Shown piece after piece: positions 1 to 64,000 of a stretch of 64,000 nucleotides of DNA (within the stretch, counting starts at the first letter, position 1; each line of letters opens with the position of its first letter). The notes under the pieces are model-generated. The model was given only the letters and a program-made list of their open reading frames with translations. It did no database searches and was not told where the DNA came from. The stretch covers positions 1 through 64,000 of the forward strand of contig JAQGKD010000069.1 of NCBI GenBank assembly GCA_028290285.1, written 5' to 3'. Origin of the DNA: Hyphomicrobiales bacterium. GTDB lineage: Bacteria > Pseudomonadota > Alphaproteobacteria > Rhizobiales > Beijerinckiaceae. A program made the position numbers and the translations under genes.

Positions 1-1547
1 GCGGTGTTGCGCAGGCTCGGCACAAAGACTCCGAGCAGATCCTGCAACATGAAACGCCCCGCGCGTGTGCCCGCATCGACCGCCGTCAGGATGAACAGGG
101 CCTCGAACAGAATGGCGAAATGATACCAGAAGGCCATCATCGCCTTGCCGCCGATCACGTTCGAGAAGATCTGCGCCATGCCGACTGCCAGTGTCGGAGC
201 GCCACCGGCGCGCGAGATGATCGTCTTCTCGCCGACATCGGCGGCCGCCTGCTTGATCTGCTCAGGGCTGATCTCGAAGCCCCAGCCGCTCACTTTGGCA
301 GACGCCGTCTCCGCCGTAGTGCCGATGACCGCCGCCGGGCTGTTCATTGTAAAGTAGATGCCGGGTTCAATCACGGACGCCGAAACGAGCGCCATGATCG
401 CGACGAAGCTCTCCATCAGCATGCCGCCATAGCCGATGAACCGGGCATGGTTCTCATTGCCGATCAGCTTCGGCGTCGTGCCCGACGAAATCAGGGCATG
501 GAAACCCGAGACCGCGCCGCAAGCGATGGTGATGAACAGGAAAGGGAAGAGACTGCCCGTCCAGACAGGACCCGAGCCGTCAATGAAGCGGGTGAAGGCC
601 GGCATCTTGAGGTCCGGCGCGACGATGAGGATCCCCAGAGCAAGCCCGACGATGGCTCCGATCTTGAGAAAGGTCGACAGATAATCGCGCGGGGCTAGCA
701 GCAGCCAGACCGGCAGGATGGAAGCGACGAAGCCGTAGCCGATCAGGACCCAGCACAATTGCGTGGCCGTGAAGGTGAAGACCGGCGCCCACGCGGTGCT
801 TTCCGCGACATTGGCGCCAAAGATGATGGCCATCATCAGCAGCACGAAGCCGAAGCCCGACGCCTCCCCCACGGCACCGGGACGGATGTAGCGCATATAC
901 ACGCCCATGAGGACTGCGATCGGCACCGTCATCGAAACAGTGAACATGCCCCAGGGGCTGCCAGCCAACGCCTTGACGACGATAAGCGCAAGGACGGCAA
1001 GAATGATGATCATGATGAGGAAAGTGCCGAACAGCGCGATCACGCCGGGCACGGCGCCGAGTTCGGAGCGTATCAGTTCACCGAGCGAGCGACCGTCGCG
1101 CCGCATCGCGATGAACAATACCATGAAATCCTGCACTGCGCCGGCGATGACCACGCCAGCGAGGATCCAGAGCATGCCGGGAAGATAACCCATCTGCGCA
1201 GCCAGAACGGGCCCAACCAGCGGCCCAGCGCCGGCGATCGCAGCGAAGTGATGACCAAACAGCACGTACTGGTTGGTGGGCACGTAATCGAGCCCGTCAT
1301 TATGGCGATGCGCGGGAGTCTGACGCTTCGCGTCGAGCTGCATCAGGCTCTTGGCAATGAAAAGACTGTAATAGCGATAGGCGATCAAGTAAACGCAGAC
1401 CGACGCGACCACCATCCAGAGTGCGTTGACATGCTCGCCGCGGGAGAACGCGACTGCGCCGAGACTGGAAGCGCCAAGCACCGCAACACCGGCCCAAGCC
1501 CACCAGTAATCATGCAATTTTGCAGTTCTCGCGTGAACTTCAGACAT
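1..1547 (-). CDS. cstA: CstA-family (carbon starvation) transporter, partial
   Basis: Translating the complement from the ATG at 1545-1547 gives a highly hydrophobic protein that stays open to the window edge, so the C-terminus is missing. It contains the family signatures: a D-Y-V-P-T-N-Q-Y-V-L-F-G-H-H-F stretch near residues 75-90 followed by A-A-I-A-G-A-G-P-L-V-G-P, then many membrane helices. CstA proteins are inner-membrane transporters for peptides or pyruvate; several homologues (BtsT, CstA) are proton-coupled pyruvate importers. A GGAGG ribosome site lies at 1553-1557, 5 nt before the ATG, which supports this start. The gene diverges from the sensor kinase at 1809, and a pyruvate carboxylase lies 4.5 kb away, which fits a pyruvate role. 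Family call secure; substrate inferred. Confidence 0.93.
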   Translation of the reverse strand, partial: MSEVHARTAKLHDYWWAWAGVAVLGASSLGAVAFSRGEHVNALWMVVASVCVYLIAYRYYSLFIAKSLMQLDAKRQTPAHRHNDGLDYVPTNQYVLFGHHFAAIAGAGPLVGPVLAAQMGYLPGMLWILAGVVIAGAVQDFMVLFIAMRRDGRSLGELIRSELGAVPGVIALFGTFLIMIIILAVLALIVVKALAGSPWGMFTVSMTVPIAVLMGVYMRYIRPGAVGEASGFGFVLLMMAIIFGANVAESTAWAPVFTFTATQLCWVLIGYGFVASILPVWLLLAPRDYLSTFLKIGAIVGLALGILIVAPDLKMPAFTRFIDGSGPVWTGSLFPFLFITIACGAVSGFHALISSGTTPKLIGNENHARFIGYGGMLMESFVAIMALVSASVIEPGIYFTMNSPAAVIGTTAETASAKVSGWGFEISPEQIKQAAADVGEKTIISRAGGAPTLAVGMAQIFSNVIGGKAMMAFWYHFAILFEALFILTAVDAGTRAGRFMLQDLLGVFVPSLRNT

Positions 1548-1808
1548 GAATTCCTCCATTTTCGTTCATTTCCACGGGCATGAGGAAGTTCCGACGGCGC
1601 GTGGAGAGGCTACGTTGCGGCACCCTTACTTCCACAACGCGTCAGCTTCTCCCCCTACCTTGGCTCGATACCCCCCATACGTTCGTATGCACTTGCACTG
1701 ATAAACGGGGCGTGCGAGCAAATCTTCAGGCTAATGTGAGGCTTTCGGATTATCGTGGGCTGAGGTCATTTATTTTCGAAAAGGCGCTGTTGAGCGGAAG
1801 GAATTTCA
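1548..1808. promoter_or_regulatory. Divergent intergenic region with palindrome
   Basis: This 261-bp region separates the cstA-like gene from the sensor-kinase gene and should hold both promoters. A perfect inverted repeat, CATACG-TT-CGTATG, lies at 1676-1689 and is a plausible regulator site. The kinase ribosome site (AAGGAA, about 1798-1803) is at its right end. No other gene is seen here. Confidence 0.45.
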
Positions 1809-4800
1809 GTGAACGCTTGGCTGGTCGTGATCGTCGCGACCTTGTACGTCCTGGTTCTCTTTGCTCTCGCTTGGTGGGGCGACCGGAGCGAACACGCGCG
1901 ACCGTTCCTCAACCATCCGACAATGGCCGCTCTCAGTTATTGCCTGACGCTGGCGATCTACAATACATCCTGGAGTTTCTATGGTTCGATCGGCCGCGCG
2001 GCGGCGAGCGGTCTTGACTTTCTGCCGATATATATTGGGCCGACGCTTGTTCTGCTGTTTGGCAGCAGACTGATGGCCAAGGTCATCACAATCTCAAAAT
2101 CCCAGAACGCGACATCCATTTCAGACTTTCTATCAAGCCGGTACGGCAAGGCGCCGAGCGTCGCCGCGCTCGTAACCCTGACCCTGCTGATCGCGGTCCT
2201 CCCCTATATCGCCTTGCAACTCAAAGCGGTCAGCGCCGCCTTCGATACACTGACCGCCAGCCGGCCAGTGACCGGCGGGCTGACACCCGCTTGGGAAGAC
2301 ACGGCACTCGGCGTCGCGCTGTCGATGGCGTTTTTCGCGACGATCTTCGGCGTGCGGCACGTTCATGCAAGCCTGCACCACCGGGGCCTCATGATCGCGG
2401 TTGCTTTCGAGAGCCTGATCAAGCTCGCGACCTTCGTCATTGTAGCGCTCTACATCGCCTACGGCATGTCGGAAGGGCCGCTCGCCCTGCTCGAAACCGC
2501 ACAGCGCGATCCGGAACTTGCAAGATTACTCACCGTCGATCTGTCCCAGCCGACCTGGATTTCCAACACCATCATCGCGGCCATCGCTTTTCTCTGCCTG
2601 CCGCAGGCGTTTCATGTCGCCGTGGTCGAAAACGAGACACCCCGGCATATCCGGCATGCGATGATATTTTACCCTCTTTACCTCGTCCTTCTCAGCCTTT
2701 GCATGATGCCGATCGCCATTGCAGGACGGCTCCACTTCGGAAGCTCTGTTAATCCAGATACCTACATTATCGCTCTGCCGCTCGCAGCGAAGGCTCTGAA
2801 CATGGGCCTTCTCGCCTTCATCGGCGGGCTGTCGGCGGCGACATGCATGGTCATCGTTTCTTCCGTGGCGCTGAGCACGATGGTTTGCAACGACGTCGTG
2901 ATGCCGATTCTTCTGCGCGCGCGCGCCTTCGGCAGCGGGGTTGGCGTCAAGGATCTATCGGGTTTCATTCTCAACCTGCGTCGCGTGCTGATCTTCATCG
3001 TCCTTCTTCTTGCCTATGCGATGTATCGGCTTGTCGACCCGGCCTATCCCCTCACTCTTGTCGGGCTGATTTCCTTTGTTGCGGTGGCGCAAATCGGTCC
3101 AGCCTTCCTTTTCGGTCTCTTCTGGCGACGCGCCAACAGTGCGGGCGCCCTTGGCGGTATCGCGGTCGGGTTCCTCGTTTGGACCTATACGCTTCTGGTC
3201 CCCTCGCTTTCCTCCTATCTACCGGGAATGGAGGAGCTGGTTGCGCAGGGTGCATTCGGCCGTGCCTGGCTGCGGCCGCTCAGTCTCTTGGGCGTCGATC
3301 ACCTCGACGCGATTTCACACGCGACTTTCTGGAGCCTCGGCCTCAACACCCTCATGCTGGTCGCTTTGTCGCTGGCCTTGCCGCAAAACACCATCGAGCG
3401 AATTCAGGCCGGGGCATTCACCCTGGGTCCGCGTGAAGACCTACCGCTGCCGCGCGCCTCCTCGCGCGTCGTGCGGCTGAGCGATCTGCGCGCGCTGGTC
3501 ACGCGGTTCATCGGACCCGGCTGGGGGACTGCTGCCTTCGACGATTATCTGAATCGGTGTGCGAAAGTCGGCCCTGCTGTCATCGGGCTCGACAGCCCGC
3601 TCGATCTGGATGCCGTCCGTTTCACCGAGCGCCTGCTGGCGGGGGCGATCGGCGCCGCCTCCGCCCGAATTGTCATGACCGGATCGCTCGAGGGCTACAC
3701 GATGTCGCGTCGCGCGGCCATGGCCATGCTCGACGAGGCTGCCGAAGCTCTTCGCTTCAGCCGGTCGCTTCTTCAGGAGACAGTTGAGAGCGTTCCGCAG
3801 GGGATCTGCATGTTCGATCCCGATCTATGCGTGATCGCCTGGAATCGCCGCTTCCATCTGTTGCTCGATCTGCCCCCCGAACTGGTCCAAATCGGAATTC
3901 CACTTACCCGGCTCATCGAATTCAACCGGGATCGCGGCGAGTACGGTACGGAGGACCTTCAATCGCTGCTTACCAATCGCAACGTGCCCTCGCCTGCGGC
4001 CCCCTATATCTACGAGCGCATACGTCCCGATGGTACTGTGCTGGAAATCTCTTTCGCCCGCCTGGCCGGCGGCGGCTATGTCTCGACTTATTCCGACGTG
4101 ACGGAACGCCATTTGGCCGCAGAGGCGCTGCGAACAGCCAACGAGACCTTGGAGCAACGCGTGTCCGATCGAACGGACGCCCTTGCCCGCGCCAAGGCGC
4201 AGGCCGAAGCCGCGAATCTGGACAAGACCAAATTCCTCGCAGCCGTCGGGCACGATCTACAGCAGCCTCTCCATGCCGCGCGTCTTTTCGTAGCCACCCT
4301 CAAGCAGCAGATCGTAGGGGTGGAATCGGCCAGTGTCGTGCCTGAGAACGCGGCTTTCCTGTTGTCGTCGGCCGATGGAGCCCTGCGCACGACAGAGCAA
4401 TTGCTGGACGGCCTGCTGGAAATATCCGCCATCGACTCCCGGGTCGCCCGAGCTAACATCACGACATTCCCCATCGCAGATGTGTTGGGACCGCTGGCGA
4501 TCGAATTCGCCGCCATCGCGTCCGCCAAAAAGCTCGCCTTGAGGTTCGTGCCGAGCTCTGCACAGGTTCGCAGCGATCCGCGTCTTCTGCGCCGGTTGCT
4601 GCAAAACCTCATTGCCAACGCCGTGCGATACACCTCGACAGGCCGCGTGCTTCTGGGCTGCCGGCGGCGCGGCGCCATGCTGTGCGTCGAGGTCTGGGAT
4701 ACAGGTGTCGGCATTGAAGCCGATCAGATCGAGCCGATCTTCCGCGAATTCTACCGCCCGCCACATCAAGCCGAAAGCGGCATGGGGCTTGGACTTGCTA

Positions 4801-5339
4801 TCGCACAAAGGACCGCTCAGCTCATCGGCGCAAACATGAGCGTTCAGTCACTACCCGGACAAGGCTCTTGCTTTACCGTGATGTTGCCGATGGCGGACCT
4901 GCGCACCGAAAGTCCGGGTCTTGAGCCCCGATCGCGTGCGCTCCACGGGGTCATCCTCCTCATCGAAGGCGACGATCCCACACCTGTCCTGCTCGCGTCG
5001 CTGCTTTCGGAATGGGGTTGTCGCTGCATTACCTTCGCAAATCTCGAGACGGCGCTGACATCCGCCCTGCCCCATGTGATCGACGCCGTCATATTGTCGG
5101 GCTCGCAGCAGGTCGAGGCTGAATTGCCCATGGTTATCAGCCATATGCGCTCGGTCCTTGGCGAAAGCACCGCATGCATCCTGTTGAGCGCGCAGCCGAC
5201 GGATTCATTGCAAGCCGCCTGTGAATTCAGCGACATCGGCTACCTTACCTACCCGCTGAAGTTGGCCGCCCTGCGCCGGTTCCTGAAGGGCGCCGTGATG
5301 CGACGAGGCCGGGAGCTCGAGCCTGGAAGGCTGATATGA
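1809..5339 (+). CDS. SSS-symporter-fused hybrid sensor histidine kinase (CbrA/CrbS-type)
   Basis: The 1176-residue protein has an N-terminal sodium:solute-symporter-like membrane domain of about 12-13 helices (residues about 1-530). A PAS domain (about 650-770) and a coiled linker follow. Then come a DHp segment F-L-A-A-V-G-H-D-L-Q-Q-P with phospho-acceptor His815 and a HATPase domain (N box about 923-942, D-T-G-V-G near 962, G-M-G-L-G-L near 992). The C-terminal receiver-like domain (about 1047-1165) is degenerate: the phosphoacceptor position is Ser1097, and the usual Met-Pro after it is absent. The start is GTG at 1809. The gene overlaps its response regulator by 4 bp. Kinases of this architecture (CbrA, CrbS) sense carbon status; CrbS controls acetate use. 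With cstA on one side and pyc on the other, a pyruvate or C2-C3 signal is likely, but this is inference. Confidence 0.9.
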   Translation: MNAWLVVIVATLYVLVLFALAWWGDRSEHARPFLNHPTMAALSYCLTLAIYNTSWSFYGSIGRAAASGLDFLPIYIGPTLVLLFGSRLMAKVITISKSQNATSISDFLSSRYGKAPSVAALVTLTLLIAVLPYIALQLKAVSAAFDTLTASRPVTGGLTPAWEDTALGVALSMAFFATIFGVRHVHASLHHRGLMIAVAFESLIKLATFVIVALYIAYGMSEGPLALLETAQRDPELARLLTVDLSQPTWISNTIIAAIAFLCLPQAFHVAVVENETPRHIRHAMIFYPLYLVLLSLCMMPIAIAGRLHFGSSVNPDTYIIALPLAAKALNMGLLAFIGGLSAATCMVIVSSVALSTMVCNDVVMPILLRARAFGSGVGVKDLSGFILNLRRVLIFIVLLLAYAMYRLVDPAYPLTLVGLISFVAVAQIGPAFLFGLFWRRANSAGALGGIAVGFLVWTYTLLVPSLSSYLPGMEELVAQGAFGRAWLRPLSLLGVDHLDAISHATFWSLGLNTLMLVALSLALPQNTIERIQAGAFTLGPREDLPLPRASSRVVRLSDLRALVTRFIGPGWGTAAFDDYLNRCAKVGPAVIGLDSPLDLDAVRFTERLLAGAIGAASARIVMTGSLEGYTMSRRAAMAMLDEAAEALRFSRSLLQETVESVPQGICMFDPDLCVIAWNRRFHLLLDLPPELVQIGIPLTRLIEFNRDRGEYGTEDLQSLLTNRNVPSPAAPYIYERIRPDGTVLEISFARLAGGGYVSTYSDVTERHLAAEALRTANETLEQRVSDRTDALARAKAQAEAANLDKTKFLAAVGHDLQQPLHAARLFVATLKQQIVGVESASVVPENAAFLLSSADGALRTTEQLLDGLLEISAIDSRVARANITTFPIADVLGPLAIEFAAIASAKKLALRFVPSSAQVRSDPRLLRRLLQNLIANAVRYTSTGRVLLGCRRRGAMLCVEVWDTGVGIEADQIEPIFREFYRPPHQAESGMGLGLAIAQRTAQLIGANMSVQSLPGQGSCFTVMLPMADLRTESPGLEPRSRALHGVILLIEGDDPTPVLLASLLSEWGCRCITFANLETALTSALPHVIDAVILSGSQQVEAELPMVISHMRSVLGESTACILLSAQPTDSLQAACEFSDIGYLTYPLKLAALRRFLKGAVMRRGRELEPGRLI

Positions 5340-5992
5340 CCAAGAAGATCGTGATCGGAGACGATCATCCCATGGTGAGGGCTGCTCTCAAGACGGCAAT
5401 CGGCTCTGTCGTCTCGGATCTGATCGTATTCGAGTGCTCCAGTCTCGACGACATCGTCGCTGCGATCTCGGCCGAGCGGTCTGCAATCGACCTTGTCCTG
5501 CTCGATCTCTCGATGCCGGGACCGCATGGGTTCGCGGCCCTGTTCCTGCTTGCCGCGCAATTCCCGACGGTCCCCGTCGCGATTGTCTCCGCCCGCAGCG
5601 ACCCGGCGACGATCGAGCGGGCGATCGCGTACGGCGCCTCCGGCTACATTCCGAAATCGGTGGATCTGCACGACCTGAAGACCGCGATCACGACGATCCT
5701 TGCTGGCGAAATCTGGATTTCCGCCGGGAGCAGCGCCGGCCCGCGCGAGTGCGAAGATGCGAACGCCGTCGCCGGGCGGTTTGCCTCACTGTCCCTGCAG
5801 CAGATGAGGATCCTGATGATGATCGTCGAAGGCAGGCTCAACAAGCAGATCGCAGGCGATCTCACGATCGCGGAGCAAACGGTCAAGGTTCACGTCTCGG
5901 CAATATTGCGCAAGCTGGGAGTCGGCTCCCGAACGCAAGCCGCAGTCCTCGCGCAGAGACTCCTCGCGACGGAAAGCGAGCCGCAGGAATAG
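5336..5992 (+). CDS. LuxR/NarL-family response regulator (CrbR-like)
   Basis: A 218-residue two-domain regulator. The receiver has acidic residues D9-D10, phosphoacceptor D57 in L-L-D-L-S-M-P-G and K107 in Y-I-P-K-S, so it should be phosphorylatable. The C-terminal LuxR-type helix-turn-helix spans about residues 145-210 (L-S-L-Q-Q-M-R-I-L-M through the N-K-Q-I-A and T-V-K-V-H-V segments). The ATG overlaps the kinase stop codon (ATGA), indicating translational coupling and a cognate pair. The pair resembles the CrbS/CrbR system for acetate use. Likely targets are the neighbouring cstA-like and pyc genes, which is inferred from position only. Confidence 0.92.
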   Translation: MTKKIVIGDDHPMVRAALKTAIGSVVSDLIVFECSSLDDIVAAISAERSAIDLVLLDLSMPGPHGFAALFLLAAQFPTVPVAIVSARSDPATIERAIAYGASGYIPKSVDLHDLKTAITTILAGEIWISAGSSAGPRECEDANAVAGRFASLSLQQMRILMMIVEGRLNKQIAGDLTIAEQTVKVHVSAILRKLGVGSRTQAAVLAQRLLATESEPQE

Positions 5993-6039
5993 CTGTTTTC
6001 GAAAACGCCTTAATTCTAATCGCACCCTGAGAGAGCACC

Positions 6040-9000
6040 ATGCCAAACACTCATTCCATCAGGCGTCTGATGGTTGCCAATCGATCCGAAATCGCCATCC
6101 GCGTGTTCCGCGCCGCGACGGAACTGGGCATCACGACCATCGCGATCTATGCAGAGGAGGACAAGCTTTCCCTTCACCGGTTCAAGGCTGACGAGGCTTA
6201 TCAGGTCGGGCGGGGCGAGGGCCGTACGCTCGGCCCCCTGGAGAGCTATCTCTCGATCGAGGAGGTGATCCGCGTGGCGAAGGAAGCGCGGGCCGATGCG
6301 ATCCACCCTGGCTATGGCTTTTTGTCGGAGAGCCCGGAATTTGCCGAAGCCTGCGCGCAGGCGGGCATCATATTTATCGGTCCCCAGCCGGAAACGATGC
6401 GGGTTCTCGGCAACAAGGTCTCGGCCCGTAATCTCGCAGTGTCGTGCGGCGTGCCCGTGGTGGCGGCAAGCCCGCCTTTGCCAGACGATCACGACGAGAT
6501 CAAACGCCTGGCGGCCAAGATCGGCTATCCGCTCATGCTGAAAGCATCGTGGGGCGGCGGAGGGCGCGGCATGCGCCCGATCGACGGCGAGGACATACTC
6601 ATTGAGTCGGTGCTCAGCGCGAAACGTGAGGCGAAGAGCGCCTTCGGGAAGGACGAAGTTTATCTTGAAAAGCTGATACGCCGCGCTCGCCACGTCGAGG
6701 TGCAGATCCTCGGGGATACCCATGGCGGCCTCGTCCACCTCTTCGAGAGGGACTGCTCGATTCAGCGGCGAAACCAGAAGGTCGTGGAGCGCGCGCCTGC
6801 GCCTTATCTCGACGCCTCCACCCGGGAAGCCTTGTGCGAAGCTGCCCTCAGGATTGGCCGTGCCACGGCATATGTCGGCGCGGGAACGGTCGAATTCCTG
6901 TTCGATGCAGAAACCGGCTTCTTCTATTTCATCGAAGTGAACCCGCGTATTCAAGTAGAGCACACGATCACCGAACTCGTCACCGGCCTCGATCTCGTCA
7001 AGGCACAGATCCGTATCGCGGAAGGCGGCCACGTCGGTTCGGCAGACGAAACCGGGATTCCCGAACAGGCCGGGATTCGGCTCAATGGTCACGCCCTGCA
7101 ATGCCGCATCACAACCGAGAATCCCGAGAATAATTTCATTCCCGACTACGGCCGCATTGCCGCCTATCGCGGCGCGATGGGCTTTGGCATCCGCGTCGAC
7201 GGCGGCACGGCCTATTCCGGCGCGGTGGTAACGCGCTTCTACGATCCCCTGCTGGAAAAGGTTTCCGCCTGGGCCGCGACTCCGCTGGAGGCAATCCGCC
7301 GCATGGATCGTGCGCTGCTGGAATACCGGATCCGTGGTGTCGCGACCAATCTCTCCTTTCTGCACAACGTGGTCAGCCACCCCGCCTTTGCAGCCAACGA
7401 GTATACGACGCGCTTCATCGACGAGACACCGTCGCTGTTCGATATCAAGAGACGGCAGGATCGCGCGTCCAAGCTGTTGACCTGGATCGCCGATGTTTCC
7501 GTCAATGGCCACCCCGAGGCCCGCGGCCGCGCCCAGCCCGCCGCCCACGCCCGCACCCCCGTGGCGCCACGCTTCGATGCCCCCATCGTCGATGGCTCAC
7601 GGCAAAGGCTGGAGCAATTGGGAGCGAAGGGCTTCGCACAATGGATGCGCGACCAGCCGCAAGTGCTGATCACGGACACGACGATGCGAGATGCGCACCA
7701 GAGCCTGCTCGCCACCCGCATCCGCACGCGCGATCTGGTGACGGTGGCCGGCTCCTACGCGCGCGGCCTGCCACAGCTCCTGTCGCTGGAATGCTGGGGC
7801 GGCGCGACGTTCGACGTCTCGATGCGCTTCCTCAACGAAGATCCCTGGGAGCGTCTGGCCGCTATACGGGCCGAGGCGCCCAACGTGCTGACGCAGATGT
7901 TGCTGCGTGGCGCCAACGGCGTTGGCTATGCCAATTACCCAGACAATGTGGTGCAATACTTCATCGCGCGCGCAGCCGCGGCGGGCATCGACATCTTCCG
8001 CGTGTTCGACTGCTTCAATTGGGTCGAGAACATGCGCGTGTCCATTGATGCTATCGTGGAAAGCGGCAAGATCGCCGAAGGCGCGATGTGCTACACGGGG
8101 GACATTCTGGACCCCGACCGCGCGAAATATTCGCTCGCCTATTATGTCGGACTGGCAAAGGAGCTGGAGGCCGCCGGCTGCCACGTGATCGCCATCAAGG
8201 ACATGGCTGGCCTTCTGCGCCCCGCCGCCGCCAGGAAGCTGATCAGCACTCTGCGGCAGGAAACCGGCTTGCCGCTTCACTTCCACACACACGATACGTC
8301 CGGCATCGCGGCCGCAAGCGTGCTTGCTGCCATCGAGGCGGGCGTGGATGCTGTAGACGCAGCCATGGACGCGATGTCGGGCACGACGTCACAACCCTGC
8401 CTCGGGTCGATTGTCGAGGCTCTGCGCCACGATGAGCGCGACAGCGGTCTCGATCCGGAAGCGATCCGACAGATCAGCTTCTATTGGGAGGCCGTGCGCG
8501 CGCATTACGCCGCTTTCGAAAGCGATGGAAAATCCGGCGCCTCGGAGGTCTATCTCCATGAAATGCCGGGCGGCCAGTTCACGAACCTCAAAGAGCAGGC
8601 GCGCTCCTTGGGTCTGGACGCCCGCTGGCACGAGGTCGCCCGCAGCTATCGTGCGGTGAACGATCTGTTCGGCGATATCGTCAAGGTCACACCCTCCTCC
8701 AAGGTTGTCGGCGATATGGCGCTTATGATGGCGGCGCAGGACATCAGCCCGGCCGAGGTGCTGGATCCTGCGCGGGACATGGCATTTCCCGGTTCCGTCG
8801 TGGAGATGATGCGCGGCGATCTCGGGCAGCCGCCGGGGGGCTTTCCAGCCGCCTTGCAGGCCAAGGTATTGAAGGGCGAGAAACCCATCGCAGTTCGTCC
8901 CGGCGCGCTGCTGCCTCCAGCCGACCTGCCCGCCCTTCGCGCCGAGGTCACCGCCAGGACAGGCCGCAGCATCAGCGACGAGGAATTTGCCTCCGCGCTC

Positions 9001-9504
9001 ATGTACCCACGGGTCTTCAGCGAATTCACGGCAGCGGTCCGCAAATACGGCCCGCTCGCCGCCCTGCCTACGCCGATCTATTTCTACGGCATGAAATCCG
9101 GCGATGAGATCGGGATCGAGATAGAGCGCGGCAAGGCCCTTGTCGTGCGCCTGCTGACGATGGGCGAGACGGACGCGGAAGGTCAGGTCAAGGTCTTCTT
9201 CGAGCTCAATGGTCAGCCGCGGATCGCGCGCGTGCCAAACCGAGCCGCCAGCGCAAAGATCGTGGCGCGGCGAAAGGCTGAGGACGGCAACGACAGCCAT
9301 ATCGCAGCACCCATGCCCGGCTCGGTCGCTCTCGTCGCCGTACGCCAGGGCCAGACGGTCCAGGAGGGCGATGTCGTGGCAACCCTCGAGGCGATGAAGA
9401 TGGAAACCGTGCTCCACGCGCCGCGCACGGGTACGGTGACCGAAATCCTCATCGCGCCTGGCCAGCAGGTCGATGCGAGGGATCTGCTGATGGTGATCGG
9501 CTGA
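6040..9504 (+). CDS. pyc: Pyruvate carboxylase
   Basis: At 1154 residues this is the normal full length for the single-chain enzyme. It carboxylates pyruvate to oxaloacetate with ATP and bicarbonate, replenishing the TCA cycle. The biotin carboxylase and ATP-grasp domain occupies about residues 1-460, with the glycine-rich loop G-G-G-G-R-G-M and E-V-N-P-R-I-Q-V-E-H. The carboxyltransferase domain begins near 541 (D-T-T-M-R-D-A-H-Q-S) and contains K-D-M-A-G-L-L-R-P. The biotin carrier domain is at the end, with the acceptor Lys1120 in E-A-M-K-M-E-T. The gene starts 47 bp after the response regulator, so it may be cotranscribed with the two-component genes. No defect is seen. Confidence 0.98.
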   Translation: MPNTHSIRRLMVANRSEIAIRVFRAATELGITTIAIYAEEDKLSLHRFKADEAYQVGRGEGRTLGPLESYLSIEEVIRVAKEARADAIHPGYGFLSESPEFAEACAQAGIIFIGPQPETMRVLGNKVSARNLAVSCGVPVVAASPPLPDDHDEIKRLAAKIGYPLMLKASWGGGGRGMRPIDGEDILIESVLSAKREAKSAFGKDEVYLEKLIRRARHVEVQILGDTHGGLVHLFERDCSIQRRNQKVVERAPAPYLDASTREALCEAALRIGRATAYVGAGTVEFLFDAETGFFYFIEVNPRIQVEHTITELVTGLDLVKAQIRIAEGGHVGSADETGIPEQAGIRLNGHALQCRITTENPENNFIPDYGRIAAYRGAMGFGIRVDGGTAYSGAVVTRFYDPLLEKVSAWAATPLEAIRRMDRALLEYRIRGVATNLSFLHNVVSHPAFAANEYTTRFIDETPSLFDIKRRQDRASKLLTWIADVSVNGHPEARGRAQPAAHARTPVAPRFDAPIVDGSRQRLEQLGAKGFAQWMRDQPQVLITDTTMRDAHQSLLATRIRTRDLVTVAGSYARGLPQLLSLECWGGATFDVSMRFLNEDPWERLAAIRAEAPNVLTQMLLRGANGVGYANYPDNVVQYFIARAAAAGIDIFRVFDCFNWVENMRVSIDAIVESGKIAEGAMCYTGDILDPDRAKYSLAYYVGLAKELEAAGCHVIAIKDMAGLLRPAAARKLISTLRQETGLPLHFHTHDTSGIAAASVLAAIEAGVDAVDAAMDAMSGTTSQPCLGSIVEALRHDERDSGLDPEAIRQISFYWEAVRAHYAAFESDGKSGASEVYLHEMPGGQFTNLKEQARSLGLDARWHEVARSYRAVNDLFGDIVKVTPSSKVVGDMALMMAAQDISPAEVLDPARDMAFPGSVVEMMRGDLGQPPGGFPAALQAKVLKGEKPIAVRPGALLPPADLPALRAEVTARTGRSISDEEFASALMYPRVFSEFTAAVRKYGPLAALPTPIYFYGMKSGDEIGIEIERGKALVVRLLTMGETDAEGQVKVFFELNGQPRIARVPNRAASAKIVARRKAEDGNDSHIAAPMPGSVALVAVRQGQTVQEGDVVATLEAMKMETVLHAPRTGTVTEILIAPGQQVDARDLLMVIG

Positions 9505-9528
9505 ACCTGACGATGAAGGTTCCCGATC

Positions 9529-9569
9529 GACCGGTAGTGCACGCGGACCCCCGCCGTGCGCTACCGGTC
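9529..9569 (+). terminator. Stem-loop after pyc
   Basis: 15-bp arms at 9529-9543 and 9555-9569 (GACCGGTAGTGCACG against CGTGCGCTACCGGTC, one mismatch) enclose an 11-nt loop just after the pyc stop. There is no following T-run, so it is a probable rather than certain terminator. The remaining sequence to 9882 holds no gene that I recognise. Confidence 0.5.
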
Positions 9570-9882
9570 TCCGCGATCTCCGCGGGTAATGACCGGGGAT
9601 CGGCACTGCCAGGCTGCTCGTAGCTGAAGACCGGGTTCGGGAAGAGCAAGCGTTACCCGAGTTCTCTACACCAGCGGGAAATAACTAAAAAGACCACCTG
9701 CGCGAAGATCCAAGTCCCCCCGGCGGCTGTCGGACAGACTCTTCCGCCCTGTTTACCTGAAGTTCTTAATGAACGCAGGTAAGGTTAAAAATATACGAAA
9801 CGAACCGAATCATGTTGCGCTCCCAGGTAAATTTACCTCGTATGGCATGATTGAACAAAAAATAATTCCGCCGGGGAAGACA

Positions 9883-10413
9883 ATGCGCGAAGTTTACGCA
9901 GTTCTATTTTGCATCATCCCTTTGTCATACGGGATCGCTGGTACTAAAAGTGAAAACTATCAGTATTCCGTTATAGCAAGGGCCGCGAAAGACGTTGTCG
10001 ACGACCTGTCGACATTGATTTCAAAAGAGATCATACTTACGCACCCATTGAATTTGAATATAAAGAACTGGTCCGTTTTTGGAACCGAGGGAGAGATCGT
10101 CAGCCATTTCTCGGCTAGCCAAAATATATTTTACAACTACGACGGTGTTAAGTACGAGCTGACGCCACCCTCTGCTGCTACCCTCAAGGTCTTCAGCCCT
10201 GCTTCAATAACGAAGCCCGATCTTATTAAAAAGTTACACGTAATTTTTCCAAGATTTTCTGAACTGTCGGTTTCTGCAAAAGACGACCTCGTGATTGTCA
10301 GGGGCTCCGACAACTTCGTGAATATTGCAGGAAAGATTATTGAGACCAAGCCACGAAACGAGCTTGAGGTTGTTTCTTACGGCCGCTACCTCGACTTAAA
10401 CAAGAAAAAATGA
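9883..10413 (+). CDS. Secretin N-domain protein, RhcC1-like (split T3SS secretin)
   Basis: The 176-residue product from the ATG at 9883 begins with a hydrophobic, signal-like segment (residues about 4-20). A GGGGAAG ribosome site precedes this ATG, so I prefer it to the longer reading from 9769. The body matches the N0-N1 layout of type III secretins: a segment equivalent to the L-L-R-D-F..V-V-V-S strand-helix unit, then F-Y-N-Y-D-G in place of the usual W-Y-Y-D-G, and a final D-L-V-I-V-R-G...I-A-G-K-I-I-E unit. In rhizobia the secretin is split, and RhcC1 supplies only these periplasmic domains. No outer-membrane channel part (RhcC2) follows. The sequence is more AT-rich than its surroundings, consistent with acquired DNA. 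The family call is from motif reading alone. Confidence 0.6.
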   Translation: MREVYAVLFCIIPLSYGIAGTKSENYQYSVIARAAKDVVDDLSTLISKEIILTHPLNLNIKNWSVFGTEGEIVSHFSASQNIFYNYDGVKYELTPPSAATLKVFSPASITKPDLIKKLHVIFPRFSELSVSAKDDLVIVRGSDNFVNIAGKIIETKPRNELEVVSYGRYLDLNKKK

Positions 10414-10450
10414 ATACCTGATTTTCATTCAGGCATGCAGGCAGGACGAT

Positions 10451-11131
10451 ATGCCGATTCATATATTTACCCTGTCAGAATCGAAACCAATCGAACTCAT
10501 GTACTTCCTCATGGGCGCTGACATTGAGTTCGATTTACAGACGTTAGAGGCGTCAACGCCTGTTGATATAGGCCGTAATGAAATAAATATCATCTACCTC
10601 CGCGAAGTCGCAAAATTCAAGCCAAACCTAATTCGGAATCTTGAGAAGCAAAATACATTTGTGATGCTTTCGGCAGCAGACCCGGCGGCGCGGCTTGCTA
10701 TAATAGAATTGGGAGTATCCGAGTGCTTGCATTATCCAACCCAGTTCAAGGAACTGGCTATAAAAATGCGCCGTCGCGCTGAAATCAACGAAAGGTCTAG
10801 CTTGGCAATATATCTGTCAAAATACCTATGCGACGATTTGCAGTTCGATGCGCAAGCCCGGACTCTCAAGAGGGATGGTACACTCGTCAAACTTTCCAAA
10901 ATGGAAAGTCGCATCCTGGCGCTTCTGGCGTCGAGGCCGAATTCCATCGTCAGCAAGGGTTTGATCGATCGGGAGATGGGCCGCGCACGCGCCGCGCTCC
11001 ACAGCCGGGCCATTGATGTTGCAATAAGCTCCGTGCGAGCGCGTTTGCGCAGTGCGGGGGCGCAAAGTGAGCTTATGACCATCAGGAGCATCGGCTATCG
11101 ACTGAATGGTCACTGGGTGAGTAACGCCTGA
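10451..11131 (+). CDS. OmpR-type winged-helix regulator with pseudo-receiver
   Basis: The 226-residue protein has a C-terminal winged-helix DNA-binding domain at about residues 125-222. Its pattern is L-x-K-M-E-x-R-I-L-x-L-L, then A-I-D-V-A-I-S-S-V-R-A-R-L and I-R-S-I-G-Y-R-L, typical of OmpR/PhoB regulators. The N-terminal half has receiver-like length and alternation, but no Asp sits where phosphorylation would occur (N-I-I-Y-L-R-E-V-A). It is therefore probably phosphorylation-independent. Its place at the head of the secretion island suggests it is the local activator, analogous to rhizobial TtsI, which is also OmpR-like. The exact relationship to TtsI cannot be settled here. Confidence 0.75.
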   Translation: MPIHIFTLSESKPIELMYFLMGADIEFDLQTLEASTPVDIGRNEINIIYLREVAKFKPNLIRNLEKQNTFVMLSAADPAARLAIIELGVSECLHYPTQFKELAIKMRRRAEINERSSLAIYLSKYLCDDLQFDAQARTLKRDGTLVKLSKMESRILALLASRPNSIVSKGLIDREMGRARAALHSRAIDVAISSVRARLRSAGAQSELMTIRSIGYRLNGHWVSNA

Positions 11132-11134
11132 TCC

Positions 11135-12016
11135 TCATCCCACTCCAATCGCCTTTTTGACCTCCTTGTCGAGCATGGCATTGAACGTCGCCAGATGGAC
11201 GCGAAAGTTACCGATCGGGACTCCAAACGACACATATTGACCGAGCTTCAGTTTAACTTCACGCAATCTAAGCGCTTCCGTAGAAGTGAGCGGTGACTTA
11301 CTGGCCTTGGCCTGAGAGACCTGCAACGTCGTGAGCAAAGCCGAGATCGATGCCGTGCGCTCCTGTGCCATGCGGGAGACGGACGATTTTGCGAGGGCCT
11401 GCGCGAAAGCCGCTGCGCTTTTGTCGCTCTGGGGCCCAAACCCACGCATCTCATGAGAAACGATGGCAAGCCGCGCCTGCAGGAAAGCAAGTCGCTTGCG
11501 CGTATCCGTCGTTGTGGGCTGCTTTATCAGCTCCAGGATAGAATCTGCCAAGGACTGACGTTCACCTTGCAAAGCCGTAAACGTTTTCGCGCTGCGGCCG
11601 ACCCGAGCAGTCAGCCCGGCGCCTGTAAACTGGCCGGTCAAGTGGCTCGATGCGGTCTTGCCCCGTTTCGAAGCAATATAATCCTCGAGCCTTTGCGCTG
11701 CTAAATGATAGTCCCGCATGGTCCATGCGGATCGTTTTTTTTGCAGAGCGGCCAGGATCTCTTCATGAGCGGCATCGCTCTTGCCGCTGGCCGCCAGCCA
11801 CTTGCTGAACATAAAGGCGGTATGAACCCGCTTGAACACACTTGAAGGAACAGGTCCGACGTGGTCGCTATAAAGCTCTGTTCCACGACGCCCGTTTTGA
11901 AGCAGCGAATTTGCATGACTTTTCCTCCATGCATTTTCGCGCTGGATTCGCGAATCCTCTCGCATGGCTTCCTGCTTGCGGAGAACGCGCCAGCGTGTTG
12001 AAGAATCTTCACTCAT
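11135..12016 (-). CDS. Unrecognised protein, possible T3SS substrate or accessory
   Basis: I do not recognise this 293-residue protein. It is basic, Ser/Thr/Ala-rich and predicted largely helical, with no signal peptide and no membrane segment. The N-terminal 40 residues are very polar. It lies on the strand opposite the secretion genes, converging with the regulator gene (stop codons 3 bp apart), and is preceded by a second unrecognised gene on the same strand. Position inside the island and lack of a Sec signal make an effector, translocator or secreted regulator possible. That is inference only. The frame is long enough, with sensible neighbours, to be a real gene. Confidence 0.5.
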   Translation of the reverse strand: MSEDSSTRWRVLRKQEAMREDSRIQRENAWRKSHANSLLQNGRRGTELYSDHVGPVPSSVFKRVHTAFMFSKWLAASGKSDAAHEEILAALQKKRSAWTMRDYHLAAQRLEDYIASKRGKTASSHLTGQFTGAGLTARVGRSAKTFTALQGERQSLADSILELIKQPTTTDTRKRLAFLQARLAIVSHEMRGFGPQSDKSAAAFAQALAKSSVSRMAQERTASISALLTTLQVSQAKASKSPLTSTEALRLREVKLKLGQYVSFGVPIGNFRVHLATFNAMLDKEVKKAIGVG

Positions 12017-12072
12017 TGTCGACCTGTGTCGCTTGCCTGATCATTGAAGGCTCAAGTGGACTAAACCCAACT

Positions 12073-12519
12073 TCATTTTGAGGAACTTCTCGTCACGATG
12101 AGCCTCAGCAAGCCGCCAGCTGAACCGGTATTTTCGGAATCTGCCGAGCTGACTGAGTATTTCAGAATGCGATTCATGGCGGCTTTGAGATTTACAGCAT
12201 TGTCTTTGATATCAGAGACGCTCCGGCTTCCGAGCGCATCGTAAAAGCTCGCAGCTGCGACGATAAGCATCTTAACTTCGGGCACGTCCTCCGCGTTGAA
12301 TGTCGGCCGTTGCTGAAAAACCTGGCTTTTCAAAGTCACGAGGGTATCCAGCTCCCGCTTGTCGATGGAGCTGGAAATCAAAACGAACATCTGTGAGAGC
12401 GCGGCGGCCTTCAGCCGCATATCAGCGCCCGGGAAACGTGCTCCTAGTTTGAATAGGCCCCTCGATGTCGCCAGCGCGCCAGATCGAGAACGTGGAGAGG
12501 CAATTCTTGGTATCATCAT
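12073..12519 (-). CDS. Unrecognised small protein of the T3SS island
   Basis: A 148-residue product from the ATG-ATG pair at 12517-12519. It has a polar, Arg/Ser-rich first 25 residues and then a helical body (M-R-L-K-A-A-A-L-S-Q-M-F-V-L-I-S-S...). No signal peptide and no motif that I know are present. The gene precedes 11135-12016 on the same strand with a 56-bp gap, so the two probably form an operon read away from the secretion genes. It could be a chaperone or substrate, but nothing in the sequence proves that. Confidence 0.4.
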   Translation of the reverse strand: MMIPRIASPRSRSGALATSRGLFKLGARFPGADMRLKAAALSQMFVLISSSIDKRELDTLVTLKSQVFQQRPTFNAEDVPEVKMLIVAAASFYDALGSRSVSDIKDNAVNLKAAMNRILKYSVSSADSENTGSAGGLLRLIVTRSSSK

Positions 12520-13082
12520 CGAAACAGCTTTGCCGACAGTGAGGGGGGAGGTTGATGAACACTGAGTTCTCGTGGTCCCGCTTCAAGAGGACGACGTGTA
12601 TTCGGTGATCATCAATGAACGTCTTTCCGGAACGACAGGTCGCGAGAAAACAAAGGGGTTTGCCATATGGGCAAACAAATGATGCTCCAATCCTAAAATC
12701 AGACATCCCCGGATGCAATGTAAGATTTGTAAGCGTTTGAATGACGGACTGACTGGCTTCGGCGCATCGTGATTGCAGTCAGCCAACCATGTGCGCAACC
12801 GGCGGCCAGACGCTGGTCTGCCGTCTGCGAAGACGCCCTGCGTCCAGGTCGAGAAAACCAGCAGGCTGCGGCGCAACGACCTTTTGGCCGGCGCAGGCGG
12901 CGCCCATCCCAGCGATCAGCCTCAATTGTTATTTTTGGTTAAGATTGCATTACCGATACGGGCCATGGGGTTAACAAAGGTCTAGAGAAATCCCCTTACG
13001 TTTCTTACATTTCTTACATTGATCGAAAGCTCGAAAGGGGCTCTTGGGCGTTCGGCACAAAGAGTCATCACATGAGGAAACC
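12520..13082. promoter_or_regulatory. Divergent control region of the T3SS island
   Basis: This 563-bp stretch has no convincing gene. Short overlapping frames on the minus strand (to about 12876) have no recognisable product. It separates the minus-strand pair from the secretion genes and should contain both promoters. The right end carries three 9-bp direct repeats (12995-13021), then TCGAAAGCT (13023-13031), a core shared with rhizobial tts boxes. Confidence 0.45.
12995..13021 (+). repeat. Three tandem 9-bp repeats, candidate activator site
   Basis: The units CTTACGTTT, CTTACATTT and CTTACATTG follow each other without gaps, ending 61 bp before the first small ORF. OmpR-family regulators bind tandem direct repeats (usual period 10-11 bp), so the adjacent regulator is the natural candidate ligand. 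The 9-bp period is shorter than usual. Confidence 0.5.
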
Positions 13083-13259
13083 ATGGCGAATATCGGGAAC
13101 ACCAAGATTCCGTCCACCGGCAACGCCGAAGTTGACGCGGCCCTCAGCGCGCAGGCGCAGGCCAATGCGCAGTCGATCGTTCTGAGCACGCAGACGAATA
13201 CAGCGGTGACAGAGATCAACGCTGTCTCCAAGGCAACCAACAAGATTCAACCGAGCTGA
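13083..13259 (+). CDS. Tiny T3SS-associated protein (needle/early-substrate candidate)
   Basis: A 58-residue product starting at the ATG at 13083, with an AGGA site just upstream (13076-13079). It is Ala/Asn/Gln/Thr-rich, without Cys or aromatic residues, and ends T-N-K-I-Q-P-S. The next gene product ends E-K-I-Q-P-L, so the two share a C-terminal K-I-Q-P. Tiny helical proteins at the head of a secretion operon are usually needle (SctF) or early secreted subunits. Rhizobial nopA is the positional analogue, but I see no direct similarity. The function is inferred from size and place. Confidence 0.55.
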   Translation: MANIGNTKIPSTGNAEVDAALSAQAQANAQSIVLSTQTNTAVTEINAVSKATNKIQPS

Positions 13260-13271
13260 CAGGGTTTTATC

Positions 13272-13478
13272 ATGACCACAACCACGCCTCTGACGCCTAC
13301 TGAGCTCACGGACTGGCAGGGAAAGGTTGATGACCTTTCCACCTTTGAACAAGAGGTATTGGACAATTGGAAGGCCGGTAACGCAACATTCAATGCCCTT
13401 ACAACCACTGTAGGCGCCGATATTTCAAAGCTCTCGCTTGCAAGCGACGCCATAGGTGAAAAAATACAGCCGCTCTAG
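13272..13478 (+). CDS. Tiny T3SS-associated protein, probable needle-type subunit
   Basis: A 68-residue protein beginning T-T-T-T-P-L-T-P-T-E. It has an amphipathic helix (L-T-D-W-Q-G-K-V-D-D-L-S-T-F-E-Q-E), a short turn, and a second helix ending K-I-Q-P-L. This helix-turn-helix hairpin of about 70 residues is the typical shape of type III needle subunits. It lies 12 bp after the preceding tiny gene and about 100 bp before sctD. Its ribosome site (AGGG) is weak. I cannot tell whether this or the previous gene is the main needle subunit. Confidence 0.55.
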   Translation: MTTTTPLTPTELTDWQGKVDDLSTFEQEVLDNWKAGNATFNALTTTVGADISKLSLASDAIGEKIQPL

Positions 13479-13579
13479 CTACCCGGCGTCGCAGATTGCG
13501 TGTCGCTGAGTCACTGAAAACCGTTTCATTAATTTGTTGTTTAGAAGAGTAGATTTGTTCCCGTGTTGCGAGTTTGAAA

Positions 13580-14563
13580 ATGTCCTTTTCCATAGAAATA
13601 TACGAAAATAAAAAGCTGATCAGCACGCACGTGGTCAGGGACGCTCGCTTCACCGTCGGTTCGGACCTGGAATGCGACCTTATTGTTTCGACCGCACCCA
13701 AGCATTGGTTTACTTGCACTTATGATCTCACGACGGAAGACCTGAAGACGCTGCCGGAGTCCCCGCTTTGCCGCATGAATGGCAAAGCAAACGGCAACGG
13801 ACAGGGGTCGGCTGGCAAGGCTGAGATCGGCATGGATGGTCATAACCTCAGGGCCATCGTTAAGCCTGTCTCCATCAAAAGTGCCGCCCTCCGGGCCACG
13901 GCCCTGAGGGCAATTTCAGGCGTGGACCTGACCCTAAGGAAATTTGGCGCGGGTTTGACGGGCGTCAGGGGTATGTCTTCGCGGAAGCTTGGTTTCACGG
14001 GTTGCGCACTCGCCATATGCGTCAGCGTCGCAGCGTTGCTGAATGGTTCGATCTCTGTTCCCGCCAGCACCAAACGCGAAACAAGCGCCCTCAACACGCG
14101 CGGTATGGCCTCGGATACATCAAGGGCCGCTCCCCTTGAATACAGGTCACCTCTGCGGGAAGGTACGGGCGAGAGCCGCTCTGTGGCCGCGCAAGCCGGG
14201 AGGACACTGCACGAACGCTTCACGCGCACGGGCCTGGGCGACAAGGTGCAGATTACGCAGGAAGGCTCACAACTCAGCATTAGCGGGGTTGTGTCTCCTC
14301 AGGAATTACTGACCGTCCGGGAACTCGTCGATGACCTCAAGAAGTCAACCGGCGTCAAGATCGACAACCTGAGCCAGACAAAATCCACCCTTCCCAAATA
14401 TCAGGTTGGGGCTTTCGGCCTGAGCCCACAGTTCATCGTTCTTGCAGACGGCCGCCGGGCGTTCCCCGGCGACCTCCTGCCCGGCGGATGGCAACTCTTG
14501 TTGGTTGGCAGCCACGAAATAGAAATCGAACGCAGTGGCCAGAAGGCCAAAGTCGCTTTTTGA
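13580..14563 (+). CDS. sctD: SctD, outer inner-membrane ring component (FHA/BON protein)
   Basis: A 327-residue bitopic protein. The N-terminal FHA-like cytoplasmic domain (about 1-100) opens with the beta pattern S-I-E-I-Y-E-N-K-K-L...F-T-V-G-S-D. A transmembrane helix spans about 138-160. The periplasmic part carries one BON/ring-building motif (about 205-262, Q-I-T-Q-E-G-S-Q-L-S-I-S-G-V-V). SctD and SctJ form the inner-membrane rings of the injectisome. The length is shorter than classical SctD (about 400) and closer to rhizobial Y4yQ-type proteins. An in-frame TTG at 13574 would add two residues; the ATG at 13580 is the simpler start. Confidence 0.8.
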   Translation: MSFSIEIYENKKLISTHVVRDARFTVGSDLECDLIVSTAPKHWFTCTYDLTTEDLKTLPESPLCRMNGKANGNGQGSAGKAEIGMDGHNLRAIVKPVSIKSAALRATALRAISGVDLTLRKFGAGLTGVRGMSSRKLGFTGCALAICVSVAALLNGSISVPASTKRETSALNTRGMASDTSRAAPLEYRSPLREGTGESRSVAAQAGRTLHERFTRTGLGDKVQITQEGSQLSISGVVSPQELLTVRELVDDLKKSTGVKIDNLSQTKSTLPKYQVGAFGLSPQFIVLADGRRAFPGDLLPGGWQLLLVGSHEIEIERSGQKAKVAF

Positions 14564-14599
14564 CCAACGTGAAGATGCTAACAACCCGAGAGCAGAATC

Positions 14600-16576
14600 A
14601 TGACGAATCCACTCAGGCGATTCACCACGGCCGAGACTGCGCTGCCACTCCTGGTCCTGCTATCGATCGCCAGCATGATATTGCCGATGCCGAGCTATAT
14701 CATTGACACGATGGTCGCGTTCAATTTGTTCATCGCCATATTTATTCTTTTGGCTACCATCAACGTCGTCAACATCCTAAATCTCACGACCTTTCCGTCC
14801 ATGTTGTTACTCACGACGATCTTTCGTCTCGCAGTAAGCATCAGCACAACCCGCGCCATCCTTTCCAAAGGGGACGCCGGCGGTATTGTGAAAAGTTTCG
14901 GCGAATTCGTTGTCGGGGACAATCTGGTCGTCGGTCTTGTGGTTTTTCTGGTCGTTGCCATCGTCCAGTTCATGGTCATCACCAAGGGCGGTGAGCGTAT
15001 CGCCGAGGTAACCGCGCGCTTCACCCTCGATGCATTGCCCGGAAAGCAAATGAGCATCGACGCGGATTTGCGCAATGGCGATCTGACGAAAGAGGCCGCC
15101 AAACAGCGCCGTCAACGGCTTGAGCAGGAAAGCCAGTTTTTCGGCTCGATGGATGGCGCCATGCGCTTCGTGAAAGGCGATTGCATAGCCTCGATGCTGA
15201 TCGTCTGTGTCAACCTGATCGGCGGTCTCTTGATCGGCACGATGATGCTCGAATTGTCGACCGAAAAAGCGACCCACCTGTTTCTCGTCCTCAGCATCGG
15301 TGACGGACTTGTCGCCCAAATTCCGTCAATTCTTTCGACGCTGGCTGCAGGCATCCTGACGACCCGCATCACACAGGAAGAGGAAAAGGGCGGCCTCGGC
15401 TTCGATATCGTCGGGCAGTTCTCAGGAGAGCGCAAATCGATGTGGGCTGCGGCGGGCGCCATTGGCGGTCTTGGCCTGATCCCCGGGTTTCCTGCGCTCG
15501 TTCTACTGCCGTTAGCGGGACTGATCGGCGGAGCTCTTTTGTACACCGGCGCATTGCGTTCAAAAGCCAAGAAGGAGGCGATGGCGGAGACGCCTGGTTC
15601 GGCCCTCGCCGGCGCCGTTCAGAAGAACGCTTCCCTGCCAGCAGCCAAATTCAGCGATCCCCTCGTCATTGAATGTCAGCGGGCAACGTTTGACCGGCTG
15701 AACGCCCTTCAGATCGGCGAAAGTCTGGCGGATGCGGTGCAAAACATCGCCAACCGGCTGGGATGTGGCGTTCATCTGCCAAAATGGAGTGTTCTCGAGA
15801 CCGCGCCCCCCGCAGCCCTGTCGATCGTCGTCGATGGTGTGCATGCCAAAGTACTTCACATGGCGGATGGCCAAACCCGCGAGCAGATTGTCAGGGCCAT
15901 TGCTGAAGAAATGGGGCGTCAATCGCCAAAAACCTTCGGGATCGATGACGCCTCGCTCTGGCTTGACGCTCAGACGCGCCAGTCTCCGCGTCTGGTGGAG
16001 TTGGTTCAGCAGCAAATTCCACTTCAGACCCTCTCTGAAGTTTTATGCAGGCTGCTGAAGGAAGGTGTTTCCATAACACATGCCCGGACGATGCTCTCCG
16101 AATTGCTCAACAGCATTTCGCACCGCTTCGGTTCGGAAGAATTACTGGGAGATGCGCGTGTCGCCCTGGCACCACAGATCTTGTCAGGTTTGGTCGATGA
16201 GAAGGGAAGCATTGCTGTCCTTGAATTGCATCGGGACAGCCTGCAGGCTTTGGAAGCCGCGCTGCGGGACCCTGAAAATCTCACGGATTTTGATGGGCAG
16301 GAGAACAATCTGGCAGACGCGGCGGCCCAGATAGACAAGGCGCTCAGGAGCTACCAACTCGCGTATCCGCGCATTGCAATCAGCGCACCTGCATCGATAC
16401 GTGCTCGACTTTGGAATCTGCTCTTCGAACACGGAATTCATGTGCCGGTCCTCAGCCATCCGGAGCTTGAACATGCAAAGGACATCCGGAAGCTGGGCCC
16501 ACTCAAAATAGATCTGCCTTTTGCAGCATCGGCACCGAATAATGATTGGAAAAACAGCTTCGAGGAGGCGTTTTGA
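14600..16576 (+). CDS. sctV: SctV, export gate protein (FHIPEP family)
   Basis: At 658 residues this is near the family length. The N-terminal half (about 1-325) holds seven to eight membrane helices. The diagnostic cytoplasmic loop A-R-F-T-L-D-A-L-P-G-K-Q-M-S-I-D-A-D lies near residues 138-156. The C-terminal cytoplasmic domain (about 345-658) forms the nonameric ring that receives chaperone-substrate complexes. It is the rhizobial RhcV equivalent. The gene follows sctD by 36 bp and overlaps the next small gene by one base (TGATG). No defect is visible. Confidence 0.96.
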   Translation: MTNPLRRFTTAETALPLLVLLSIASMILPMPSYIIDTMVAFNLFIAIFILLATINVVNILNLTTFPSMLLLTTIFRLAVSISTTRAILSKGDAGGIVKSFGEFVVGDNLVVGLVVFLVVAIVQFMVITKGGERIAEVTARFTLDALPGKQMSIDADLRNGDLTKEAAKQRRQRLEQESQFFGSMDGAMRFVKGDCIASMLIVCVNLIGGLLIGTMMLELSTEKATHLFLVLSIGDGLVAQIPSILSTLAAGILTTRITQEEEKGGLGFDIVGQFSGERKSMWAAAGAIGGLGLIPGFPALVLLPLAGLIGGALLYTGALRSKAKKEAMAETPGSALAGAVQKNASLPAAKFSDPLVIECQRATFDRLNALQIGESLADAVQNIANRLGCGVHLPKWSVLETAPPAALSIVVDGVHAKVLHMADGQTREQIVRAIAEEMGRQSPKTFGIDDASLWLDAQTRQSPRLVELVQQQIPLQTLSEVLCRLLKEGVSITHARTMLSELLNSISHRFGSEELLGDARVALAPQILSGLVDEKGSIAVLELHRDSLQALEAALRDPENLTDFDGQENNLADAAAQIDKALRSYQLAYPRIAISAPASIRARLWNLLFEHGIHVPVLSHPELEHAKDIRKLGPLKIDLPFAASAPNNDWKNSFEEAF

Positions 16577-16776
16577 TGGACGTTACTGGATCGCCCGCGA
16601 TTAAAGGCCCGGTAGACACTGGGCAAGCTGCGGACACTGACCCCGCGCCAACGACTGACGTGATGAAGGATCCTACTTTCCTGGCGTATTTTCTACAAAG
16701 CATGACACTCACCTTCATACATACGACAAATGCCGCGATCGATATTTTGAACCAGGCTATCGACGAACCTGAATAG
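16576..16776 (+). CDS. Small T3SS-associated protein, unrecognised
   Basis: A 66-residue protein starting at the ATG that shares one base with the sctV stop; a GGAGG site at about 16563-16567 supports this start. It has a polar, Pro/Thr/Asp-rich N-terminus, then a single helix-rich stretch L-A-Y-F-L-Q-S-M-T-L-T-F-I-H-T-T-N-A-A and an acidic end. Placement between sctV and the nolB-type gene suggests a structural or regulatory secretion protein. Size would allow a rod, needle or chaperone role, but no family is recognised. Confidence 0.55.
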   Translation: MDVTGSPAIKGPVDTGQAADTDPAPTTDVMKDPTFLAYFLQSMTLTFIHTTNAAIDILNQAIDEPE

Positions 16777-16787
16777 GGCGGACCAAA

Positions 16788-17240
16788 ATGACAGATGCAC
16801 TTATTAGTCCAGCTGCTTTTAATTTTTCCGATGCTGCGAAACTTGGGACAGAGGCTGCGGGAATGGTCAGCCCTTCGACACAGCAAAGCTTTCAGCTCCA
16901 ACAGTCAGCTCAGGTCAATGCCGCTGCCCCGACCGGCGCGCTTCAGCCAGCCAGCGTCACGCAACCTGTGTCACCGGCGAGGGATCTGAGCCATCTGTTG
17001 GACGTGTTCAAATCCCTGGTACCGAAACACGACCTGAGCACGTCATCCAGCCTCGGTACGAAAGCTACGTCCGCCGGCAGCCCGTCAACGGTGCAGGAGA
17101 AGGTCGAGATGCCTCCTCAGCTGGCGGAAGCGCTGGACGAACTCAAGAACGCTTCTGCCCGCGCCATCGTACCGGGGGTTGTCGTCACCGCCCTTTCATC
17201 AACGACGTCCTCGTTAAAGCGAATTCAACAGGGGCAATGA
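16788..17240 (+). CDS. sctI: NolB/SctI-like inner rod candidate
   Basis: A 150-residue, Ala/Ser/Gln-rich protein without signal peptide. The C-terminal 45 residues form a helix ending S-S-L-K-R-I-Q-Q-G-Q, resembling the end of YscI/SctI inner-rod proteins. The rest is low-complexity and probably flexible. It sits immediately before sctJ and overlaps it (ATGA), which is the position of nolB in rhizobial type III operons. The assignment rests on position plus this C-terminal pattern; sequence identity to NolB is not demonstrable by eye. Confidence 0.6.
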   Translation: MTDALISPAAFNFSDAAKLGTEAAGMVSPSTQQSFQLQQSAQVNAAAPTGALQPASVTQPVSPARDLSHLLDVFKSLVPKHDLSTSSSLGTKATSAGSPSTVQEKVEMPPQLAEALDELKNASARAIVPGVVVTALSSTTSSLKRIQQGQ

Positions 17241-17950
17241 CGATGATCAGCAAGTCTTTGACACGTGTTCTCGCAGCAGTTGCACTGGTCGCTTTGTCGG
17301 GATGCGGCGACAACCTCTACAACGGCCTGACCGAGCGGGACGCCAATGAAATGGTGGCCGTCTTACTGGACGCGCAAGTGCCCGCCACCCGCGTCGCAGG
17401 GGAAAATGGCCATTACAGCATCAAGATCGACAAAAGCAGTTTCTCGGTGGCGGTAAAGTTGCTCTCGAATGCCGGCTATCCGAGAGACAGCTTCAAGTCT
17501 ATCGACGATGTTTTTCCGGGCGGCAAGCTCATGCAATCGCCTCTGGAGCAGCGCGCCCGCTTCGCTTTTGCACTGTCGCAAGACCTCAGCCGCAGCGTCT
17601 CGGCCCTGCGCGGCATCAGCTTTGCGCGCGTCCATATCGCACTGGCCCAGTTCGACCTGCGGGGCACCGTGATCTCGCCTGCATCCGCTTCTGTGATCAT
17701 TCGTTATGGAGAGTCAGCCGAACTTACCGAGATCGTCGCCCAGACACGGGAGATTGTAGCGAGTGGCGTGGAGGGATTGGCATCCGAAAACGTCAAGATT
17801 CCAGACGGCAGCACTGGCTGTTTCTCCTGGCCGCTTTTCGGCGACTGGTGTTGCAGTCCGTGGCGGCGAGAGCTCCCCAGACCGATCTGGATCGGCGAGT
17901 GCGCTCGTGCGTCGAGCGCGGCGGATCGGGCCAGGATCAGCGCAATCTGA
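17237..17950 (+). CDS. sctJ: SctJ inner-ring lipoprotein with aberrant C-terminus
   Basis: The product has a lipoprotein signal peptide with a lipobox ending L-S-G-C (Cys23). Both ring-building domains of the YscJ/RhcJ (NolT) family follow, with typical segments L-Y-N-G-L-T-E-R-D-A-N-E-M and S-P-L-E-Q-R-A-R-F-A-F-A-L-S-Q-D-L-S. Family resemblance stops at E-N-V-K-I (about residue 191). The last 46 residues are Trp/Arg/Pro-rich and look like read-through of another frame. The usual C-terminal transmembrane helix is missing. EscJ-type proteins also lack that helix, so function is not excluded. The reading frame overlaps the next gene by 103 bp, unlike the 4-bp overlaps elsewhere, so a deletion or frameshift near 17800-17850 is likely. 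Confidence 0.8.
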   Translation: MTMISKSLTRVLAAVALVALSGCGDNLYNGLTERDANEMVAVLLDAQVPATRVAGENGHYSIKIDKSSFSVAVKLLSNAGYPRDSFKSIDDVFPGGKLMQSPLEQRARFAFALSQDLSRSVSALRGISFARVHIALAQFDLRGTVISPASASVIIRYGESAELTEIVAQTREIVASGVEGLASENVKIPDGSTGCFSWPLFGDWCCSPWRRELPRPIWIGECARASSAADRARISAI

Positions 17951-18390
17951 TCGAAGAACTGCAGAAGGCGCATGGACTGCCCACCCCGACTGAGTCGTGT
18001 CTTCCAGCACTTAGACTCGTCCTTGGCAGCGATGGTGTTAGAAACCGGACGGAGGCCGCAGTGGGCATCGCGTATTTTTTGTCGGGCCAGCCGCAGGGGA
18101 TTGTGAAAACAAAACTTGCTCCCTTCATTGCGCATTTCGGTGGAGACGCGGTGGGCTTCGCCCTTGAACAATCGGACCTCGTGATGGGCCTGCCGAAATT
18201 CGAACTCGAGGTTGCATCGGCGGTGAATGCCGGACGGTTCGGGGTCGATCTCTGGCTCCAGAGAGACACCGCCCTCGGTCCCTGGCTTGCAATGACGAAG
18301 ACCTTGATCGCCGATCAACATTATTCCGCAGGCAGGTTATGCGAGCTGACAAGACGGACCGTACACACATTTGAAGGAAGCGCGTCATGA
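17848..18390 (+). CDS. sctK: SctK (NolU-type) sorting-platform protein, N-terminus uncertain
   Basis: About 180 residues from the GTG at 17848. Features matching SctK/NolU are the segment L-P-A-L-R-L-V-L-G-S-D-G-V-R-N-R, the later G-P-W-L-A-M motif and its place between sctJ and sctL. SctK links the cytosolic sorting platform to the inner-membrane ring. Family members are about 200-210 residues, so the N-terminus may be short or lost. The frame is open far upstream inside sctJ and gives no clear start. This fits the view that the sctJ-sctK junction is damaged or fused. The end overlaps sctL by 4 bp. Confidence 0.55.
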   Translation: MLQSVAARAPQTDLDRRVRSCVERGGSGQDQRNLIEELQKAHGLPTPTESCLPALRLVLGSDGVRNRTEAAVGIAYFLSGQPQGIVKTKLAPFIAHFGGDAVGFALEQSDLVMGLPKFELEVASAVNAGRFGVDLWLQRDTALGPWLAMTKTLIADQHYSAGRLCELTRRTVHTFEGSAS

Positions 18391-19031
18391 CCCTGATACC
18401 GCGTGCCAAGTTCGAATCCCGGTACAAACTGGCTGATTTCGTCATGGATGCAGCCTCTCCCCCGACATCGAACATTTCTCCACCCGCCGTCGGTGAGAAG
18501 CAGGAAACGACTCAGCGCGCCAAGGACTTCGTGGACGATCATTTCCAGGATCAAATCCGGGAGGAGGTGAACCGCCGCTTTGCCGAAGCCGCCCAAAGAG
18601 GCTTGGCCAAAGGCACTGCCCAGGGCCGCGACATATACGTCGAACAGATCGCAACCCTCATCAAGGAACTGGACGCGCAGGGGCAGCACCTGACTGGCCA
18701 GCTCACCAATACTGTGACCGAGGCTATTCGTGTGGCCTTTGGCCTGCTCGATCCCGTCGACGCACCACGCGCCGCCATTGAACAGGTTTTAAGCCGCCAG
18801 GGTTATCGGCAGAACGTCTCCGTGATGATTTGCCCAGCCGATGTCGCAGACCTTGAGGCCTATGGCCGCGGCAAGGCCGATGCGACCGGTGCAGTGGGAT
18901 GGCGCGTGATGGCCGATCCAGATCTTCTGCCGGGGGAAGTCATCGTCGAGAGCATTCTGGGTCGTGTGCACGTCGGCCTGGCTGCCCAGGCAAATCACGC
19001 CGTGGAAATGGTCAGTGGTGTTCTGGAATGA
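18387..19031 (+). CDS. sctL: SctL (NolV-type) ATPase stator/regulator
   Basis: A 214-residue protein with a polar N-terminus, a long coiled-coil (about 55-115, K-D-F-V-D-D-H-F-Q-D-Q-I-R-E-E-V) and a FliH/HrpE-type C-terminal domain. That domain contains the A-D-P-D-L-L-P-G-E-V-I-V-E pattern, characteristic of this family where it resembles the ATP-synthase delta subunit. SctL dimers bind and restrain the SctN ATPase and connect it to SctQ. It overlaps sctK and sctN by ATGA junctions, indicating coupled translation. Confidence 0.9.
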   Translation: MTLIPRAKFESRYKLADFVMDAASPPTSNISPPAVGEKQETTQRAKDFVDDHFQDQIREEVNRRFAEAAQRGLAKGTAQGRDIYVEQIATLIKELDAQGQHLTGQLTNTVTEAIRVAFGLLDPVDAPRAAIEQVLSRQGYRQNVSVMICPADVADLEAYGRGKADATGAVGWRVMADPDLLPGEVIVESILGRVHVGLAAQANHAVEMVSGVLE

Positions 19032-20380
19032 CCCCCATGTGTCTCCTGAACAGCTGGGACCGAATGAGCACCAGGCTCAACCAGATCAACGCGGCGGTCC
19101 AAACCATGCCCCTGGCGCTCTCAGGGCAGCTTGAACAGGTCAAGGGTGCCCTGATCGAGGCCAGAGTGCCCAATGGTGAGATCGGGCATTTATGCTTGCT
19201 GATGGAGCCGGCAACCGGGTTGCGCGGCCGGGCCGAAATTGTTGGCCTGTCAGGCCAGACCGCCTTGCTGGCCCCCCTGGGCCACATGACCGGCCTGTCG
19301 CGCCGGATTGAAATCATCAGTTCACGCCAGCAGCCGCAGTTTGCGGTTTCCGACAATTCGCTTGGTTGCGTCCTTGACTGGAATGGTCGTGTTCAGTCCC
19401 GATTCGCCGGCAGCGCCGATCATCAGGAGCCGGTTTCATTTCTTGATTTGAGGACCGAGCCGCCGCTGGCAGATAAGCGCAAACCGATAGCCACGATTTT
19501 CAAGACCGGGATCCGCACGATAGATGGTCTCTTGACGCTTGGTGAGGGACAACGCATCGGGGTCTATGGCAATGCCGGCGCGGGAAAATCGACCCTGCTT
19601 GAACAGATTGCGACCGGAGCCGACGCCGACGTAATCGTCGTAGGACTCATTGGCGAGCGGAGCCGCGAAGTCGTAGAGCTGGTCGAGAGACTGCAATACC
19701 GAGAGAATGCCTCCAGGATCTGCATCATTGCCGCCACGTCCGATCGCCCGCCCGCCGAAAGGCTGAATGCGGCTTTTGCTGCAACCGCCTGCGCGCAGCA
19801 TTTTCAGGATAAAGGCTTGCGTGTGCTGCTGATCATGGACAGCGTGACGCGCGTGGCCCGCGCGCTGCGCGAAATCGGCCTGGCCCGGGGTGAACCATCG
19901 ACCCGGCGTGGCTTTCCACCTTCCGTATTCGAAAGTCTGCCTAGCCTCTTCGAGCGCGCCGGTTGCTTCCAGAGTGGCTCGATAACCGCACTTTACACGA
20001 TCCTGGTGGAGGGGGAGATCATCGACGATCCTATTGCTGAAGAGACGATGTCCCTGCTCGACGGTCATATTATTTTGTCGAAGACCATCGCAGCGCGGGG
20101 CATCTATCCCGCCATCGATGTTCTGAAAAGCCTTAGCCGCAGCATGAAACAAATTGTAAGCGAGGAGCGATTGCAGGCTACGACGACCTTCCGTGCGCTG
20201 GTCAATGCGCGCGAGGATATCGACATGTTAATCCGGGTTGGTGAGTATCAGAGCGGCCACGACGAGTTTACAGACCGTTCGATTGCCGCTGAGCCCGCGA
20301 TGAAGGCCTTTTTAAGCCAGTCGGACAAGAGCTGCGAATTCGAGGATACGTTGCAGTCCCTTTATGAAATTGCCACATGA
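19028..20380 (+). CDS. sctN: SctN, type III secretion ATPase
   Basis: From the ATG overlapping the sctL stop, the protein has 450 residues, the normal family size; a longer in-frame reading from 18899 would run through sctL and is rejected. It is an F1-beta-like hexameric ATPase. Walker A is G-N-A-G-A-G-K-S (about 181-188), Walker B L-L-I-M-D-S (about 269-274), followed by the conserved R-A-L-R-E-I-G-L-A-R-G-E-P-S-T-R-R-G segment. It unfolds substrates and releases chaperones. The rhizobial equivalent is RhcN. All catalytic elements visible by eye are intact. Confidence 0.96.
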   Translation: MTPMCLLNSWDRMSTRLNQINAAVQTMPLALSGQLEQVKGALIEARVPNGEIGHLCLLMEPATGLRGRAEIVGLSGQTALLAPLGHMTGLSRRIEIISSRQQPQFAVSDNSLGCVLDWNGRVQSRFAGSADHQEPVSFLDLRTEPPLADKRKPIATIFKTGIRTIDGLLTLGEGQRIGVYGNAGAGKSTLLEQIATGADADVIVVGLIGERSREVVELVERLQYRENASRICIIAATSDRPPAERLNAAFAATACAQHFQDKGLRVLLIMDSVTRVARALREIGLARGEPSTRRGFPPSVFESLPSLFERAGCFQSGSITALYTILVEGEIIDDPIAEETMSLLDGHIILSKTIAARGIYPAIDVLKSLSRSMKQIVSEERLQATTTFRALVNAREDIDMLIRVGEYQSGHDEFTDRSIAAEPAMKAFLSQSDKSCEFEDTLQSLYEIAT

Positions 20381-20802
20381 GCGCGAGTACTTTCGCCGAC
20401 CTTCAGGCGCTGGCTGGTCTGCGCTATCGCATCGCACGACTTGGGTTAGCGCGAGCGCAAAAGGCGTTGTGCGAGGTGGACGCCACCTATCAGACGCTCG
20501 ACCGAGAGTCAGTGGCTGTTCACTCCCGCCTGAACGAACCGCTCGTCTTCGACGGCTCTCACAAGCCGATGGAGGCACGAGGTGTGATCCGGAGAAGGCT
20601 TCAGAATTTACAGACGCGAGTTGACGAGCAAAAGGCTGAGGCCGCTTCGCATAAGGAGGAGTGCGAAACAGCCTTACACCGCGCAGCGGCCCTGTCGGTA
20701 CGGCGCGAAGTTAAATATTCCGAGTTTCAGGAATTATCGCGGAAGGACTGTCGTGAAGCAGAGAGAGCCGCGGAGCGCCGCCGCGACACTAACGGGGCCT
20801 GA
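20377..20802 (+). CDS. sctO: SctO-like stalk protein
   Basis: A 141-residue, highly charged, Arg/Glu/Ala-rich protein, almost entirely alpha-helical coiled-coil. This is the expected form of the FliJ-like stalk that inserts into the SctN hexamer and touches SctV. It starts within the sctN stop (ATGA) and precedes sctQ, the place of Y4yJ in rhizobial operons. Sequence conservation in this family is poor, so position and architecture carry the call. Confidence 0.7.
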   Translation: MSASTFADLQALAGLRYRIARLGLARAQKALCEVDATYQTLDRESVAVHSRLNEPLVFDGSHKPMEARGVIRRRLQNLQTRVDEQKAEAASHKEECETALHRAAALSVRREVKYSEFQELSRKDCREAERAAERRRDTNGA

Positions 20803-20819
20803 CAGTACCGTATGACCCA

Positions 20820-22016
20820 ATGCCTTTTCCCTCCAGTGAGCATGCGAGTATGAACATCGAATTGCCGATCCGATCAGATCCAATCAGGCCGTTTCAAGCT
20901 GAGACCTTGAGTGCCACCGACGCCGAGCGTGCGTGTCTTCTGGCACGCAATTTTCGTGAAGGAACCTTGAGTGGCGGGTCGTACGCACTGTCGTTCCTGC
21001 CCATCCTCCACACTAAGCTTTTGGAACAGCCCGAGATATTCGTGATTTCCGGTCAGATAAACGGGGGTCAATGGCAGCTCGAGCTGCCATTGAACGCTTG
21101 CCTGGATTTGATGCAGGACATCGAGCCTCTTCTGATGCCCACTGGCCCCGCGACGATTGCCGAGGCGGCGCGCTGTTTCATTCGCGAACTCGCAATAGGT
21201 AATCTGCCCACCGGTTTACAATCCGGCTTCATGGTCTCTGCTGCAACAAAGGCCGTTCTGCCCGGAGCGAGCCGCTGGCCGTTCCGGGTGCGGCTCGGGG
21301 AGCGTAGCCTGGTCGCAGTTTTGGCGTTAGGAGAAAAGCCCGATTTCCTGATGACACAATACGTAGACGGACTAGATAAGGACGACAGCGATATTAGAAG
21401 CAAAATCCCGTCGGACGCGCGGATACGGATTGCGACCTATCGAACCACTTCGTCCGTGGTGGAGGGTATCGGGGTCGGCGACGTCATTCTCGTGGAAAAT
21501 TTTCGTTGGAACGACTGCAGCATATTAGTGAAAGGCTATATTCAGTTGGATTGTCGCATCGACGGAACCGACATCGCCGTAGAGTCCATTACTGTCCTGG
21601 ATGCCGATTCCGGGCAGCAGGTCGAGACGTTAGAATCCATGGACAGTTTTATTTCTTTTGAAGAGGCAGACCATATCATGCAGGACGACCCGCGGGACGC
21701 TGCCGGCAGCGAGGCGATGCCCGGTCGGATTCTGAATCCAACCGGAACGAGAGATCACCTCCCGGAAGATGAGGAACATGATCTTCCCGGCGGGATCGAC
21801 CTGGATAGGGTCCAGGTGGAAATCGTTTTCGATGCCGGCCGCGTTTCGCTGCCGCTCGTGGCACTAGAAACGATCGCTCCGGGCTATGTATTCCAGCTCG
21901 AAAAGACGGAAGTGGGCCAAGTCTCCATGCTCGTTTCCGGGAAGCACATCGGCAAAGCCGAGCTCGTCGAAGTCGATGGCAGAGCCGGGTTTCGGATCCT
22001 TGAAATTATCAAATAA
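20820..22016 (+). CDS. sctQ: SctQ, sorting-platform/C-ring protein
   Basis: A 398-residue protein ending in a SpoA (FliN/HrcQ) domain at about residues 325-396, with the pattern V-Q-V-E-I-V-F-D-A-G-R-V-S-L-P...L-E-T-I-A-P-G-Y-V-F and ending G-F-R-I-L-E-I. The long N-terminal part is typical of one-piece SctQ/RhcQ. It builds the cytosolic pods beneath the export gate. An in-frame ATG at 20850 would shorten it by ten residues. An acidic linker (about 280-325) separates the two parts. Confidence 0.9.
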   Translation: MPFPSSEHASMNIELPIRSDPIRPFQAETLSATDAERACLLARNFREGTLSGGSYALSFLPILHTKLLEQPEIFVISGQINGGQWQLELPLNACLDLMQDIEPLLMPTGPATIAEAARCFIRELAIGNLPTGLQSGFMVSAATKAVLPGASRWPFRVRLGERSLVAVLALGEKPDFLMTQYVDGLDKDDSDIRSKIPSDARIRIATYRTTSSVVEGIGVGDVILVENFRWNDCSILVKGYIQLDCRIDGTDIAVESITVLDADSGQQVETLESMDSFISFEEADHIMQDDPRDAAGSEAMPGRILNPTGTRDHLPEDEEHDLPGGIDLDRVQVEIVFDAGRVSLPLVALETIAPGYVFQLEKTEVGQVSMLVSGKHIGKAELVEVDGRAGFRILEIIK

Positions 22017-22030
22017 GGTTTTGCGTTCTC

Positions 22031-22663
22031 ATGAGCGGATTAACGCCTCTTCTGACTTTAATGACCTTCGTCGGCCTTATTCCCCTTCTGGCTGTGGTCT
22101 CGACTGCTTTTACGAAGATCACGATTGTTCTGCTGATTGTAAGAAATGCACTCGGCATTCAACAGACACCGCCGAACCTGATCATTTTCTCAATCGCGAT
22201 GATCCTGAGTTTGAACATCATGCAACCGGTGACCACAGCTGCCCTGGCAAGGGTTCCAGTGGAACGCCTTGCCGAAATGCCCGTAGCCCAGGTAACCGCG
22301 GTGGCCACCGAGGCTGCGGAGCCTTTTCGGCAATTCATGATGGACAATTCGGCGCCGGCGTCCCGGGAGATGTTTGCCGAGCACGTGCAGCGCCGCAATC
22401 CTAAGATCACCATTCTCGGCACGGAATATTCCGTCGTCATCCCCGCCTTTCTTCTCGACGAACTGACCAAGGCGTTCAAGACAGGATTTCTGATCTACAT
22501 CCCCTTCATTGCGATAGATTTTATCGTGAGTGCTGTTTTGATTGCGTTGGGCATGCAGATGATTTCGGCGACCGCCGTTGCGACGCCCCTCAAGATTCTC
22601 CTGTTCGTGCAGGTCAATGGATGGGAGCGCCTGTTCGACATGTTGCTTCTGTCTTATAAATGA
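22031..22663 (+). CDS. sctR: SctR, export apparatus protein
   Basis: At 210 residues this is the expected length. It has FliP/YscR family signatures: F-T-K-I-T-I-V-L-L-I-V-R-N-A-L-G near residues 24-39, and a second conserved block I-P-A-F-L-L-D-E-L-T-K-A-F-K-T-G-F-L-I-Y-I-P-F. About four hydrophobic segments are seen. SctR forms the pentameric core of the secretion pore. It follows sctQ by 14 bp and precedes sctS by 7 bp. Nothing unusual is seen. Confidence 0.96.
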   Translation: MSGLTPLLTLMTFVGLIPLLAVVSTAFTKITIVLLIVRNALGIQQTPPNLIIFSIAMILSLNIMQPVTTAALARVPVERLAEMPVAQVTAVATEAAEPFRQFMMDNSAPASREMFAEHVQRRNPKITILGTEYSVVIPAFLLDELTKAFKTGFLIYIPFIAIDFIVSAVLIALGMQMISATAVATPLKILLFVQVNGWERLFDMLLLSYK

Positions 22664-22670
22664 GGTCGTC

Positions 22671-22931
22671 ATGCAATCGGACCTCCTCTTCGATTTTATC
22701 CAGCGCGGTTTTATAGCTACGATTTTCCTAGCGGGACCGCTGTTGCTGATCGCGGCAGCGATCGGGTTTTCCTTCGCACTGTTTCAATCGCTGACCCAGA
22801 TACAGGACCAGGCCCTGCCTCAGGTCGTCAAGATACTGGTGATTGTTCTGGTTCTGTTTTTACTCGGAGGTGTTATGGCAAATCCCTTCGTCGAGTTCAC
22901 AGCCAGCACGTTCAGCCAGGTCGTGCCATAA
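22671..22931 (+). CDS. sctS: SctS, export apparatus protein
   Basis: An 86-residue protein with two membrane hairpin helices. It contains the FliQ/YscS pattern G-P-L-L-L-I-A-A-A-I-G-F-S-F-A-L-F-Q-S-L-T-Q-I-Q-D-Q-A-L-P (about residues 24-52). The ATG at 22671, 7 bp after the sctR stop, gives the correct family size. The stop overlaps the sctT start (TAATG). It wraps around SctR and SctT in the export gate. Confidence 0.95.
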   Translation: MQSDLLFDFIQRGFIATIFLAGPLLLIAAAIGFSFALFQSLTQIQDQALPQVVKILVIVLVLFLLGGVMANPFVEFTASTFSQVVP

Positions 22932-23746
22932 TGCTGTCCTTCGACGCGAACATCATGCAATGGCTCGGTCGGTTCGACCCCTTCGTTCTCCTGACGATTG
23001 CATTGGCCAGCTGTCGCTTTTTTGGTTTTTTCCTGACATTTCCGCTGTTTTCCTGGCTAAATATCACGGGCATCCTGCGTGTCGCTCTAAGTATCGCGCT
23101 TGCGCTCGGCCTTGGTGCTTCGCCTGTGGGCAACAACTTACCCGCCGCCGATGCTCAGGCTTTCGTGTTGCTGGCACTCCTGGCCAAGGAAATCATCCTC
23201 GGTTCTGTCCTCGGCATGTTGTGCGGCCTGCCTATATGGGGCGCCCAGGCTGCCGGAGACATATTGGACGCCTATCGCGGCGCCAATGCTTCGAGCATTT
23301 TCGATCCGCTCAATACGGCTGAAGTATCGGTGATGGGCCAGCTGAATTCCTTTCTGGTCATGAGCTGGCTTGTTTCCTCCGGGGGGCTGCGGATCATTTT
23401 CGACATCCTCTATACGTCGTTTTCAGCTCTCGATATCAATGCCTTCGCGCCGTTGGTCGACCAGAGCCTCATGGCGCTGACGCGACGGTTCATTGGTAGC
23501 ATCGCGGAACTCTCGCTCAGTGTCGCCGCGCCGCTTCTAATCGTCATGCTGATCACCGAACTCGTCATTGGCGCCGTGGGCAGGGTCTCCAAGCAGATGT
23601 CGACGAGTGAACTCAGTTCCATGAGCAAATCGATCGCGGCGCTGCTGTCGCTGCCAATCTATGGTGCCTTCGTCTACACCTTTTCAGAGACTGGTTTTAA
23701 AACCACGGTCACCTCGATCTTCGCCTATGTTCAGGGTTCGCGATGA
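22931..23746 (+). CDS. sctT: SctT, export apparatus protein
   Basis: A 271-residue polytopic protein with FliR/YscT features: several hydrophobic helices, the G-N-N-L-P-A-A-D-A...K-E-I-I-L-G-S-V-L-G region, then Y-R-G-A-N-A-S-S-I-F-D-P. It completes the SctR5-S4-T1 pore complex. Its last 4 bases overlap sctU. The operon position R-S-T-U is exactly that of rhizobial and most other injectisomes. Confidence 0.95.
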   Translation: MLSFDANIMQWLGRFDPFVLLTIALASCRFFGFFLTFPLFSWLNITGILRVALSIALALGLGASPVGNNLPAADAQAFVLLALLAKEIILGSVLGMLCGLPIWGAQAAGDILDAYRGANASSIFDPLNTAEVSVMGQLNSFLVMSWLVSSGGLRIIFDILYTSFSALDINAFAPLVDQSLMALTRRFIGSIAELSLSVAAPLLIVMLITELVIGAVGRVSKQMSTSELSSMSKSIAALLSLPIYGAFVYTFSETGFKTTVTSIFAYVQGSR

Positions 23747-24768
23747 GCCAGGACTCGCCCGAGGAAAAGAAGCATCCGCCATCCCAGCGCCGTCTCGCCG
23801 ACATGCGCAAAAAGGGGCAGATTCCAATTGCCCAGGACATGCGCAGCGCGGGCTCCTTTCTGTTACCCTTCATCGCGCTGGTGGTGCTCGCCGACCGCTT
23901 CTCCAGTGGGCTGCAGGCAATGCTGGTGGAGGCCCTCGACGTGAATGGCGACGCAGATGTCGGCGCAAGTTCCGTCCGCATCCTCTGGAATTCGGCCTTT
24001 TTCAGCCTTGGGATCCTACTTGTCGTGACGTTTCTCGCGGTTTTTCTGGCGTCGATAGTTGATGCTGGCGGCATCGTCATCTCCCCGTCTCGGCTCAAGT
24101 TCAACTTGCAGAAGATCAACCCCTGGCACAATGCAAAAGAGCGATTCAAACTCCGCTCATGGGTGGACATGGGGCTAAGTCTCCTAAAGACAGGTGTTTT
24201 TATTGTATGCGCGACAGCCGTTCTCGCCCGGCATGCAAGCGACATCATGGCGGCTCCCTTTTGTGGCCTGACATGCGTTCTGCCGCTGACCTGGCAGCTT
24301 TTGCTTGAGGTCGGGGCGCTGATTGCTCTCGTTCTATTGGTTTTCGGCGTGCTCGATCTCAAGATTTCGCGGGCACTGTTCGCGCGCGAGAACAAGATGA
24401 CCGATACCGAGATGAAACGTGAACAGAAAGAAGATTTCGGTTCGCCCGAGATCCGGAAAAAGCGGAAGGAATTCCGCAACGAAATGGCCGCAGCTAGTAA
24501 GATTCCCGGGCCCGAACAAGCCGCTTTGATCCTGACCGGCAAGACGGGCGCCGTGGCGCTCTACTACGTCGAAGCGGAGGCCGCCCCGCCCATGGTCATT
24601 GCCAACGTCGATGCGGATCTCGTTGCAGACCTGCTTGAACTCGCGGGTGAACACAGTATCAGCGTCGTGCATGACGACGAACTGGTAGCGAAACTCTCGT
24701 CCACCCGGCGCGGCGACTTCGTGCCGGAGCGCTTGTTTGTCGACGTGGCGAAGGTTTTGGTGACTTAG
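23743..24768 (+). CDS. sctU: SctU, substrate-specificity switch protein lacking NPTH
   Basis: A 341-residue protein with four membrane helices (about 30-210) and a cytoplasmic C-terminal domain. The K-M-T-D-T-E-M-K-R-E linker and A-R-E-N-K segment confirm the FlhB/YscU family. The self-cleaving motif N-P-T-H is absent. The aligned residues 265-268 are T-G-K-T, while the flanking strand A-V-A-L-Y-Y is kept. Family members cleave at N-P to switch from early to late substrates, so this protein should not self-process by the known reaction. The gene ends convergently with the fatty-acid gene, the two stop codons overlapping within 24765-24768. Confidence 0.92.
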   Translation: MSQDSPEEKKHPPSQRRLADMRKKGQIPIAQDMRSAGSFLLPFIALVVLADRFSSGLQAMLVEALDVNGDADVGASSVRILWNSAFFSLGILLVVTFLAVFLASIVDAGGIVISPSRLKFNLQKINPWHNAKERFKLRSWVDMGLSLLKTGVFIVCATAVLARHASDIMAAPFCGLTCVLPLTWQLLLEVGALIALVLLVFGVLDLKISRALFARENKMTDTEMKREQKEDFGSPEIRKKRKEFRNEMAAASKIPGPEQAALILTGKTGAVALYYVEAEAAPPMVIANVDADLVADLLELAGEHSISVVHDDELVAKLSSTRRGDFVPERLFVDVAKVLVT

Positions 24769-26081
24769 GCGGGGGTCTCAGCGGACGCAGCATCGGCCGA
24801 AGCCCAAAGGCGCTCCATGAAGGCCGGCTCGCGCTCGGCATATTCTCGCTCGGTCTGTGCGATGTAATCGCGGTGGAGCGGAACGCCGTCGCGCTCCCGC
24901 GCCAGCTGAATCTGGAAGACGTGGCTCGAGCCGTAGTCGAACACACATTGGCAGGCCGAAAGGTAGAACTCCCACATTCGCTGGAAACGCTCATCGTAGG
25001 CAGGCGGAAGACGGCCTGAATCGCGAGCCGCGACGAAGCGCCGCCGCCACTCCTCGAGCGTTCGCGCATAGTGCACGCGCCAAATCTCGACATCCGTAGC
25101 CCACAGTCCGGAACGCTCGATATCGGCGAATGTTTCCGAGAGCGAAGGCGCATAGCCGCCGGGGAAAATGTATTTTCGCAGAAACGTCGACGTGATGCCC
25201 GGCGGAGCCTTGCTGGATATCGAGTGAATCAGCGCGACACCATTGGTGTCGAGCCGGTCGCGCACGCCCAGGAAATATTCCCTGAGATGCGTGACCCCTA
25301 CATGCTCGAGCATGCCCACCGACACGACGCGGTCGAATTTTTCCTGCACGGACCTATAGTCGCAAAGCCTGAATTCGACGCGATCGGCGAGGCCGGCCGC
25401 CCGCGCCCGTTCTTTGGCCATGCGGTATTGTTCTTCCGCGAGCGTGACGCCGACGACTTTCACGTCCGCGACCGACGCCAGATACAACGCGAGCCCACCC
25501 CAGCCGCATCCGATATCCAGCACGGTCTGCCCCGGCTTCAGCGCCAGCTTGGCCGCGATGTGCCGCTTTTTCTTGGTCTGGGCCTCGTCAAGGGTCTCGT
25601 CGCCGTCGCGATAATAGGCGCAGGAATATTGCATGTCCCGGTCGAGGAATAACCGGAACAGATCGTTGCCGATGTCATAATGAGCCCGTGCATTCGCACG
25701 CGCACGCGCGATCGGATTATGCTGCATGAAACGGCGTAATTTTCGGGCGACGCCACTCCAGACGATCTGCCCGCCGCTCATGTCGAAGTGCCGCTTGTTG
25801 GCAAAGATCAGCGTCATCAGATCGTGGATGCCGCCATCTTCGATTTTGAGCGTTCCGTCCATGAAGGCTTCGGCAGCGTTCAGTTCTGGATCCAGGACGA
25901 TCTTCCAATCCAGATTGGGATCCAGAATGCGCAGCGTCACCTCCGGGCCACCACCCGGACCGGCCTGATACTTCGATCCGTCTGGACCGATCAGGTATAT
26001 CCGCCCAGTGCGCACGATTTTTCTAAACAACATCGGCAGGAAGCGCATATCGTAGCCCTGTTCTGGCTGCTGTATGCGCAT
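24765..26081 (-). CDS. cfa: Cyclopropane-fatty-acyl-phospholipid synthase
   Basis: A 438-residue SAM-dependent methyltransferase that adds a methylene bridge to unsaturated phospholipid acyl chains. The SAM-binding motif is V-L-D-I-G-C-G-W-G-G-L-A. Other family blocks are A-H-Y-D-I-G-N-D-L-F-R-L-F-L-D, M-Q-Y-S-C-A-Y-Y, M-L-E-H-V-G and Y-I-F-P-G-G-Y-A-P-S. These match Cfa throughout, and the length is typical for the alphaproteobacterial form. An alternative ATG at 26048 is also reasonable (M-R-F-L-P). It is unlikely to be part of the secretion island functionally. Confidence 0.96.
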   Translation of the reverse strand: MRIQQPEQGYDMRFLPMLFRKIVRTGRIYLIGPDGSKYQAGPGGGPEVTLRILDPNLDWKIVLDPELNAAEAFMDGTLKIEDGGIHDLMTLIFANKRHFDMSGGQIVWSGVARKLRRFMQHNPIARARANARAHYDIGNDLFRLFLDRDMQYSCAYYRDGDETLDEAQTKKKRHIAAKLALKPGQTVLDIGCGWGGLALYLASVADVKVVGVTLAEEQYRMAKERARAAGLADRVEFRLCDYRSVQEKFDRVVSVGMLEHVGVTHLREYFLGVRDRLDTNGVALIHSISSKAPPGITSTFLRKYIFPGGYAPSLSETFADIERSGLWATDVEIWRVHYARTLEEWRRRFVAARDSGRLPPAYDERFQRMWEFYLSACQCVFDYGSSHVFQIQLARERDGVPLHRDYIAQTEREYAEREPAFMERLWASADAASAETPA

Positions 26082-26150
26082 ACTGTACGATCTACCGTGT
26101 CAAACAAGTCCCTGGAGACCAGAACCAGTCTCCCGCGACGACTCATCCAC

Positions 26151-29100
26151 TCAATATTCCAGAACGGTAAAGCCGCCGACCTTCTTCAGCCGCAATGATG
26201 CCGAGTCATTTAACCGGAGGTCGAGGCTGCGGTCCCATACAACGGCCGTTTCCGCAAGCCGCAGCGAAGGCACGGCCGAAGTGGCCCATGTTTTCGGATT
26301 GGCAACCACATTGGTCCAAGCGACATCAGCCGTAACGAAGGATCGGGGCGCAACAATCATGGTGCCGGCCACGTAGGAAACAACATAGTTGGCAAGCCCA
26401 GTTCCCGTCGCACCCGTCACCTCAAGAGAATAGGTGCCCGACGGTGCAGCGGCCGCCGCGCCGAGGCTGGAGAGCGCGGCTGAAAGAACCCGGTCGCCGT
26501 TCACGAGGCCAGAGGTACGGAATTCAGTTCCTCCGAACGTCGCGGGGCTCCCCGTGACCTTGTCCATATTGTTCGCCGTAACGCTCAGCGCACGCTGGGT
26601 CACGTCGAGATTGGCGCCGGTATAGGTCAGCGCATAGTTCGAAGAGGCCGCCACCGTGCCCTGGCCGATGGCGTAGGACCCGACATTCGAGCTGCCGCTG
26701 GCGGCGGTCGTGAGCGATCCCGACAGGGTGTCGCCGTTGACCAGCCCGAGACCGCCGACCGTATAGCTCAGCGCCGGATTGGCGGCGCCATAGACCCGGC
26801 TCTGCGCATCCGCGCTCACCGTCAACCCGCGCTGGGTCACGTCGAGATTGGCGCCGGTATAGGTCAGCGCATAGTTCGAAGAGGCCGCCACCGTGCCCTG
26901 GCCGATGGCATAGGACCCGACATTCGAGCTGCCGCTGGCGGCGGTCGTCAGCGATCCCGACAGGGTGTCGCCGTTGACCAGCCCGAGACCGCCGAGCGTA
27001 TAGCTCAGCGCCGGATTGGCGGCGCCATAGACCCGGCTCTGCGCATCCGCGCTCACCGTCAACCCGCGCTGCGCCACCGTGAGCGAACCCGCCGTGTAGC
27101 TGATCGCGTAATTGCCCGAGGTCAGGCCCGAGGCCGTCAGCGCGTAGGAGCCCGCATTGACCGCCCCCTGCGCCGCGCCGCCATAGGCCAGCGTGCCGCC
27201 GAGAACCGAGGCCGTCTCGCCGTTGACGAAGCCGGCATAGGTCACCCCGTTGCCGCCGCCGAAGGCCAGACCATCATAGGTCTTGCTCGCATTGGCCGCG
27301 GTCACCCCGAGCGCGGCCTGCGCCACCGTGTAATTCACGCTACTCCCAGCCATCGCATAGCCGAGATCGTTTGCGAGGCCGGTCATCCCAAATGTATAAC
27401 TGCCGGCATTCACGGCCGTGCCGCCAGAAAGAGAGCCCGTCATGACAGGCGTGTCGCCATTGACGGTTCCGCTGGTCGAATAGGTCGGTGCCGTAATCGT
27501 GCCGTCGTAGACGCGCGTCGTGACGCCGCCGGTTGCAATGGTGGCGGTCAGCGTCGGCTGCTCGCGATAAATAATATCGACACCCGCTCCCAGAGCCCGC
27601 GTGTAGCCTGTCGTCGTCCGATTGCTGGCGTAACGGAAGCCGCCTGCCGTTGCGAGGGATGCCGCGCTCGTGCTTCCGGATATGCTGCCGGTGTAGAGCT
27701 TCGCGGTTCCGCCCGCGCCGACAGAGACGCCGCCCGAGCCGCTGAAGCTGATATTGCCGCCGCTCGCGGTGCCCGCGGCTGTGCCGTCGCCGGCCGCCAG
27801 CAGGAGGGCTCCCGAGGACGTATCCGACGTCGAGACATTTTGCAGGACGGAAAGCGCGCCTGTCGCGATGATCTGGCTGCCGGTGGCCGCGGCACTGATC
27901 CCGGCGATGCCGTTGACGCTGCTGATCGTCAGAGCCCCCGTGTTGGCCAATCCGACAGAGCCGCCCGTCGAGGCCGCCGCGAAGGTGCCGATGACATTGC
28001 TATTGAGAAGCGCGATGGAGGCGCCCGCCTGCGCGGACAGATTCGTCGCGGTTATCGAGTCCGACGCACCCTCGCTGATGCCCGCCCCGGCCCGCAGCCC
28101 GATCGTCGAGCCCGACAGCGCGCCGTTGATGGCGACTGTTCCGCCCGCGCCGCCGCTGAAGATACTGAGCGGCGCATTGGCAGCCCAGGCGCGGACATCG
28201 ACTGCGCCCGTCCCGGTCAGCGAGCCGATTCTGATCGACGAGAAGCCGCTCTGGATTGAGGCCAGTTCGGTGGCATCCAGGTTCAGCGTTCCCGACGCAC
28301 CGGTGCCCAGACCGATGCTGGTCGAGGCCGTCATGGGCTGGATGACGAGCGCGCCGCTACCCGAGAAGGCGAAACCCGAAGCCAGCGCGGCGATATCCGC
28401 ATTGACGGTGATCGTCCCCGTGTAGGAGCCCGTCAGAGCCCCGAGACCGACCTGCGCCGTGCCTGCAGTCGCCCACATCCCGCGTGGCGAAGCGTTCTGC
28501 GTTGCGTTGATCGTGATGTCGCCCGAGCCGTTGCTGCGGATACCGGAATTCGCTCCGATCGCGAAGGCGCCTGAGCTCGCGCCCGTGGCCGCGCTCGGCG
28601 CGATGGCGTTGACGGTGATCGTACCGGCCCCGCCCGTCGTCAGGTAGGCGGTGGTGCTCACGTGGACGCCCAACTGAGTGTCGCCGGCGGTGCTGCCGCC
28701 CGTGCCGGAAACAGTGATGTTGCCGCTCGAACTCGTCAGGTAGCTGTTTGAGTAGACAAGCACGCCCCGCTGGAAAGTATTGACTCCGGAGCCGCCGGCC
28801 GTGCCCACGGCAGTGATGTTGCCTGTCGTGGTCAAGACGCTGGAAGTGCTGCTGACATCGACGCCGTTGTTGTCCTGCCCGGCGTAAGATCCGCCGATAC
28901 CCCGCAGCCACACATTGCCCGCGGCCGCCGTGATCGTCGAGCCGTTCAGCAACACGCCGCGTTGTTTGCCGCTGACGCTCGTGCCCATGGCATAGCCGCT
29001 GGTCTGCAAGGCAGCGACGGTCGCGCCGCTGCCGCCCGACAGGGTGACATCGCCACCATTGCTGGTGATCGTTGCCGAGGTCAGCACGATGCCGCCCGCG

Positions 29101-32100
29101 CCGCTCGCATCTCGGTCAGAGTTCAGCACGATAGCCTGGCCCTGCGTCGTGATGCTGGAGCCCGCATTCATGGCGATGGAATCGTCGGCCTGCAGCGACA
29201 CGCCGGTGCCGCCGCCGGTGCCGACGGAAACCGCGCTGTTCAGGGTGATCAGATTGGCGGCCTTCAGCGTGACGGCTCCGCCAGAGTTGGCGGCGAGGGC
29301 CGCGTTCGTGGTGATGCTGCCGCCACTGTTCGCTGTCAAAGTGATGTTCGTGCCGCTCCAGGCGCCGCCGACTGTCAGCCCGCCCGTTGTGGCTGTGATG
29401 TTGCCGGTACCGCTGACCACGTTGGATACACTGATCGCATCCGAGCGGCTGAAGACGAGTGCCCCGTTGTTCGTCACGGCGCCCGTGCCGAGCGTTCCCG
29501 ATGTGCCGCCACTGCCGATCTGCAATGTACCTGCGCTGATCGTCGTCGCGCCGCTGTAGGTGTTCGCGCCTGTCAGCGTGAACGTGCCCGTTCCAGCCTT
29601 GGTCAAGCTCGTCGCGCCGGTCCCGTTCTGAATGACGCCGCTGAAGGTCGTCGACGTGTTGTCGCCGCCGGTCGTTAAAAGCGCAGCCGCGCCCGTGTCG
29701 GTGACGGTGCCCGCACCGGCCAGCGAGCCGATGCTGGTGTTGAAGCCGCCGAGATCGAGCGTCGCGCCGGAGCTGACAGTCACGGCCGAATTCGATCCGA
29801 ACGCGGTGGCATTTCCTGAAAGGAGCTTGCCCGCGCTGACATTGGTCGCGCCGGTATAGGTGTTGGTGCCTGAAAGCGTCGTGGTCCCGCCACCTGCCTG
29901 CGTCAGCGTTCCCGTACCGGAGATGACATTCGCGGCCGTGATCGCATTGGACCGGTTGAAGACGAGAGCCGCATTGTCGGCGACCGCGCCCGTGCCGAGC
30001 GATCCCGTCGTGCCGCCACTGCCGATCTGCAATGTACCCGCGCTGATCGTCGTCGTGCCGGTGTAGGTGTTGGCCCCAGTCAGGGTGAGCGTGCCCGCGC
30101 CCACCTTGGTCAGGGCGATCGCGCCTGTCCCGTCCTGGATGACGCCGCTGAAGGTCGTCGAAGTGCCCGCCCCGCCGCTGGTCAGGGTCGCCGCAGCGCC
30201 GCTGTCGGTGACAATGCCCGCGCCTGCGAGCGAGCCGATGCTGTTGCTGAATCCGCCGAGATCGAGCGTTGCGCCGGAGGCGACGGTCATTGCTGAATTC
30301 GCACCGAAGGCCGAGGTGCTTGCGGCCTTGAGCGTGCCCGCGCTGACGAGCGTTGCGCCGCTGTAGGTGTTCGCGCCGCCGAGCGTCAACATTCCCGTGC
30401 CGCTGTCCGCAAACGATCCCGCCCCGATCATCGCATTGGCGATTGTGCTGGCAACGGAGCTGTTGACCGCGACCGCGCCCGTCAGCGTCACGCCGTTGGT
30501 ATTGCCGAACGACAGGCCCGCGCCGGTCAGCGTCGTGGCGTTGAGTGCGTAGCTCGCGCCCGTCATGGACAGGGGGCCGCCTGCCGTCACGTTTGCGTTG
30601 ATGGCGAGCGCGCCGCCCGCGCTCAGCGTCGTCGCGCCGGTCGAGGACAGTGCCCCGCTTATAGTCACATCGCCTCCCGAGCCGGTCACCGGCTGAAGGG
30701 TGAGAGTGCCCGAACTCGAAATAGTGGACGCAAGCGTCATCTGGTCGCTCGCAAGAGCGATATTGCCGCCGGCTGTCGTCGAGAGGGAACCGAACCCGAG
30801 CGAAAGTCCGGAGCCGACACTGCCGCCGCCGATATTGCCGGTGACCGTCAGCGCACCGCTGGTCGTGGAGAGAACCGTCGGGCTGCCGACGGCGTTGGTC
30901 ACGAACTTGACCGCCCAGTTGTCCGACCCCGACGTGCTGTTGCTTGTGCCGGTAAGCGACAATGCTCCGGTTGTCGTGGACACTTCTACTGAGTTGAGGA
31001 TGCCGTACGAGCCGCTGGCGCCCTGTGCGGTTCCGTTGACAGCGATGGAGCCGCCCGCGCCGGTAGCCCGGACAGAAGAGTAGCGATCGAGGCGAACGCC
31101 CATGTTGGAGATGCCGGTGCCACCCGTACCAGTGAGAGTGATCGCACCTGTCGCGGACGAGACGAAGCCAGAATTCAGCGCGATGCCGTCGGTATTGACC
31201 CCCGTTCCGACGCCTGTGCCGGTCACCGAGACCGCGCCCGACGAGGTATTCAGGGACGCGAAATTAACGAGATACACACCTGCGACGCCAGTGCCCGACG
31301 CGTTGGAAGTGCCGCGTACCGTGATCGCTCCGGTTCCGGTCCCGACGCTTGTGTTGTCGAGCAGCACGCCGGTTTTGTAGGTTGTCGTGCCGTAGGCCGG
31401 CGTCGTCGTCGGGTTGGCCCCGCCGCCCATCGTCAAGGTGCCGCCGTTGCTGTTGATGAGTACGGGCAGCGGTGTCGTGCCCGTCAGTGCGATAGCGCCC
31501 GCGCCGCTCGCATCGCGGTCCGAGTTCAGCACGATCGCCTGCCCCTGCGTCGTGATGCTCGAGCCCGCAGTCATGACGATGGAATCGTCGGCCCGGAGCG
31601 ACACGCCGGCGCCGCCGCCGGTGCCGACTGAAACCGCGCTGTTCAGGGTGATCAGATTGGCCGCCGTCAGCGTGATCGCACCGCCGCTGCTGGCAGTCAG
31701 TGCCGCATTTGCGGTGATGCTGCCGCCACCGTTCGCGGTCAAGGTGATGTTCGTACCGCCCCAGGCGCCGCCGACTGTAAGCCCGCCCGCGGTGGCTGTG
31801 ATGTTGCCGGTGCCGCTGACGACGTTCGACACACTGATCGCATCCGAGCGGCTGAAGACGAGTGCTGCGTTGTTCGTCACGGCGGCCGTGCCGAGCGTTC
31901 CCGTCGTGCCGCCATTGCCGATCTGCAGCGTGCCGCCGCTGATCGTCGTCGCGCCGCTGTAGGTGTTCGCGCCCGTCAGAATGGTCGTGCCCGTCCCCGC
32001 TTGCGTCAGCGCACCCGTGCCGGAGATCGCATTGGCGACAGTGACGCTGTCCGAACGGTTGAAGGTGAGCGTGCCATTGTCGATCACACCGCCGCTGCCG

Positions 32101-35100
32101 AGCGACCCCGACGTGCCGCCGCTGCCGATCTGCAAGGTGCCCGCGCTGATGGTCGTCGCGCCGGTGTAGGTGTTCGCACCCGTCAGAATCGTCGTGCCCG
32201 TGCCCGCCTGGGTCAGAACGCCCGTGCCGGAGATCGCACTGGCGACAGTGACGCTGTCCGAACGGTTGAAGGTGAGCGTGCCGTTGTCGATCACAGCGCC
32301 GCTGCCGAGCGATCCCGACGTGCCGCCGCTGCCGATCTGCAGCGTGCCCGCGCTGATCGTCGTTGCGCCGCTGTAGGCGTTCGCACCCGTCAGAATCGTC
32401 GTGCCCGTGCCCGCTTGCGTCAGCGCACCCGTGCCGGAGATCGCATTGGCGACAGTGACGCTGTTCGAGCGGTTGAAGGTGAGCGTGCCGTTGTCGATCA
32501 CAGCGCCCGTGCCGAGCGATCCCGTCGTGCCGCCATTGCCGATCTGCAATGTACCCGCGCTGATGGTTGTCGTGCCCGAGTAGGTGTTCGCGCCTGTCAG
32601 CGTCAGCGTGCCCGCGCCGCTGTCGGTCAGCGCGCCCGTTCCGCCGATGGCATTGGCGATCGTGCTCGCGACGGAAGTATTCACACCCACGGCTCCGGTC
32701 AGGGTCACCGCATTCGTGTTTCCAAACGACAGGCCCGCGCTGGTCAGCGTCGTGGCATTGAGCGCGTAGCTCGCGCCCGTCATGGAGAGAGTGCTGGTCG
32801 TGGTGGCGTTTGCACTGACGTATACCGAGCCGCCTGTCCCGCCGCTCTGGTCGCTCAGGAGAGTGATGCTGCCGCCGCCGGTGGACAATGCACCCGACAA
32901 GGAAATGCCCAAGCCGACGGCGCTGGCGCCCAGGTGGCCGGTGATCGTCAAAGCGCCGCCGGTCGTCGTGACGGTCGCGGCGCTGTTGGCGAAAGCCACG
33001 GCTCCGTTGCCCGTTCCGGACGTGCTGTTGCTGGTGCCTGTGATCGACACGGCTCCGCTGGTCGACGTAATAGGCCTCGCGCTCAAGACACCCCAGGAAT
33101 TATCGGAGCCGCGCGATGTGCCGTTGAGCGTGAGAGAGCCGGCGGCCACGTCTACCGTCGTGCTGTTCGTCAGCCGGATGCCATCGTTGGAACTGCCCGT
33201 GCCGCCGGTGCCGGTGATTGTGACCGCGCCGGTCGCCGTCGCGATAAAGCCGGTTCCGATATTCACACCGAAGTCGTTGGCCCCGCTCCCCGCGCCCGTG
33301 CCGACGATGGTGATGTTACCGGAGGTCGTTGTGACGTTGGAGAAGTTACTGATAAGCACGCCTGCGATCGAAGTGCTCGACCCGCTCGACGTCCCGCGGA
33401 TAGAGATATTACCGCTGCCGGTTGAAAGACTGGATGCGGATACGTAAACGCCGTTGTTGTAGGTGGACGTGCCATAGGCGGGCATCGTCGTGGGGTCGGA
33501 CCCGCCGCCCATCGTCAGCGATCCGCCATTGGTCGCGATAGATGTGGAGGCAATATAGATAGCGCCCGCGCCGCTGCCATCGCGATCGGAGTTCAGCACG
33601 ACCGCCTGGCCCTGCGTGGTGATTGCGCCCAGGAGGACGATGGAATCGTCGGCCTGCATGGTGACGCCGGCACCACCGCCCGTGCCGACGTTGATCGCGC
33701 CGTTGATCGTAATCAGGTTGGCCGACCTGATGGTAATGGCCCCGCCGGAGCTGGCGGACAGCGCCGCGGTGGTGATGCTGCCGCCACTGTTCGCGGTCAA
33801 GGTGATGTTCGTGCCGCTCCAGGCGCCGCCGACTGTCAGCCCACCCGTGGTGGCTGTGATGTTGCCGGTGCCGCTGATGACGTTGGATACACTGATCGCA
33901 TCCGAGCGGCTGAAGACAAGTGCCCCGTTGTTCGTCACGGCGCCCGTGCCGAGCGTTCCCGACGTGCCGCCATTTCCAATCTGCAGTGTGCCCGCGCTGA
34001 TCGTCGTGGCGCCGCTGTAGGTGTTCGCGCCCGTCAGAATCGTCGTGCCCGTGCCCGCATGGGTCAGCGCACCCGTGCCGGAGATCGCATTTGCGACAGT
34101 GACGCTGTCCGAACGGTTGAAGGTGAGCGTGCCATTGTCGATCACACCGCCGCTGCCGAGCGACCCCGACGTGCCGCCGCTGCCGATCTGCAATGTACCC
34201 GCGCTGATCGTCGTCGTGCCTGTGTAGGTGCTCGCGCCTGTGAGCGTGAAGGTGCCCGCGCCCGCCTTGGTCAGGGCGACCGCGCCTGTCCCGTCCTGGA
34301 TGACGCCGCTGAAAGTCGTCGACGTGCCCGCCCCACCGCTGGTCAGGGTCGCCGCAGCGCCGCTGTCGGTGACAACGCCCGCCCCAGCCAGCGAGCCGAT
34401 GCTGTTGCTGAACCCGGCGAGATCGAGCGTTGCGCCGGAGCTGACAGTCACAGCCGAATTGGTCCCGAAAGCCGAAGTGCTTCCAGCCTTGAGCGTGCCC
34501 GCGCTGACACTTGTCGCACCCGTGTAGGTGTTCGCGCCTGTGAGCGTGAAGGTGCCTGTTCCCGCCTTGGTCAAACCCGTTGCGCCGGTGCCGTTCTGGA
34601 TGACGCCGCTGAACGTCGTCGAGCTGTTGTTGCCGCCCGTGGTCAGGATCGCCGCTGCGCCAGTGTCGGTCACGCTTCCCGCGCCGGCCAGCGATCCGAC
34701 GCTGTTGGAGAACCCGCCGAGGTCCAGCGTCGCGCCACTCGCGACCGTGACGGCGGAGTTGCCTGAAAATCCCCCGCTCGTGCCCGCTTGAAGCGTGCCC
34801 GCGCTGATCGTCGTCGTGCCGCTATACGTACTGTGCGACAGTATTTGAGTGCCGGTCCCCTGCTTGACTAGGGAGAGTGTATTCCCTGCACTATAGGCGG
34901 AGTCGACGATCCATCCTCCGAAGTTGTAGTTCCCGCTCCCCGTCAGGATCAGCGTTCCATTGAAGCCGCTGGCGTTGTCTACGGTTTGTACTTCGCCGTG
35001 CCCATACGCATCTACCAGGCCGACGAAGCTCTGGGTCGTGCCCCTGATCGCCACGACACCCGAGTTGAAGCTTCCAACCCCGCCACTTCCGCCAACCATG

Positions 35101-38100
35101 GTTATGACGGCGTTCGTGGCCTGGTTGTTGCCAAAGAAATTGATAGTGGCACTACCGGACGTCGTGCCGGCCGTGCCGAGAACGATGGAGTTTGTTGCCA
35201 GGGAGCCAGTGGTGGCCATTACGACCGAGTAGTTACAGGGGCAAGCAGCTCCGTAATCGATCTGTAGCGGACCTGTGAAAGTGTTGGCCCCGCCGAGCTC
35301 CAGGGGTGCCGTACCGGCTTGGGTCAAGCTGAGAACGCCCGTCCCGTCCTTGAGCACACCATTGAATGTGGACCAGGTGTTCAGCCCGCCGGTGGTGAGC
35401 ATGGCGGCGGCGCCGTTGTCGATCACCACCCCGCCCGCGTTCCCGTTGAGCGAGCCGATGCTGTTGGAGAAACCCCCGGGGTCCAGCGTCGCGCCGCTGC
35501 CCACCCACACAGCCGAGTTGGTACCCAGGGCCGACGTCGATCCTGCCGTGAGCGTGCCCGCGGCGACATTTGTCGCGCCGGTGTAGGTGTTCGTGCCGGA
35601 GAGAACCGTGGTCCCGGCGCCTGCCTGACTCAGCACACCCGTGCCGGAGATTGCATTGGCGATGGTGACGCTGTCCGAACGGTTGAACGCCAGCGTGCCG
35701 TTGTTCGTCACCGCGCCTGTGCCGAGCGATCCCGTCGTGCCCCCACTGCCGATCTGCAATGCGCCCGCGCTGATCGTTGTCGTGCCCGTGTAGGTGTTGG
35801 CGGCAGAGAGAACCGTGCTCCCGGCGCCTGCCTGACTCAGCGTGCCCGTGCCGGAGATGGCATTGGCGACGGTGACGCTGTCCGAGCGGTTGAACGCCAG
35901 CGTGCCGTTGTTCGTCACGGCGCCTGTGCCCAGCGTCCCAGTCGTGCCCCCACTGCCGATCTGCAATGCACCCGCGCTGATCGTTGTCGTGCCCGTGTAG
36001 GTGTTCGCGCCTGTCAGCGTCAGCCGGCCCGTTCCACTGTCGGTGAACGAGCCTGTTCCGCTCATCACGTTGGCGATGGTGCTGGCCACGGAAGTATTGA
36101 CCGCCACCGCGCCCGTCAGCGTGACCGCGTTGGTATTCCCGAAGGAGAGGCCCGCGCTGGTGAGAGTCGTGGCGTTGAGGGCGTAGCCGGAGCCCGTCAA
36201 CGACAGGACGCCGCTGGCGTTGACGTTCGCACCCAGCGTCAGCAGTCCACTCCCGCTCAATGTCACCGCGCCGCTCGACGCGACCAGCGCCGCATTGTTG
36301 GTAATGGTGCCCGCCGAGACCGTCATCAGCAAGCCGCCGCTGGTGGCGGTCAGCGTGCCCGCGCCGAGCGTCAGTGCGCTCGCGGCCGTGAGATTGATGC
36401 CTGTCGCACCCGCGCCGGTCATGTTGATCGTGCCGCTCGACGAGTTGGTGGTCGAGTAGGATGAACCGCCCGCCGACAGGATGCCGGTGCCCGACGTGCT
36501 GGTGCCGCTGATGGTGAACGCGCCAGCGCCGTTGTTGACGAGCGAATTGGCGATCGTGACGCCGGGGCCCGACGTCGACGAGCCCGTCAGGGTGAGATTT
36601 CCCGAGGAATCGGTGACGTCGTTGAGAACGATGCCGGAGGTGTTGACCGCTGTTCCCGAGATGGAAACGGCCCCGGAGGTCGTGGTTCCGGCGATGTGGA
36701 CACCCACGCCGCCGCTGGCGGTCGCAGTCCCGTTGAACGTCATCGAACCGCCGCCCGAATTCGTCAGGGCGATGGCATTATAGGCCAGGAGCAGACCATA
36801 GCTGGACGCGCTGGTGCCGTTGACGACGAGCGCCCCTGCGCCGCTGTTTGTCACGGCCGCCAAAATGCCCACGCCCGTGCCGGAGGTGGAAATGCCGGTG
36901 AGGGTCAGATTGCCGCCGGTGCTCGTCACCGCAGTGGCTATATTGAGTCCGTCGAGAGACCCGGACGTCCCCTTGATCAGGACCTTGCCCGATGTCGTCA
37001 TGGCGCCGCCGGGGTTGCCGGCGCCGACCGAGGTCGAGCTGACGCCGATGACGGACAGCAGGCCCGACCCCGAATTCGTCAGTATCGCGCCTCCGTACAT
37101 TCGCATGCCCCAATTGTTCGCGGAATTGCCGGTGAAAGTCAGGTCGCCCCCGGTGTCGACGAGCCTGAAACCGCCCCCGCTTGTGTTTCCATGGACGCCA
37201 AACGACCCGCCGGTACTCGTGCCTGTGATGGACACGGTGCCCAATGTCGTGATTGTCGCAAGATAACCGACTTCGATTCCTATGCTCGCGCTGTTGGCGG
37301 AGATCGTGAGCGACCCCGCACCACTTGCGCTGAAGCTGGAGGTGCCTAGGAGCATGCCCCATCCGGCGGATGTGCTGGTGATCGAACCCGTGCCCGAGCC
37401 GACCGCGATCGTGGCATTGACCAACTCCATCCCGTTACCGCCGGGCGAGGTCGCGTTGACTGTCAGGTTGCCGCCCGCGGTCGAGAGAGTCGCCGACGAC
37501 ACGTAGAAGGTGTTTCCCGACGTGAGGTTGATGCTGCCTGCGCCGGTCGCCGTAACCGAAGCGGCGAGGTTGATCGATCCCGCCGCGATCATCGTCAGGT
37601 TGTAGCCGCTGCTCCAGGTCACCGCATTGTTGACGGTGATATTACCTGCATCGGTGCCGCTGGCGCCCGTGGTGACCGTCACGTCGCTGCTGGCCAGCGC
37701 CGCCTGGAGCGCCGCTACGGTGAGGATGGAAATGGTGCCCGACGGCGTGCAGGTGCCCGTCGTGCAGGTGACCGTGGGCGTGCCCGACGCCGTCTGGATG
37801 ACGATGTCATAAGGATCGAGCAACAGGCTTCCCCTGAGCCCGTTGGGTGCCCGCGTATCGACGGCGCCATTGAAGTCGAGCATCTCTTTGCCCGACACTT
37901 CGGCCATGCCGCCATTGCCCGATGTAGCACCGCCTCGCGCGGAGATCTGGCCCGCATAGATTGTAGCCTTGTCCGACCAGACGACGACCGAGCCGCCGTC
38001 GCCCGCCTGTGTGGCATCCGCCTTCAGGATGGTTGTGGAATCGACGCTGGTCGTCTGTGCCGTGGGAAGCGTGCCTGCCCCATGGAAATCGCCGCCGACG

Positions 38101-39224
38101 CGAATCGATCCGCCGCCCCGCGTACCCGAAGCGTCGAGACGCGAGCCCGCGAGGACGATCTCGCGGCCGGTGACGACGATCGAGCCGCCCTTGCCGGCCT
38201 TGGAGGCAGTCGAGATGCGCGCCTTCTGAAGCGCGACCTGCTGGCCCGAGATGCGAACCGAGCCGCCATTCGAGGCGCGTCCGCCGGTCGCGGCGATGCG
38301 GCCCGCAACCTGAACCGATCCGCCCTCGCCGCCATCGATGACGACGGCGCCGTTGCGCCCCGAGACCGAACGCGCCGAAATCGAGCCCGGCATGTTGACG
38401 ACGTTCCGCACGGCATCCTTGGCCGTGGCGGCGCGCAGTTCGACACGCCCCCCGTTCGCGGCGATCTTGCCGGATTGGTCGATCAGCGCCCCGCTTTGGG
38501 TACTGCGGCTTGGAATCGCCACCTGGAGGAAGCCGTCGCCTTCGAGGTCCAGCGTCGCCGCCTCACCCGAGCCCAGCGCAACGCGGCCCATGGGCGCATT
38601 GATGGTGCCGGAATTCGAGACCGAACCGCCGAGCAGCGCCGCAAAGCCGCCGCGCGACGCCGTGATGCGCCCCGCATTGCTGACGGCCGCCGACGAGCCC
38701 TTGCCGGAAAAGCTGTTCTTGCCGGCGATGAAATCGGGATTCGTGATGTCGAGGGTCGAGGCCACGAAGCCGGCGGCATCGACGGTGCCGGTCGGCGTGA
38801 TCGAGATACCGTTCGGATTGACGAGATAAACCTGGCCGTTACCCGAAACCTTGCCCGCGATCTCGGACGTCGTCGCACCCGTCACGCGGTTGAGGATCGC
38901 GGAGGCTGCATTGGGCTGCACGAAGGTGACGCCATTGCCCGCGCCGACCGAGAAGCTGTTCCAGTCGACGATCGCCCGGTTGGAATCTTGCGTAACCCTG
39001 AGTTGCCCGAAAGCCGGGCTGCCAATGGTCGCCTTGCCCGCAATCACATTGCCGCCCTGTGGCAGCAGATCCTGCGCCATCGCGACGACGCCGTTGTGAA
39101 CGATCAGAAAAGCCGCGAAAAAGACCCGGGCATACGCTCCCAACCGCGAGGGTGCGCGTCGTCCGTATTGGATGGTCCGAGGCAATTTCATAGGATAATC
39201 CGCAATCTTCTTCATAAAAATCAT
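26151..39224 (-). CDS. Giant haemagglutinin-type (TPS) secreted adhesin
   Basis: The protein has 4357 residues. The N-terminus has an extended signal region (K-K-I..., then a hydrophobic stretch ending near A-M-A-Q at about 50). A filamentous-haemagglutinin TPS domain (about 50-290) follows with the diagnostic N-P-N-G-I and N-x-G-x-I-x-A units. The long middle is built of autotransporter-type beta-strand repeats of the pattern L-T-G-A-N-T-Y-T-G-x-T-x-I-S-A-G-T-L-Q-I-G. Near the C-terminus are YDG/MBG modules (about 3900-4260), including two almost identical 79-residue copies. The final 65 residues are unique, and no beta-barrel is present. It should therefore be exported by a separate TpsB transporter, which is not in the window. 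Likely role: surface adhesion or biofilm. An ATG at 39215 is an alternative start. Confidence 0.93.
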   Translation of the reverse strand: MIFMKKIADYPMKLPRTIQYGRRAPSRLGAYARVFFAAFLIVHNGVVAMAQDLLPQGGNVIAGKATIGSPAFGQLRVTQDSNRAIVDWNSFSVGAGNGVTFVQPNAASAILNRVTGATTSEIAGKVSGNGQVYLVNPNGISITPTGTVDAAGFVASTLDITNPDFIAGKNSFSGKGSSAAVSNAGRITASRGGFAALLGGSVSNSGTINAPMGRVALGSGEAATLDLEGDGFLQVAIPSRSTQSGALIDQSGKIAANGGRVELRAATAKDAVRNVVNMPGSISARSVSGRNGAVVIDGGEGGSVQVAGRIAATGGRASNGGSVRISGQQVALQKARISTASKAGKGGSIVVTGREIVLAGSRLDASGTRGGGSIRVGGDFHGAGTLPTAQTTSVDSTTILKADATQAGDGGSVVVWSDKATIYAGQISARGGATSGNGGMAEVSGKEMLDFNGAVDTRAPNGLRGSLLLDPYDIVIQTASGTPTVTCTTGTCTPSGTISILTVAALQAALASSDVTVTTGASGTDAGNITVNNAVTWSSGYNLTMIAAGSINLAASVTATGAGSINLTSGNTFYVSSATLSTAGGNLTVNATSPGGNGMELVNATIAVGSGTGSITSTSAGWGMLLGTSSFSASGAGSLTISANSASIGIEVGYLATITTLGTVSITGTSTGGSFGVHGNTSGGGFRLVDTGGDLTFTGNSANNWGMRMYGGAILTNSGSGLLSVIGVSSTSVGAGNPGGAMTTSGKVLIKGTSGSLDGLNIATAVTSTGGNLTLTGISTSGTGVGILAAVTNSGAGALVVNGTSASSYGLLLAYNAIALTNSGGGSMTFNGTATASGGVGVHIAGTTTSGAVSISGTAVNTSGIVLNDVTDSSGNLTLTGSSTSGPGVTIANSLVNNGAGAFTISGTSTSGTGILSAGGSSYSTTNSSSGTINMTGAGATGINLTAASALTLGAGTLTATSGGLLMTVSAGTITNNAALVASSGAVTLSGSGLLTLGANVNASGVLSLTGSGYALNATTLTSAGLSFGNTNAVTLTGAVAVNTSVASTIANVMSGTGSFTDSGTGRLTLTGANTYTGTTTISAGALQIGSGGTTGTLGTGAVTNNGTLAFNRSDSVTVANAISGTGTLSQAGAGSTVLSAANTYTGTTTISAGALQIGSGGTTGSLGTGAVTNNGTLAFNRSDSVTIANAISGTGVLSQAGAGTTVLSGTNTYTGATNVAAGTLTAGSTSALGTNSAVWVGSGATLDPGGFSNSIGSLNGNAGGVVIDNGAAAMLTTGGLNTWSTFNGVLKDGTGVLSLTQAGTAPLELGGANTFTGPLQIDYGAACPCNYSVVMATTGSLATNSIVLGTAGTTSGSATINFFGNNQATNAVITMVGGSGGVGSFNSGVVAIRGTTQSFVGLVDAYGHGEVQTVDNASGFNGTLILTGSGNYNFGGWIVDSAYSAGNTLSLVKQGTGTQILSHSTYSGTTTISAGTLQAGTSGGFSGNSAVTVASGATLDLGGFSNSVGSLAGAGSVTDTGAAAILTTGGNNSSTTFSGVIQNGTGATGLTKAGTGTFTLTGANTYTGATSVSAGTLKAGSTSAFGTNSAVTVSSGATLDLAGFSNSIGSLAGAGVVTDSGAAATLTSGGAGTSTTFSGVIQDGTGAVALTKAGAGTFTLTGASTYTGTTTISAGTLQIGSGGTSGSLGSGGVIDNGTLTFNRSDSVTVANAISGTGALTHAGTGTTILTGANTYSGATTISAGTLQIGNGGTSGTLGTGAVTNNGALVFSRSDAISVSNVISGTGNITATTGGLTVGGAWSGTNITLTANSGGSITTAALSASSGGAITIRSANLITINGAINVGTGGGAGVTMQADDSIVLLGAITTQGQAVVLNSDRDGSGAGAIYIASTSIATNGGSLTMGGGSDPTTMPAYGTSTYNNGVYVSASSLSTGSGNISIRGTSSGSSTSIAGVLISNFSNVTTTSGNITIVGTGAGSGANDFGVNIGTGFIATATGAVTITGTGGTGSSNDGIRLTNSTTVDVAAGSLTLNGTSRGSDNSWGVLSARPITSTSGAVSITGTSNSTSGTGNGAVAFANSAATVTTTGGALTITGHLGASAVGLGISLSGALSTGGGSITLLSDQSGGTGGSVYVSANATTTSTLSMTGASYALNATTLTSAGLSFGNTNAVTLTGAVGVNTSVASTIANAIGGTGALTDSGAGTLTLTGANTYSGTTTISAGTLQIGNGGTTGSLGTGAVIDNGTLTFNRSNSVTVANAISGTGALTQAGTGTTILTGANAYSGATTISAGTLQIGSGGTSGSLGSGAVIDNGTLTFNRSDSVTVASAISGTGVLTQAGTGTTILTGANTYTGATTISAGTLQIGSGGTSGSLGSGGVIDNGTLTFNRSDSVTVANAISGTGALTQAGTGTTILTGANTYSGATTISGGTLQIGNGGTTGTLGTAAVTNNAALVFSRSDAISVSNVVSGTGNITATAGGLTVGGAWGGTNITLTANGGGSITANAALTASSGGAITLTAANLITLNSAVSVGTGGGAGVSLRADDSIVMTAGSSITTQGQAIVLNSDRDASGAGAIALTGTTPLPVLINSNGGTLTMGGGANPTTTPAYGTTTYKTGVLLDNTSVGTGTGAITVRGTSNASGTGVAGVYLVNFASLNTSSGAVSVTGTGVGTGVNTDGIALNSGFVSSATGAITLTGTGGTGISNMGVRLDRYSSVRATGAGGSIAVNGTAQGASGSYGILNSVEVSTTTGALSLTGTSNSTSGSDNWAVKFVTNAVGSPTVLSTTSGALTVTGNIGGGSVGSGLSLGFGSLSTTAGGNIALASDQMTLASTISSSGTLTLQPVTGSGGDVTISGALSSTGATTLSAGGALAINANVTAGGPLSMTGASYALNATTLTGAGLSFGNTNGVTLTGAVAVNSSVASTIANAMIGAGSFADSGTGMLTLGGANTYSGATLVSAGTLKAASTSAFGANSAMTVASGATLDLGGFSNSIGSLAGAGIVTDSGAAATLTSGGAGTSTTFSGVIQDGTGAIALTKVGAGTLTLTGANTYTGTTTISAGTLQIGSGGTTGSLGTGAVADNAALVFNRSNAITAANVISGTGTLTQAGGGTTTLSGTNTYTGATNVSAGKLLSGNATAFGSNSAVTVSSGATLDLGGFNTSIGSLAGAGTVTDTGAAALLTTGGDNTSTTFSGVIQNGTGATSLTKAGTGTFTLTGANTYSGATTISAGTLQIGSGGTSGTLGTGAVTNNGALVFSRSDAISVSNVVSGTGNITATTGGLTVGGAWSGTNITLTANSGGSITTNAALAANSGGAVTLKAANLITLNSAVSVGTGGGTGVSLQADDSIAMNAGSSITTQGQAIVLNSDRDASGAGGIVLTSATITSNGGDVTLSGGSGATVAALQTSGYAMGTSVSGKQRGVLLNGSTITAAAGNVWLRGIGGSYAGQDNNGVDVSSTSSVLTTTGNITAVGTAGGSGVNTFQRGVLVYSNSYLTSSSGNITVSGTGGSTAGDTQLGVHVSTTAYLTTGGAGTITVNAIAPSAATGASSGAFAIGANSGIRSNGSGDITINATQNASPRGMWATAGTAQVGLGALTGSYTGTITVNADIAALASGFAFSGSGALVIQPMTASTSIGLGTGASGTLNLDATELASIQSGFSSIRIGSLTGTGAVDVRAWAANAPLSIFSGGAGGTVAINGALSGSTIGLRAGAGISEGASDSITATNLSAQAGASIALLNSNVIGTFAAASTGGSVGLANTGALTISSVNGIAGISAAATGSQIIATGALSVLQNVSTSDTSSGALLLAAGDGTAAGTASGGNISFSGSGGVSVGAGGTAKLYTGSISGSTSAASLATAGGFRYASNRTTTGYTRALGAGVDIIYREQPTLTATIATGGVTTRVYDGTITAPTYSTSGTVNGDTPVMTGSLSGGTAVNAGSYTFGMTGLANDLGYAMAGSSVNYTVAQAALGVTAANASKTYDGLAFGGGNGVTYAGFVNGETASVLGGTLAYGGAAQGAVNAGSYALTASGLTSGNYAISYTAGSLTVAQRGLTVSADAQSRVYGAANPALSYTLGGLGLVNGDTLSGSLTTAASGSSNVGSYAIGQGTVAASSNYALTYTGANLDVTQRGLTVSADAQSRVYGAANPALSYTVGGLGLVNGDTLSGSLTTAASGSSNVGSYAIGQGTVAASSNYALTYTGANLDVTQRALSVTANNMDKVTGSPATFGGTEFRTSGLVNGDRVLSAALSSLGAAAAAPSGTYSLEVTGATGTGLANYVVSYVAGTMIVAPRSFVTADVAWTNVVANPKTWATSAVPSLRLAETAVVWDRSLDLRLNDSASLRLKKVGGFTVLEY
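26595..27068 (-). repeat. Two tandem 237-bp repeats (MBG modules)
   Basis: Two consecutive, nearly identical 237-bp units (79 codons), the second starting at 26832, encode the repeated modules of the giant adhesin that begin Q-R-G-L-T-V-S-A-D-A-Q-S-R-V-Y-G. Only a handful of base differences are visible, which implies recent duplication or gene conversion. Confidence 0.9.
29094..29576 (-). repeat. 483-bp adhesin block, copy 1
   Basis: This block (161 codons) recurs at 31497-31979 with identical length and at 33564-34037 with a 9-bp in-frame deletion. Encoded landmarks include V-L-N-S-D-R-D and T-T-Q-G-Q-A-I, L-T-V-G-G-A-W and T-N-I-T-L-T-A-N. It is a dispersed in-frame repeat inside the giant adhesin. 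Confidence 0.8.
31497..31979 (-). repeat. 483-bp adhesin block, copy 2
   Basis: Second copy of the dispersed in-frame block, same length as copy 1 but with scattered substitutions. Confidence 0.8.
33564..34037 (-). repeat. 474-bp adhesin block, copy 3
   Basis: Third copy of the block, 9 bp shorter and in frame; the missing codons fall in the segment after T-T-Q-G-Q-A-V. Confidence 0.75.
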
Positions 39225-39521
39225 CTAGCTGCGCGGCAATTGCGCAGTATGCTTCGAAGCTTTTAGAGCCAGATCAGCCAGAAAACGGCTGGGCGCCCTG
39301 TTCGTGACTCGGACTTTTTGGATTCTAGGGTGAACTGGTAAACAAATGGCTAGGTCCAGACGTAGCGTCAGTATGGTTAGCGAAAGGTTAACAACTGACG
39401 CTCCGTGATGCGCGGCCGGCCGCGAACGGCACTGGCGCCGCCGCGCGCGAAATGGAACGATGCTTGCTTGGCTCGCAGTGCTGCCTGGTCCTTGAGTGCC
39501 GCGCCAGTGGAGGAAAGCCGC
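39225..39521. promoter_or_regulatory. Divergent intergenic region, adhesin and binding-protein genes
   Basis: A 297-bp non-coding stretch, with its most AT-rich part at 39310-39400, between the adhesin (minus) and the tricarboxylate-binding protein (plus). It should contain both promoters. I found no distinct operator. A GGAGGA ribosome site lies at 39509-39514. Confidence 0.4.
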
Positions 39522-40547
39522 ATGAGCAAGTGCATTTGGAACTGTCTTGCCGGATTGGGCTTGCTCGCCGCGCTCGCGGGGGTTGCCCGCGCTGAACCCG
39601 CTGAGGAGTTCTACAAGACACATCCGGTGACGATCGTGGTCGGCTATTCGGCCGGGGGCGGCTTCGACCTCTATGCGCGCTCGGTGGCCAAGCACATTCG
39701 CCGGTTCATCCCGGGCAATCCCAACGTCGTCGTGCAGAATATGCCGGGCGCCGGCAGCCTGACCGCGACGAACTACGTCTACAACGTGGCCCCGAAGGAC
39801 GGCTCGCTGATCGCGCTGGCGCGCGCCCCAGTCATGGAGCTTCTGGCAGGCACCGCCAGTTCGGCCTTCGATCCGATGAAGGTGACCTGGATCGGCAACG
39901 GGGCAACCGAGCTCACGATCTGCGCGCTGCTGGGCAATCCGCAGGTCAACACCATCGCCGACGCGCAGAAAGTGCCCTTCACGCTGGCGGGTCTGGGCCC
40001 CGGCTCCGACGAAGACATGTTCACCAAAGTGCTCGACAACCTGTTCGATCTGCAAGGGCGTCTCATCAACGGTTATCCCGCAGGCGCCGAGGCGATGCTG
40101 GCCGTGGAGCGCGGCGAAGTCGATGGCCGCTGCGGCTGGTCCTATTCAAGCCTCATGATGGCAAAGCCCGAATGGGTGACGAGCAGGAAACTCCGCATCC
40201 TCACAACGCTCACCCTGGAGCGCTCGCCGAGGCTGCCGGACACGCCCGCCATTCTCGAATTCGCCAAAACTGACCGCCAGCGCCAGATCCTCGGCCTCGT
40301 CATCGGTTCGCAGATCATGGGCCGCCCCTTCTTCGCGCCACCCGGGCTGCCTGCGGACCGCGCACAGGCGCTGCGCAACGCCTTCGACCGGACCATGGCT
40401 GACCCCGCCTTCATCGCCGACCGCCGCGCTGCGAACGAGGAGGTCAATCCCACCGATGCAAAGGGCGTCGAGGCCTTGCTGAAGAAGCTGTTCGCGACCC
40501 CGAAGGCACTCGTGGACGAGACGCGTGCCATTATCGCAGGCAAGTAG
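39522..40547 (+). CDS. TctC/Bug-family periplasmic solute-binding protein
   Basis: A 341-residue protein from the ATG at 39522, supported by GGAGGA 8 nt upstream. It has a cleavable signal peptide (about 1-24, ending A-R-A). The mature start P-V-T-I-V-V-G-Y-S-A-G-G-G-F-D and the segment V-V-V-Q-N-M-P-G-A-G-S-L-T-A-T-N-Y are hallmarks of tripartite tricarboxylate transporter binding proteins. Such proteins capture carboxylates in the periplasm. The membrane partners TctA and TctB are not present, so it is an orphan, as is common for this family. Ligand unknown, probably a carboxylic acid linked to the catabolic cluster. Confidence 0.92.
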   Translation: MSKCIWNCLAGLGLLAALAGVARAEPAEEFYKTHPVTIVVGYSAGGGFDLYARSVAKHIRRFIPGNPNVVVQNMPGAGSLTATNYVYNVAPKDGSLIALARAPVMELLAGTASSAFDPMKVTWIGNGATELTICALLGNPQVNTIADAQKVPFTLAGLGPGSDEDMFTKVLDNLFDLQGRLINGYPAGAEAMLAVERGEVDGRCGWSYSSLMMAKPEWVTSRKLRILTTLTLERSPRLPDTPAILEFAKTDRQRQILGLVIGSQIMGRPFFAPPGLPADRAQALRNAFDRTMADPAFIADRRAANEEVNPTDAKGVEALLKKLFATPKALVDETRAIIAGK

Positions 40548-40709
40548 AGGCAGGACGCATATGCGGCTGGCGAGCGGAGCCGCAAGCTTCGGCATTCCGC
40601 TCAATATTCGGGATTGCCGGGCTCGACAATCCGACTGAAGATGCCTCGGCGAGTGTCCGCAAGAACGATGCTCGATCGGCATGACGCGTCACAACCAGGG
40701 AGCGCTCGC

Positions 40710-41639
40710 ATGAAAAAGCTCGTACTTGAATCGACCTCGCCATTTCAGGGACTGCCGGAACTCGTCGCCTTCAATGAAGGACTTTTCGAAAAGGAAGGTA
40801 TTCAGGTCGAATGGGCGGACCGCGATGAAACCGGACTGAAGACCGTCGCCAAGGACGCCAGCAACCCGCTCGGGGTCAATCCCTTTGGCAGCCACGGCAA
40901 GCTGCTCGAACAAGGCAAAGCAGACATGTACAATGCCTGCGAGTGGGGCAATTACTGCCGCGTGGAAGACACCAGTGTCGGCAGCCGCCAGCTCGGACGC
41001 CGTGGTATCGTGACCTATGCGGCCATCATGGTGCGCCCGGACTCGGAGGTCTATACGGCCCAGCAGCTCGCCAACAAGACGGTCGGCGTGCCCTTCTACG
41101 CAGGCACACATTATCTTGCATTGCACATGCTCAGCGGCTTCCTGCCGCGCGATCTCATCAAGGTCTTGCCCGCGCCCAGCGGCTCGCGCAATCGCTACAA
41201 TGCGATGATGAACGGCGAGATCGAAGCGACCACGCTGACGGAGCCCTACATCTCGCTCGCCGAAAAGAACGGCTGCCGTTCCGTCTGCTCGGCCTTTTAT
41301 CACGGAACGGAAGTGGCCTCCGACAAGGTCGATGCGGAGACTTATGCGGCCTTCAATCGCGCGGTGCGCGAAGCCGTCAGGCGCATCAACGCCGACAAGA
41401 AGAAGTACCTGCAATATTTCATCGATTATCATAAGGGCAAGGACGCCGAGATCGGCACCATGACGGTCGCCGACCTGCGCGCGGACCGTCTCGTCGTCTG
41501 CAATCCCGCCCCGATCCCGCAGGACGAACTCGAACGCACCACGGAATGGGTGAAGAGCTGGGGCATGCTCGAGGAGACGGACTCGCCGCTCAACCTGGTG
41601 AACACGCTTGTGCAGACGCAGGCGCACGCCGCCGAATAA
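40710..41639 (+). CDS. NMT1/SBP-fold protein without signal peptide
   Basis: A 309-residue protein with the periplasmic-binding fold of the NMT1/TauA type: F-N-E-G-L-F-E-K-E-G-I-Q-V-E-W near the start, then V-G-V-P-F-Y-A-G-T-H-Y-L-A and a hinge region with E-A-T-T-L-T-E-P-Y. It starts M-K-K-L-V-L-E and has no signal sequence; the upstream in-frame extension to 40614 is also not signal-like. It is therefore probably cytoplasmic. Cytoplasmic members of this fold include enzymes such as 4,5-dihydroxyphthalate decarboxylase and THI5-type proteins. Several Cys residues (C-E-W-G-N-Y-C and later C-R-S-V-C) are noteworthy. Exact function unknown. Confidence 0.75.
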   Translation: MKKLVLESTSPFQGLPELVAFNEGLFEKEGIQVEWADRDETGLKTVAKDASNPLGVNPFGSHGKLLEQGKADMYNACEWGNYCRVEDTSVGSRQLGRRGIVTYAAIMVRPDSEVYTAQQLANKTVGVPFYAGTHYLALHMLSGFLPRDLIKVLPAPSGSRNRYNAMMNGEIEATTLTEPYISLAEKNGCRSVCSAFYHGTEVASDKVDAETYAAFNRAVREAVRRINADKKKYLQYFIDYHKGKDAEIGTMTVADLRADRLVVCNPAPIPQDELERTTEWVKSWGMLEETDSPLNLVNTLVQTQAHAAE

Positions 41640-41654
41640 AGCCTGCAAAGAACA

Positions 41655-41686
41655 GCCCGCGCAGCATGAGCCGCGCGGGCTTTATT
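41655..41686. terminator. Rho-independent terminator between convergent genes
   Basis: Perfect 8-bp stem GCCCGCGC/GCGCGGGC (41655-41662 and 41673-41680), 10-nt loop, then TTTATT on the plus strand. It can end transcription of the gene before it and possibly of the converging BKACE operon. Confidence 0.85.
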
Positions 41687-41690
41687 GCGC

Positions 41691-42629
41691 CTAGAAATTC
41701 ACGCGGTCGCCGCCCTTGAGGCCGAGCACCTGACGCGCTTCCGCAGGCGTCGCTACCTCGAGCCCGAGTTCCTCGACGATGCGGCGGATCTTGGCGACCT
41801 GCTCGGCATTGGACGTCGCCAGCTTGCCGCGCCCGATGAACAGGCTGTCTTCCAGACCGACGCGCACATTGCCGCCCATCATCGCAGCCTGCGTCGCGAA
41901 CGGCATCTGCGAGCGCCCCGCCGCCAGCACCGACCAGCGGTACTCGCTGCCAAACAACTTGTCGGCCGTCTGCTTCATGAACATGAGGTTCGCCGGATCT
42001 GCGCCGATACCGCCGAGGATGCCGAAGATGAGTTGCAGGAAAACGGGCGGCTTGAAGAAGCCACGGTCGAGCAGATGCGCGAGGTTGTAGAGATGCCCGA
42101 CGTCGTAGCATTCATGCTCGAACTTCGTACCCTGCCCCTCGCCGAGCAGTTTGTAGATGCGCTCGATGTCGCCGAACGTATTGCGGAAGATGAAATCCTT
42201 GGTGCCGCGCAGATAGGGCTCTTCCCAGGGGTGCTTCCAGTCCTTGTAGCGGTCGGCCAGCGGGTGCAGCGCGAAATTCATCGAGCCCATGTTCAGCGAG
42301 CACATTTCGGGCGAGGCCGCGAGCGGCGCAGCGAGCCGCTCCTCCACCGTCATGGTGAGGCCGCCCCCCGTCGTGATGTTGATGACAGCATCGGTCGCCT
42401 GCTTGATGCGCGGCAGGAATTGCATGAACACGGCGGGATCGGGCGTCGGCCGCCCATCGATGGGATCGCGCGCGTGCAGATGCAGGATGGATGCACCCGC
42501 CTCGGCAGCGGCAATGGCCTGTTCCGCGATCTCGGCGGGCGTGACGGGCAGGAACTCCGACATGGTCGGCGTGTGAATGCCGCCTGTCACTGCGCAGGTA
42601 ATGATGACTTTCTTCGACGGGTCGCTCAT
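41691..42629 (-). CDS. BKACE-family beta-keto acid cleavage enzyme (copy A)
   Basis: A 312-residue DUF849/BKACE protein. It has V-I-I-T-C-A-V-T-G-G at the start, the Zn-binding H-L-H-A-R-D-P, I-N-I-T-T-G-G-G, and a conserved F-E-H-E-C-Y-D segment. These TIM-barrel zinc enzymes condense a beta-keto acid with acetyl-CoA, giving acetoacetate and a new acyl-CoA. It is the last gene of a minus-strand operon after a hydroxyacyl-CoA-type dehydrogenase. That pairing (dehydrogenase making the keto acid, BKACE cleaving it) is known for carnitine. The real substrate is unknown. A paralogue lies at 57232-58116. Confidence 0.93.
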   Translation of the reverse strand: MSDPSKKVIITCAVTGGIHTPTMSEFLPVTPAEIAEQAIAAAEAGASILHLHARDPIDGRPTPDPAVFMQFLPRIKQATDAVINITTGGGLTMTVEERLAAPLAASPEMCSLNMGSMNFALHPLADRYKDWKHPWEEPYLRGTKDFIFRNTFGDIERIYKLLGEGQGTKFEHECYDVGHLYNLAHLLDRGFFKPPVFLQLIFGILGGIGADPANLMFMKQTADKLFGSEYRWSVLAAGRSQMPFATQAAMMGGNVRVGLEDSLFIGRGKLATSNAEQVAKIRRIVEELGLEVATPAEARQVLGLKGGDRVNF

Positions 42630-42667
42630 GCGGAACTCCAGAAAAGATCGGGCGGATGGCGCGGCGC

Positions 42668-43582
42668 TTAAGCGTCGCGCTCGGAGGCATTGAGCTTTCG
42701 CAAATGGCTGAAGACGCGCGCGCGCAAGGCTTGCGCCTCCTCCGGCGTCCATGTCCGAAAGCCCTCGCCAGACTTCATGCCGAGCCGGCCCGAGGCGACG
42801 AGTTCGGCGAGGAAAGGCGACGGACCCGGTGTGTGGTCGAGGTGCGGGATCACCGTGCGATGGATGTCGAGCGTCAGGTCGGTGCCGACGAGATCGGCGT
42901 TTTCCAGCGGCCCGAGCACGGCAAGCCGCCGCCCGAAACTCGCCTTCACCACCGTGTCGACCGTCTCCGCATCGCAGATGCCCTCGGCCACCAGTGCGAT
43001 GGCCTCGCGCCAGAGCGCATGTTGCAGGCGATTACCCACAAAGCCCGGCACGTCCTTCTTGACGATGACCGGCGTTTTCCCCGCCGCCTTCAGCAGCGCC
43101 ATGACTGCCGCGATGGCCTCCGGCGAGGTGTCGGGCGTGCCCACGACCTCGACGAGCGGCACGAGGAACGGCGGGTTCCACCAATGCGTGCCCAGAATGC
43201 GCTCGCGCGTCACCAACCCCTCGGCAATCGACCCGATCGGCATGACGGACGTATTCGACGCCAGCACACAAGATGCGGGTGCGAGCCGAATCAGGTCCGC
43301 GAAGATCGCCCGCTTGATCTCGAGCTTTTCGGGCGCGGCCTCGAATACGAAGTCCGCGTCTGAAACCGCGTCACCCAGATCGGCATGCCCGCTGACCAGC
43401 GCCAGGCACTCCACGGGCTCTTCGAGCTGGACGAGATTGGCCTCGATCCGCGCGTGCAGCGTGTCGAGGCTCGCAGCCATCGCGTCATAGACTTTGACGC
43501 GATGCCCCGCGCGGGCAAAAACCTGCGCGAGACCATGGCCCATCAGGCCAGCGCCGATAATGGCAATCCTTGCATCGCTCAT
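42668..43582 (-). CDS. 3-hydroxyacyl-CoA dehydrogenase-family NAD-dependent dehydrogenase
   Basis: 304 residues, the size of single-function members of this family (including carnitine dehydrogenase and L-gulonate dehydrogenase). The NAD motif is G-A-G-L-M-G (residues 10-15). The catalytic pair is His133 in G-T-H-W-W-N-P-P and Glu145. The W-W-N-P-P variant, rather than H-F-F-N-P, points away from fatty-acid oxidation and towards a free hydroxy acid such as L-carnitine. It is encoded 38 bp before BKACE copy A and 3 bp after the SDR gene. Likely role: oxidise a beta-hydroxy acid to the beta-keto acid that the BKACE then cleaves. Confidence 0.9.
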   Translation of the reverse strand: MSDARIAIIGAGLMGHGLAQVFARAGHRVKVYDAMAASLDTLHARIEANLVQLEEPVECLALVSGHADLGDAVSDADFVFEAAPEKLEIKRAIFADLIRLAPASCVLASNTSVMPIGSIAEGLVTRERILGTHWWNPPFLVPLVEVVGTPDTSPEAIAAVMALLKAAGKTPVIVKKDVPGFVGNRLQHALWREAIALVAEGICDAETVDTVVKASFGRRLAVLGPLENADLVGTDLTLDIHRTVIPHLDHTPGPSPFLAELVASGRLGMKSGEGFRTWTPEEAQALRARVFSHLRKLNASERDA

Positions 43583-43585
43583 GTG

Positions 43586-44389
43586 TCAGCCCGCCGTGTA
43601 GCCGCCGTCTGCATAGAGAATGTGCCCGGTGTAGAAGTCCGAAGCACGCGAGGCGAGAAACAGCAAAGGCCCGGCGAGATCCTCGGGTTCGCCGAGACGG
43701 CCCTTGGGTACGCGCGCAAGAAAGCCCGCGCGCACTGCCTGCGCCTTCTCGTCGTCCGCGAACATCCACGCGGTAAGCGGCGAGCGAAACACGGTCGGTG
43801 CAATCGCATTGACCGTGATGCCCGTCGGGCCCCACTCGCAGCCGAGCGCCTTGGTAATGCCGTCGATGGCCGATTTCGAGGCGCAATAAGCCGAGTATCC
43901 CGCAGGATGACCGAGCAACCCGCGCGCCGAGGACATCAGCACGATCTTGCCGCCCTCGCCCTGCGCCAGCATTTGCGCGCCAGCGGCACGCGCCATCAGC
44001 CAGGACTGCGTGACATTGGCGTCCATGACATCGAGAAACCGCTCCGGCGCCATGTCGACGATCTTGGACACGTCGTTCTTGCCCGAGGCCACGACGAGAA
44101 TGTCGACGCGGCCGAACCGCGCGACGGCTGCTTCGACGATGGAGGCACAGGCGGCCTCATCGCCCGGACGCAGGTTGACGGCCTCGACTTCGGCGCCGAG
44201 TTCGCGGCAGCTCTGCGCCACCTTGTCGAGTTCGCTCGCCTTGCCCGCTGTGAGCACGAGGCGCGCGCCGGCCGCGGCGAACACTTCCGACGCGAGCGCG
44301 CCGAAGGACCCCGACGCGCCCGTGATGATCGCCACCTTGCCGCGGATATCGAACAGCGACAGGGGATTCCTGAGAGCTTCGGAGGTCAT
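43586..44389 (-). CDS. SDR-family oxidoreductase (operon A)
   Basis: 267 residues, classical short-chain dehydrogenase. The cofactor loop is T-G-A-S-G-S-F-G (about 24-31), and the catalytic Ser and the Y-x-x-x-K motif are present (M-S-S-A-R-G, Y-S-A-Y-C-A-S-K). The C-terminal end G-H-I-L-Y-A-D-G-G-Y-T matches the family. The start at 44389 overlaps the cupin stop by 4 bp. Substrate unknown; operon context suggests a hydroxy or keto acid intermediate. An unrelated-in-detail SDR occupies the equivalent place in operon B. Confidence 0.93.
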   Translation of the reverse strand: MTSEALRNPLSLFDIRGKVAIITGASGSFGALASEVFAAAGARLVLTAGKASELDKVAQSCRELGAEVEAVNLRPGDEAACASIVEAAVARFGRVDILVVASGKNDVSKIVDMAPERFLDVMDANVTQSWLMARAAGAQMLAQGEGGKIVLMSSARGLLGHPAGYSAYCASKSAIDGITKALGCEWGPTGITVNAIAPTVFRSPLTAWMFADDEKAQAVRAGFLARVPKGRLGEPEDLAGPLLFLASRASDFYTGHILYADGGYTAG

Positions 44390-44736
44390 GGTTTCACCCC
44401 CGGAGGATAGGGCATGACCACGATCATCGAGCAGACATCGTTGGTGCGGTTGATGATCTCGCGCACTTCGCCTGCCGGAATGGTGCAGGAATCCATGCGA
44501 CGCAGCACGGTCTCCTTGCCGTCGATGATCACGCACAGCTCGCCTTCGAGCAGCACATAGACCTTTTCGATGGGAGAGGCATCCGGCCCGGCGCCACCGC
44601 CCGGAAGGATATGCGACAGGCCCACCCACTGATTGGTGGGACCGCCTGCTTCAAACCCCTGCAACCGCACCGCCTTGACGTCGCGGTGGTTGGGGGCCTC
44701 GTAGGGCTTGGCGTCTGGGAAGCGCTTGACGAACAT
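44386..44736 (-). CDS. Small cupin without metal His motif (operon A)
   Basis: A 116-residue single-domain cupin. It carries L-P-G-G...D-A-S-P-I-E-K-V-Y-V-L-L-E-G-E and M-D-S-C-T-I-P-A-G-E-V-R. The usual H-x-H metal-binding pair of motif 1 is replaced by the D-A-S-P-I-E-K segment. It may therefore bind a ligand without metal or act as an isomerase/regulator. A paralogue of the same length (59172-59522) keeps D-A-S-P-I-E-K and D-S-C. Overlaps both neighbours (ATGA with the SDR gene, TGATG with the cyclase gene). Confidence 0.88.
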   Translation of the reverse strand: MFVKRFPDAKPYEAPNHRDVKAVRLQGFEAGGPTNQWVGLSHILPGGGAGPDASPIEKVYVLLEGELCVIIDGKETVLRRMDSCTIPAGEVREIINRTNDVCSMIVVMPYPPGVKP

Positions 44737-45578
44737 CAGAAGCTCTCCCCGGCTTCAATGCGATAATTCTGGCTCTTGTCGATCATCGCGACGAGCCGGA
44801 TGATGCAGCCGTCGCCGCGATCCCAGTTCCAGGGGAAGAAGGCGAAGGTGCAGCGCTTGCCGGTGACCGCGTCGAGATCGCCGCCGACGTTTTCAATGCC
44901 CAGAATGCCGTTGGAGAACAGCTTGCGATGCACGGGCTCCCACTCCGGGAAATCGTCCTTCCAGTCGCGGCCACCGGACCATTCGAAATATTCCTTTTCG
45001 AGATGGGGATGCAGCGGGCCGTTGCGCTGCGGGCCGATGGCGGTGGCGAGCGGGTGATCGTTGGCCTGCGTGTCGTGGCCGACGACCTTTACTTTCTTCT
45101 CGACGAACCAGTCGCCGGCCGAGGGCACGAAGCCCGGGCACTTGCAGAAATAATCTTCGCTGTCTTCGTACTGCTTGTGCCAGCCGGTGTTGACGAGCAC
45201 GACGTCCCCCGGGCGCACGGCATGTCCGCCGGCCTTTTCGAGATCGTCATAGGTGATCGGCTCCCACATCTTCTTGGGGATCGACAGGACGATACCGGTT
45301 CCAAAGAAGTGCGGCAGCGGCACCTCATCGATGAACGGAGTGCCCTGGATGACGTGGGCCGGCGCATCGATATGGGTTGTATTGTGCATGCTGGTCGTGA
45401 TTCTCTGCGACAGCACGCCGGACTTGGCCATGTAGTGGATGCGCTCGATCTTCACATCCTCGAAGTACGGCCAGTTCGGCGACTGATAGCCGAAGCGGTG
45501 CGAGAGGTTGTAGAATTCCAGGCCCATGGGGTTGTCGAGATTGCTCTCGAACTCAATGCCACGAATGGTCACCGGCAT
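44736..45578 (-). CDS. Cyclase-family (kynurenine formamidase-like) metal hydrolase
   Basis: 280 residues from the ATG at 45578, with an AAGGAGAG ribosome site just before it; the longer frame reaching 46004 runs into the IclR gene on the other strand and is rejected. The cyclase motif H-N-T-T-H-I-D-A-P-A-H (residues 65-75) supplies the metal-binding His and Asp residues. Relatives hydrolyse N-formylkynurenine, isatin or cyclic amides/lactones. It is the first gene of the minus-strand operon, facing the IclR regulator. Substrate unknown. Confidence 0.92.
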   Translation of the reverse strand: MPVTIRGIEFESNLDNPMGLEFYNLSHRFGYQSPNWPYFEDVKIERIHYMAKSGVLSQRITTSMHNTTHIDAPAHVIQGTPFIDEVPLPHFFGTGIVLSIPKKMWEPITYDDLEKAGGHAVRPGDVVLVNTGWHKQYEDSEDYFCKCPGFVPSAGDWFVEKKVKVVGHDTQANDHPLATAIGPQRNGPLHPHLEKEYFEWSGGRDWKDDFPEWEPVHRKLFSNGILGIENVGGDLDAVTGKRCTFAFFPWNWDRGDGCIIRLVAMIDKSQNYRIEAGESF

Positions 45579-45654
45579 GCCGCTCTCCTTGGTTTGTCGT
45601 CCGTCCCTAGCGCGAAATTTTGTTATTCGTCGCCGTGAGTTCTTGTGGTCCATC

Positions 45655-45676
45655 ATACGATACATGTGTACCATAT
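45655..45676. promoter_or_regulatory. Imperfect 22-bp inverted repeat, candidate IclR operator
   Basis: The arms ATACGATAC (45655-45663) and GTACCATAT (45668-45676) are inverted with a 4-bp spacer (7 of 9 pairs). Half-sites of the same form, GTACCGTAT and ATACGGTAC, lie in front of the TRAP operon. This suggests one regulator controlling both directions. Confidence 0.6.
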
Positions 45677-45751
45677 GACGGTCAATTGGCCCTTTGGCCC
45701 AAAACAACATGCGGGGATTTCGCCCGCTCCAAGAGAGAAGACGGAAGCGTG

Positions 45752-46522
45752 ATGGAAGACCTGAAGGAAGAGATTCAAAGCGCCGGCTCATCGGGCATCC
45801 AGGTGATCGCCCGCGCAGCCAGCATCCTTCGCACGCTGGAAAGCCACCCCGATGGACTGAGCCTCGGACAGATCGCAAAATCCGTGCAGCTCGCCCGCTC
45901 GACCGTCCAACGCATCGTAGCCGCGCTCGCTGCGGAAGATTTCGTGATCGCGTCCGGCCCCGGCGACGTACGCATCGGTCCAGGACTTGTCCGCGTGGCC
46001 GCATCGGTTGCGTCCAACACTGCGGAACTCATCCGCCCCCATCTGCGTGCGCTGGGCGAGGAAGTGGGCGAGACCGTGGACCTCGCGGTGCTCTCGGGCG
46101 GCTCGACCGTGTTCGTCGATCAGGTGCCCGGCCGCCACAGGCTCGTCGCGCTGTCCGCCGTGGGCGAGCGCTTCCCGCTTCATTGCACGGCCAATGGAAA
46201 GGCAATCCTCGCCTGCTTTTCGGCAGAGGATGCCGACGACCTCATCGAGAAGAGCCTCGCCGAGCATCCCGATCATCCCATCGCGGATCGCGCCGCTTTG
46301 CTGAAAGAACTCGAAGGCATCCGCCGCACGCATCTGGCCGTTGATCTGGAAGAGCACGGCGAGGGCATTTCGGCACTGGGCACAGCGCTGCTCGATCTCT
46401 TCGGGCGTCCCATCGCTATTTCTATACCCGTCCCTTCGCAGCGGTTCGCCGAGCAGCGCGACGGTCTGGCAAAGAGCCTTATCGCGTTCAGAAAACGCAT
46501 CAAGGGCATTGTGTCCCGCTGA
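45752..46522 (+). CDS. IclR-family transcriptional regulator
   Basis: 256 residues from the ATG at 45752, which removes an implausible extension from 45620. The N-terminal winged helix (about 17-75) has G-I-Q-V-I-A-R-A-A-S-I-L-R-T-L and L-S-L-G-Q-I-A-K-S-V. The C-terminal ligand-binding domain has G-E-T-V-D-L-A-V-L and A-V-G-E-R-F-P-L-H-C-T-A-N-G-K-A. IclR proteins control catabolic operons in response to small organic acids. It lies between two catabolic operons, with matching inverted-repeat half-sites on both sides, so it probably controls both. Confidence 0.94.
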   Translation: MEDLKEEIQSAGSSGIQVIARAASILRTLESHPDGLSLGQIAKSVQLARSTVQRIVAALAAEDFVIASGPGDVRIGPGLVRVAASVASNTAELIRPHLRALGEEVGETVDLAVLSGGSTVFVDQVPGRHRLVALSAVGERFPLHCTANGKAILACFSAEDADDLIEKSLAEHPDHPIADRAALLKELEGIRRTHLAVDLEEHGEGISALGTALLDLFGRPIAISIPVPSQRFAEQRDGLAKSLIAFRKRIKGIVSR

Positions 46523-46572
46523 TCTCTAGGCCGAAAGAAGACCCCTCCCTGGCCATCCCTCGCTTGCGGACA

Positions 46573-46610
46573 GTACCGTATTGCGGTACTTTGGTTCCAT
46601 GATACGGTAC
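46573..46610 (+). promoter_or_regulatory. IclR-type operator half-sites before TRAP operon
   Basis: The palindrome GTACCGTATTGCGGTAC (46573-46589) has 6-bp arms. A further ATACGGTAC (46602-46610) is the exact inverse of GTACCGTAT at 46573-46581. The elements lie about 95-130 bp before the dctP-type start and match the site near 45655. Confidence 0.6.
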
Positions 46611-46702
46611 ACCGCCGCGACAAAGATCGCGGATCCGGCGAGCCTCCAGAAGGAGGATGCGACCGGGCCGATCGGGATGAAACACACCAGGAGGAGTCTC
46701 CA

Positions 46703-47704
46703 GTGGCCAACACACGTCTGGTTCTCGCGGGCGCATTCGCCGCCACGCTGCTCACGTCCGGCGCTTTCGCGCAGACCTATGAGCTCAAGGTCTCGCACTA
46801 TCTCCCGCCGAACCACACGTTCCAGAAGGAACTGGTGCGCTGGGGCGAGGATCTCGCTGCGCAATCCGGCGGGCGCCTCAAGCTCAACATCTTCCCCGCC
46901 TCGCAGCTCGGGCCGGTGAACCGCCAGTTCGATCTCGCCCGCAACGGCGTGGTGGACATCGCAGTGGGCCTGCATGGCGCCACACCCGGCCGCTACCCGC
47001 TGACCGAACTCGTTAGCCTGCCCTATTCGGCACCCTCGGCGGGATCGAACAGCGCCGTCACCTCGAAGCGCCTGACCGAACTGGCCCCGACTTATCTGGC
47101 GGCCGAGCATCAGGGGCTGAAGATCCTCTGGATGGCGGTCACCAACCCGCTGATGTTCCATACTGCCAACAAGCAGATCAAGAGCGTGCAGGATTTCAAG
47201 GGCCTGCGCATTCGTTACGCGGGTGAGCAATTCGCCCAGATCATCCCGGCTCTCGGCGCCGTGCCACTCGCCGTGCCGCCGGCCGAGACAGCCGACGGCC
47301 TGTCCAAGGGCATCATCGATGGCGCGACCTTCCCCTATGAAGCGACCATGAGCTTCGACCTGGGCACGGTCGTGAAGTACTCGCTCGAGCCCGGCGTCAG
47401 CACGGCCTCTTTCGCAGTCGTCATGAACCCGGCGAAATTCGACTCGCTTCCCGCCGACCTGAAGGCTCTGATCGAAAAGACCACGGGCCCGGCAATGGCC
47501 GAGAAATTCGGCGCCGCCTTCGACGAAAATGAAAAGGCCGGACGCGCCTATATGCTCTCCAAGAACGTGCAGATCGTCACCCTGCCGGATGCCGAGCTGA
47601 AAGCCGTGAAGGGCCTTCTCGCGCCCATCGTAGCCAAGGCCGTCGATCCACTCGAAAAGCAGGGCAAGCCAGCCCGCAAATTCCTCGACGCCTATACGAA
47701 ATGA
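46703..47704 (+). CDS. TRAP transporter solute-binding protein (DctP family)
   Basis: 333 residues, GTG start with a strong AGGAGGAG site. Signal peptide about 1-23 (ends S-G-A-F-A-Q). The mature sequence Y-E-L-K-V-S-H-Y-L-P-P-N-H and segments P-A-S-Q-L-G, I-R-Y-A-G and K-G-I-I-D-G-A-T belong to the DctP family. It captures a carboxylate-type ligand in the periplasm for the DctQM pump next door. A perfect hairpin after the stop probably favours its expression over the membrane subunits. The ligand is not predicted from sequence. Confidence 0.95.
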   Translation: MANTRLVLAGAFAATLLTSGAFAQTYELKVSHYLPPNHTFQKELVRWGEDLAAQSGGRLKLNIFPASQLGPVNRQFDLARNGVVDIAVGLHGATPGRYPLTELVSLPYSAPSAGSNSAVTSKRLTELAPTYLAAEHQGLKILWMAVTNPLMFHTANKQIKSVQDFKGLRIRYAGEQFAQIIPALGAVPLAVPPAETADGLSKGIIDGATFPYEATMSFDLGTVVKYSLEPGVSTASFAVVMNPAKFDSLPADLKALIEKTTGPAMAEKFGAAFDENEKAGRAYMLSKNVQIVTLPDAELKAVKGLLAPIVAKAVDPLEKQGKPARKFLDAYTK

Positions 47705-47711
47705 TGGACTG

Positions 47712-47737
47712 AAGGCCGGCCCCTAGCGGCCGGCCTT
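47712..47737 (+). terminator. Hairpin between binding protein and TRAP permease genes
   Basis: A perfect 10-bp stem (AAGGCCGGCC/GGCCGGCCTT) with a 6-nt loop, then T-C-A-T. Such partial terminators or mRNA-stabilising hairpins commonly let the binding protein be made in excess. Confidence 0.7.
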
Positions 47738-47763
47738 TCATCACAATGCGTTGGGAGACGAGC

Positions 47764-48270
47764 ATGGCCGACACGAACCCCATCCGGGGCATCGCCGAGA
47801 AACTGAAGAACGCACAGCTGAAACTCGCCATGCTGGCGCTCGGCGTGATGATGATGGTGACAGTGCTCGACGTCACCCTGCGCTATGTCTTCGGCACGCC
47901 CATCCACGGCTCCTATGACATCGTCGAGGCGACACTCGTCATCTTCGTTTTCCATGGGCTCGCCGCCTGCTTCTTCGCGCGGCAGAACATCGTTATCGAC
48001 CTCATCGATTCCGTGGTCAGCGACCGCGTCGCGACGATCCTGATCCGCATTTCCGATGTCGTGACCGTGCTGCTGCTCGCCCTCATCATCTGGGCCATGG
48101 CGTCACCCGCGCATCAGGCCTTCGAATACGGCGACCGCAAGCTCGAACTCGGTCTGCAGATCTGGATTCTCTGGGCCATCGCCATCGCCGGACTCGTCGG
48201 CACGCTGTTCTGCGCCATCGGCGCCATGTTCCAGCCTGTCACCAGACATCACGGGGGAGAACGCCTGTGA
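47764..48270 (+). CDS. TRAP transporter small membrane subunit (DctQ family)
   Basis: 168 residues with four transmembrane helices (about 25-45, 55-75, 95-115, 135-155). It contains the family pattern R-Y-V-F-G-T-P-I-H-G-S-Y-D-I-V-E-A. The ATG at 47764 is preferred over an upstream start because of a GGGAG site. It overlaps the large subunit gene (GTGA junction). Confidence 0.93.
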   Translation: MADTNPIRGIAEKLKNAQLKLAMLALGVMMMVTVLDVTLRYVFGTPIHGSYDIVEATLVIFVFHGLAACFFARQNIVIDLIDSVVSDRVATILIRISDVVTVLLLALIIWAMASPAHQAFEYGDRKLELGLQIWILWAIAIAGLVGTLFCAIGAMFQPVTRHHGGERL

Positions 48271-49571
48271 GCGCCCAATGGATCGGCGCCATCGGCGTCG
48301 GATGTCTCTTTCTATTGCTGTTCCTGCGCGTGCCCGTCTGGGCGGCGCTCGTACTGGTCGGCTTCGTGGGCAATACGGTCGTCGGCGGCTGGTCCAGTGC
48401 CTTCGCCATTCTCGGCACGACGCCCTTCGACACGTCCTCCGCCTATACGCTCTCGGTCATTCCCCTGTTCATCCTGATGGGCGACGTCGCGTCCTCGACC
48501 CGCCTTTCGGCGGATCTCTTCAATGCCGCCCGCGTACTGCTCTCGGGAATTCGCGGCGGCCTGTCGGTCGCAGCCATCGGCGCCTCCGCCTGTTTCGGCG
48601 CGGTCTGCGGCTCCTCGATTGCAACGGCCGCCACGATGACGCGCATCGCTCTGCCCGAGATGCGCAAGGCCGGCTATGACGACGGGCTGGCGACGGGCTC
48701 CATCGCGGCTGGCGGCAGCCTCGGCATTCTCATCCCGCCCTCGATCATCCTCGTAATCTACGCGGCCATTGCCGAGCAATCGGTGCCCAAGCTCTTCGCG
48801 GCAGCACTGATCCCCGGCCTCGTGCTGACAGCGATCTACATCGCCGTGGCCCTCGTGGTCGCCCATCTGAAACCCGAATATGCGCCCACCGTCGAGAACG
48901 TGACCTGGCGCGAGCGGCTGGATGCGCTGCGCCAGCCCTGGCAGTTCCTGCTGCTTTTCACCGGCACCATCGGCGGCATCTATGCGGGCATTTTCAGCCC
49001 GACGGAAGCTGCCGCCGTGGGCGCGTTCGGCGCCATCCTGCTCGGTCTTCTGGGGCGCCGCCTCGGCGTCAAGCAATTGATGCATGCGGTGGAAGGCTCG
49101 GTCATCACCAGCGCCCTTCTCTTCGCCATCGTCATCGGCGCGACGCTCTTCGCATATTTCATTGTGCAGACGCAATTGCCCCTGCTGCTGGCCCAAGCCG
49201 CCAAGTCGCTCGAGCTTCCCGGCCTCGCGGTGATGGCCCTCATCATCGTCGCCTATGTCGTCATAGGCTGCTTTCTTGAAGGCATCGGCATGGTGCTCAT
49301 TACCGTGCCCGTGTTTCTGCCGCTGGTCGTGCAATATGGCTACGATCCGATCTGGTTCTCGATCATCGTCGTCATCGTGGTCGAACTCGGGCTGATCCAT
49401 CCTCCCGTCGGCATGAATCTCTTCGTCATCCAGGCGCAGGTTCCCGACGTGAAGCTGACCTCGATCTATCGTGGCATCATGCCCTTCCTGATCGCGCCCT
49501 TCGTGCTCATCGTTCTGCTCTTCATCTTCCCGGAGCTCGCGCTCTGGCTGCCCAGGCGTCTCTACGGATAA
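48267..49571 (+). CDS. TRAP transporter large permease subunit (DctM family)
   Basis: 434 residues, about 12 helices, GTG start overlapping the dctQ-type stop. Family blocks: P-L-F-I-L-M-G, G-S-S-I-A-T-A-A-T-M, G-S-L-G-I-L-I-P-P-S-I-I, F-S-P-T-E-A-A-A-V-G and H-P-P-V-G-M-N-L-F-V. It drives sodium-coupled uptake of the ligand caught by the neighbouring binding protein. Normal length, no defect seen. Confidence 0.96.
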   Translation: MSAQWIGAIGVGCLFLLLFLRVPVWAALVLVGFVGNTVVGGWSSAFAILGTTPFDTSSAYTLSVIPLFILMGDVASSTRLSADLFNAARVLLSGIRGGLSVAAIGASACFGAVCGSSIATAATMTRIALPEMRKAGYDDGLATGSIAAGGSLGILIPPSIILVIYAAIAEQSVPKLFAAALIPGLVLTAIYIAVALVVAHLKPEYAPTVENVTWRERLDALRQPWQFLLLFTGTIGGIYAGIFSPTEAAAVGAFGAILLGLLGRRLGVKQLMHAVEGSVITSALLFAIVIGATLFAYFIVQTQLPLLLAQAAKSLELPGLAVMALIIVAYVVIGCFLEGIGMVLITVPVFLPLVVQYGYDPIWFSIIVVIVVELGLIHPPVGMNLFVIQAQVPDVKLTSIYRGIMPFLIAPFVLIVLLFIFPELALWLPRRLYG

Positions 49572-49577
49572 GGTCGG

Positions 49578-50522
49578 ATGACACTCCAGATTACCATCAT
49601 CGAAGACGAAGCCGAGATTTACGCGGCGCGTCTGCGAGCCGAAATCCCCGGCATCGTCGTGCATGCCGGGCGCACCGAGGCAGAGGTCCTGCCCCATTGC
49701 GCGGGCTCGCAGATCATCATGGGCCTCGCCCAATGCATCACCGAACGCATGGTGGACGAGGCCAAAGACCTGCGCTGGATCCAGGCCCTCACCACGGGCA
49801 CCGATCCGCTCATCATGATGCCGCGACTGCGCAAGGACGTGGCCATCACCTCGGCGCGCGGCATTCACGGCCCGCAGATGTCCGAGCTGGCCTTCTTCTA
49901 CATGCTGAATTTCGCGCGCGACGTTCGTCACGTTCTCGACGACCAGCAACGCAAGATCTGGGATCGGCGCCCGCAGCGCCTGTTGCAGGAAAAGACCGTG
50001 GTGCTCGTCGGCATCGGCCTGATCTCGGAAGATCTGGCACGCCGCTGCAAGGCCTTCGGCATGCATCTGATCGGCGTCAGCTCCGGCCGCACTGAGGTCG
50101 AGGGGTTCGACGAGATCGTGCCGCGCGAACGCCTCGTGGAAGTGGCCGCCCGCGCGGATTTCCTGATTGCGATCCTGCCTTTCACGCGTGACACGCTGAA
50201 GATCATCAGCGCCGAAGTGTTGCGAGCCATGCCCGCGCATGGCGTGTTCCTCAATCTCGCGCGCGGCCCCGTGGTCGACGAGGAGGCGCTGGTCCAGGTC
50301 CTGCGCGAGCGCCGCATAGCAGGAGCGGGACTCGACACCTTCGTCGAAGAGCCGTTGCAGCAATCGAGCCCGCTCTGGTCCATGGACAACGTGCTGATGA
50401 CGCCGCACATCGGCGGCATGGCGGAAAATTACGCCGAGCAGATCCTGCCGCTGCTCATTCACAACGTGCGCGCCTTCGTGGATGGCCGCACCTCCGATTT
50501 CCGCAACCTCGTCCGAGGCTGA
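49578..50522 (+). CDS. D-2-hydroxyacid dehydrogenase family protein
   Basis: 314 residues, D-isomer-specific NAD-dependent dehydrogenase. It has the NAD motif variant V-G-I-G-L-I-S-E-D (about 143-150), the N-L-A-R-G-P-V-V-D-E-E-A-L segment with the substrate/NAD Arg, and the catalytic His in T-P-H-I-G-G (near 275). It probably interconverts a 2-keto and 2-hydroxy acid supplied by the TRAP importer 6 bp upstream. Substrate not predictable. Confidence 0.93.
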   Translation: MTLQITIIEDEAEIYAARLRAEIPGIVVHAGRTEAEVLPHCAGSQIIMGLAQCITERMVDEAKDLRWIQALTTGTDPLIMMPRLRKDVAITSARGIHGPQMSELAFFYMLNFARDVRHVLDDQQRKIWDRRPQRLLQEKTVVLVGIGLISEDLARRCKAFGMHLIGVSSGRTEVEGFDEIVPRERLVEVAARADFLIAILPFTRDTLKIISAEVLRAMPAHGVFLNLARGPVVDEEALVQVLRERRIAGAGLDTFVEEPLQQSSPLWSMDNVLMTPHIGGMAENYAEQILPLLIHNVRAFVDGRTSDFRNLVRG

Positions 50523-50523
50523 C

Positions 50524-51714
50524 ATGACCGATCATCCGCGCATTTTCACGCGCATTTCCGACGCCGAACTCGACCGCCGCTGGAACGCGGTGCGCAAGCT
50601 GATGGCCGACCAGAAGCTGGACGCGCTCGTCGTGCAGGCCACCAACGACTGGCTCGGCGGCGGCGTGAAATGGTTCACCGATATCCCCGCCAACAATGGC
50701 TATCCACGCACCGTCGTCTTCCATGCGCGCGACCTGATGACCATCGTCGAGATGGGTCCGTTCGGCGGTCGCCGCGTGCTGGAAGGCAAGGACGAGATTC
50801 ATCGCGGTGTCGGCACGATCCTGACGACGCCCTCGTTCCCCTCGATCGACTACACGATCCCTTATGACGCCGATCTCGTGGTCACGGACCTGAAGGCGCA
50901 CGGAGCAAAGCGCATCGGTCTCGTCAATCCCGCAGGCTTTCTGGCCGCCTTCGACAGGCGTCTGCGCGAAGGGCTCGCCGATGCCACGCTGGTCGATGTC
51001 ACCGACGCCGTTGAAATGCTGAAGGCTATCAAGAGCCCCGAGGAACAGGGGCTGATCCGCCGCGTCGCGACCTTGCAGGACGAAGTCTTCGCCGCCGTCC
51101 GCGCCTTCATCAAGCCCGGCCTGCGCGACATCGACGTGACCTCGCACGCCCAGCACGTGGCGCAGAAACTCGGCAGCGAGCAGGGCATCTTTCTCGGCGC
51201 GTCGGCGAAAATTGGGACCCGTTCCGGCTTCATGGGCCGCCACTTCCAGAACCGCACGCTGGAGGCGGGAGACCACCTGTCGCTGCTGATCGAGATCAAC
51301 GGCCCCGGCGGCTTCTACACCGAGATCGCGCGCACCATCTGCCTCGGCAAGGCGTCGCAGGAATTGCTCGACGGTTTCGCCGCCGTGAAAGCCGCGCAGG
51401 ACCACACACTGGCGCTGATCCGGCCGGGCACGCCCGCCCGCGAGATCGCAGAAGCGCACGACACCTACATGATCGCACACGACATGCCCCCGGAGATCCG
51501 GCTCTATTCGCATGGGCAGGGCTACGACATGGTCGAGCGGCCGCTGATCCGCCGCGACGAGACGATGAGCATCGCGGAAGGCATGAATCTCGCGGTCCAT
51601 CCGGGTTTCGAGACCGACGCCATCTTCGCGGTCATCTGCGACAATTACATCGTCGGCGCGCACGGCCCCGGCCCCTGCCTGCATGCCACCCCCAAGCAGA
51701 TCTTTGAAGTCTGA
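50524..51714 (+). CDS. M24-fold (pita-bread) protein with substituted metal ligands
   Basis: 396 residues: an N-terminal creatinase/prolidase-like domain (about 1-150) and a C-terminal pita-bread domain. Of the five dinuclear metal ligands of M24 peptidases, most are changed: the second Asp is Glu267 (Y-T-E-I-A-R-T), the E of the E-P-G motif is His359 (A-V-H-P-G), and the final Glu is missing. The metal-binding His330 is kept (S-H-G-Q-G-Y-D), but the later active-site His is Val. It may be a metal-free hydrolase like creatinase rather than a peptidase. It lies in the TRAP operon, abutting the dehydrogenase gene. Confidence 0.85.
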   Translation: MTDHPRIFTRISDAELDRRWNAVRKLMADQKLDALVVQATNDWLGGGVKWFTDIPANNGYPRTVVFHARDLMTIVEMGPFGGRRVLEGKDEIHRGVGTILTTPSFPSIDYTIPYDADLVVTDLKAHGAKRIGLVNPAGFLAAFDRRLREGLADATLVDVTDAVEMLKAIKSPEEQGLIRRVATLQDEVFAAVRAFIKPGLRDIDVTSHAQHVAQKLGSEQGIFLGASAKIGTRSGFMGRHFQNRTLEAGDHLSLLIEINGPGGFYTEIARTICLGKASQELLDGFAAVKAAQDHTLALIRPGTPAREIAEAHDTYMIAHDMPPEIRLYSHGQGYDMVERPLIRRDETMSIAEGMNLAVHPGFETDAIFAVICDNYIVGAHGPGPCLHATPKQIFEV

Positions 51715-51728
51715 AAGGACGAAGCCCC

Positions 51729-52697
51729 ATGACCATCAGGAAGATCGCGCTCGAAGAACATTTCATGGCGCCCGATTTCATCGACTACTGGGCCTCGACC
51801 TTCGTCAACATCAGCCCCGATCTCTCGGGCAAGGCGCTGGTCGCCCTCTCTGATTTCGGCGATCGCCGGCTCGACGAGATGGACCGCCACGGCATCGAAT
51901 TCGCGGTGCTCGCACTGGCGGGCCCTGGTGTGCAGATCGAGCGCGACGAAGCCCTCGCCATCCGCCGCGCCAGGGAAGTGAACGATTTTCTGGGCGCCGA
52001 GATCGCAAAGCAGCCCAAGCGCTATGGCGGGCTTGCCCATATCGCCATGCAGAACCCGAAGCAGGCGGCCGATGAACTCGAACGCTGCGTGACCCAGCTC
52101 GGCTTCTCCGGCGCCATGGTCAACGGCTCGACCAATGGCGTCTATCTGGACCATGACAGCAACGAGGTCTTCTGGGAGCGCGCGGCGGCGCTGGGCGCGC
52201 CGCTCTACATCCACCCGAACAATCCCGTGGACACGCCGGCAATGTACGACGGCCATTCCGAACTCTGGGGTCCCGTGTGGAGCTGGGGCGTCGAGACGGC
52301 GACGCATGCCCTCCGCCTCGTCTTCTCCGGCGTGTTCGAGCGCCATCCGGGCGCGACGCTGATCCTCGGGCATATGGGCGAGGCGATCCCGTTCCAGCTC
52401 TGGCGCCTCGACAGCCGCTGGGAAATCGCCAACCGCAAGGGCCGCACGCTGAAGAAGCCGCCGAGCGCCTATATCCGCGACAACGTCGTGGTGACAACCT
52501 CGGGCGTCTGCTCCGCCGAGCCACTGCACTGCGCGCTTTCAGCACTGGGGCCCGACAAAGTGATGTTCTCTGCCGACTATCCTTTCGAGCGCACGCAGGA
52601 AGCCGCCCATTTCATTGAAACCGTGGACATTTCCGAGGACGTCCGCTCCCAGGTCGGCTGGGAGAATGCAAAACGGATTCTGAAACTCGACATCTGA
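51729..52697 (+). CDS. Amidohydrolase-2 decarboxylase, gamma-resorcylate decarboxylase-like
   Basis: 322 residues. The metal ligands of this non-oxidative decarboxylase subfamily are all seen: Glu9 and His11 in A-L-E-E-H-F, His162 (Y-I-H-P), His215 (L-G-H-M-G-E) and Asp283 (S-A-D-Y-P-F-E). The E-x-H start, rather than H-x-H, is typical of gamma-resorcylate and 2,3-dihydroxybenzoate decarboxylases. It probably removes CO2 from a dihydroxybenzoate, giving a resorcinol or catechol. If resorcinol, it would feed the hydroxyquinol branch encoded at 55.5 kb, although the hydroxylase is not in the window. Last gene of the TRAP operon. Confidence 0.88.
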   Translation: MTIRKIALEEHFMAPDFIDYWASTFVNISPDLSGKALVALSDFGDRRLDEMDRHGIEFAVLALAGPGVQIERDEALAIRRAREVNDFLGAEIAKQPKRYGGLAHIAMQNPKQAADELERCVTQLGFSGAMVNGSTNGVYLDHDSNEVFWERAAALGAPLYIHPNNPVDTPAMYDGHSELWGPVWSWGVETATHALRLVFSGVFERHPGATLILGHMGEAIPFQLWRLDSRWEIANRKGRTLKKPPSAYIRDNVVVTTSGVCSAEPLHCALSALGPDKVMFSADYPFERTQEAAHFIETVDISEDVRSQVGWENAKRILKLDI

Positions 52698-52846
52698 AGC
52701 CGGGGACGAGAGGCACGATTTTGCAACACCCTGCGGCGCATTTAACCTGAGGCGGCGCTGTTTGTTGCAGCGCCCTCACGGCTCACCTAGAGTTTCAGCA
52801 CTGGTGGAGCCTCCTTCCACCCGCGCCGACATTCAGGATACCATTC

Positions 52847-53212
52847 ATGCGCAAGCTGCTCTTCATCACCTCGGTAGTCGCCGCCACTCTCGCGTCCAGC
52901 CTCGCACTCGCCGAAAGCAAGCAGGACTTCCAGATCGTCAATTCGACCGGCTACCAGATCGACGAGGTCTATGTCAGCCCGGCCGACGCCGACAAGTACG
53001 GCGACGACATTCTCGACGACGATGCCGTTCCGGATGGCGGCACGGTCAACGTCCACTTCAGCGGTGGTGGCGGCGCCTGCAAGTTCGACATCAAGGTCGT
53101 CTACGAAGACGAGGACGAAGCCGAATTCCACAACGTCAATCTCTGCAGCATCAGCAAGGTGACCCTGTTCTGGGATCGCAAGGCCGGCACCACCCGCGCC
53201 GTCGCCGATTGA
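52847..53212 (+). CDS. Small acidic exported protein, unrecognised
   Basis: A 121-residue protein with a clear Sec signal peptide (about 1-22, ending A-L-A). The mature part is short, beta-rich and strongly acidic (D-D-I-L-D-D-D and Y-E-D-E-D-E-A-E). It has two Cys residues (G-G-A-C-K and N-L-C-S) that could form a disulfide, and an aromatic end V-T-L-F-W-D. Probably periplasmic; acidic clusters would suit cation binding. No family is recognised. It stands alone, with a terminator hairpin after it. Confidence 0.8.
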   Translation: MRKLLFITSVVAATLASSLALAESKQDFQIVNSTGYQIDEVYVSPADADKYGDDILDDDAVPDGGTVNVHFSGGGGACKFDIKVVYEDEDEAEFHNVNLCSISKVTLFWDRKAGTTRAVAD

Positions 53213-53225
53213 TCCTCTGCCAATC

Positions 53226-53252
53226 GAGCGAGCGGGCCTGGCCCGCTCGCTC
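53226..53252 (+). terminator. Terminator-like hairpin
   Basis: A perfect 12-bp stem (GAGCGAGCGGGC/GCCCGCTCGCTC) with a CTG loop, 13 bp after the small exported protein stop. No strong T-run follows. Confidence 0.7.
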
Positions 53253-53355
53253 TACTCCGATCGCCTTTCGCTCATTTGCCTAAAACTTCGGAGCCGGCCT
53301 AAGATCTCATCCCAAGAGACCCGGAACAGGGCTCACCACGGGAGAGAGCAGTCCG

Positions 53356-54411
53356 ATGAGATCGACGCAGGTCGTGGCGAGCTTCACTCTCGCGCTATTC
53401 GCCGCCCTTTCCCTGAACCTCCGCCCCGCAACAGCGCAGGCGTCCCGCGTCGCAGAGATCGCCGGCTATTCCAGCGCCGACCGCACGGACCGGCTCATCG
53501 CGGGGGCCAAGAAAGAGGGGTCGCTCACCCTTTACACGTCCCACACCGTCGCCGACATGGGCTTGCTGAAGTCCGCCTTCGAGGCCAAATACGGCGTGAA
53601 GATCAATGTCTGGCGGTCTAATTCCGAAGACATCATCCAGCGCACGACGACCGAATATCGCGGCGGCCGCTTCGAGGTCGATGCCTTCGAGACCGACCAG
53701 TCCGGGCTGGAAGCCCTGCATCGTGAAAAAATCCTGCAGCGCGTGAACTCGCCGGTCATCGCTGATCTGGTACCGCAAGCCTCTGCCCCGGGCGACTGGC
53801 TTGGCACACGCCTCCAGATCATCACGGCGGCCGTCAATACGCAGGCCATTCCGAAAGTCGACTGGCCGAAGACCTACGAAGATCTCTTGGACCCCAAGTT
53901 CAAGGGCAAGCTCGCCGTCGAGGCGGGCGACTCCGATTGGTTCGCAACCATCGTGACCGCCATGGGCGAAGAAAAAGGGCTGAAGCTCTTCCGGGACATC
54001 GTCGCGAAAAACGGCGTGTCGATTCGCAAGGGCCACACCCTGCTCGCCACGCTGGTGTCGGCCGGCGAAGTGCCGTTCGCGATCACCACCTACCTCTTCA
54101 AGCTCGAACAGATGCAGAAATCAGGCGCACCCATCGCGCCGGTCATCCTGAACCCCGCCGTCGCGCGCGTAAACGGCGTCGGACTGGCCGCCTCCGCCCC
54201 ACATCCTCACGCAGCCATCCTGTTCATGGACTGGCTGCTGAGCGACGGCCAGGCCATCCTCGCCGCGAACGAATTCTTTGCAACAAATGTGAAATACGCA
54301 CACACCCCGCCGGGGCTGAAGCTCGAATTCGTCAACGCGGCCGAGCAGGTCGACCAGGGCCCGAAATGGCAGAAGCTGTTCGACGAGACCTTCGGCAAGA
54401 AAGGCCGATGA
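53356..54411 (+). CDS. ABC-type extracellular solute-binding protein (AfuA/family 1-like)
   Basis: 351 residues with a signal peptide (about 1-28, ends A-T-A-Q-A). The mature sequence has A-K-K-E-G-S-L-T-L-Y-T-S-H and F-E-A-K-Y-G-V-K-I-N-V-W-R-S, the pattern of ferric/thiamine/phosphonate-type binding proteins (PBP2, AfuA group). No permease or ATPase follows; the next gene is a LacI regulator on the other strand whose stop abuts this one. It is therefore an orphan binding protein. Ligand unknown. Confidence 0.9.
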   Translation: MRSTQVVASFTLALFAALSLNLRPATAQASRVAEIAGYSSADRTDRLIAGAKKEGSLTLYTSHTVADMGLLKSAFEAKYGVKINVWRSNSEDIIQRTTTEYRGGRFEVDAFETDQSGLEALHREKILQRVNSPVIADLVPQASAPGDWLGTRLQIITAAVNTQAIPKVDWPKTYEDLLDPKFKGKLAVEAGDSDWFATIVTAMGEEKGLKLFRDIVAKNGVSIRKGHTLLATLVSAGEVPFAITTYLFKLEQMQKSGAPIAPVILNPAVARVNGVGLAASAPHPHAAILFMDWLLSDGQAILAANEFFATNVKYAHTPPGLKLEFVNAAEQVDQGPKWQKLFDETFGKKGR

Positions 54412-55443
54412 CTAGCCTTGCCGGGGCGCGGCGGTGGACGCCCGCAGCACCAGCTCGGGCTCGGTGACAATGCGCTCCGGGAGGGATCCCGGCGCTTCGA
54501 TCTCGCGCACGAGAAGTCTCGCCGCCTCTTCGCCCATGCGCAGGTGCGAGATACGGATCGTCGTCAGCGGCGGTTCAACCATGTCGACGAGCGGCATGTC
54601 GTTGTGGCCGACAATGGACATGTCACGCGGGCAGACGAGCCCGCGCGACGCGCAGGCGCGATAGGCGCCCAGCGCCAGAAGGTCGTTGGCGGCGGCAATC
54701 GCCGTCACGTCGTAACGCGCCATCAATTCGAGGGCGGCGATCTCGCCCGCCTCACGCGTATAGGCGGAGGCAGCCACCCAGGCGTCTGCGGCCCCGATGC
54801 CCAGCTCCTCCACGCCAGCAATGAAGCCGGCGCGGCGCAAGGCTCCCGTCGAGAGATCCTGCGGCCCCGCCAGATGCCCGATCCGCCTGTGCCCCAGCGA
54901 GGCAAGATGCCGGACGGCGAGAACGATGCCCGCGCGATCGTCCGAAACCACGGCGGAAGCACGCTGACTCTCCTCAGCGCGGTTGACGAGCACGGTCGGC
55001 GTTCCCGCCGAGAGGCAGGCCCCCAGCACCGGATCGTTCTGGCGAGCGGTCGCCAGGATCAGCCCGTCCACGCGGCGCTCCATCAATTCCTCGACGAGCC
55101 GCATCTGTTCCGCCTCGCCCTGTCCCGCATTGACGAGCAGCGCGGAATATCCCGAGGCGGCCAGCGCACTCTCGATGCCGCGAAGGATGGGACCGAACAC
55201 CGGATTGGCGATGTCGGGGACGATGACGCCGACCAGACGCGAGCGGCCTGTGCGCAGGCTCGCGGCCAGCGCATCGCGCCGGTAACCCAGCCGTCGCGCA
55301 GTCTCCACGATGCGCCCCGCGACATCGCCTGCCACCAGATGCCGGGTCGCCGGATTGAGCGCCCGCGAGGCCGTCGAACGATGCACGCCCGCGGCATCGG
55401 CCACGGCCTGAAGATTGGGAGGGATGCGCGAATGGTCGGTCAC
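54412..55443 (-). CDS. LacI-family transcriptional regulator
   Basis: 343 residues from the GTG at 55443; an ATG 17 codons upstream (55494) would place the N-terminus inside an operator and is less likely. The helix-turn-helix (about 9-35) is L-Q-A-V-A-D-A-A-G-V-H-R-S-T-A-S-R-A-L. The ligand-binding domain has V-G-V-I-V-P-D-I-A-N-P-V-F-G-P and V-D-G-L-I-L-A-T. It diverges from the dioxygenase operon, with two perfect palindromes between them, so it most likely represses that operon and itself. The inducer is probably an aromatic or its breakdown product. Confidence 0.95.
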   Translation of the reverse strand: MTDHSRIPPNLQAVADAAGVHRSTASRALNPATRHLVAGDVAGRIVETARRLGYRRDALAASLRTGRSRLVGVIVPDIANPVFGPILRGIESALAASGYSALLVNAGQGEAEQMRLVEELMERRVDGLILATARQNDPVLGACLSAGTPTVLVNRAEESQRASAVVSDDRAGIVLAVRHLASLGHRRIGHLAGPQDLSTGALRRAGFIAGVEELGIGAADAWVAASAYTREAGEIAALELMARYDVTAIAAANDLLALGAYRACASRGLVCPRDMSIVGHNDMPLVDMVEPPLTTIRISHLRMGEEAARLLVREIEAPGSLPERIVTEPELVLRASTAAPRQG

Positions 55444-55484
55444 GAGAGAGGTCCTTGGGCTTGGGCGCACCTTAAACCAGCCGG

Positions 55485-55530
55485 TTGACATCATGCAATC
55501 GATTGCAGAGTATCACTGCAATCGATTGCA
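55485..55530 (+). promoter_or_regulatory. Promoter with two LacI-type operators
   Basis: TTGACA lies at 55485-55490, with a possible -10 near 55509-55514. The identical perfect palindrome TGCAATCGATTGCA occurs twice, at 55494-55507 and 55517-55530, centres 23 bp apart. One copy lies in the -35/-10 spacer and the other just after the -10, ideal for repression of the plus-strand operon. The arrangement matches LacI/GalR operators. Confidence 0.88.
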
Positions 55531-55543
55531 GGGAGGCAATCCC

Positions 55544-56437
55544 ATGATTATTGAAAACGAAGCCGGGGTCACGCCGGCCGTTCTCGCCACCATGTCCAGC
55601 ACTGACGACGCACGTTTGCGCGTCATCATGGATGCGCTGGTGCGTCACGCTCATGCCTTCGCGCGCGAAGTCGCCCTGACGGAGCCGGAGTTCGAACTCG
55701 GCATCGAGTTCCTCAACCGCATCGGACAGGCGACCAACGACAGCCACAACGAGGCCATCCTGTTCTCGGACGCGATCGGCTTCTCGACGCTGGTCTGCCT
55801 TCTCAACAACGGCCGCAACGGCGCTACCGAAACCGCATCGGCCCTGCTCGGCCCGTTCTGGCGCATGAACTCGCCACGCACGGAAAGCGGCGGCACGCTG
55901 GTGCGCTCGCCCACGCCGGGTCCAACGCTGTTTGCGAACTGCCAGATCCGCGATCCCGCAGGCAAGCCGCTTGCCGGAGTCGAGGTCGACGTCTGGCATT
56001 CCTCGCCCGTCGGTCTCTATGAGAATCAGGACGAGAGCCAGGCCGACATGAACCTGCGCGGCAAGTTCACGAGCGACGCGGAGGGGCGCTTCTCATTCCG
56101 CTCGGTGAAGCCCGCCGGTTATCCCGTGCCGGTCGATGGACCCGTGGGCGACATGCTGCGCGCGCAGAACCGCCCGCATTACCGCCCCGCGCATCTGCAC
56201 TTCCTCGCCTTCAAGCCGGGGTTCAAGACGCTGGTCACGCAGGTCTTCGTCGATGACGACGAGCATCTGGAACAGGACGTGGTGTTCGGCGTCACGCGCG
56301 CGCTCGTCGGCAATTACCAGCGCCACGACTCGGGCGCGCCGCCCGCCAGCGACGTGGCAGGCCCATGGTACTCGCTCGACTACACATTCGTGATGGAGCC
56401 CGGCGAGGCCAAGCTGCCGCGCCCGCCCATCAAGTAA
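55544..56437 (+). CDS. Intradiol dioxygenase, hydroxyquinol 1,2-dioxygenase-like
   Basis: 297 residues from the ATG at 55544, with GGGAGG just upstream (55531-55536). The non-haem Fe(III) ligands are Tyr159 (L-Y-E-N-Q-D), Tyr193 (G-Y-P-V-P), His217 and His219 (R-P-A-H-L-H-F). The N-terminal linker domain and size fit the catechol/hydroxyquinol group. The P-V-G-L-Y-E-N-Q-D and M-N-L-R-G-K-F segments favour hydroxyquinol. It would cleave 1,2,4-trihydroxybenzene to maleylacetate. First gene of the LacI-controlled operon. The exact substrate is inferred. Confidence 0.92.
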   Translation: MIIENEAGVTPAVLATMSSTDDARLRVIMDALVRHAHAFAREVALTEPEFELGIEFLNRIGQATNDSHNEAILFSDAIGFSTLVCLLNNGRNGATETASALLGPFWRMNSPRTESGGTLVRSPTPGPTLFANCQIRDPAGKPLAGVEVDVWHSSPVGLYENQDESQADMNLRGKFTSDAEGRFSFRSVKPAGYPVPVDGPVGDMLRAQNRPHYRPAHLHFLAFKPGFKTLVTQVFVDDDEHLEQDVVFGVTRALVGNYQRHDSGAPPASDVAGPWYSLDYTFVMEPGEAKLPRPPIK

Positions 56438-56458
56438 TTTCGGAGACTGAGCACGCAC

Positions 56459-57220
56459 ATGACCTATCCACTTTCGCAGCAAGGCAAGGTCGTTCTCGTC
56501 GTCGGTGGCGCGGGCGGAGTCGGCAAGGCAACGGCCCGCATGTTTGCAGAGGCCGGGGCTCATGTCGTCATCACGCATCGCGCCGGCGCCGACAAGGCGC
56601 AGGACGCGGCGGCTCTTCTTCCGACCTTCGCCGGTAAAAACCACGCTGCCCTGCTCGCTGATGTGGCTGACACGCAGACAATTCTCGCCTTGCGCGACGA
56701 GATCGAAAAGCGATATGGCCGCCTCGACGTGCTCGTCAACACGGCTGGTTTCACCAAGCCTGTTCCCCACGCCGACCTCGACGCGCTCGACGACGAACTC
56801 ATCGACGAGATGTTTCGCGTCAACTGGCGCGGACAATTCGCGACCGTGCGCACTTTCGCGCCGCTGCTGAAGGCGAGCGGCGATGGCCTTATCGTCTCCA
56901 TTTCCTCCATCGCAGCGCTGAACGGCAACGGCTCGAGCATCGCCTACGGCGCGGTGAAGGCCGGCATCGACGTCATGACGAAATCGCTCGCCCGCGCGCT
57001 GGCGCCACAGGTGCGTGTGCTGGGCGTCGCGCCCGGTGTCGTCGATACCGGCTTCGTGGCCGGTCGCGGCGCAGAGTTCAACGCCAAGACTGCGGCGACA
57101 ACGCCGCTGAAGCGCGTGGCGAGCCCGGAAGATGTCGCAGCCGCCGTCTTCGCCTGCGCCACCTACCTCGGCTATTCCACCGGCACGACGCTCGTCGTCG
57201 ACGGCGGCCGGGCCCTTTAG
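56459..57220 (+). CDS. SDR-family oxidoreductase (operon B)
   Basis: 253 residues. Cofactor loop V-G-G-A-G-G-V-G-K-A (about 15-24); active-site S-I-S-S-I-A and Y-G-A-V-K; end T-T-L-V-V-D-G-G. Classical short-chain dehydrogenase, likely NAD(P)-dependent. It follows the dioxygenase by 21 bp and precedes BKACE copy B by 11 bp. It could oxidise or reduce a hydroxy/keto intermediate of the same pathway. Not closely similar to the operon A SDR by eye. Confidence 0.94.
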   Translation: MTYPLSQQGKVVLVVGGAGGVGKATARMFAEAGAHVVITHRAGADKAQDAAALLPTFAGKNHAALLADVADTQTILALRDEIEKRYGRLDVLVNTAGFTKPVPHADLDALDDELIDEMFRVNWRGQFATVRTFAPLLKASGDGLIVSISSIAALNGNGSSIAYGAVKAGIDVMTKSLARALAPQVRVLGVAPGVVDTGFVAGRGAEFNAKTAATTPLKRVASPEDVAAAVFACATYLGYSTGTTLVVDGGRAL

Positions 57221-57231
57221 GAGAGACGAAG

Positions 57232-58116
57232 ATGCGTCGCCCTCTGGACAAAGTCTTTATCACCTGCGCCGTCACGGGAAACCTGACGCTGCCCGAACAG
57301 ACGCCCCATCTGCCGATCACACCCGAAGAAATCGCTGACGCCTGTCTGGGCGCGGCGGAAGCGGGCGCGGCCATCGTGCACATTCACGTGCGCGAGCCCG
57401 GCACCGGCAAGCCGTCGATGGAAATCGGCTATTATCAGGACGTCGTCGCCCGCATCCGTGCGAAGAACAGCGCCGTCATCCTCAACATCACGACCGGCCC
57501 CGGCGGCCGCTTCGTGCCCTCGCACGACGACCCGAAGATCGCCGGTCCCGGCACGACCCTGCTCGCACCTGAAAAGCGCGTCGAGCATATCGCGCTGCTG
57601 AAGCCCGAAATCTGCACGCTCGACCTCAACACCATGAACTCGGGCGGACAGGTCGTCATCAACACCCCGCAGAACGTGCGCCGCATGGCCAGGGTCATCC
57701 GAGAGGCCGGCGTCCGCCCGGAAATTGAATTGTTCGACTCGGGCGACATCGCGCTCCTGCACGATCTCATCAAGGACGGCACGCTGGAGCCATCTCCCCT
57801 GTGCTCCTTCGTCATGGGCGTCGCCTACGGTTTCCAGCCGAGCCCCGAGACGGTTCTCTACGCCCGCAATCTCCTGCCCCCGGGCGCCACCTTCACCGCA
57901 ATCGGCATCGGACGGCACGCTTTCACCTCCGTCGCGCAGTCCTACCTCGCAGGCGGGCATGTGCGCGTGGGCATCGAAGACGGCGTCTATCTGTCGCGCG
58001 GCGTGCTGGCTGAATCGAACGCCGTGCTCGTCGAAAAGGCCCGCCGCATGATCGAGGATCTCGGCGGCCAGATCGCCACGCCCGACGAGGCGCGCGCGAC
58101 GATCGGCCTTTCATGA
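57232..58116 (+). CDS. BKACE-family beta-keto acid cleavage enzyme (copy B)
   Basis: 294 residues. V-F-I-T-C-A-V-T-G-N near the start, Zn-binding H-I-H-V-R-E-P, L-N-I-T-T-G-P-G-G-R, S-H-D-D-P. Same family as 41691-42629 but a different subgroup (R-E-P rather than R-D-P, shorter loops). It converts a beta-keto acid plus acetyl-CoA into acetoacetate plus an acyl-CoA. In this operon the plausible keto acid is 3-oxoadipate, derived from maleylacetate, which would yield succinyl-CoA. That is inference from context. Overlaps the next gene by 4 bp. Confidence 0.93.
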   Translation: MRRPLDKVFITCAVTGNLTLPEQTPHLPITPEEIADACLGAAEAGAAIVHIHVREPGTGKPSMEIGYYQDVVARIRAKNSAVILNITTGPGGRFVPSHDDPKIAGPGTTLLAPEKRVEHIALLKPEICTLDLNTMNSGGQVVINTPQNVRRMARVIREAGVRPEIELFDSGDIALLHDLIKDGTLEPSPLCSFVMGVAYGFQPSPETVLYARNLLPPGATFTAIGIGRHAFTSVAQSYLAGGHVRVGIEDGVYLSRGVLAESNAVLVEKARRMIEDLGGQIATPDEARATIGLS

Positions 58117-59168
58117 CCCATATTTCGGAGCCCCTGATGTCTCTTGCACAAACCCACACTGAAAAGGTAAGCGGCCAGGTCGAGGCGACGTGCCTGCGTC
58201 TTCACGCCAAGGCGGTCGATGCCAGCCATGTCACGCCGACCGTCGAGAAAATGACGCTCATCCGCAGCCGGCCCGAAGACGTGATCGTCGAGTTGCGCGC
58301 GGCCGCCGTGAACCCGTCGGACGTGAAAGCCGCCATCGGCATGATGCCCTATGCGATTTTCCCGCGCACGCCGGGCCGCGATTTCGCAGGCGTCGTGATC
58401 GAGGGACCCGCCGAATGGATGGGCGCGGAAGTCTTCGGCTCGTCGGGCGATCTCGGCATCCGCCGCGACGGCACGCATGCCACTCATCTCGTGGTCGAAG
58501 CGGACGCGCTTGTACGCAAACCCGCCAATATCTCGATCTTCGAGGCGGCCGGCATCGGTGTTCCCTTCGTCACCGCCATTGAAGGCTTTCGCCGCGCGGG
58601 AATGCCCAAGCCCGGCGAAACCGTTCTCGTCATGGGCGTCAATGGCAAGGTCGGGCAGGCCGCAGCCCAGATTGCGGCATGGCAGGGCGCGCGCGTCATC
58701 GGAGTCGTGCGCCGGGCCGAGCCCTATGCGGGCTTTGCCTCCGCCCCCGTCGAGATCGTCGATGCCTCCGCCGGAGACGTGGCAGCCAAGGTTCGCGACA
58801 TGACCGGCGGCAAGGGCGCGGACATCGTCTTCAACACCGTGGGCGATCCCTATTTCCAGGATGCGCACAAGGCGCTCGCGCTCATGGGCCGCCAGATCCT
58901 GATCTCGGCGATCGACAAGATCGTGCAGTTCAACATTTTTGAATTCTACCGGGGCCGTCACACCTATGTCGGCATAGACTCGCTCGCGCTCTCGTCGGTG
59001 GCGACCGGCGGAGTGCTGCGCGAACTCGCGCCGGGTTTTGCGAGCGGCCACCTGAAGCCCTTCCCCATCGTTGACAGCGCGATCTTTCCGCTGTCGGCTG
59101 CGGCGCAGGCCTATGTCGCCGTCATGGGCTCCGCGCGCGACCGCGTGCTTCTCGATCCCACGAGGTAG
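58113..59168 (+). CDS. MDR-family (quinone-oxidoreductase-like) reductase
   Basis: 351 residues from the overlapping ATG (58137 also possible). Medium-chain reductase fold: A-A-A-V-N-P-S-D-V-K, G-R-D-F-A-G-V-V, cofactor loop V-M-G-V-N-G-K-V-G-Q-A-A, and A-D-I-V-F-N-T-V-G. The zinc-binding Cys residues are absent, as in zinc-free enoyl or quinone reductases. It could reduce a conjugated C=C bond, for example in maleylacetate, replacing the classical iron-type maleylacetate reductase, which is not seen in the window. Substrate unproven. Confidence 0.88.
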   Translation: MTHISEPLMSLAQTHTEKVSGQVEATCLRLHAKAVDASHVTPTVEKMTLIRSRPEDVIVELRAAAVNPSDVKAAIGMMPYAIFPRTPGRDFAGVVIEGPAEWMGAEVFGSSGDLGIRRDGTHATHLVVEADALVRKPANISIFEAAGIGVPFVTAIEGFRRAGMPKPGETVLVMGVNGKVGQAAAQIAAWQGARVIGVVRRAEPYAGFASAPVEIVDASAGDVAAKVRDMTGGKGADIVFNTVGDPYFQDAHKALALMGRQILISAIDKIVQFNIFEFYRGRHTYVGIDSLALSSVATGGVLRELAPGFASGHLKPFPIVDSAIFPLSAAAQAYVAVMGSARDRVLLDPTR

Positions 59169-59171
59169 GCC

Positions 59172-59522
59172 ATGCACGTCACGCGTTTCGACGAGGCCCA
59201 GCCCTACTTTCCACCAGCGCATTTCGACATGCGCTGCCTGCGCCTGCAGGGGCGCGAAGCCGGTCCCTCGGACCAGCTCTGGCTCGGCATGTCGCAGATC
59301 CTTCCGGGCGGGCGCACCGATGCCGATGCCTCGCCCATCGAGAAAATCTATTTTGTCGTCGAGGGTCACCTCACGATTGAAACGCCTGAAGGAGAGACGG
59401 TGCTGAAGCCGCTCGACTCCTGCCGCATCGCGCCCGGAGAATCCCGTGCGCTCATGAACAAGACCAACAAGCCTGTCATGGTGCTGCTCGCCATGCCGCT
59501 AGAGCCCAAAAGGGCCGCTTGA
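59172..59522 (+). CDS. Small cupin without metal His motif (operon B)
   Basis: 116 residues, a paralogue of 44386-44736. Shared features are identical length, S-Q/H-I-L-P-G-G, D-A-S-P-I-E-K, L/M-D-S-C and the G-E-S/V-R-x-x-x-N-K/R-T-N segment. Again the H-x-H metal pair is replaced. Both copies travel with a BKACE and an SDR, so the cupin probably serves a common step or binds a common intermediate. Three bp after the reductase gene. Confidence 0.88.
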   Translation: MHVTRFDEAQPYFPPAHFDMRCLRLQGREAGPSDQLWLGMSQILPGGRTDADASPIEKIYFVVEGHLTIETPEGETVLKPLDSCRIAPGESRALMNKTNKPVMVLLAMPLEPKRAA

Positions 59523-59543
59523 TCACAACACGGGAGAAACGTC

Positions 59544-60545
59544 ATGATACGCAAAATCGTCACAGCCATGGGCCTGCTCGCTGCCGTCGTCCTGCCGAAT
59601 GTGGCTGCCGCACAGACTGAAGTGAAGATCGGCATCGGCTTCGGCGTCGGCTTCCTGCCCATGTTCATCGCCGACGAAATGAAGCTCGTCGAAAAGCAGG
59701 CCAAGGCGGCCGGTCTCGACGTCACCGCCAGCTACCGGCGCTTCTCGGGCTCCTCGGCCATGCAAGATGCCGTGCTTTCGGGCTCTGTCGATGTGGGCGT
59801 GTATGGCGTTGCCGCCATGCTCATCGCCTGGGACAAGGCACGCAACACGCCGCAGCAGATTTTTGGCATCGCGGGCGTGAATTCGAGCCCGCTCGTGCTC
59901 GTCGCCAACAAGCCCGACGCCAAGACGATCCAGGATCTGGCGCCCACCGACAAGATCGCCATGCCCGCGCTCGTCTCCCCACAGATGTACGCGCTGCAGA
60001 TGATCGCCGAGAAGATCTACGGCAAGGGACAGCAGGACAAGCTGAAGCCGCAGGTCGTAGCCCTCCCGCACCCGGAATCGCTGAACGCCATGCTGACGGG
60101 CGGCACCGAGGTGAAAGCCTATTTCTCGACGCCGCCTTTCACGCAGCTCGTGCTCGACAGCGGCAAGGCGAAGGCCATCGCCTCCTCGGAAGACGCCTTC
60201 GGCGGCCGCTCGACTTTCCTCGCGGCTGGCGCCACGAAGAAGTGGCTCGAGGCCAACCCGAAAATGGCTGATGTCCTCGTCAAGGCCATCGACGAGGCCA
60301 GCGACATCATCCGCAAGGACCCGAAAAAGGCCGCTGAAATTTACCTCAAGATCGAGCCCTCCAAGCTGCTCGACCAGGCCCGCGTCGAAGCCATGCTGAA
60401 GTCCATGCCCGACGATTTCGGCACGCCCGTCTACGGCGTGAAGACGCTGGCGGATTTCATGGGCCGTGTCGGCGGCATCAAGAACATCCCGGCCAAATGG
60501 TCTGACGTTTTCGTGCCCGCGCTGCACGCCTCCGCCAGCAACTGA
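59544..60545 (+). CDS. NMT1/TauA-type ABC substrate-binding protein 1
   Basis: 333 residues with a signal peptide (about 1-24, ends A-A-A-Q). Mature start V-K-I-G-I-G-F-G-V-G-F-L-P-M-F-I-A-D-E-M-K-L-V. Aromatic sulfonate/nitrate/taurine-type periplasmic protein. It precedes the ATPase and permease genes of the same importer. A hairpin after the stop (60566-60588) may raise its expression over the membrane parts. Ligand unknown; given the operon, an aromatic acid is plausible. Confidence 0.93.
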   Translation: MIRKIVTAMGLLAAVVLPNVAAAQTEVKIGIGFGVGFLPMFIADEMKLVEKQAKAAGLDVTASYRRFSGSSAMQDAVLSGSVDVGVYGVAAMLIAWDKARNTPQQIFGIAGVNSSPLVLVANKPDAKTIQDLAPTDKIAMPALVSPQMYALQMIAEKIYGKGQQDKLKPQVVALPHPESLNAMLTGGTEVKAYFSTPPFTQLVLDSGKAKAIASSEDAFGGRSTFLAAGATKKWLEANPKMADVLVKAIDEASDIIRKDPKKAAEIYLKIEPSKLLDQARVEAMLKSMPDDFGTPVYGVKTLADFMGRVGGIKNIPAKWSDVFVPALHASASN

Positions 60546-60565
60546 TCTCCTGAAGCATCGTGAAC

Positions 60566-60588
60566 GGCCGGCCCGCGTTGGGCCGGCC
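60566..60588 (+). terminator. Hairpin after binding-protein gene
   Basis: A perfect 9-bp stem (GGCCGGCCC/GGGCCGGCC) around GCGTT, between the binding-protein stop and the ATPase start, with no T-run. It is analogous to the hairpin in the TRAP operon. Confidence 0.65.
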
Positions 60589-60603
60589 CAACGAGAGACC
60601 AAT

Positions 60604-61421
60604 ATGTCGGACATCGTAGACGTGAATACGGCTGAAGCCCTCGCGACGCCGCCCGCCGCGCCGCTGATGCGCGTCGAGGGCGTGACCCTGCAATACAAGA
60701 CGCCCGATCATCTGGTCACCGCGACCTATCGCGTGAGTTTCGACATCCATCACCGGGAGCGCCTTGTGCTGCTCGGCCCCTCGGGCTGCGGCAAGTCCAC
60801 TCTGCTCAAGGCCATCGCGGGCTTTCTGACACCCGTCGAGGGGCGCATCACGCTCAAGGACCGCGTCGTAACAGCCCCCGGCCCGGACCGCATGATGGTG
60901 TTCCAGGAATTCGACCAGCTGCTGCCGTGGAAGACGGTGGGCGCCAATGTCGCCTATCCCATGCTCATCAACGGCATCCGCAAGGATGAGGCGCATGCGC
61001 GTGCGCTGGAGGCGCTCGCCAAGGTCAATCTCACGAAATTCGTCGATGCCTTCCCCCACATGCTCTCGGGCGGCATGAAACAGCGCGTCGCCATCGCCCG
61101 GGCCATGGCGATGAAACCCGACGTTTTGCTGATGGACGAGCCCTACGCGGCGCTCGACGCGCTGACGCGCCGCAAGATGCAGGACGAGCTGCTGCAGCTC
61201 TGGGAGGACGTGGCTTCACGCTCGTCTTCGTCACTCATTCCATTGAGGAGGCCGTCGTGGTCGGCTCCCGTGTCGTCGTGCTCTCGCCCCATCCGGGGCA
61301 GGTGCGTGCCGAACTGAACTGCCACGACCTCGGCTTCGGCCATCGCGACAGCCCCGAATTCGGCCGGCTGACCAACCGCATCACGCACATGCTCTTCGAT
61401 GACAACTCAGTCGCGCATTGA
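60604..61421 (+). pseudogene. ABC importer ATPase with a 1-nt frameshift
   Basis: From the ATG at 60604 the TauB/SsuB-type ATPase reads normally: Walker A G-P-S-G-C-G-K-S-T, Q-loop F-Q-E-F-D-Q, signature L-S-G-G-M-K-Q-R, Walker B L-L-M-D-E-P-Y. At about 61211-61214 (GTGGCTTC) one G appears to be missing. The zero frame then continues as junk to 61317. Adding one base restores G-F-T-L-V-F-V-T-H-S-I-E-E-A, including the switch His, and a natural end at 61419-61421. The 818-nt length is one short of a whole number of codons. Either a real mutation that disables the importer or a sequencing error. Confidence 0.9.
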
Positions 61422-61431
61422 GGACGACAGG

Positions 61432-62316
61432 ATGAACGCCATGCCCCGCATGACACCGCCGGTCCGTCCGGAATTCGAATATGACGTGACGGTGCCCGCC
61501 GAACTCGGCGACGTCGCAAAGCCATTGTCGCCGATGGAGAAGCTCGTCGAGAACACCGCCGTGCGTCGCGGCGTGATCCTCATCTGCATCGCGCTCGTCT
61601 GGGAGGCCTATGGCCGCTGGCTGCAAAGCCCGCTGACCTTCCCGACTTTCCTCGACACGCTCGAAGCCTTGAGGGACGGCATCGCATCAGGCGTCATTCC
61701 GCAGCGCCTCTCGGTCACGTTGCAAACGCTGGTCGTGGGCTATGCCATTGGTCTCGTGGTGGCCGCCGTGCTGACCACGGTGGCGGTCACGAGCCGCATC
61801 GGCACGGACCTGCTCTCGACCTTCACGGCCATGTTCAACCCCTTGCCCGCGATCGCGCTGCTGCCGCTCGCCCTGCTCTGGTTCGGCTTGGGCCGTCCCT
61901 CGCTTATCTTCGTCATCGTGCATTCGGTGCTGTGGGCGGTGGCGCTCAACATGCACTCGGGCTTCCTCGCCGTGTCCGACACCTTGCGCATGGCGGGCCG
62001 TACGTTTGGGTTGAAGGGCATGCGCTTCGTGCTCGGCATCCTCATTCCCGCCGCCTTCCCGGCCATTCTCGCAGGTCTGAAAATCGGCTGGGCCTTTGCC
62101 TGGCGTACGCTGATCGCAGCCGAACTGGTCTTCGGCGTGTCCTCGGGCCAGGGCGGCCTCGGCTGGTACATTTTCGAGAACCGCAACACGCTCGACACGG
62201 CCGCCGTCTTCGCCGGCCTGCTCACAGTGATGGCGGTCGGCCTGCTCGTGGAAGCCGTCATCTTTCGCGTCATCGAAGCGAAAACCGTCCGGCGCTGGGG
62301 GATGCAGCGCGGGTAG
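61432..62316 (+). CDS. ABC importer permease (TauC/SsuC family)
   Basis: 294 residues from the ATG at 61432. A polar N-terminal tail of about 50 residues is followed by six membrane helices. The EAA loop near L-G-I-L-I-P-A-A-F-P-A-I-L-A-G-L-K-I-G couples to the ATPase. Family blocks F-N-P-L-P-A-I-A-L-L-P-L-A-L-L-W-F-G-L-G are clear. It lies between the ATPase and a second binding-protein gene. Confidence 0.94.
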   Translation: MNAMPRMTPPVRPEFEYDVTVPAELGDVAKPLSPMEKLVENTAVRRGVILICIALVWEAYGRWLQSPLTFPTFLDTLEALRDGIASGVIPQRLSVTLQTLVVGYAIGLVVAAVLTTVAVTSRIGTDLLSTFTAMFNPLPAIALLPLALLWFGLGRPSLIFVIVHSVLWAVALNMHSGFLAVSDTLRMAGRTFGLKGMRFVLGILIPAAFPAILAGLKIGWAFAWRTLIAAELVFGVSSGQGGLGWYIFENRNTLDTAAVFAGLLTVMAVGLLVEAVIFRVIEAKTVRRWGMQRG

Positions 62317-62359
62317 GTCGAACAGAGCCCGCACACGGGCCGTAACTGGAGGAAATGCA

Positions 62360-63358
62360 ATGCGTGGGTCCAAACTCCTGCGAGCGGCGCTCTTCGCCGG
62401 CCTCGCTCTTTCCGCCACCATCCAGGTCGCGGCAGCAGCCGAACCCTTCAAGGTCGTGGCCTTCGCCGGCGCGTCCAACTGGCCCTTCTGGGTCGGTCAG
62501 GAGAAGGGCTTTTTCCAGAAGCAGGGCCTCGACGTCGCGCTCGCGATCACGCCCAATTCGACGGAAATGGCCAAGAACCTCTTCAACGGCGTCTTCGATC
62601 TCGCGCTGACCTCGGTCGACAACATCGTCGCCTATGACGAGGGACAGGGCGAGACCGACCTCGGCGGCCCCGCCGATTTCGTCGCGCTCTTCGGAGTCGA
62701 CAACGGCCTGCTGCACGTCATGGTCGCCCCCGAGGTAAAGACCTTCGCGGACCTCAAGGGCAAGACGCTCTCGGTCGACGCCATGACGACCGGCTTCGCC
62801 TTCGTGCTGCGCGACGCGCTCGCCAAGAATGGCGTCGATGAGAAAGACGTGACGTGGGTGAAGGTCGGCGGCGGCGCACAGCGCCTGCAGGCACTACTCG
62901 AGAACAAGCAGGCAGGCACCCTGCTCAACACGCCGCTCGATCTCGCGGCCGAGGCCAAGGGCTTCGTTCGTCTGCAGAACTCGTCGCAGGCGCTGGGCGC
63001 CTATCAGGGCATCGTCGCCACCACACGGCGCGGCGCGGCAGCCGCCAAGCGGGCGCAGATCGTCGCCTTCACGAAAGCATTCAAAGCATCGGTGGATTGG
63101 CTGGCCGACCCAGCCAACCGCGAGGAAGCCATAGCTATGCTCAGCAAGAACATGCGCGGCATGGAGCGCCCGCAGGCTGAACTCGCCTACACCAAGCTGC
63201 TCGACCCCAAGAGCGGCATCTATCGCGACCTGCGCATCGATCGCGACGGCATGAAGACGGTGCTGCGCCTGCGCAGCACCTACGCGGAGCCGAAGAAGGT
63301 GCTCACCGATCCCGAGCGTTACATCGACGATAGCTATCGCACAGAGGCGATGAAATAA
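62360..63358 (+). CDS. NMT1/TauA-type ABC substrate-binding protein 2
   Basis: 332 residues, signal peptide about 1-26 (ends V-A-A-A-A). The mature part has F-A-G-A-S-N-W-P-F-W-V-G-Q-E-K-G-F-F-Q-K-Q-G-L-D-V and T-S-V-D-N-I-V-A-Y-D-E-G-Q. It is clearly distinct from the first binding protein (59544). Two binding proteins flanking one permease suggest a broadened ligand range. Last gene of the operon; a GC-rich terminator follows. Confidence 0.93.
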   Translation: MRGSKLLRAALFAGLALSATIQVAAAAEPFKVVAFAGASNWPFWVGQEKGFFQKQGLDVALAITPNSTEMAKNLFNGVFDLALTSVDNIVAYDEGQGETDLGGPADFVALFGVDNGLLHVMVAPEVKTFADLKGKTLSVDAMTTGFAFVLRDALAKNGVDEKDVTWVKVGGGAQRLQALLENKQAGTLLNTPLDLAAEAKGFVRLQNSSQALGAYQGIVATTRRGAAAAKRAQIVAFTKAFKASVDWLADPANREEAIAMLSKNMRGMERPQAELAYTKLLDPKSGIYRDLRIDRDGMKTVLRLRSTYAEPKKVLTDPERYIDDSYRTEAMK

Positions 63359-63367
63359 CCGACCTAG

Positions 63368-63393
63368 CCGCGCCCCAGTTCAGCGGGGCGCGG
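63368..63393 (+). terminator. Terminator-like hairpin at operon B end
   Basis: CCGCGCCCC (63368-63376) pairs perfectly with GGGGCGCGG (63385-63393), 8-nt loop, right after the last operon B gene. No T-run. Confidence 0.65.
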
Positions 63394-63459
63394 CGAACCC
63401 ATCCGCCTGTCGAAACGTTGCCGGTCTGGAATCCCGCAGGCAGGCGACAGGTGGCATGG

Positions 63460-64000
63460 ATGATCAACGACCTCTGGTACAAGAACGCGATCATCTATTG
63501 CCTGTCGGTCGGCACCTACATGGACTCCAACGCCGACGGGGTCGGTGACTTCTCGGGCCTCATGCGCCGCCTCGACTACATCAGCGGGCTCGGCGTCACG
63601 GCCGTCTGGCTGATGCCGTTCCAGACATCTCCATGCCGCGACGACGGCTACGATGTCGCCGATTATTACAATGTCGATCCACGCTACGGTACGCTCGGCG
63701 ATTTCGTGGAATTCACCCACGCCGCCAAACAGCGCGGTATCCGCGTCATCATCGATCTCGTGGTCAACCACACCTCGGACCAGCATCCCTGGTTCAAGGC
63801 CGCGCGACGCAATCCGGATTCGAAGTATCGCGACTGGTATGTCTGGTCGAAGAAAAAGCCCAAAAACGCAGACGAGGGCATGGTCTTCCCCGGCGTCCAG
63901 AAAAGCACATGGACGCGCGACGAGGTTGCGAAGGAATATTACTTCCACCGCTTCTACGATTTCCAGCCGGACCTGAACACGTCGAACCCGCATGTGCAGG
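63460..64000 (+). CDS. GH13 alpha-amylase-family protein, partial (trehalose synthase-like)
   Basis: The first 180 residues of a GH13 enzyme run off the window. Visible features: W-Y-K-N-A-I-I-Y at the start, D-S-N-A-D-G-V-G-D-F-S-G-L, the region G-V-T-A-V-W-L-M-P-F, D-D-G-Y-D-V-A-D-Y, and conserved region I (I-D-L-V-V-N-H-T-S). The early W-Y-K-N-A-I-I-Y and the D-W-Y-V-W-S segment favour trehalose synthase/alpha-glucosyltransferase relatives. Catalytic residues lie beyond the edge. The ATG at 63460 is chosen; a GTG at 63451 is in frame. Confidence 0.9.
   Translation, partial: MINDLWYKNAIIYCLSVGTYMDSNADGVGDFSGLMRRLDYISGLGVTAVWLMPFQTSPCRDDGYDVADYYNVDPRYGTLGDFVEFTHAAKQRGIRVIIDLVVNHTSDQHPWFKAARRNPDSKYRDWYVWSKKKPKNADEGMVFPGVQKSTWTRDEVAKEYYFHRFYDFQPDLNTSNPHVQ

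What the first reader, a model, noticed from the sequence alone, without database searches (positions are those of the whole stretch)
24535..24546. SctU without the NPTH self-cleavage motif
The sequence shows T-G-K-T at residues 265-268, where the FlhB/YscU family has N-P-T-H, while the following A-V-A-L-Y-Y strand is kept. Known SctU proteins cleave at N-P to change from rod/needle to late substrates. This system must switch differently, never switch, or be non-functional. The rest of the export gate looks intact.
Basis: partly seen in the sequence, partly recalled or inferred. Interest (0 to 1): 0.8.

Follow-up and report, generated by a model that had tools for sequence, protein, structure and literature searches.

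The report
Export gate protein lacking self-cutting switch
A protein that normally cuts itself to tell a bacterial injection machine when to change cargo has lost the cutting site, and the same loss runs through the rhizobial-type family of these machines, including ones known to secrete, which suggests that the standard switch is not universal.

Summary
The window's SctU (23743-24768 +, 341 aa) reads T-G-K-T at residues 265-268 (24535-24546), with no N-P-T-H and no Asn-Pro in that loop. It is neither an error nor a one-genome oddity: 73 of 80 named SctU loci returned by a profile scan lack NPTH, and on a tree built without the loop columns 62 NPTH-less sequences form one clade, the rhizobial (Rhc) T3SS family, with pNGR234a, pNGR234b, Pseudomonas and R. 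etli-type systems. The letters are not conserved; TGKT occurs only in the window. In 67 of 68 evaluable NPTH-less loci the stretch between SctN and SctQ has no room for the ruler SctP beside SctO, and published work reports SctP missing in rhizobia. NPTH-less Rhc-I systems secrete pilus and effector proteins in one culture, so the family works. The unseparated C-terminal domain is under purifying selection in Rhc-I and Pseudomonas Rhc-II, but is gone in R. etli-type Rhc-III. Best reading: one ancestral loss of the SctP/SctU-cleavage switch, leaving a gate that needs no cleavage. The window's own divergent system is unproven: no RhcC2 secretin was found and SctJ lacks its C-terminal helix. The listings of ten literature searches showed no statement of this loss.

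The parts
23743..24768 (+). SctU, 341 aa, 4-TM export-gate switch protein without NPTH
   Evidence: PF01312 E 2.7e-62; the five nearest rows by path on the tree are all NPTH-less
24535..24546 (+). T-G-K-T at the place of the N-P-T-H self-cleavage loop
   Evidence: direct reading; alignments
24547..24765 (+). C-terminal CC part of SctU (GAVALYY... to the end), retained and not separated by a cleavage site
   Evidence: alignment A2 of 55 sequences; purifying selection on this part in Rhc-I and Pseudomonas Rhc-II relatives; not tested for the window itself
22931..23746 (+). SctT, overlapping the SctU start by 4 bases
   Evidence: phmmer to annotated SctT/FliR-type genes, e.g. L068 E 5.3e-34
22671..22931 (+). 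SctS
   Evidence: phmmer E 2.6e-17 to L125 (query 22656-22928); start chosen by eye from the ORF
22031..22663 (+). SctR
   Evidence: phmmer E 1.2e-52 to L068
20820..22016 (+). SctQ
   Evidence: PF01052 E 1.5e-11; phmmer to L068 E 8.5e-15
20377..20802 (+). SctO-like, 141 aa; the only gene between SctN and SctQ, leaving no room for SctP there
   Evidence: position; weak TIGR02473 FliJ match E 0.027; no phmmer match among 16 loci; N-Q gap 442 bases
18959..20380 (+). SctN ATPase (start approximate)
   Evidence: PF00006 E 4.8e-77 and PF18269 E 2.5e-16
18387..19031 (+). SctL
   Evidence: PF06635 E 5.5e-5 (just below cut-off); phmmer to L074 E 2.5e-8 and to NolV of pNGR234a E 5.1e-8
17848..18390 (+). 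SctK/NolU-like gene, weakly supported
   Evidence: phmmer to L068 E 1.2e-4 and L074 E 0.004
17237..17950 (+). SctJ, 237 aa, without the C-terminal transmembrane helix of its relatives
   Evidence: TIGR02544 E 5.1e-50; alignment with 8 relatives
16788..17240 (+). 150 aa protein in the NolB position, no family match
   Evidence: no hits; role inferred from position only
14600..16576 (+). SctV
   Evidence: PF00771 E 4.2e-152; best of 16 loci L068 E 8.6e-122
13574..14563 (+). SctD (Y4yQ-like)
   Evidence: TIGR02500 E 3.3e-14, 52.7 bits against a cut-off of 86, and PF23893 Y4YQ_C E 7.5e-6, 26.1 bits against a cut-off of 27
9769..10413 (+). RhcC1-like protein (N-terminal half of the split rhizobial secretin), tentative
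   Evidence: phmmer E 2.5e-6 to L068 20224-20778 and E 1.7e-4 to an annotated type III secretion protein of L065; no Pfam match; the identity of these genes as RhcC1 is inferred

Best explanation
The window encodes a divergent member of the rhizobial (Rhc) T3SS family. The common ancestor of that family lost the SctU self-cleavage loop; no ruler SctP is seen at its usual place either. In Xanthomonas the SctP homologue HpaC binds the NPTH region of SctU, so the two absences remove two halves of one switch. SctU then works as an uncleaved gate component: its four helices and CN linker serve the SctRST gate, and its CC domain stays covalently attached and under selection, probably as a docking or gating surface. 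Pilus, translocon and effector substrates are exported without a cleavage-dependent early-to-late switch; any order must come from transcription, chaperones, SctV or pilus assembly. In R. etli-type Rhc-III the CC domain is lost altogether, a gate permanently like the post-dissociation form. Shown here: the loop loss, its single clade, no room for SctP between SctN and SctQ in 67 of 68 evaluable loci, selection on CC in two groups, absence of CC in five Rhc-III loci. Shown in print: Rhc-I strains release early and late proteins in one culture. Inferred: SctU stays uncleaved, no switch exists, what CC does, and that the window's machine works.
For: NPTH missing in 73 of 80 named loci; 62 NPTH-less rows form one clade (SH-aLRT 91; 61 of them 99) with the trait columns left out; holding 63 NPTH-less rows together raises lnL by 9.3, p-AU 0.62. 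With a profile masked at the loop, 24 of 24 matches at or above 270 bits lack NPxH, 33 of 37 at 200-270 have it, 16 of 16 below 200 have it. N-Q gap 137-1095 bases, median 567, in 68 evaluable of 89 NPTH-less loci, against 1324-2083 in 5 evaluable of 13 NPTH loci (two wide cases examined). SctP reported absent from Rhc systems (PMC3574062 passages; PMC3973906 passages). CC dN/dS 0.186 against TM 0.199 in Rhc-I, 0.158 against 0.224 in Pseudomonas/Stutzerimonas Rhc-II. Rhc-III SctU is 265-273 aa with no CC remnant in 5 of 5 loci. pNGR234a, CCBAU25509 and CCBAU45436 SctU lack NPTH, yet these strains release NopA, NopB and effectors (passages). HpaC binding needs N264 and P265 of HrcU (passages).
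Against: No protein-level proof that RhcU stays whole; an outside protease could cut it elsewhere. SctP sequences diverge so fast (PMC3459982 passage) that an unrelated ruler elsewhere would be missed, and rulers can be small (208 aa in L160). One NPTH-less locus, L115 (Pseudomonas sp. CHM02), has 1014 bases between SctN and SctQ with same-strand open stretches of 181 and 176 aa, room for a second small gene. 21 of 89 NPTH-less and 8 of 13 NPTH loci could not be tested for the gap. The rhcN::Tn5 insertion that stops secretion also lowers rhcU expression, so RhcU is not tested singly. Joint release into medium does not exclude ordering in time. The SctW test is weak: 0 of 89 against 4 of 13, 3 of those 4 being the seeds. 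For the window itself: no RhcC2, shortened SctJ, no needle or translocon gene recognised, and no close relative for a selection test.
Confidence: 0.7

Rival explanations
1. Cleavage persists by another route: RhcU is cut at a different site or by another protease, and the switch survives in altered form.
For: The CC domain is kept under purifying selection in Rhc-I and Pseudomonas Rhc-II; within Rhc-I some loop residues are conserved (Gly in 24 of 24 and, two places on, Ala in 22 of 24), as might be expected of a new site.
Against: No loop motif is shared across the clade: 66 tetrapeptide classes. The N-P pair used in the known self-cleavage is absent in 103 of 103 rows with a readable loop. 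Rhc-III lacks the CC domain altogether.
Confidence: 0.15
2. An unrecognised Rhc-specific ruler or gatekeeper binds the changed loop of uncleaved SctU and still drives an early-to-late switch, without proteolysis.
For: In Xanthomonas a point change in the HrcU C domain lets late secretion go on without HpaC (PMC3040844 abstract and passages), so conformation can do the work. Rulers are poorly conserved in sequence. One locus, L115, has room for a second gene between SctN and SctQ.
Against: No room at the usual position in the other 67 of 68 evaluable loci. The Flg_hook match in the window's genome lies in a flagellar cluster.
Confidence: 0.3
3. The window's own T3SS is decaying or inactive, and its SctU says nothing about mechanism.
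For: No RhcC2 secretin found in the assembly: of 3 secretins, 2 lie in Flp/Cpa-like and 1 in a GspD-like context, by reading of ORFs. SctJ lacks the C-terminal helix. No needle or translocon recognised.
Against: The core ORFs from SctD to SctU are open and mostly packed end to end. Published Rhc-III clusters also have no rhcC2 (PMC3574062 passage). The NPTH loss is clade-wide, not a mark of decay here. The assembly is 94% complete, so a secretin may be missing from it.
Confidence: 0.35
4. Sequencing or assembly error in the loop.
For: The assembly has 145 contigs and 7% estimated contamination.
Against: Dozens of named genomes, including plasmids recorded as complete, lack the motif at the same place; the reading frame runs on through the CC domain.
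Confidence: 0.01

Closest known systems
RhcU of S. fredii NGR234 pNGR234a (Rhc-I)
   Same: Full-length SctU, no NPTH, one residue shorter loop, a single small gene between SctN and SctQ
   Different: Loop letters differ (YRGTAVLIGLRY); the cluster has NopX, NolB and NolW and is known to secrete
Rhc-III T3SS of R. etli / R. phaseoli type (Rhizobium sp. K102 and others)
   Same: Among 16 loci compared, L068 is the best match of the window's SctV, SctQ, SctR, K-like and RhcC1-like proteins (SctT tied with L074); in the same 5-row set of the SctU tree; no rhcC2 reported
   Different: Rhc-III SctU ends at 265-273 aa without CC, and SctQ follows SctN directly with no SctO; the window keeps CC and an SctO-like gene. 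The window's SctJ, SctN, SctS, SctL, SctD and SctU match other loci better
HrcU of Xanthomonas / YscU of Yersinia (self-cleaving SctU)
   Same: Same protein family PF01312; full-length or C-domain matches to solved FlhB, SpaS, EscU and YscU chains
   Different: They cleave at NPTH; HrcU binds its ruler there and needs efficient cleavage for late substrates (PMC3040844; PMC3504009); the window protein has no such site
Flagellar FlhB
   Same: PF01312 over the whole length
   Different: All 21 FlhB-side rows on the tree have NPxH

Membership tests
SctU/FlhB (PF01312) | Full-length profile match | tested here: met
   residues 7-340, E 2.7e-62
SctU/FlhB (PF01312) | Gene order SctR-S-T-U | tested here: met
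SctU/FlhB (PF01312) | NPTH self-cleavage motif (defining only for the self-cleaving type) | tested here: not met
   therefore filed as SctU by descent, not as a self-cleaving SctU
Rhc (rhizobial) T3SS | SctU falls in the Rhc clade | tested here: met
   inside the 61-row set with SH-aLRT 99; its place within that set is unsure (5-row set at 92, drawn open; end branch 1.46)
Rhc (rhizobial) T3SS | No hrpP/yscP-like gene | tested here: met
   N-Q gap 442 bases holding one 141 aa gene; other positions not excluded
Rhc (rhizobial) T3SS | Y4yQ-type SctD | tested here: inconclusive
   Y4YQ_C 26.1 bits against a cut-off of 27
Rhc (rhizobial) T3SS | Split secretin RhcC1 + RhcC2 | tested here: inconclusive
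   RhcC1-like gene E 2.5e-6; RhcC2 not found in the assembly; reported absent in Rhc-III
Rhc-III subgroup | Closest core proteins are R. etli type | tested here: inconclusive
   16 loci: L068 best for SctV, SctQ, SctR, K-like and RhcC1-like, tied for SctT; other loci best for SctJ (L128), SctN and SctS (L125), SctL and SctU (L074), SctD (L065)
Rhc-III subgroup | SctU without CC domain | tested here: not met
   window SctU is 341 aa with CC
Rhc-III subgroup | No SctO between SctN and SctQ | tested here: not met
   141 aa gene at 20377-20802; so the window is called a divergent Rhc-family system, not Rhc-III

The most novel reading that the evidence does not exclude
A whole family of working injection machines has discarded the ruler-and-cleavage switch that is held to be general, and exports pilus, translocon and effector proteins through a gate that never switches. 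Rhc-III goes further and shows that the C-terminal half of SctU's cytoplasmic domain is dispensable for the gate.
Probability: 0.4. Interest if true: 0.85.

Novelty: new variant of a known kind. Interest (0 to 1): 0.66.

Why it matters
SctU self-cleavage at a conserved NPTH motif is presented as a general feature in the papers whose passages were read. Here a large clade that includes a model symbiont lacks the site, together with the ruler that acts on it. A 2014 review left open whether rhizobia have an analogous ruler or need none (PMC3973906, passages). The motif loss gives independent evidence on that question and makes it testable with a tagged RhcU. It also supplies natural comparisons: SctU without a cleavage site (Rhc-I, Rhc-II) and SctU without CC (Rhc-III).

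Tried and rejected
Sequencing error: rejected, dozens of genomes lack the motif. A conserved replacement motif TGKT: rejected, 66 tetrapeptide classes. FliK/SctP elsewhere in the genome: the one Flg_hook match lies in a flagellar cluster with FlhA and hook, filament-junction and motor-like ORFs named by reading. CC remnants downstream of Rhc-III SctU: none in 5 loci; the two control loci were found (E 3.5e-34 and 2.1e-25), but their sequences were among those the profile was built from. SctW by a three-seed profile: too insensitive to carry weight. HrpJ family PF07201 in the own genome: no match, but no control genome rang either, so nothing is shown. Filing the window as Rhc-III: withdrawn, since it keeps CC and an SctO-like gene and only part of its proteins match Rhc-III best. 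Structure prediction of the C domain never ran. Rows set apart before the count: two NPTE sequences (L174, L175; His to Glu) and Leisingera L158; two truncated rows (L068, L048) have no loop to read. In one search, L224 and L235 (TSAN) also lack NPxH below 270 bits, and L221 loses its frame after the CN linker. L046, a partial near-copy, was dropped from the tree, and rows 82% or more identical to a kept row were left out of it (104 of 151 rows used).

Full report
1. The observation. The ORF at 23743-24768 (+) encodes a 341 aa SctU; residues 265-268 are T-G-K-T, bases 24535-24546. It matches PF01312 over residues 7-340 and aligns with solved FlhB, SpaS, EscU and YscU chains. It starts 4 bases inside SctT and closes a cluster SctD, V, J, K-like, L, N, O-like, Q, R, S, T, U. 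The own assembly (5.0 Mb, 145 contigs) holds no other PF01312 protein.

2. Not one genome. A protein search of 299 related genomes gave non-flagellar SctU relatives at 29-35% identity. In their alignment none of the T3SS rows has NPTH, and the FlhB rows have NPTH or NPEH. Named plasmid systems agree: M. amorphae, B. guangzhouense, NGR234 pNGR234b, S. meliloti RRI128, E. adhaerens, R. johnstonii and Paracoccus sanguinis lack it. B. diazoefficiens NK6b has NPTH, as have R. gallicum M101 and R. etli IE4803; these three form a separate clade outside the NPTH-less one. Of 80 named genome loci returned by a profile scan (80 kept of 469 found), 73 lack NPTH. The 7 with it are Klebsiella, Parendozoicomonas, an Oceanospirillales MAG, Vibrio, a Rubrivivax MAG, Endozoicomonas and Roseateles.

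3. One clade. On a tree of 104 dereplicated SctU/FlhB rows (of 151; loop columns dropped), 62 of the 64 NPTH-less rows form one clade (SH-aLRT 91; 61 of them 99). The two outside are Leisingera (long branch) and an NPTE sequence. Holding 63 NPTH-less rows together, Leisingera included, gives a higher likelihood than the free tree, p-AU 0.62. All 21 FlhB-side rows and 19 of the 21 other rows outside the clade keep NPxH, so loss is the direction. With a profile masked at the loop, and loci from class, order and phylum samples (about the best 30 loci of each, 77 in all), 24 of 24 matches at or above 270 bits lack NPxH, 33 of 37 between 200 and 270 have it, and 16 of 16 below 200 have it. The clade holds Rhc-I, Rhc-II and Rhc-III as named in PMC3574062 and PMC3973906 (passages read); the assignment of our loci to these groups rests on gene content and on the named plasmids.

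4. Nothing replaces the motif. The loop shows 66 tetrapeptide classes among 103 readable NPTH-less rows (near-duplicates included), and none of the 103 has N-P in the aligned segment. Within Rhc-I the loop is one residue shorter with an invariant Gly (24 of 24); in Pseudomonas/Stutzerimonas Rhc-II it has the standard length with an invariant Gly (12 of 12) at another place.

5. The ruler is missing too. In 68 NPTH-less loci where SctN and SctQ could be placed on one strand (of 89), the gap between the matches is 137-1095 bases, median 567; in 5 evaluable of 13 NPTH loci it is 1324-2083. The two widest were looked at again. In Leisingera the match to SctQ is partial, and the annotation is SctN-SctO-SctQ with nothing else between. 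In L115 (Pseudomonas sp. CHM02) 1014 bases with two open stretches of 181 and 176 aa remain, so a second small gene is possible there. The remaining loci hold one small gene, or none as in Rhc-III, where annotated SctQ follows SctN directly. Mycetohabitans, with NPTH, has an annotated SctP that matches HpaP. PMC3574062 states that all Rhc subgroups lack a hrpP/yscP-like gene. PMC3973906 adds that either an analogous protein exists or the mechanism is not required. [quoted passage not shown] Losing both together is therefore coherent, although the order of the losses is unknown.

6. Does the family work? RhcU of pNGR234a and of S. fredii CCBAU25509 and 45436 lacks NPTH. [quoted passage not shown] CCBAU25509 and 45436 release NopA, B, C, D, I, L and P under genistein (NopX only in 45436), and an rhcN::Tn5 mutant of CCBAU25509, with lowered expression of downstream genes including rhcU, loses all but NopA (PMC6865838, passages). 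So systems whose SctU lacks NPTH export pilus and effector proteins in one culture. According to PMC3973906 only Rhc-I clusters had been shown to be functional by 2014.

7. The CC domain. In Rhc-I (24 sequences, 102 usable of 276 pairs) median dN/dS is 0.199 for the TM part, 0.107 for CN and 0.186 for CC; in Pseudomonas/Stutzerimonas Rhc-II (12 sequences, 52 of 66 pairs) 0.224, 0.247 and 0.158. CC is thus retained though not separable. In Rhc-III (Rhizobium K102, TAL182, CIAT894, R. leguminosarum, S. medicae) SctU stops at 265-273 aa, about where the loop would begin, with no CC remnant in 5 of 5 fetched stretches; the two control loci score E 3.5e-34 and 2.1e-25, though both were in the training set. 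Between-species dN/dS there is 0.17-0.21, with dS near saturation (1.3-1.6); three close pairs give 0.33-0.55 on very few changes. In Yersinia, YscU-CC dissociates and is secreted when Yops are released (PMC3504009, abstract and passages); a CC-less SctU would be fixed in that state. This last step is inference.

8. The window's own system. Among 16 loci compared, L068 (Rhizobium sp. K102, Rhc-III) is the best match for SctV, SctQ, SctR, the K-like and the RhcC1-like proteins and is tied with L074 for SctT; but SctJ matches L128 best, SctN and SctS L125, SctL and SctU L074, SctD L065. The window keeps CC and an SctO-like gene, which Rhc-III lacks. It is therefore best called a divergent Rhc-family system with Rhc-III leanings. 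No RhcC2 was found: the three secretins of the assembly lie in Flp/Cpa-like or GspD-like surroundings, judged by reading ORFs. SctJ is 237 aa and lacks the C-terminal helix of 8 relatives (259-313 aa, two of them read from stop to stop). Whether the machine works is open.

9. Verdict. Ten literature searches in an open-access library (nine aimed at this question, at Nop secretion) showed no listing that states it. Listings and the passages cited were seen, not whole papers; most listed papers were not opened, and subscription journals are mostly missing.

Noticed in passing
L068 14992-15789, L198 11992-12813, L199 12025-12843, L200 11992-12789, L202 11992-12789: Rhc-III SctU of Rhizobium and Sinorhizobium ends at 265-273 aa, without the CC domain, in clusters with the other export genes.
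   Followed up: yes
window 17237-17950: SctJ lacks the C-terminal transmembrane helix of its relatives, and the next gene lacks the N-terminal part of SctK/NolU relatives; a deletion or a natural short form.
   Followed up: partly
own genome contigs C112, C33, C53: Three secretins, none recognisable as the T3SS RhcC2; the outer-membrane pore of this T3SS is unaccounted for.
   Followed up: partly
own genome contig C62:8000-27000: A flagellar cluster (FlhA, a FliK-like protein, hook and motor genes) is present, but no flagellar FlhB was found in the assembly; the only PF01312 protein is the window's SctU.
   Followed up: partly
L115, between SctN (stop 6152) and SctQ (match 7167): Pseudomonas sp. 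CHM02 has two open stretches of 181 and 176 aa where other NPTH-less loci have one small gene.
   Followed up: partly
window 26151-39224 (-): A 4357 aa ORF with many near-identical repeats (TLTGANTYTGTTTISAGTL...), looking like a filamentous-haemagglutinin-type adhesin, two genes downstream of SctU.
   Followed up: no
window 10451-11131 (+): OmpR-type regulator (Trans_reg_C E 3e-12) that also matches ORFs in the T3SS loci L094, L067 and L062, in two of them annotated response regulators; a candidate regulator of the cluster.
   Followed up: no
window 11135-12016 (-) and 12073-12519 (-): Two ORFs beside the cluster with no convincing family match (best: muconate cycloisomerase, E 0.015, for the first), possible secreted substrates or translocon parts by position only.
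   Followed up: partly
L174, L175: Two alphaproteobacterial SctU with NPTE in place of NPTH: N-P kept, His lost.
   Followed up: no
L164 7986-9008: Paracoccus sp. TOH SctU reads A-A-P-H where NPTH stands, a possible remnant.
   Followed up: no
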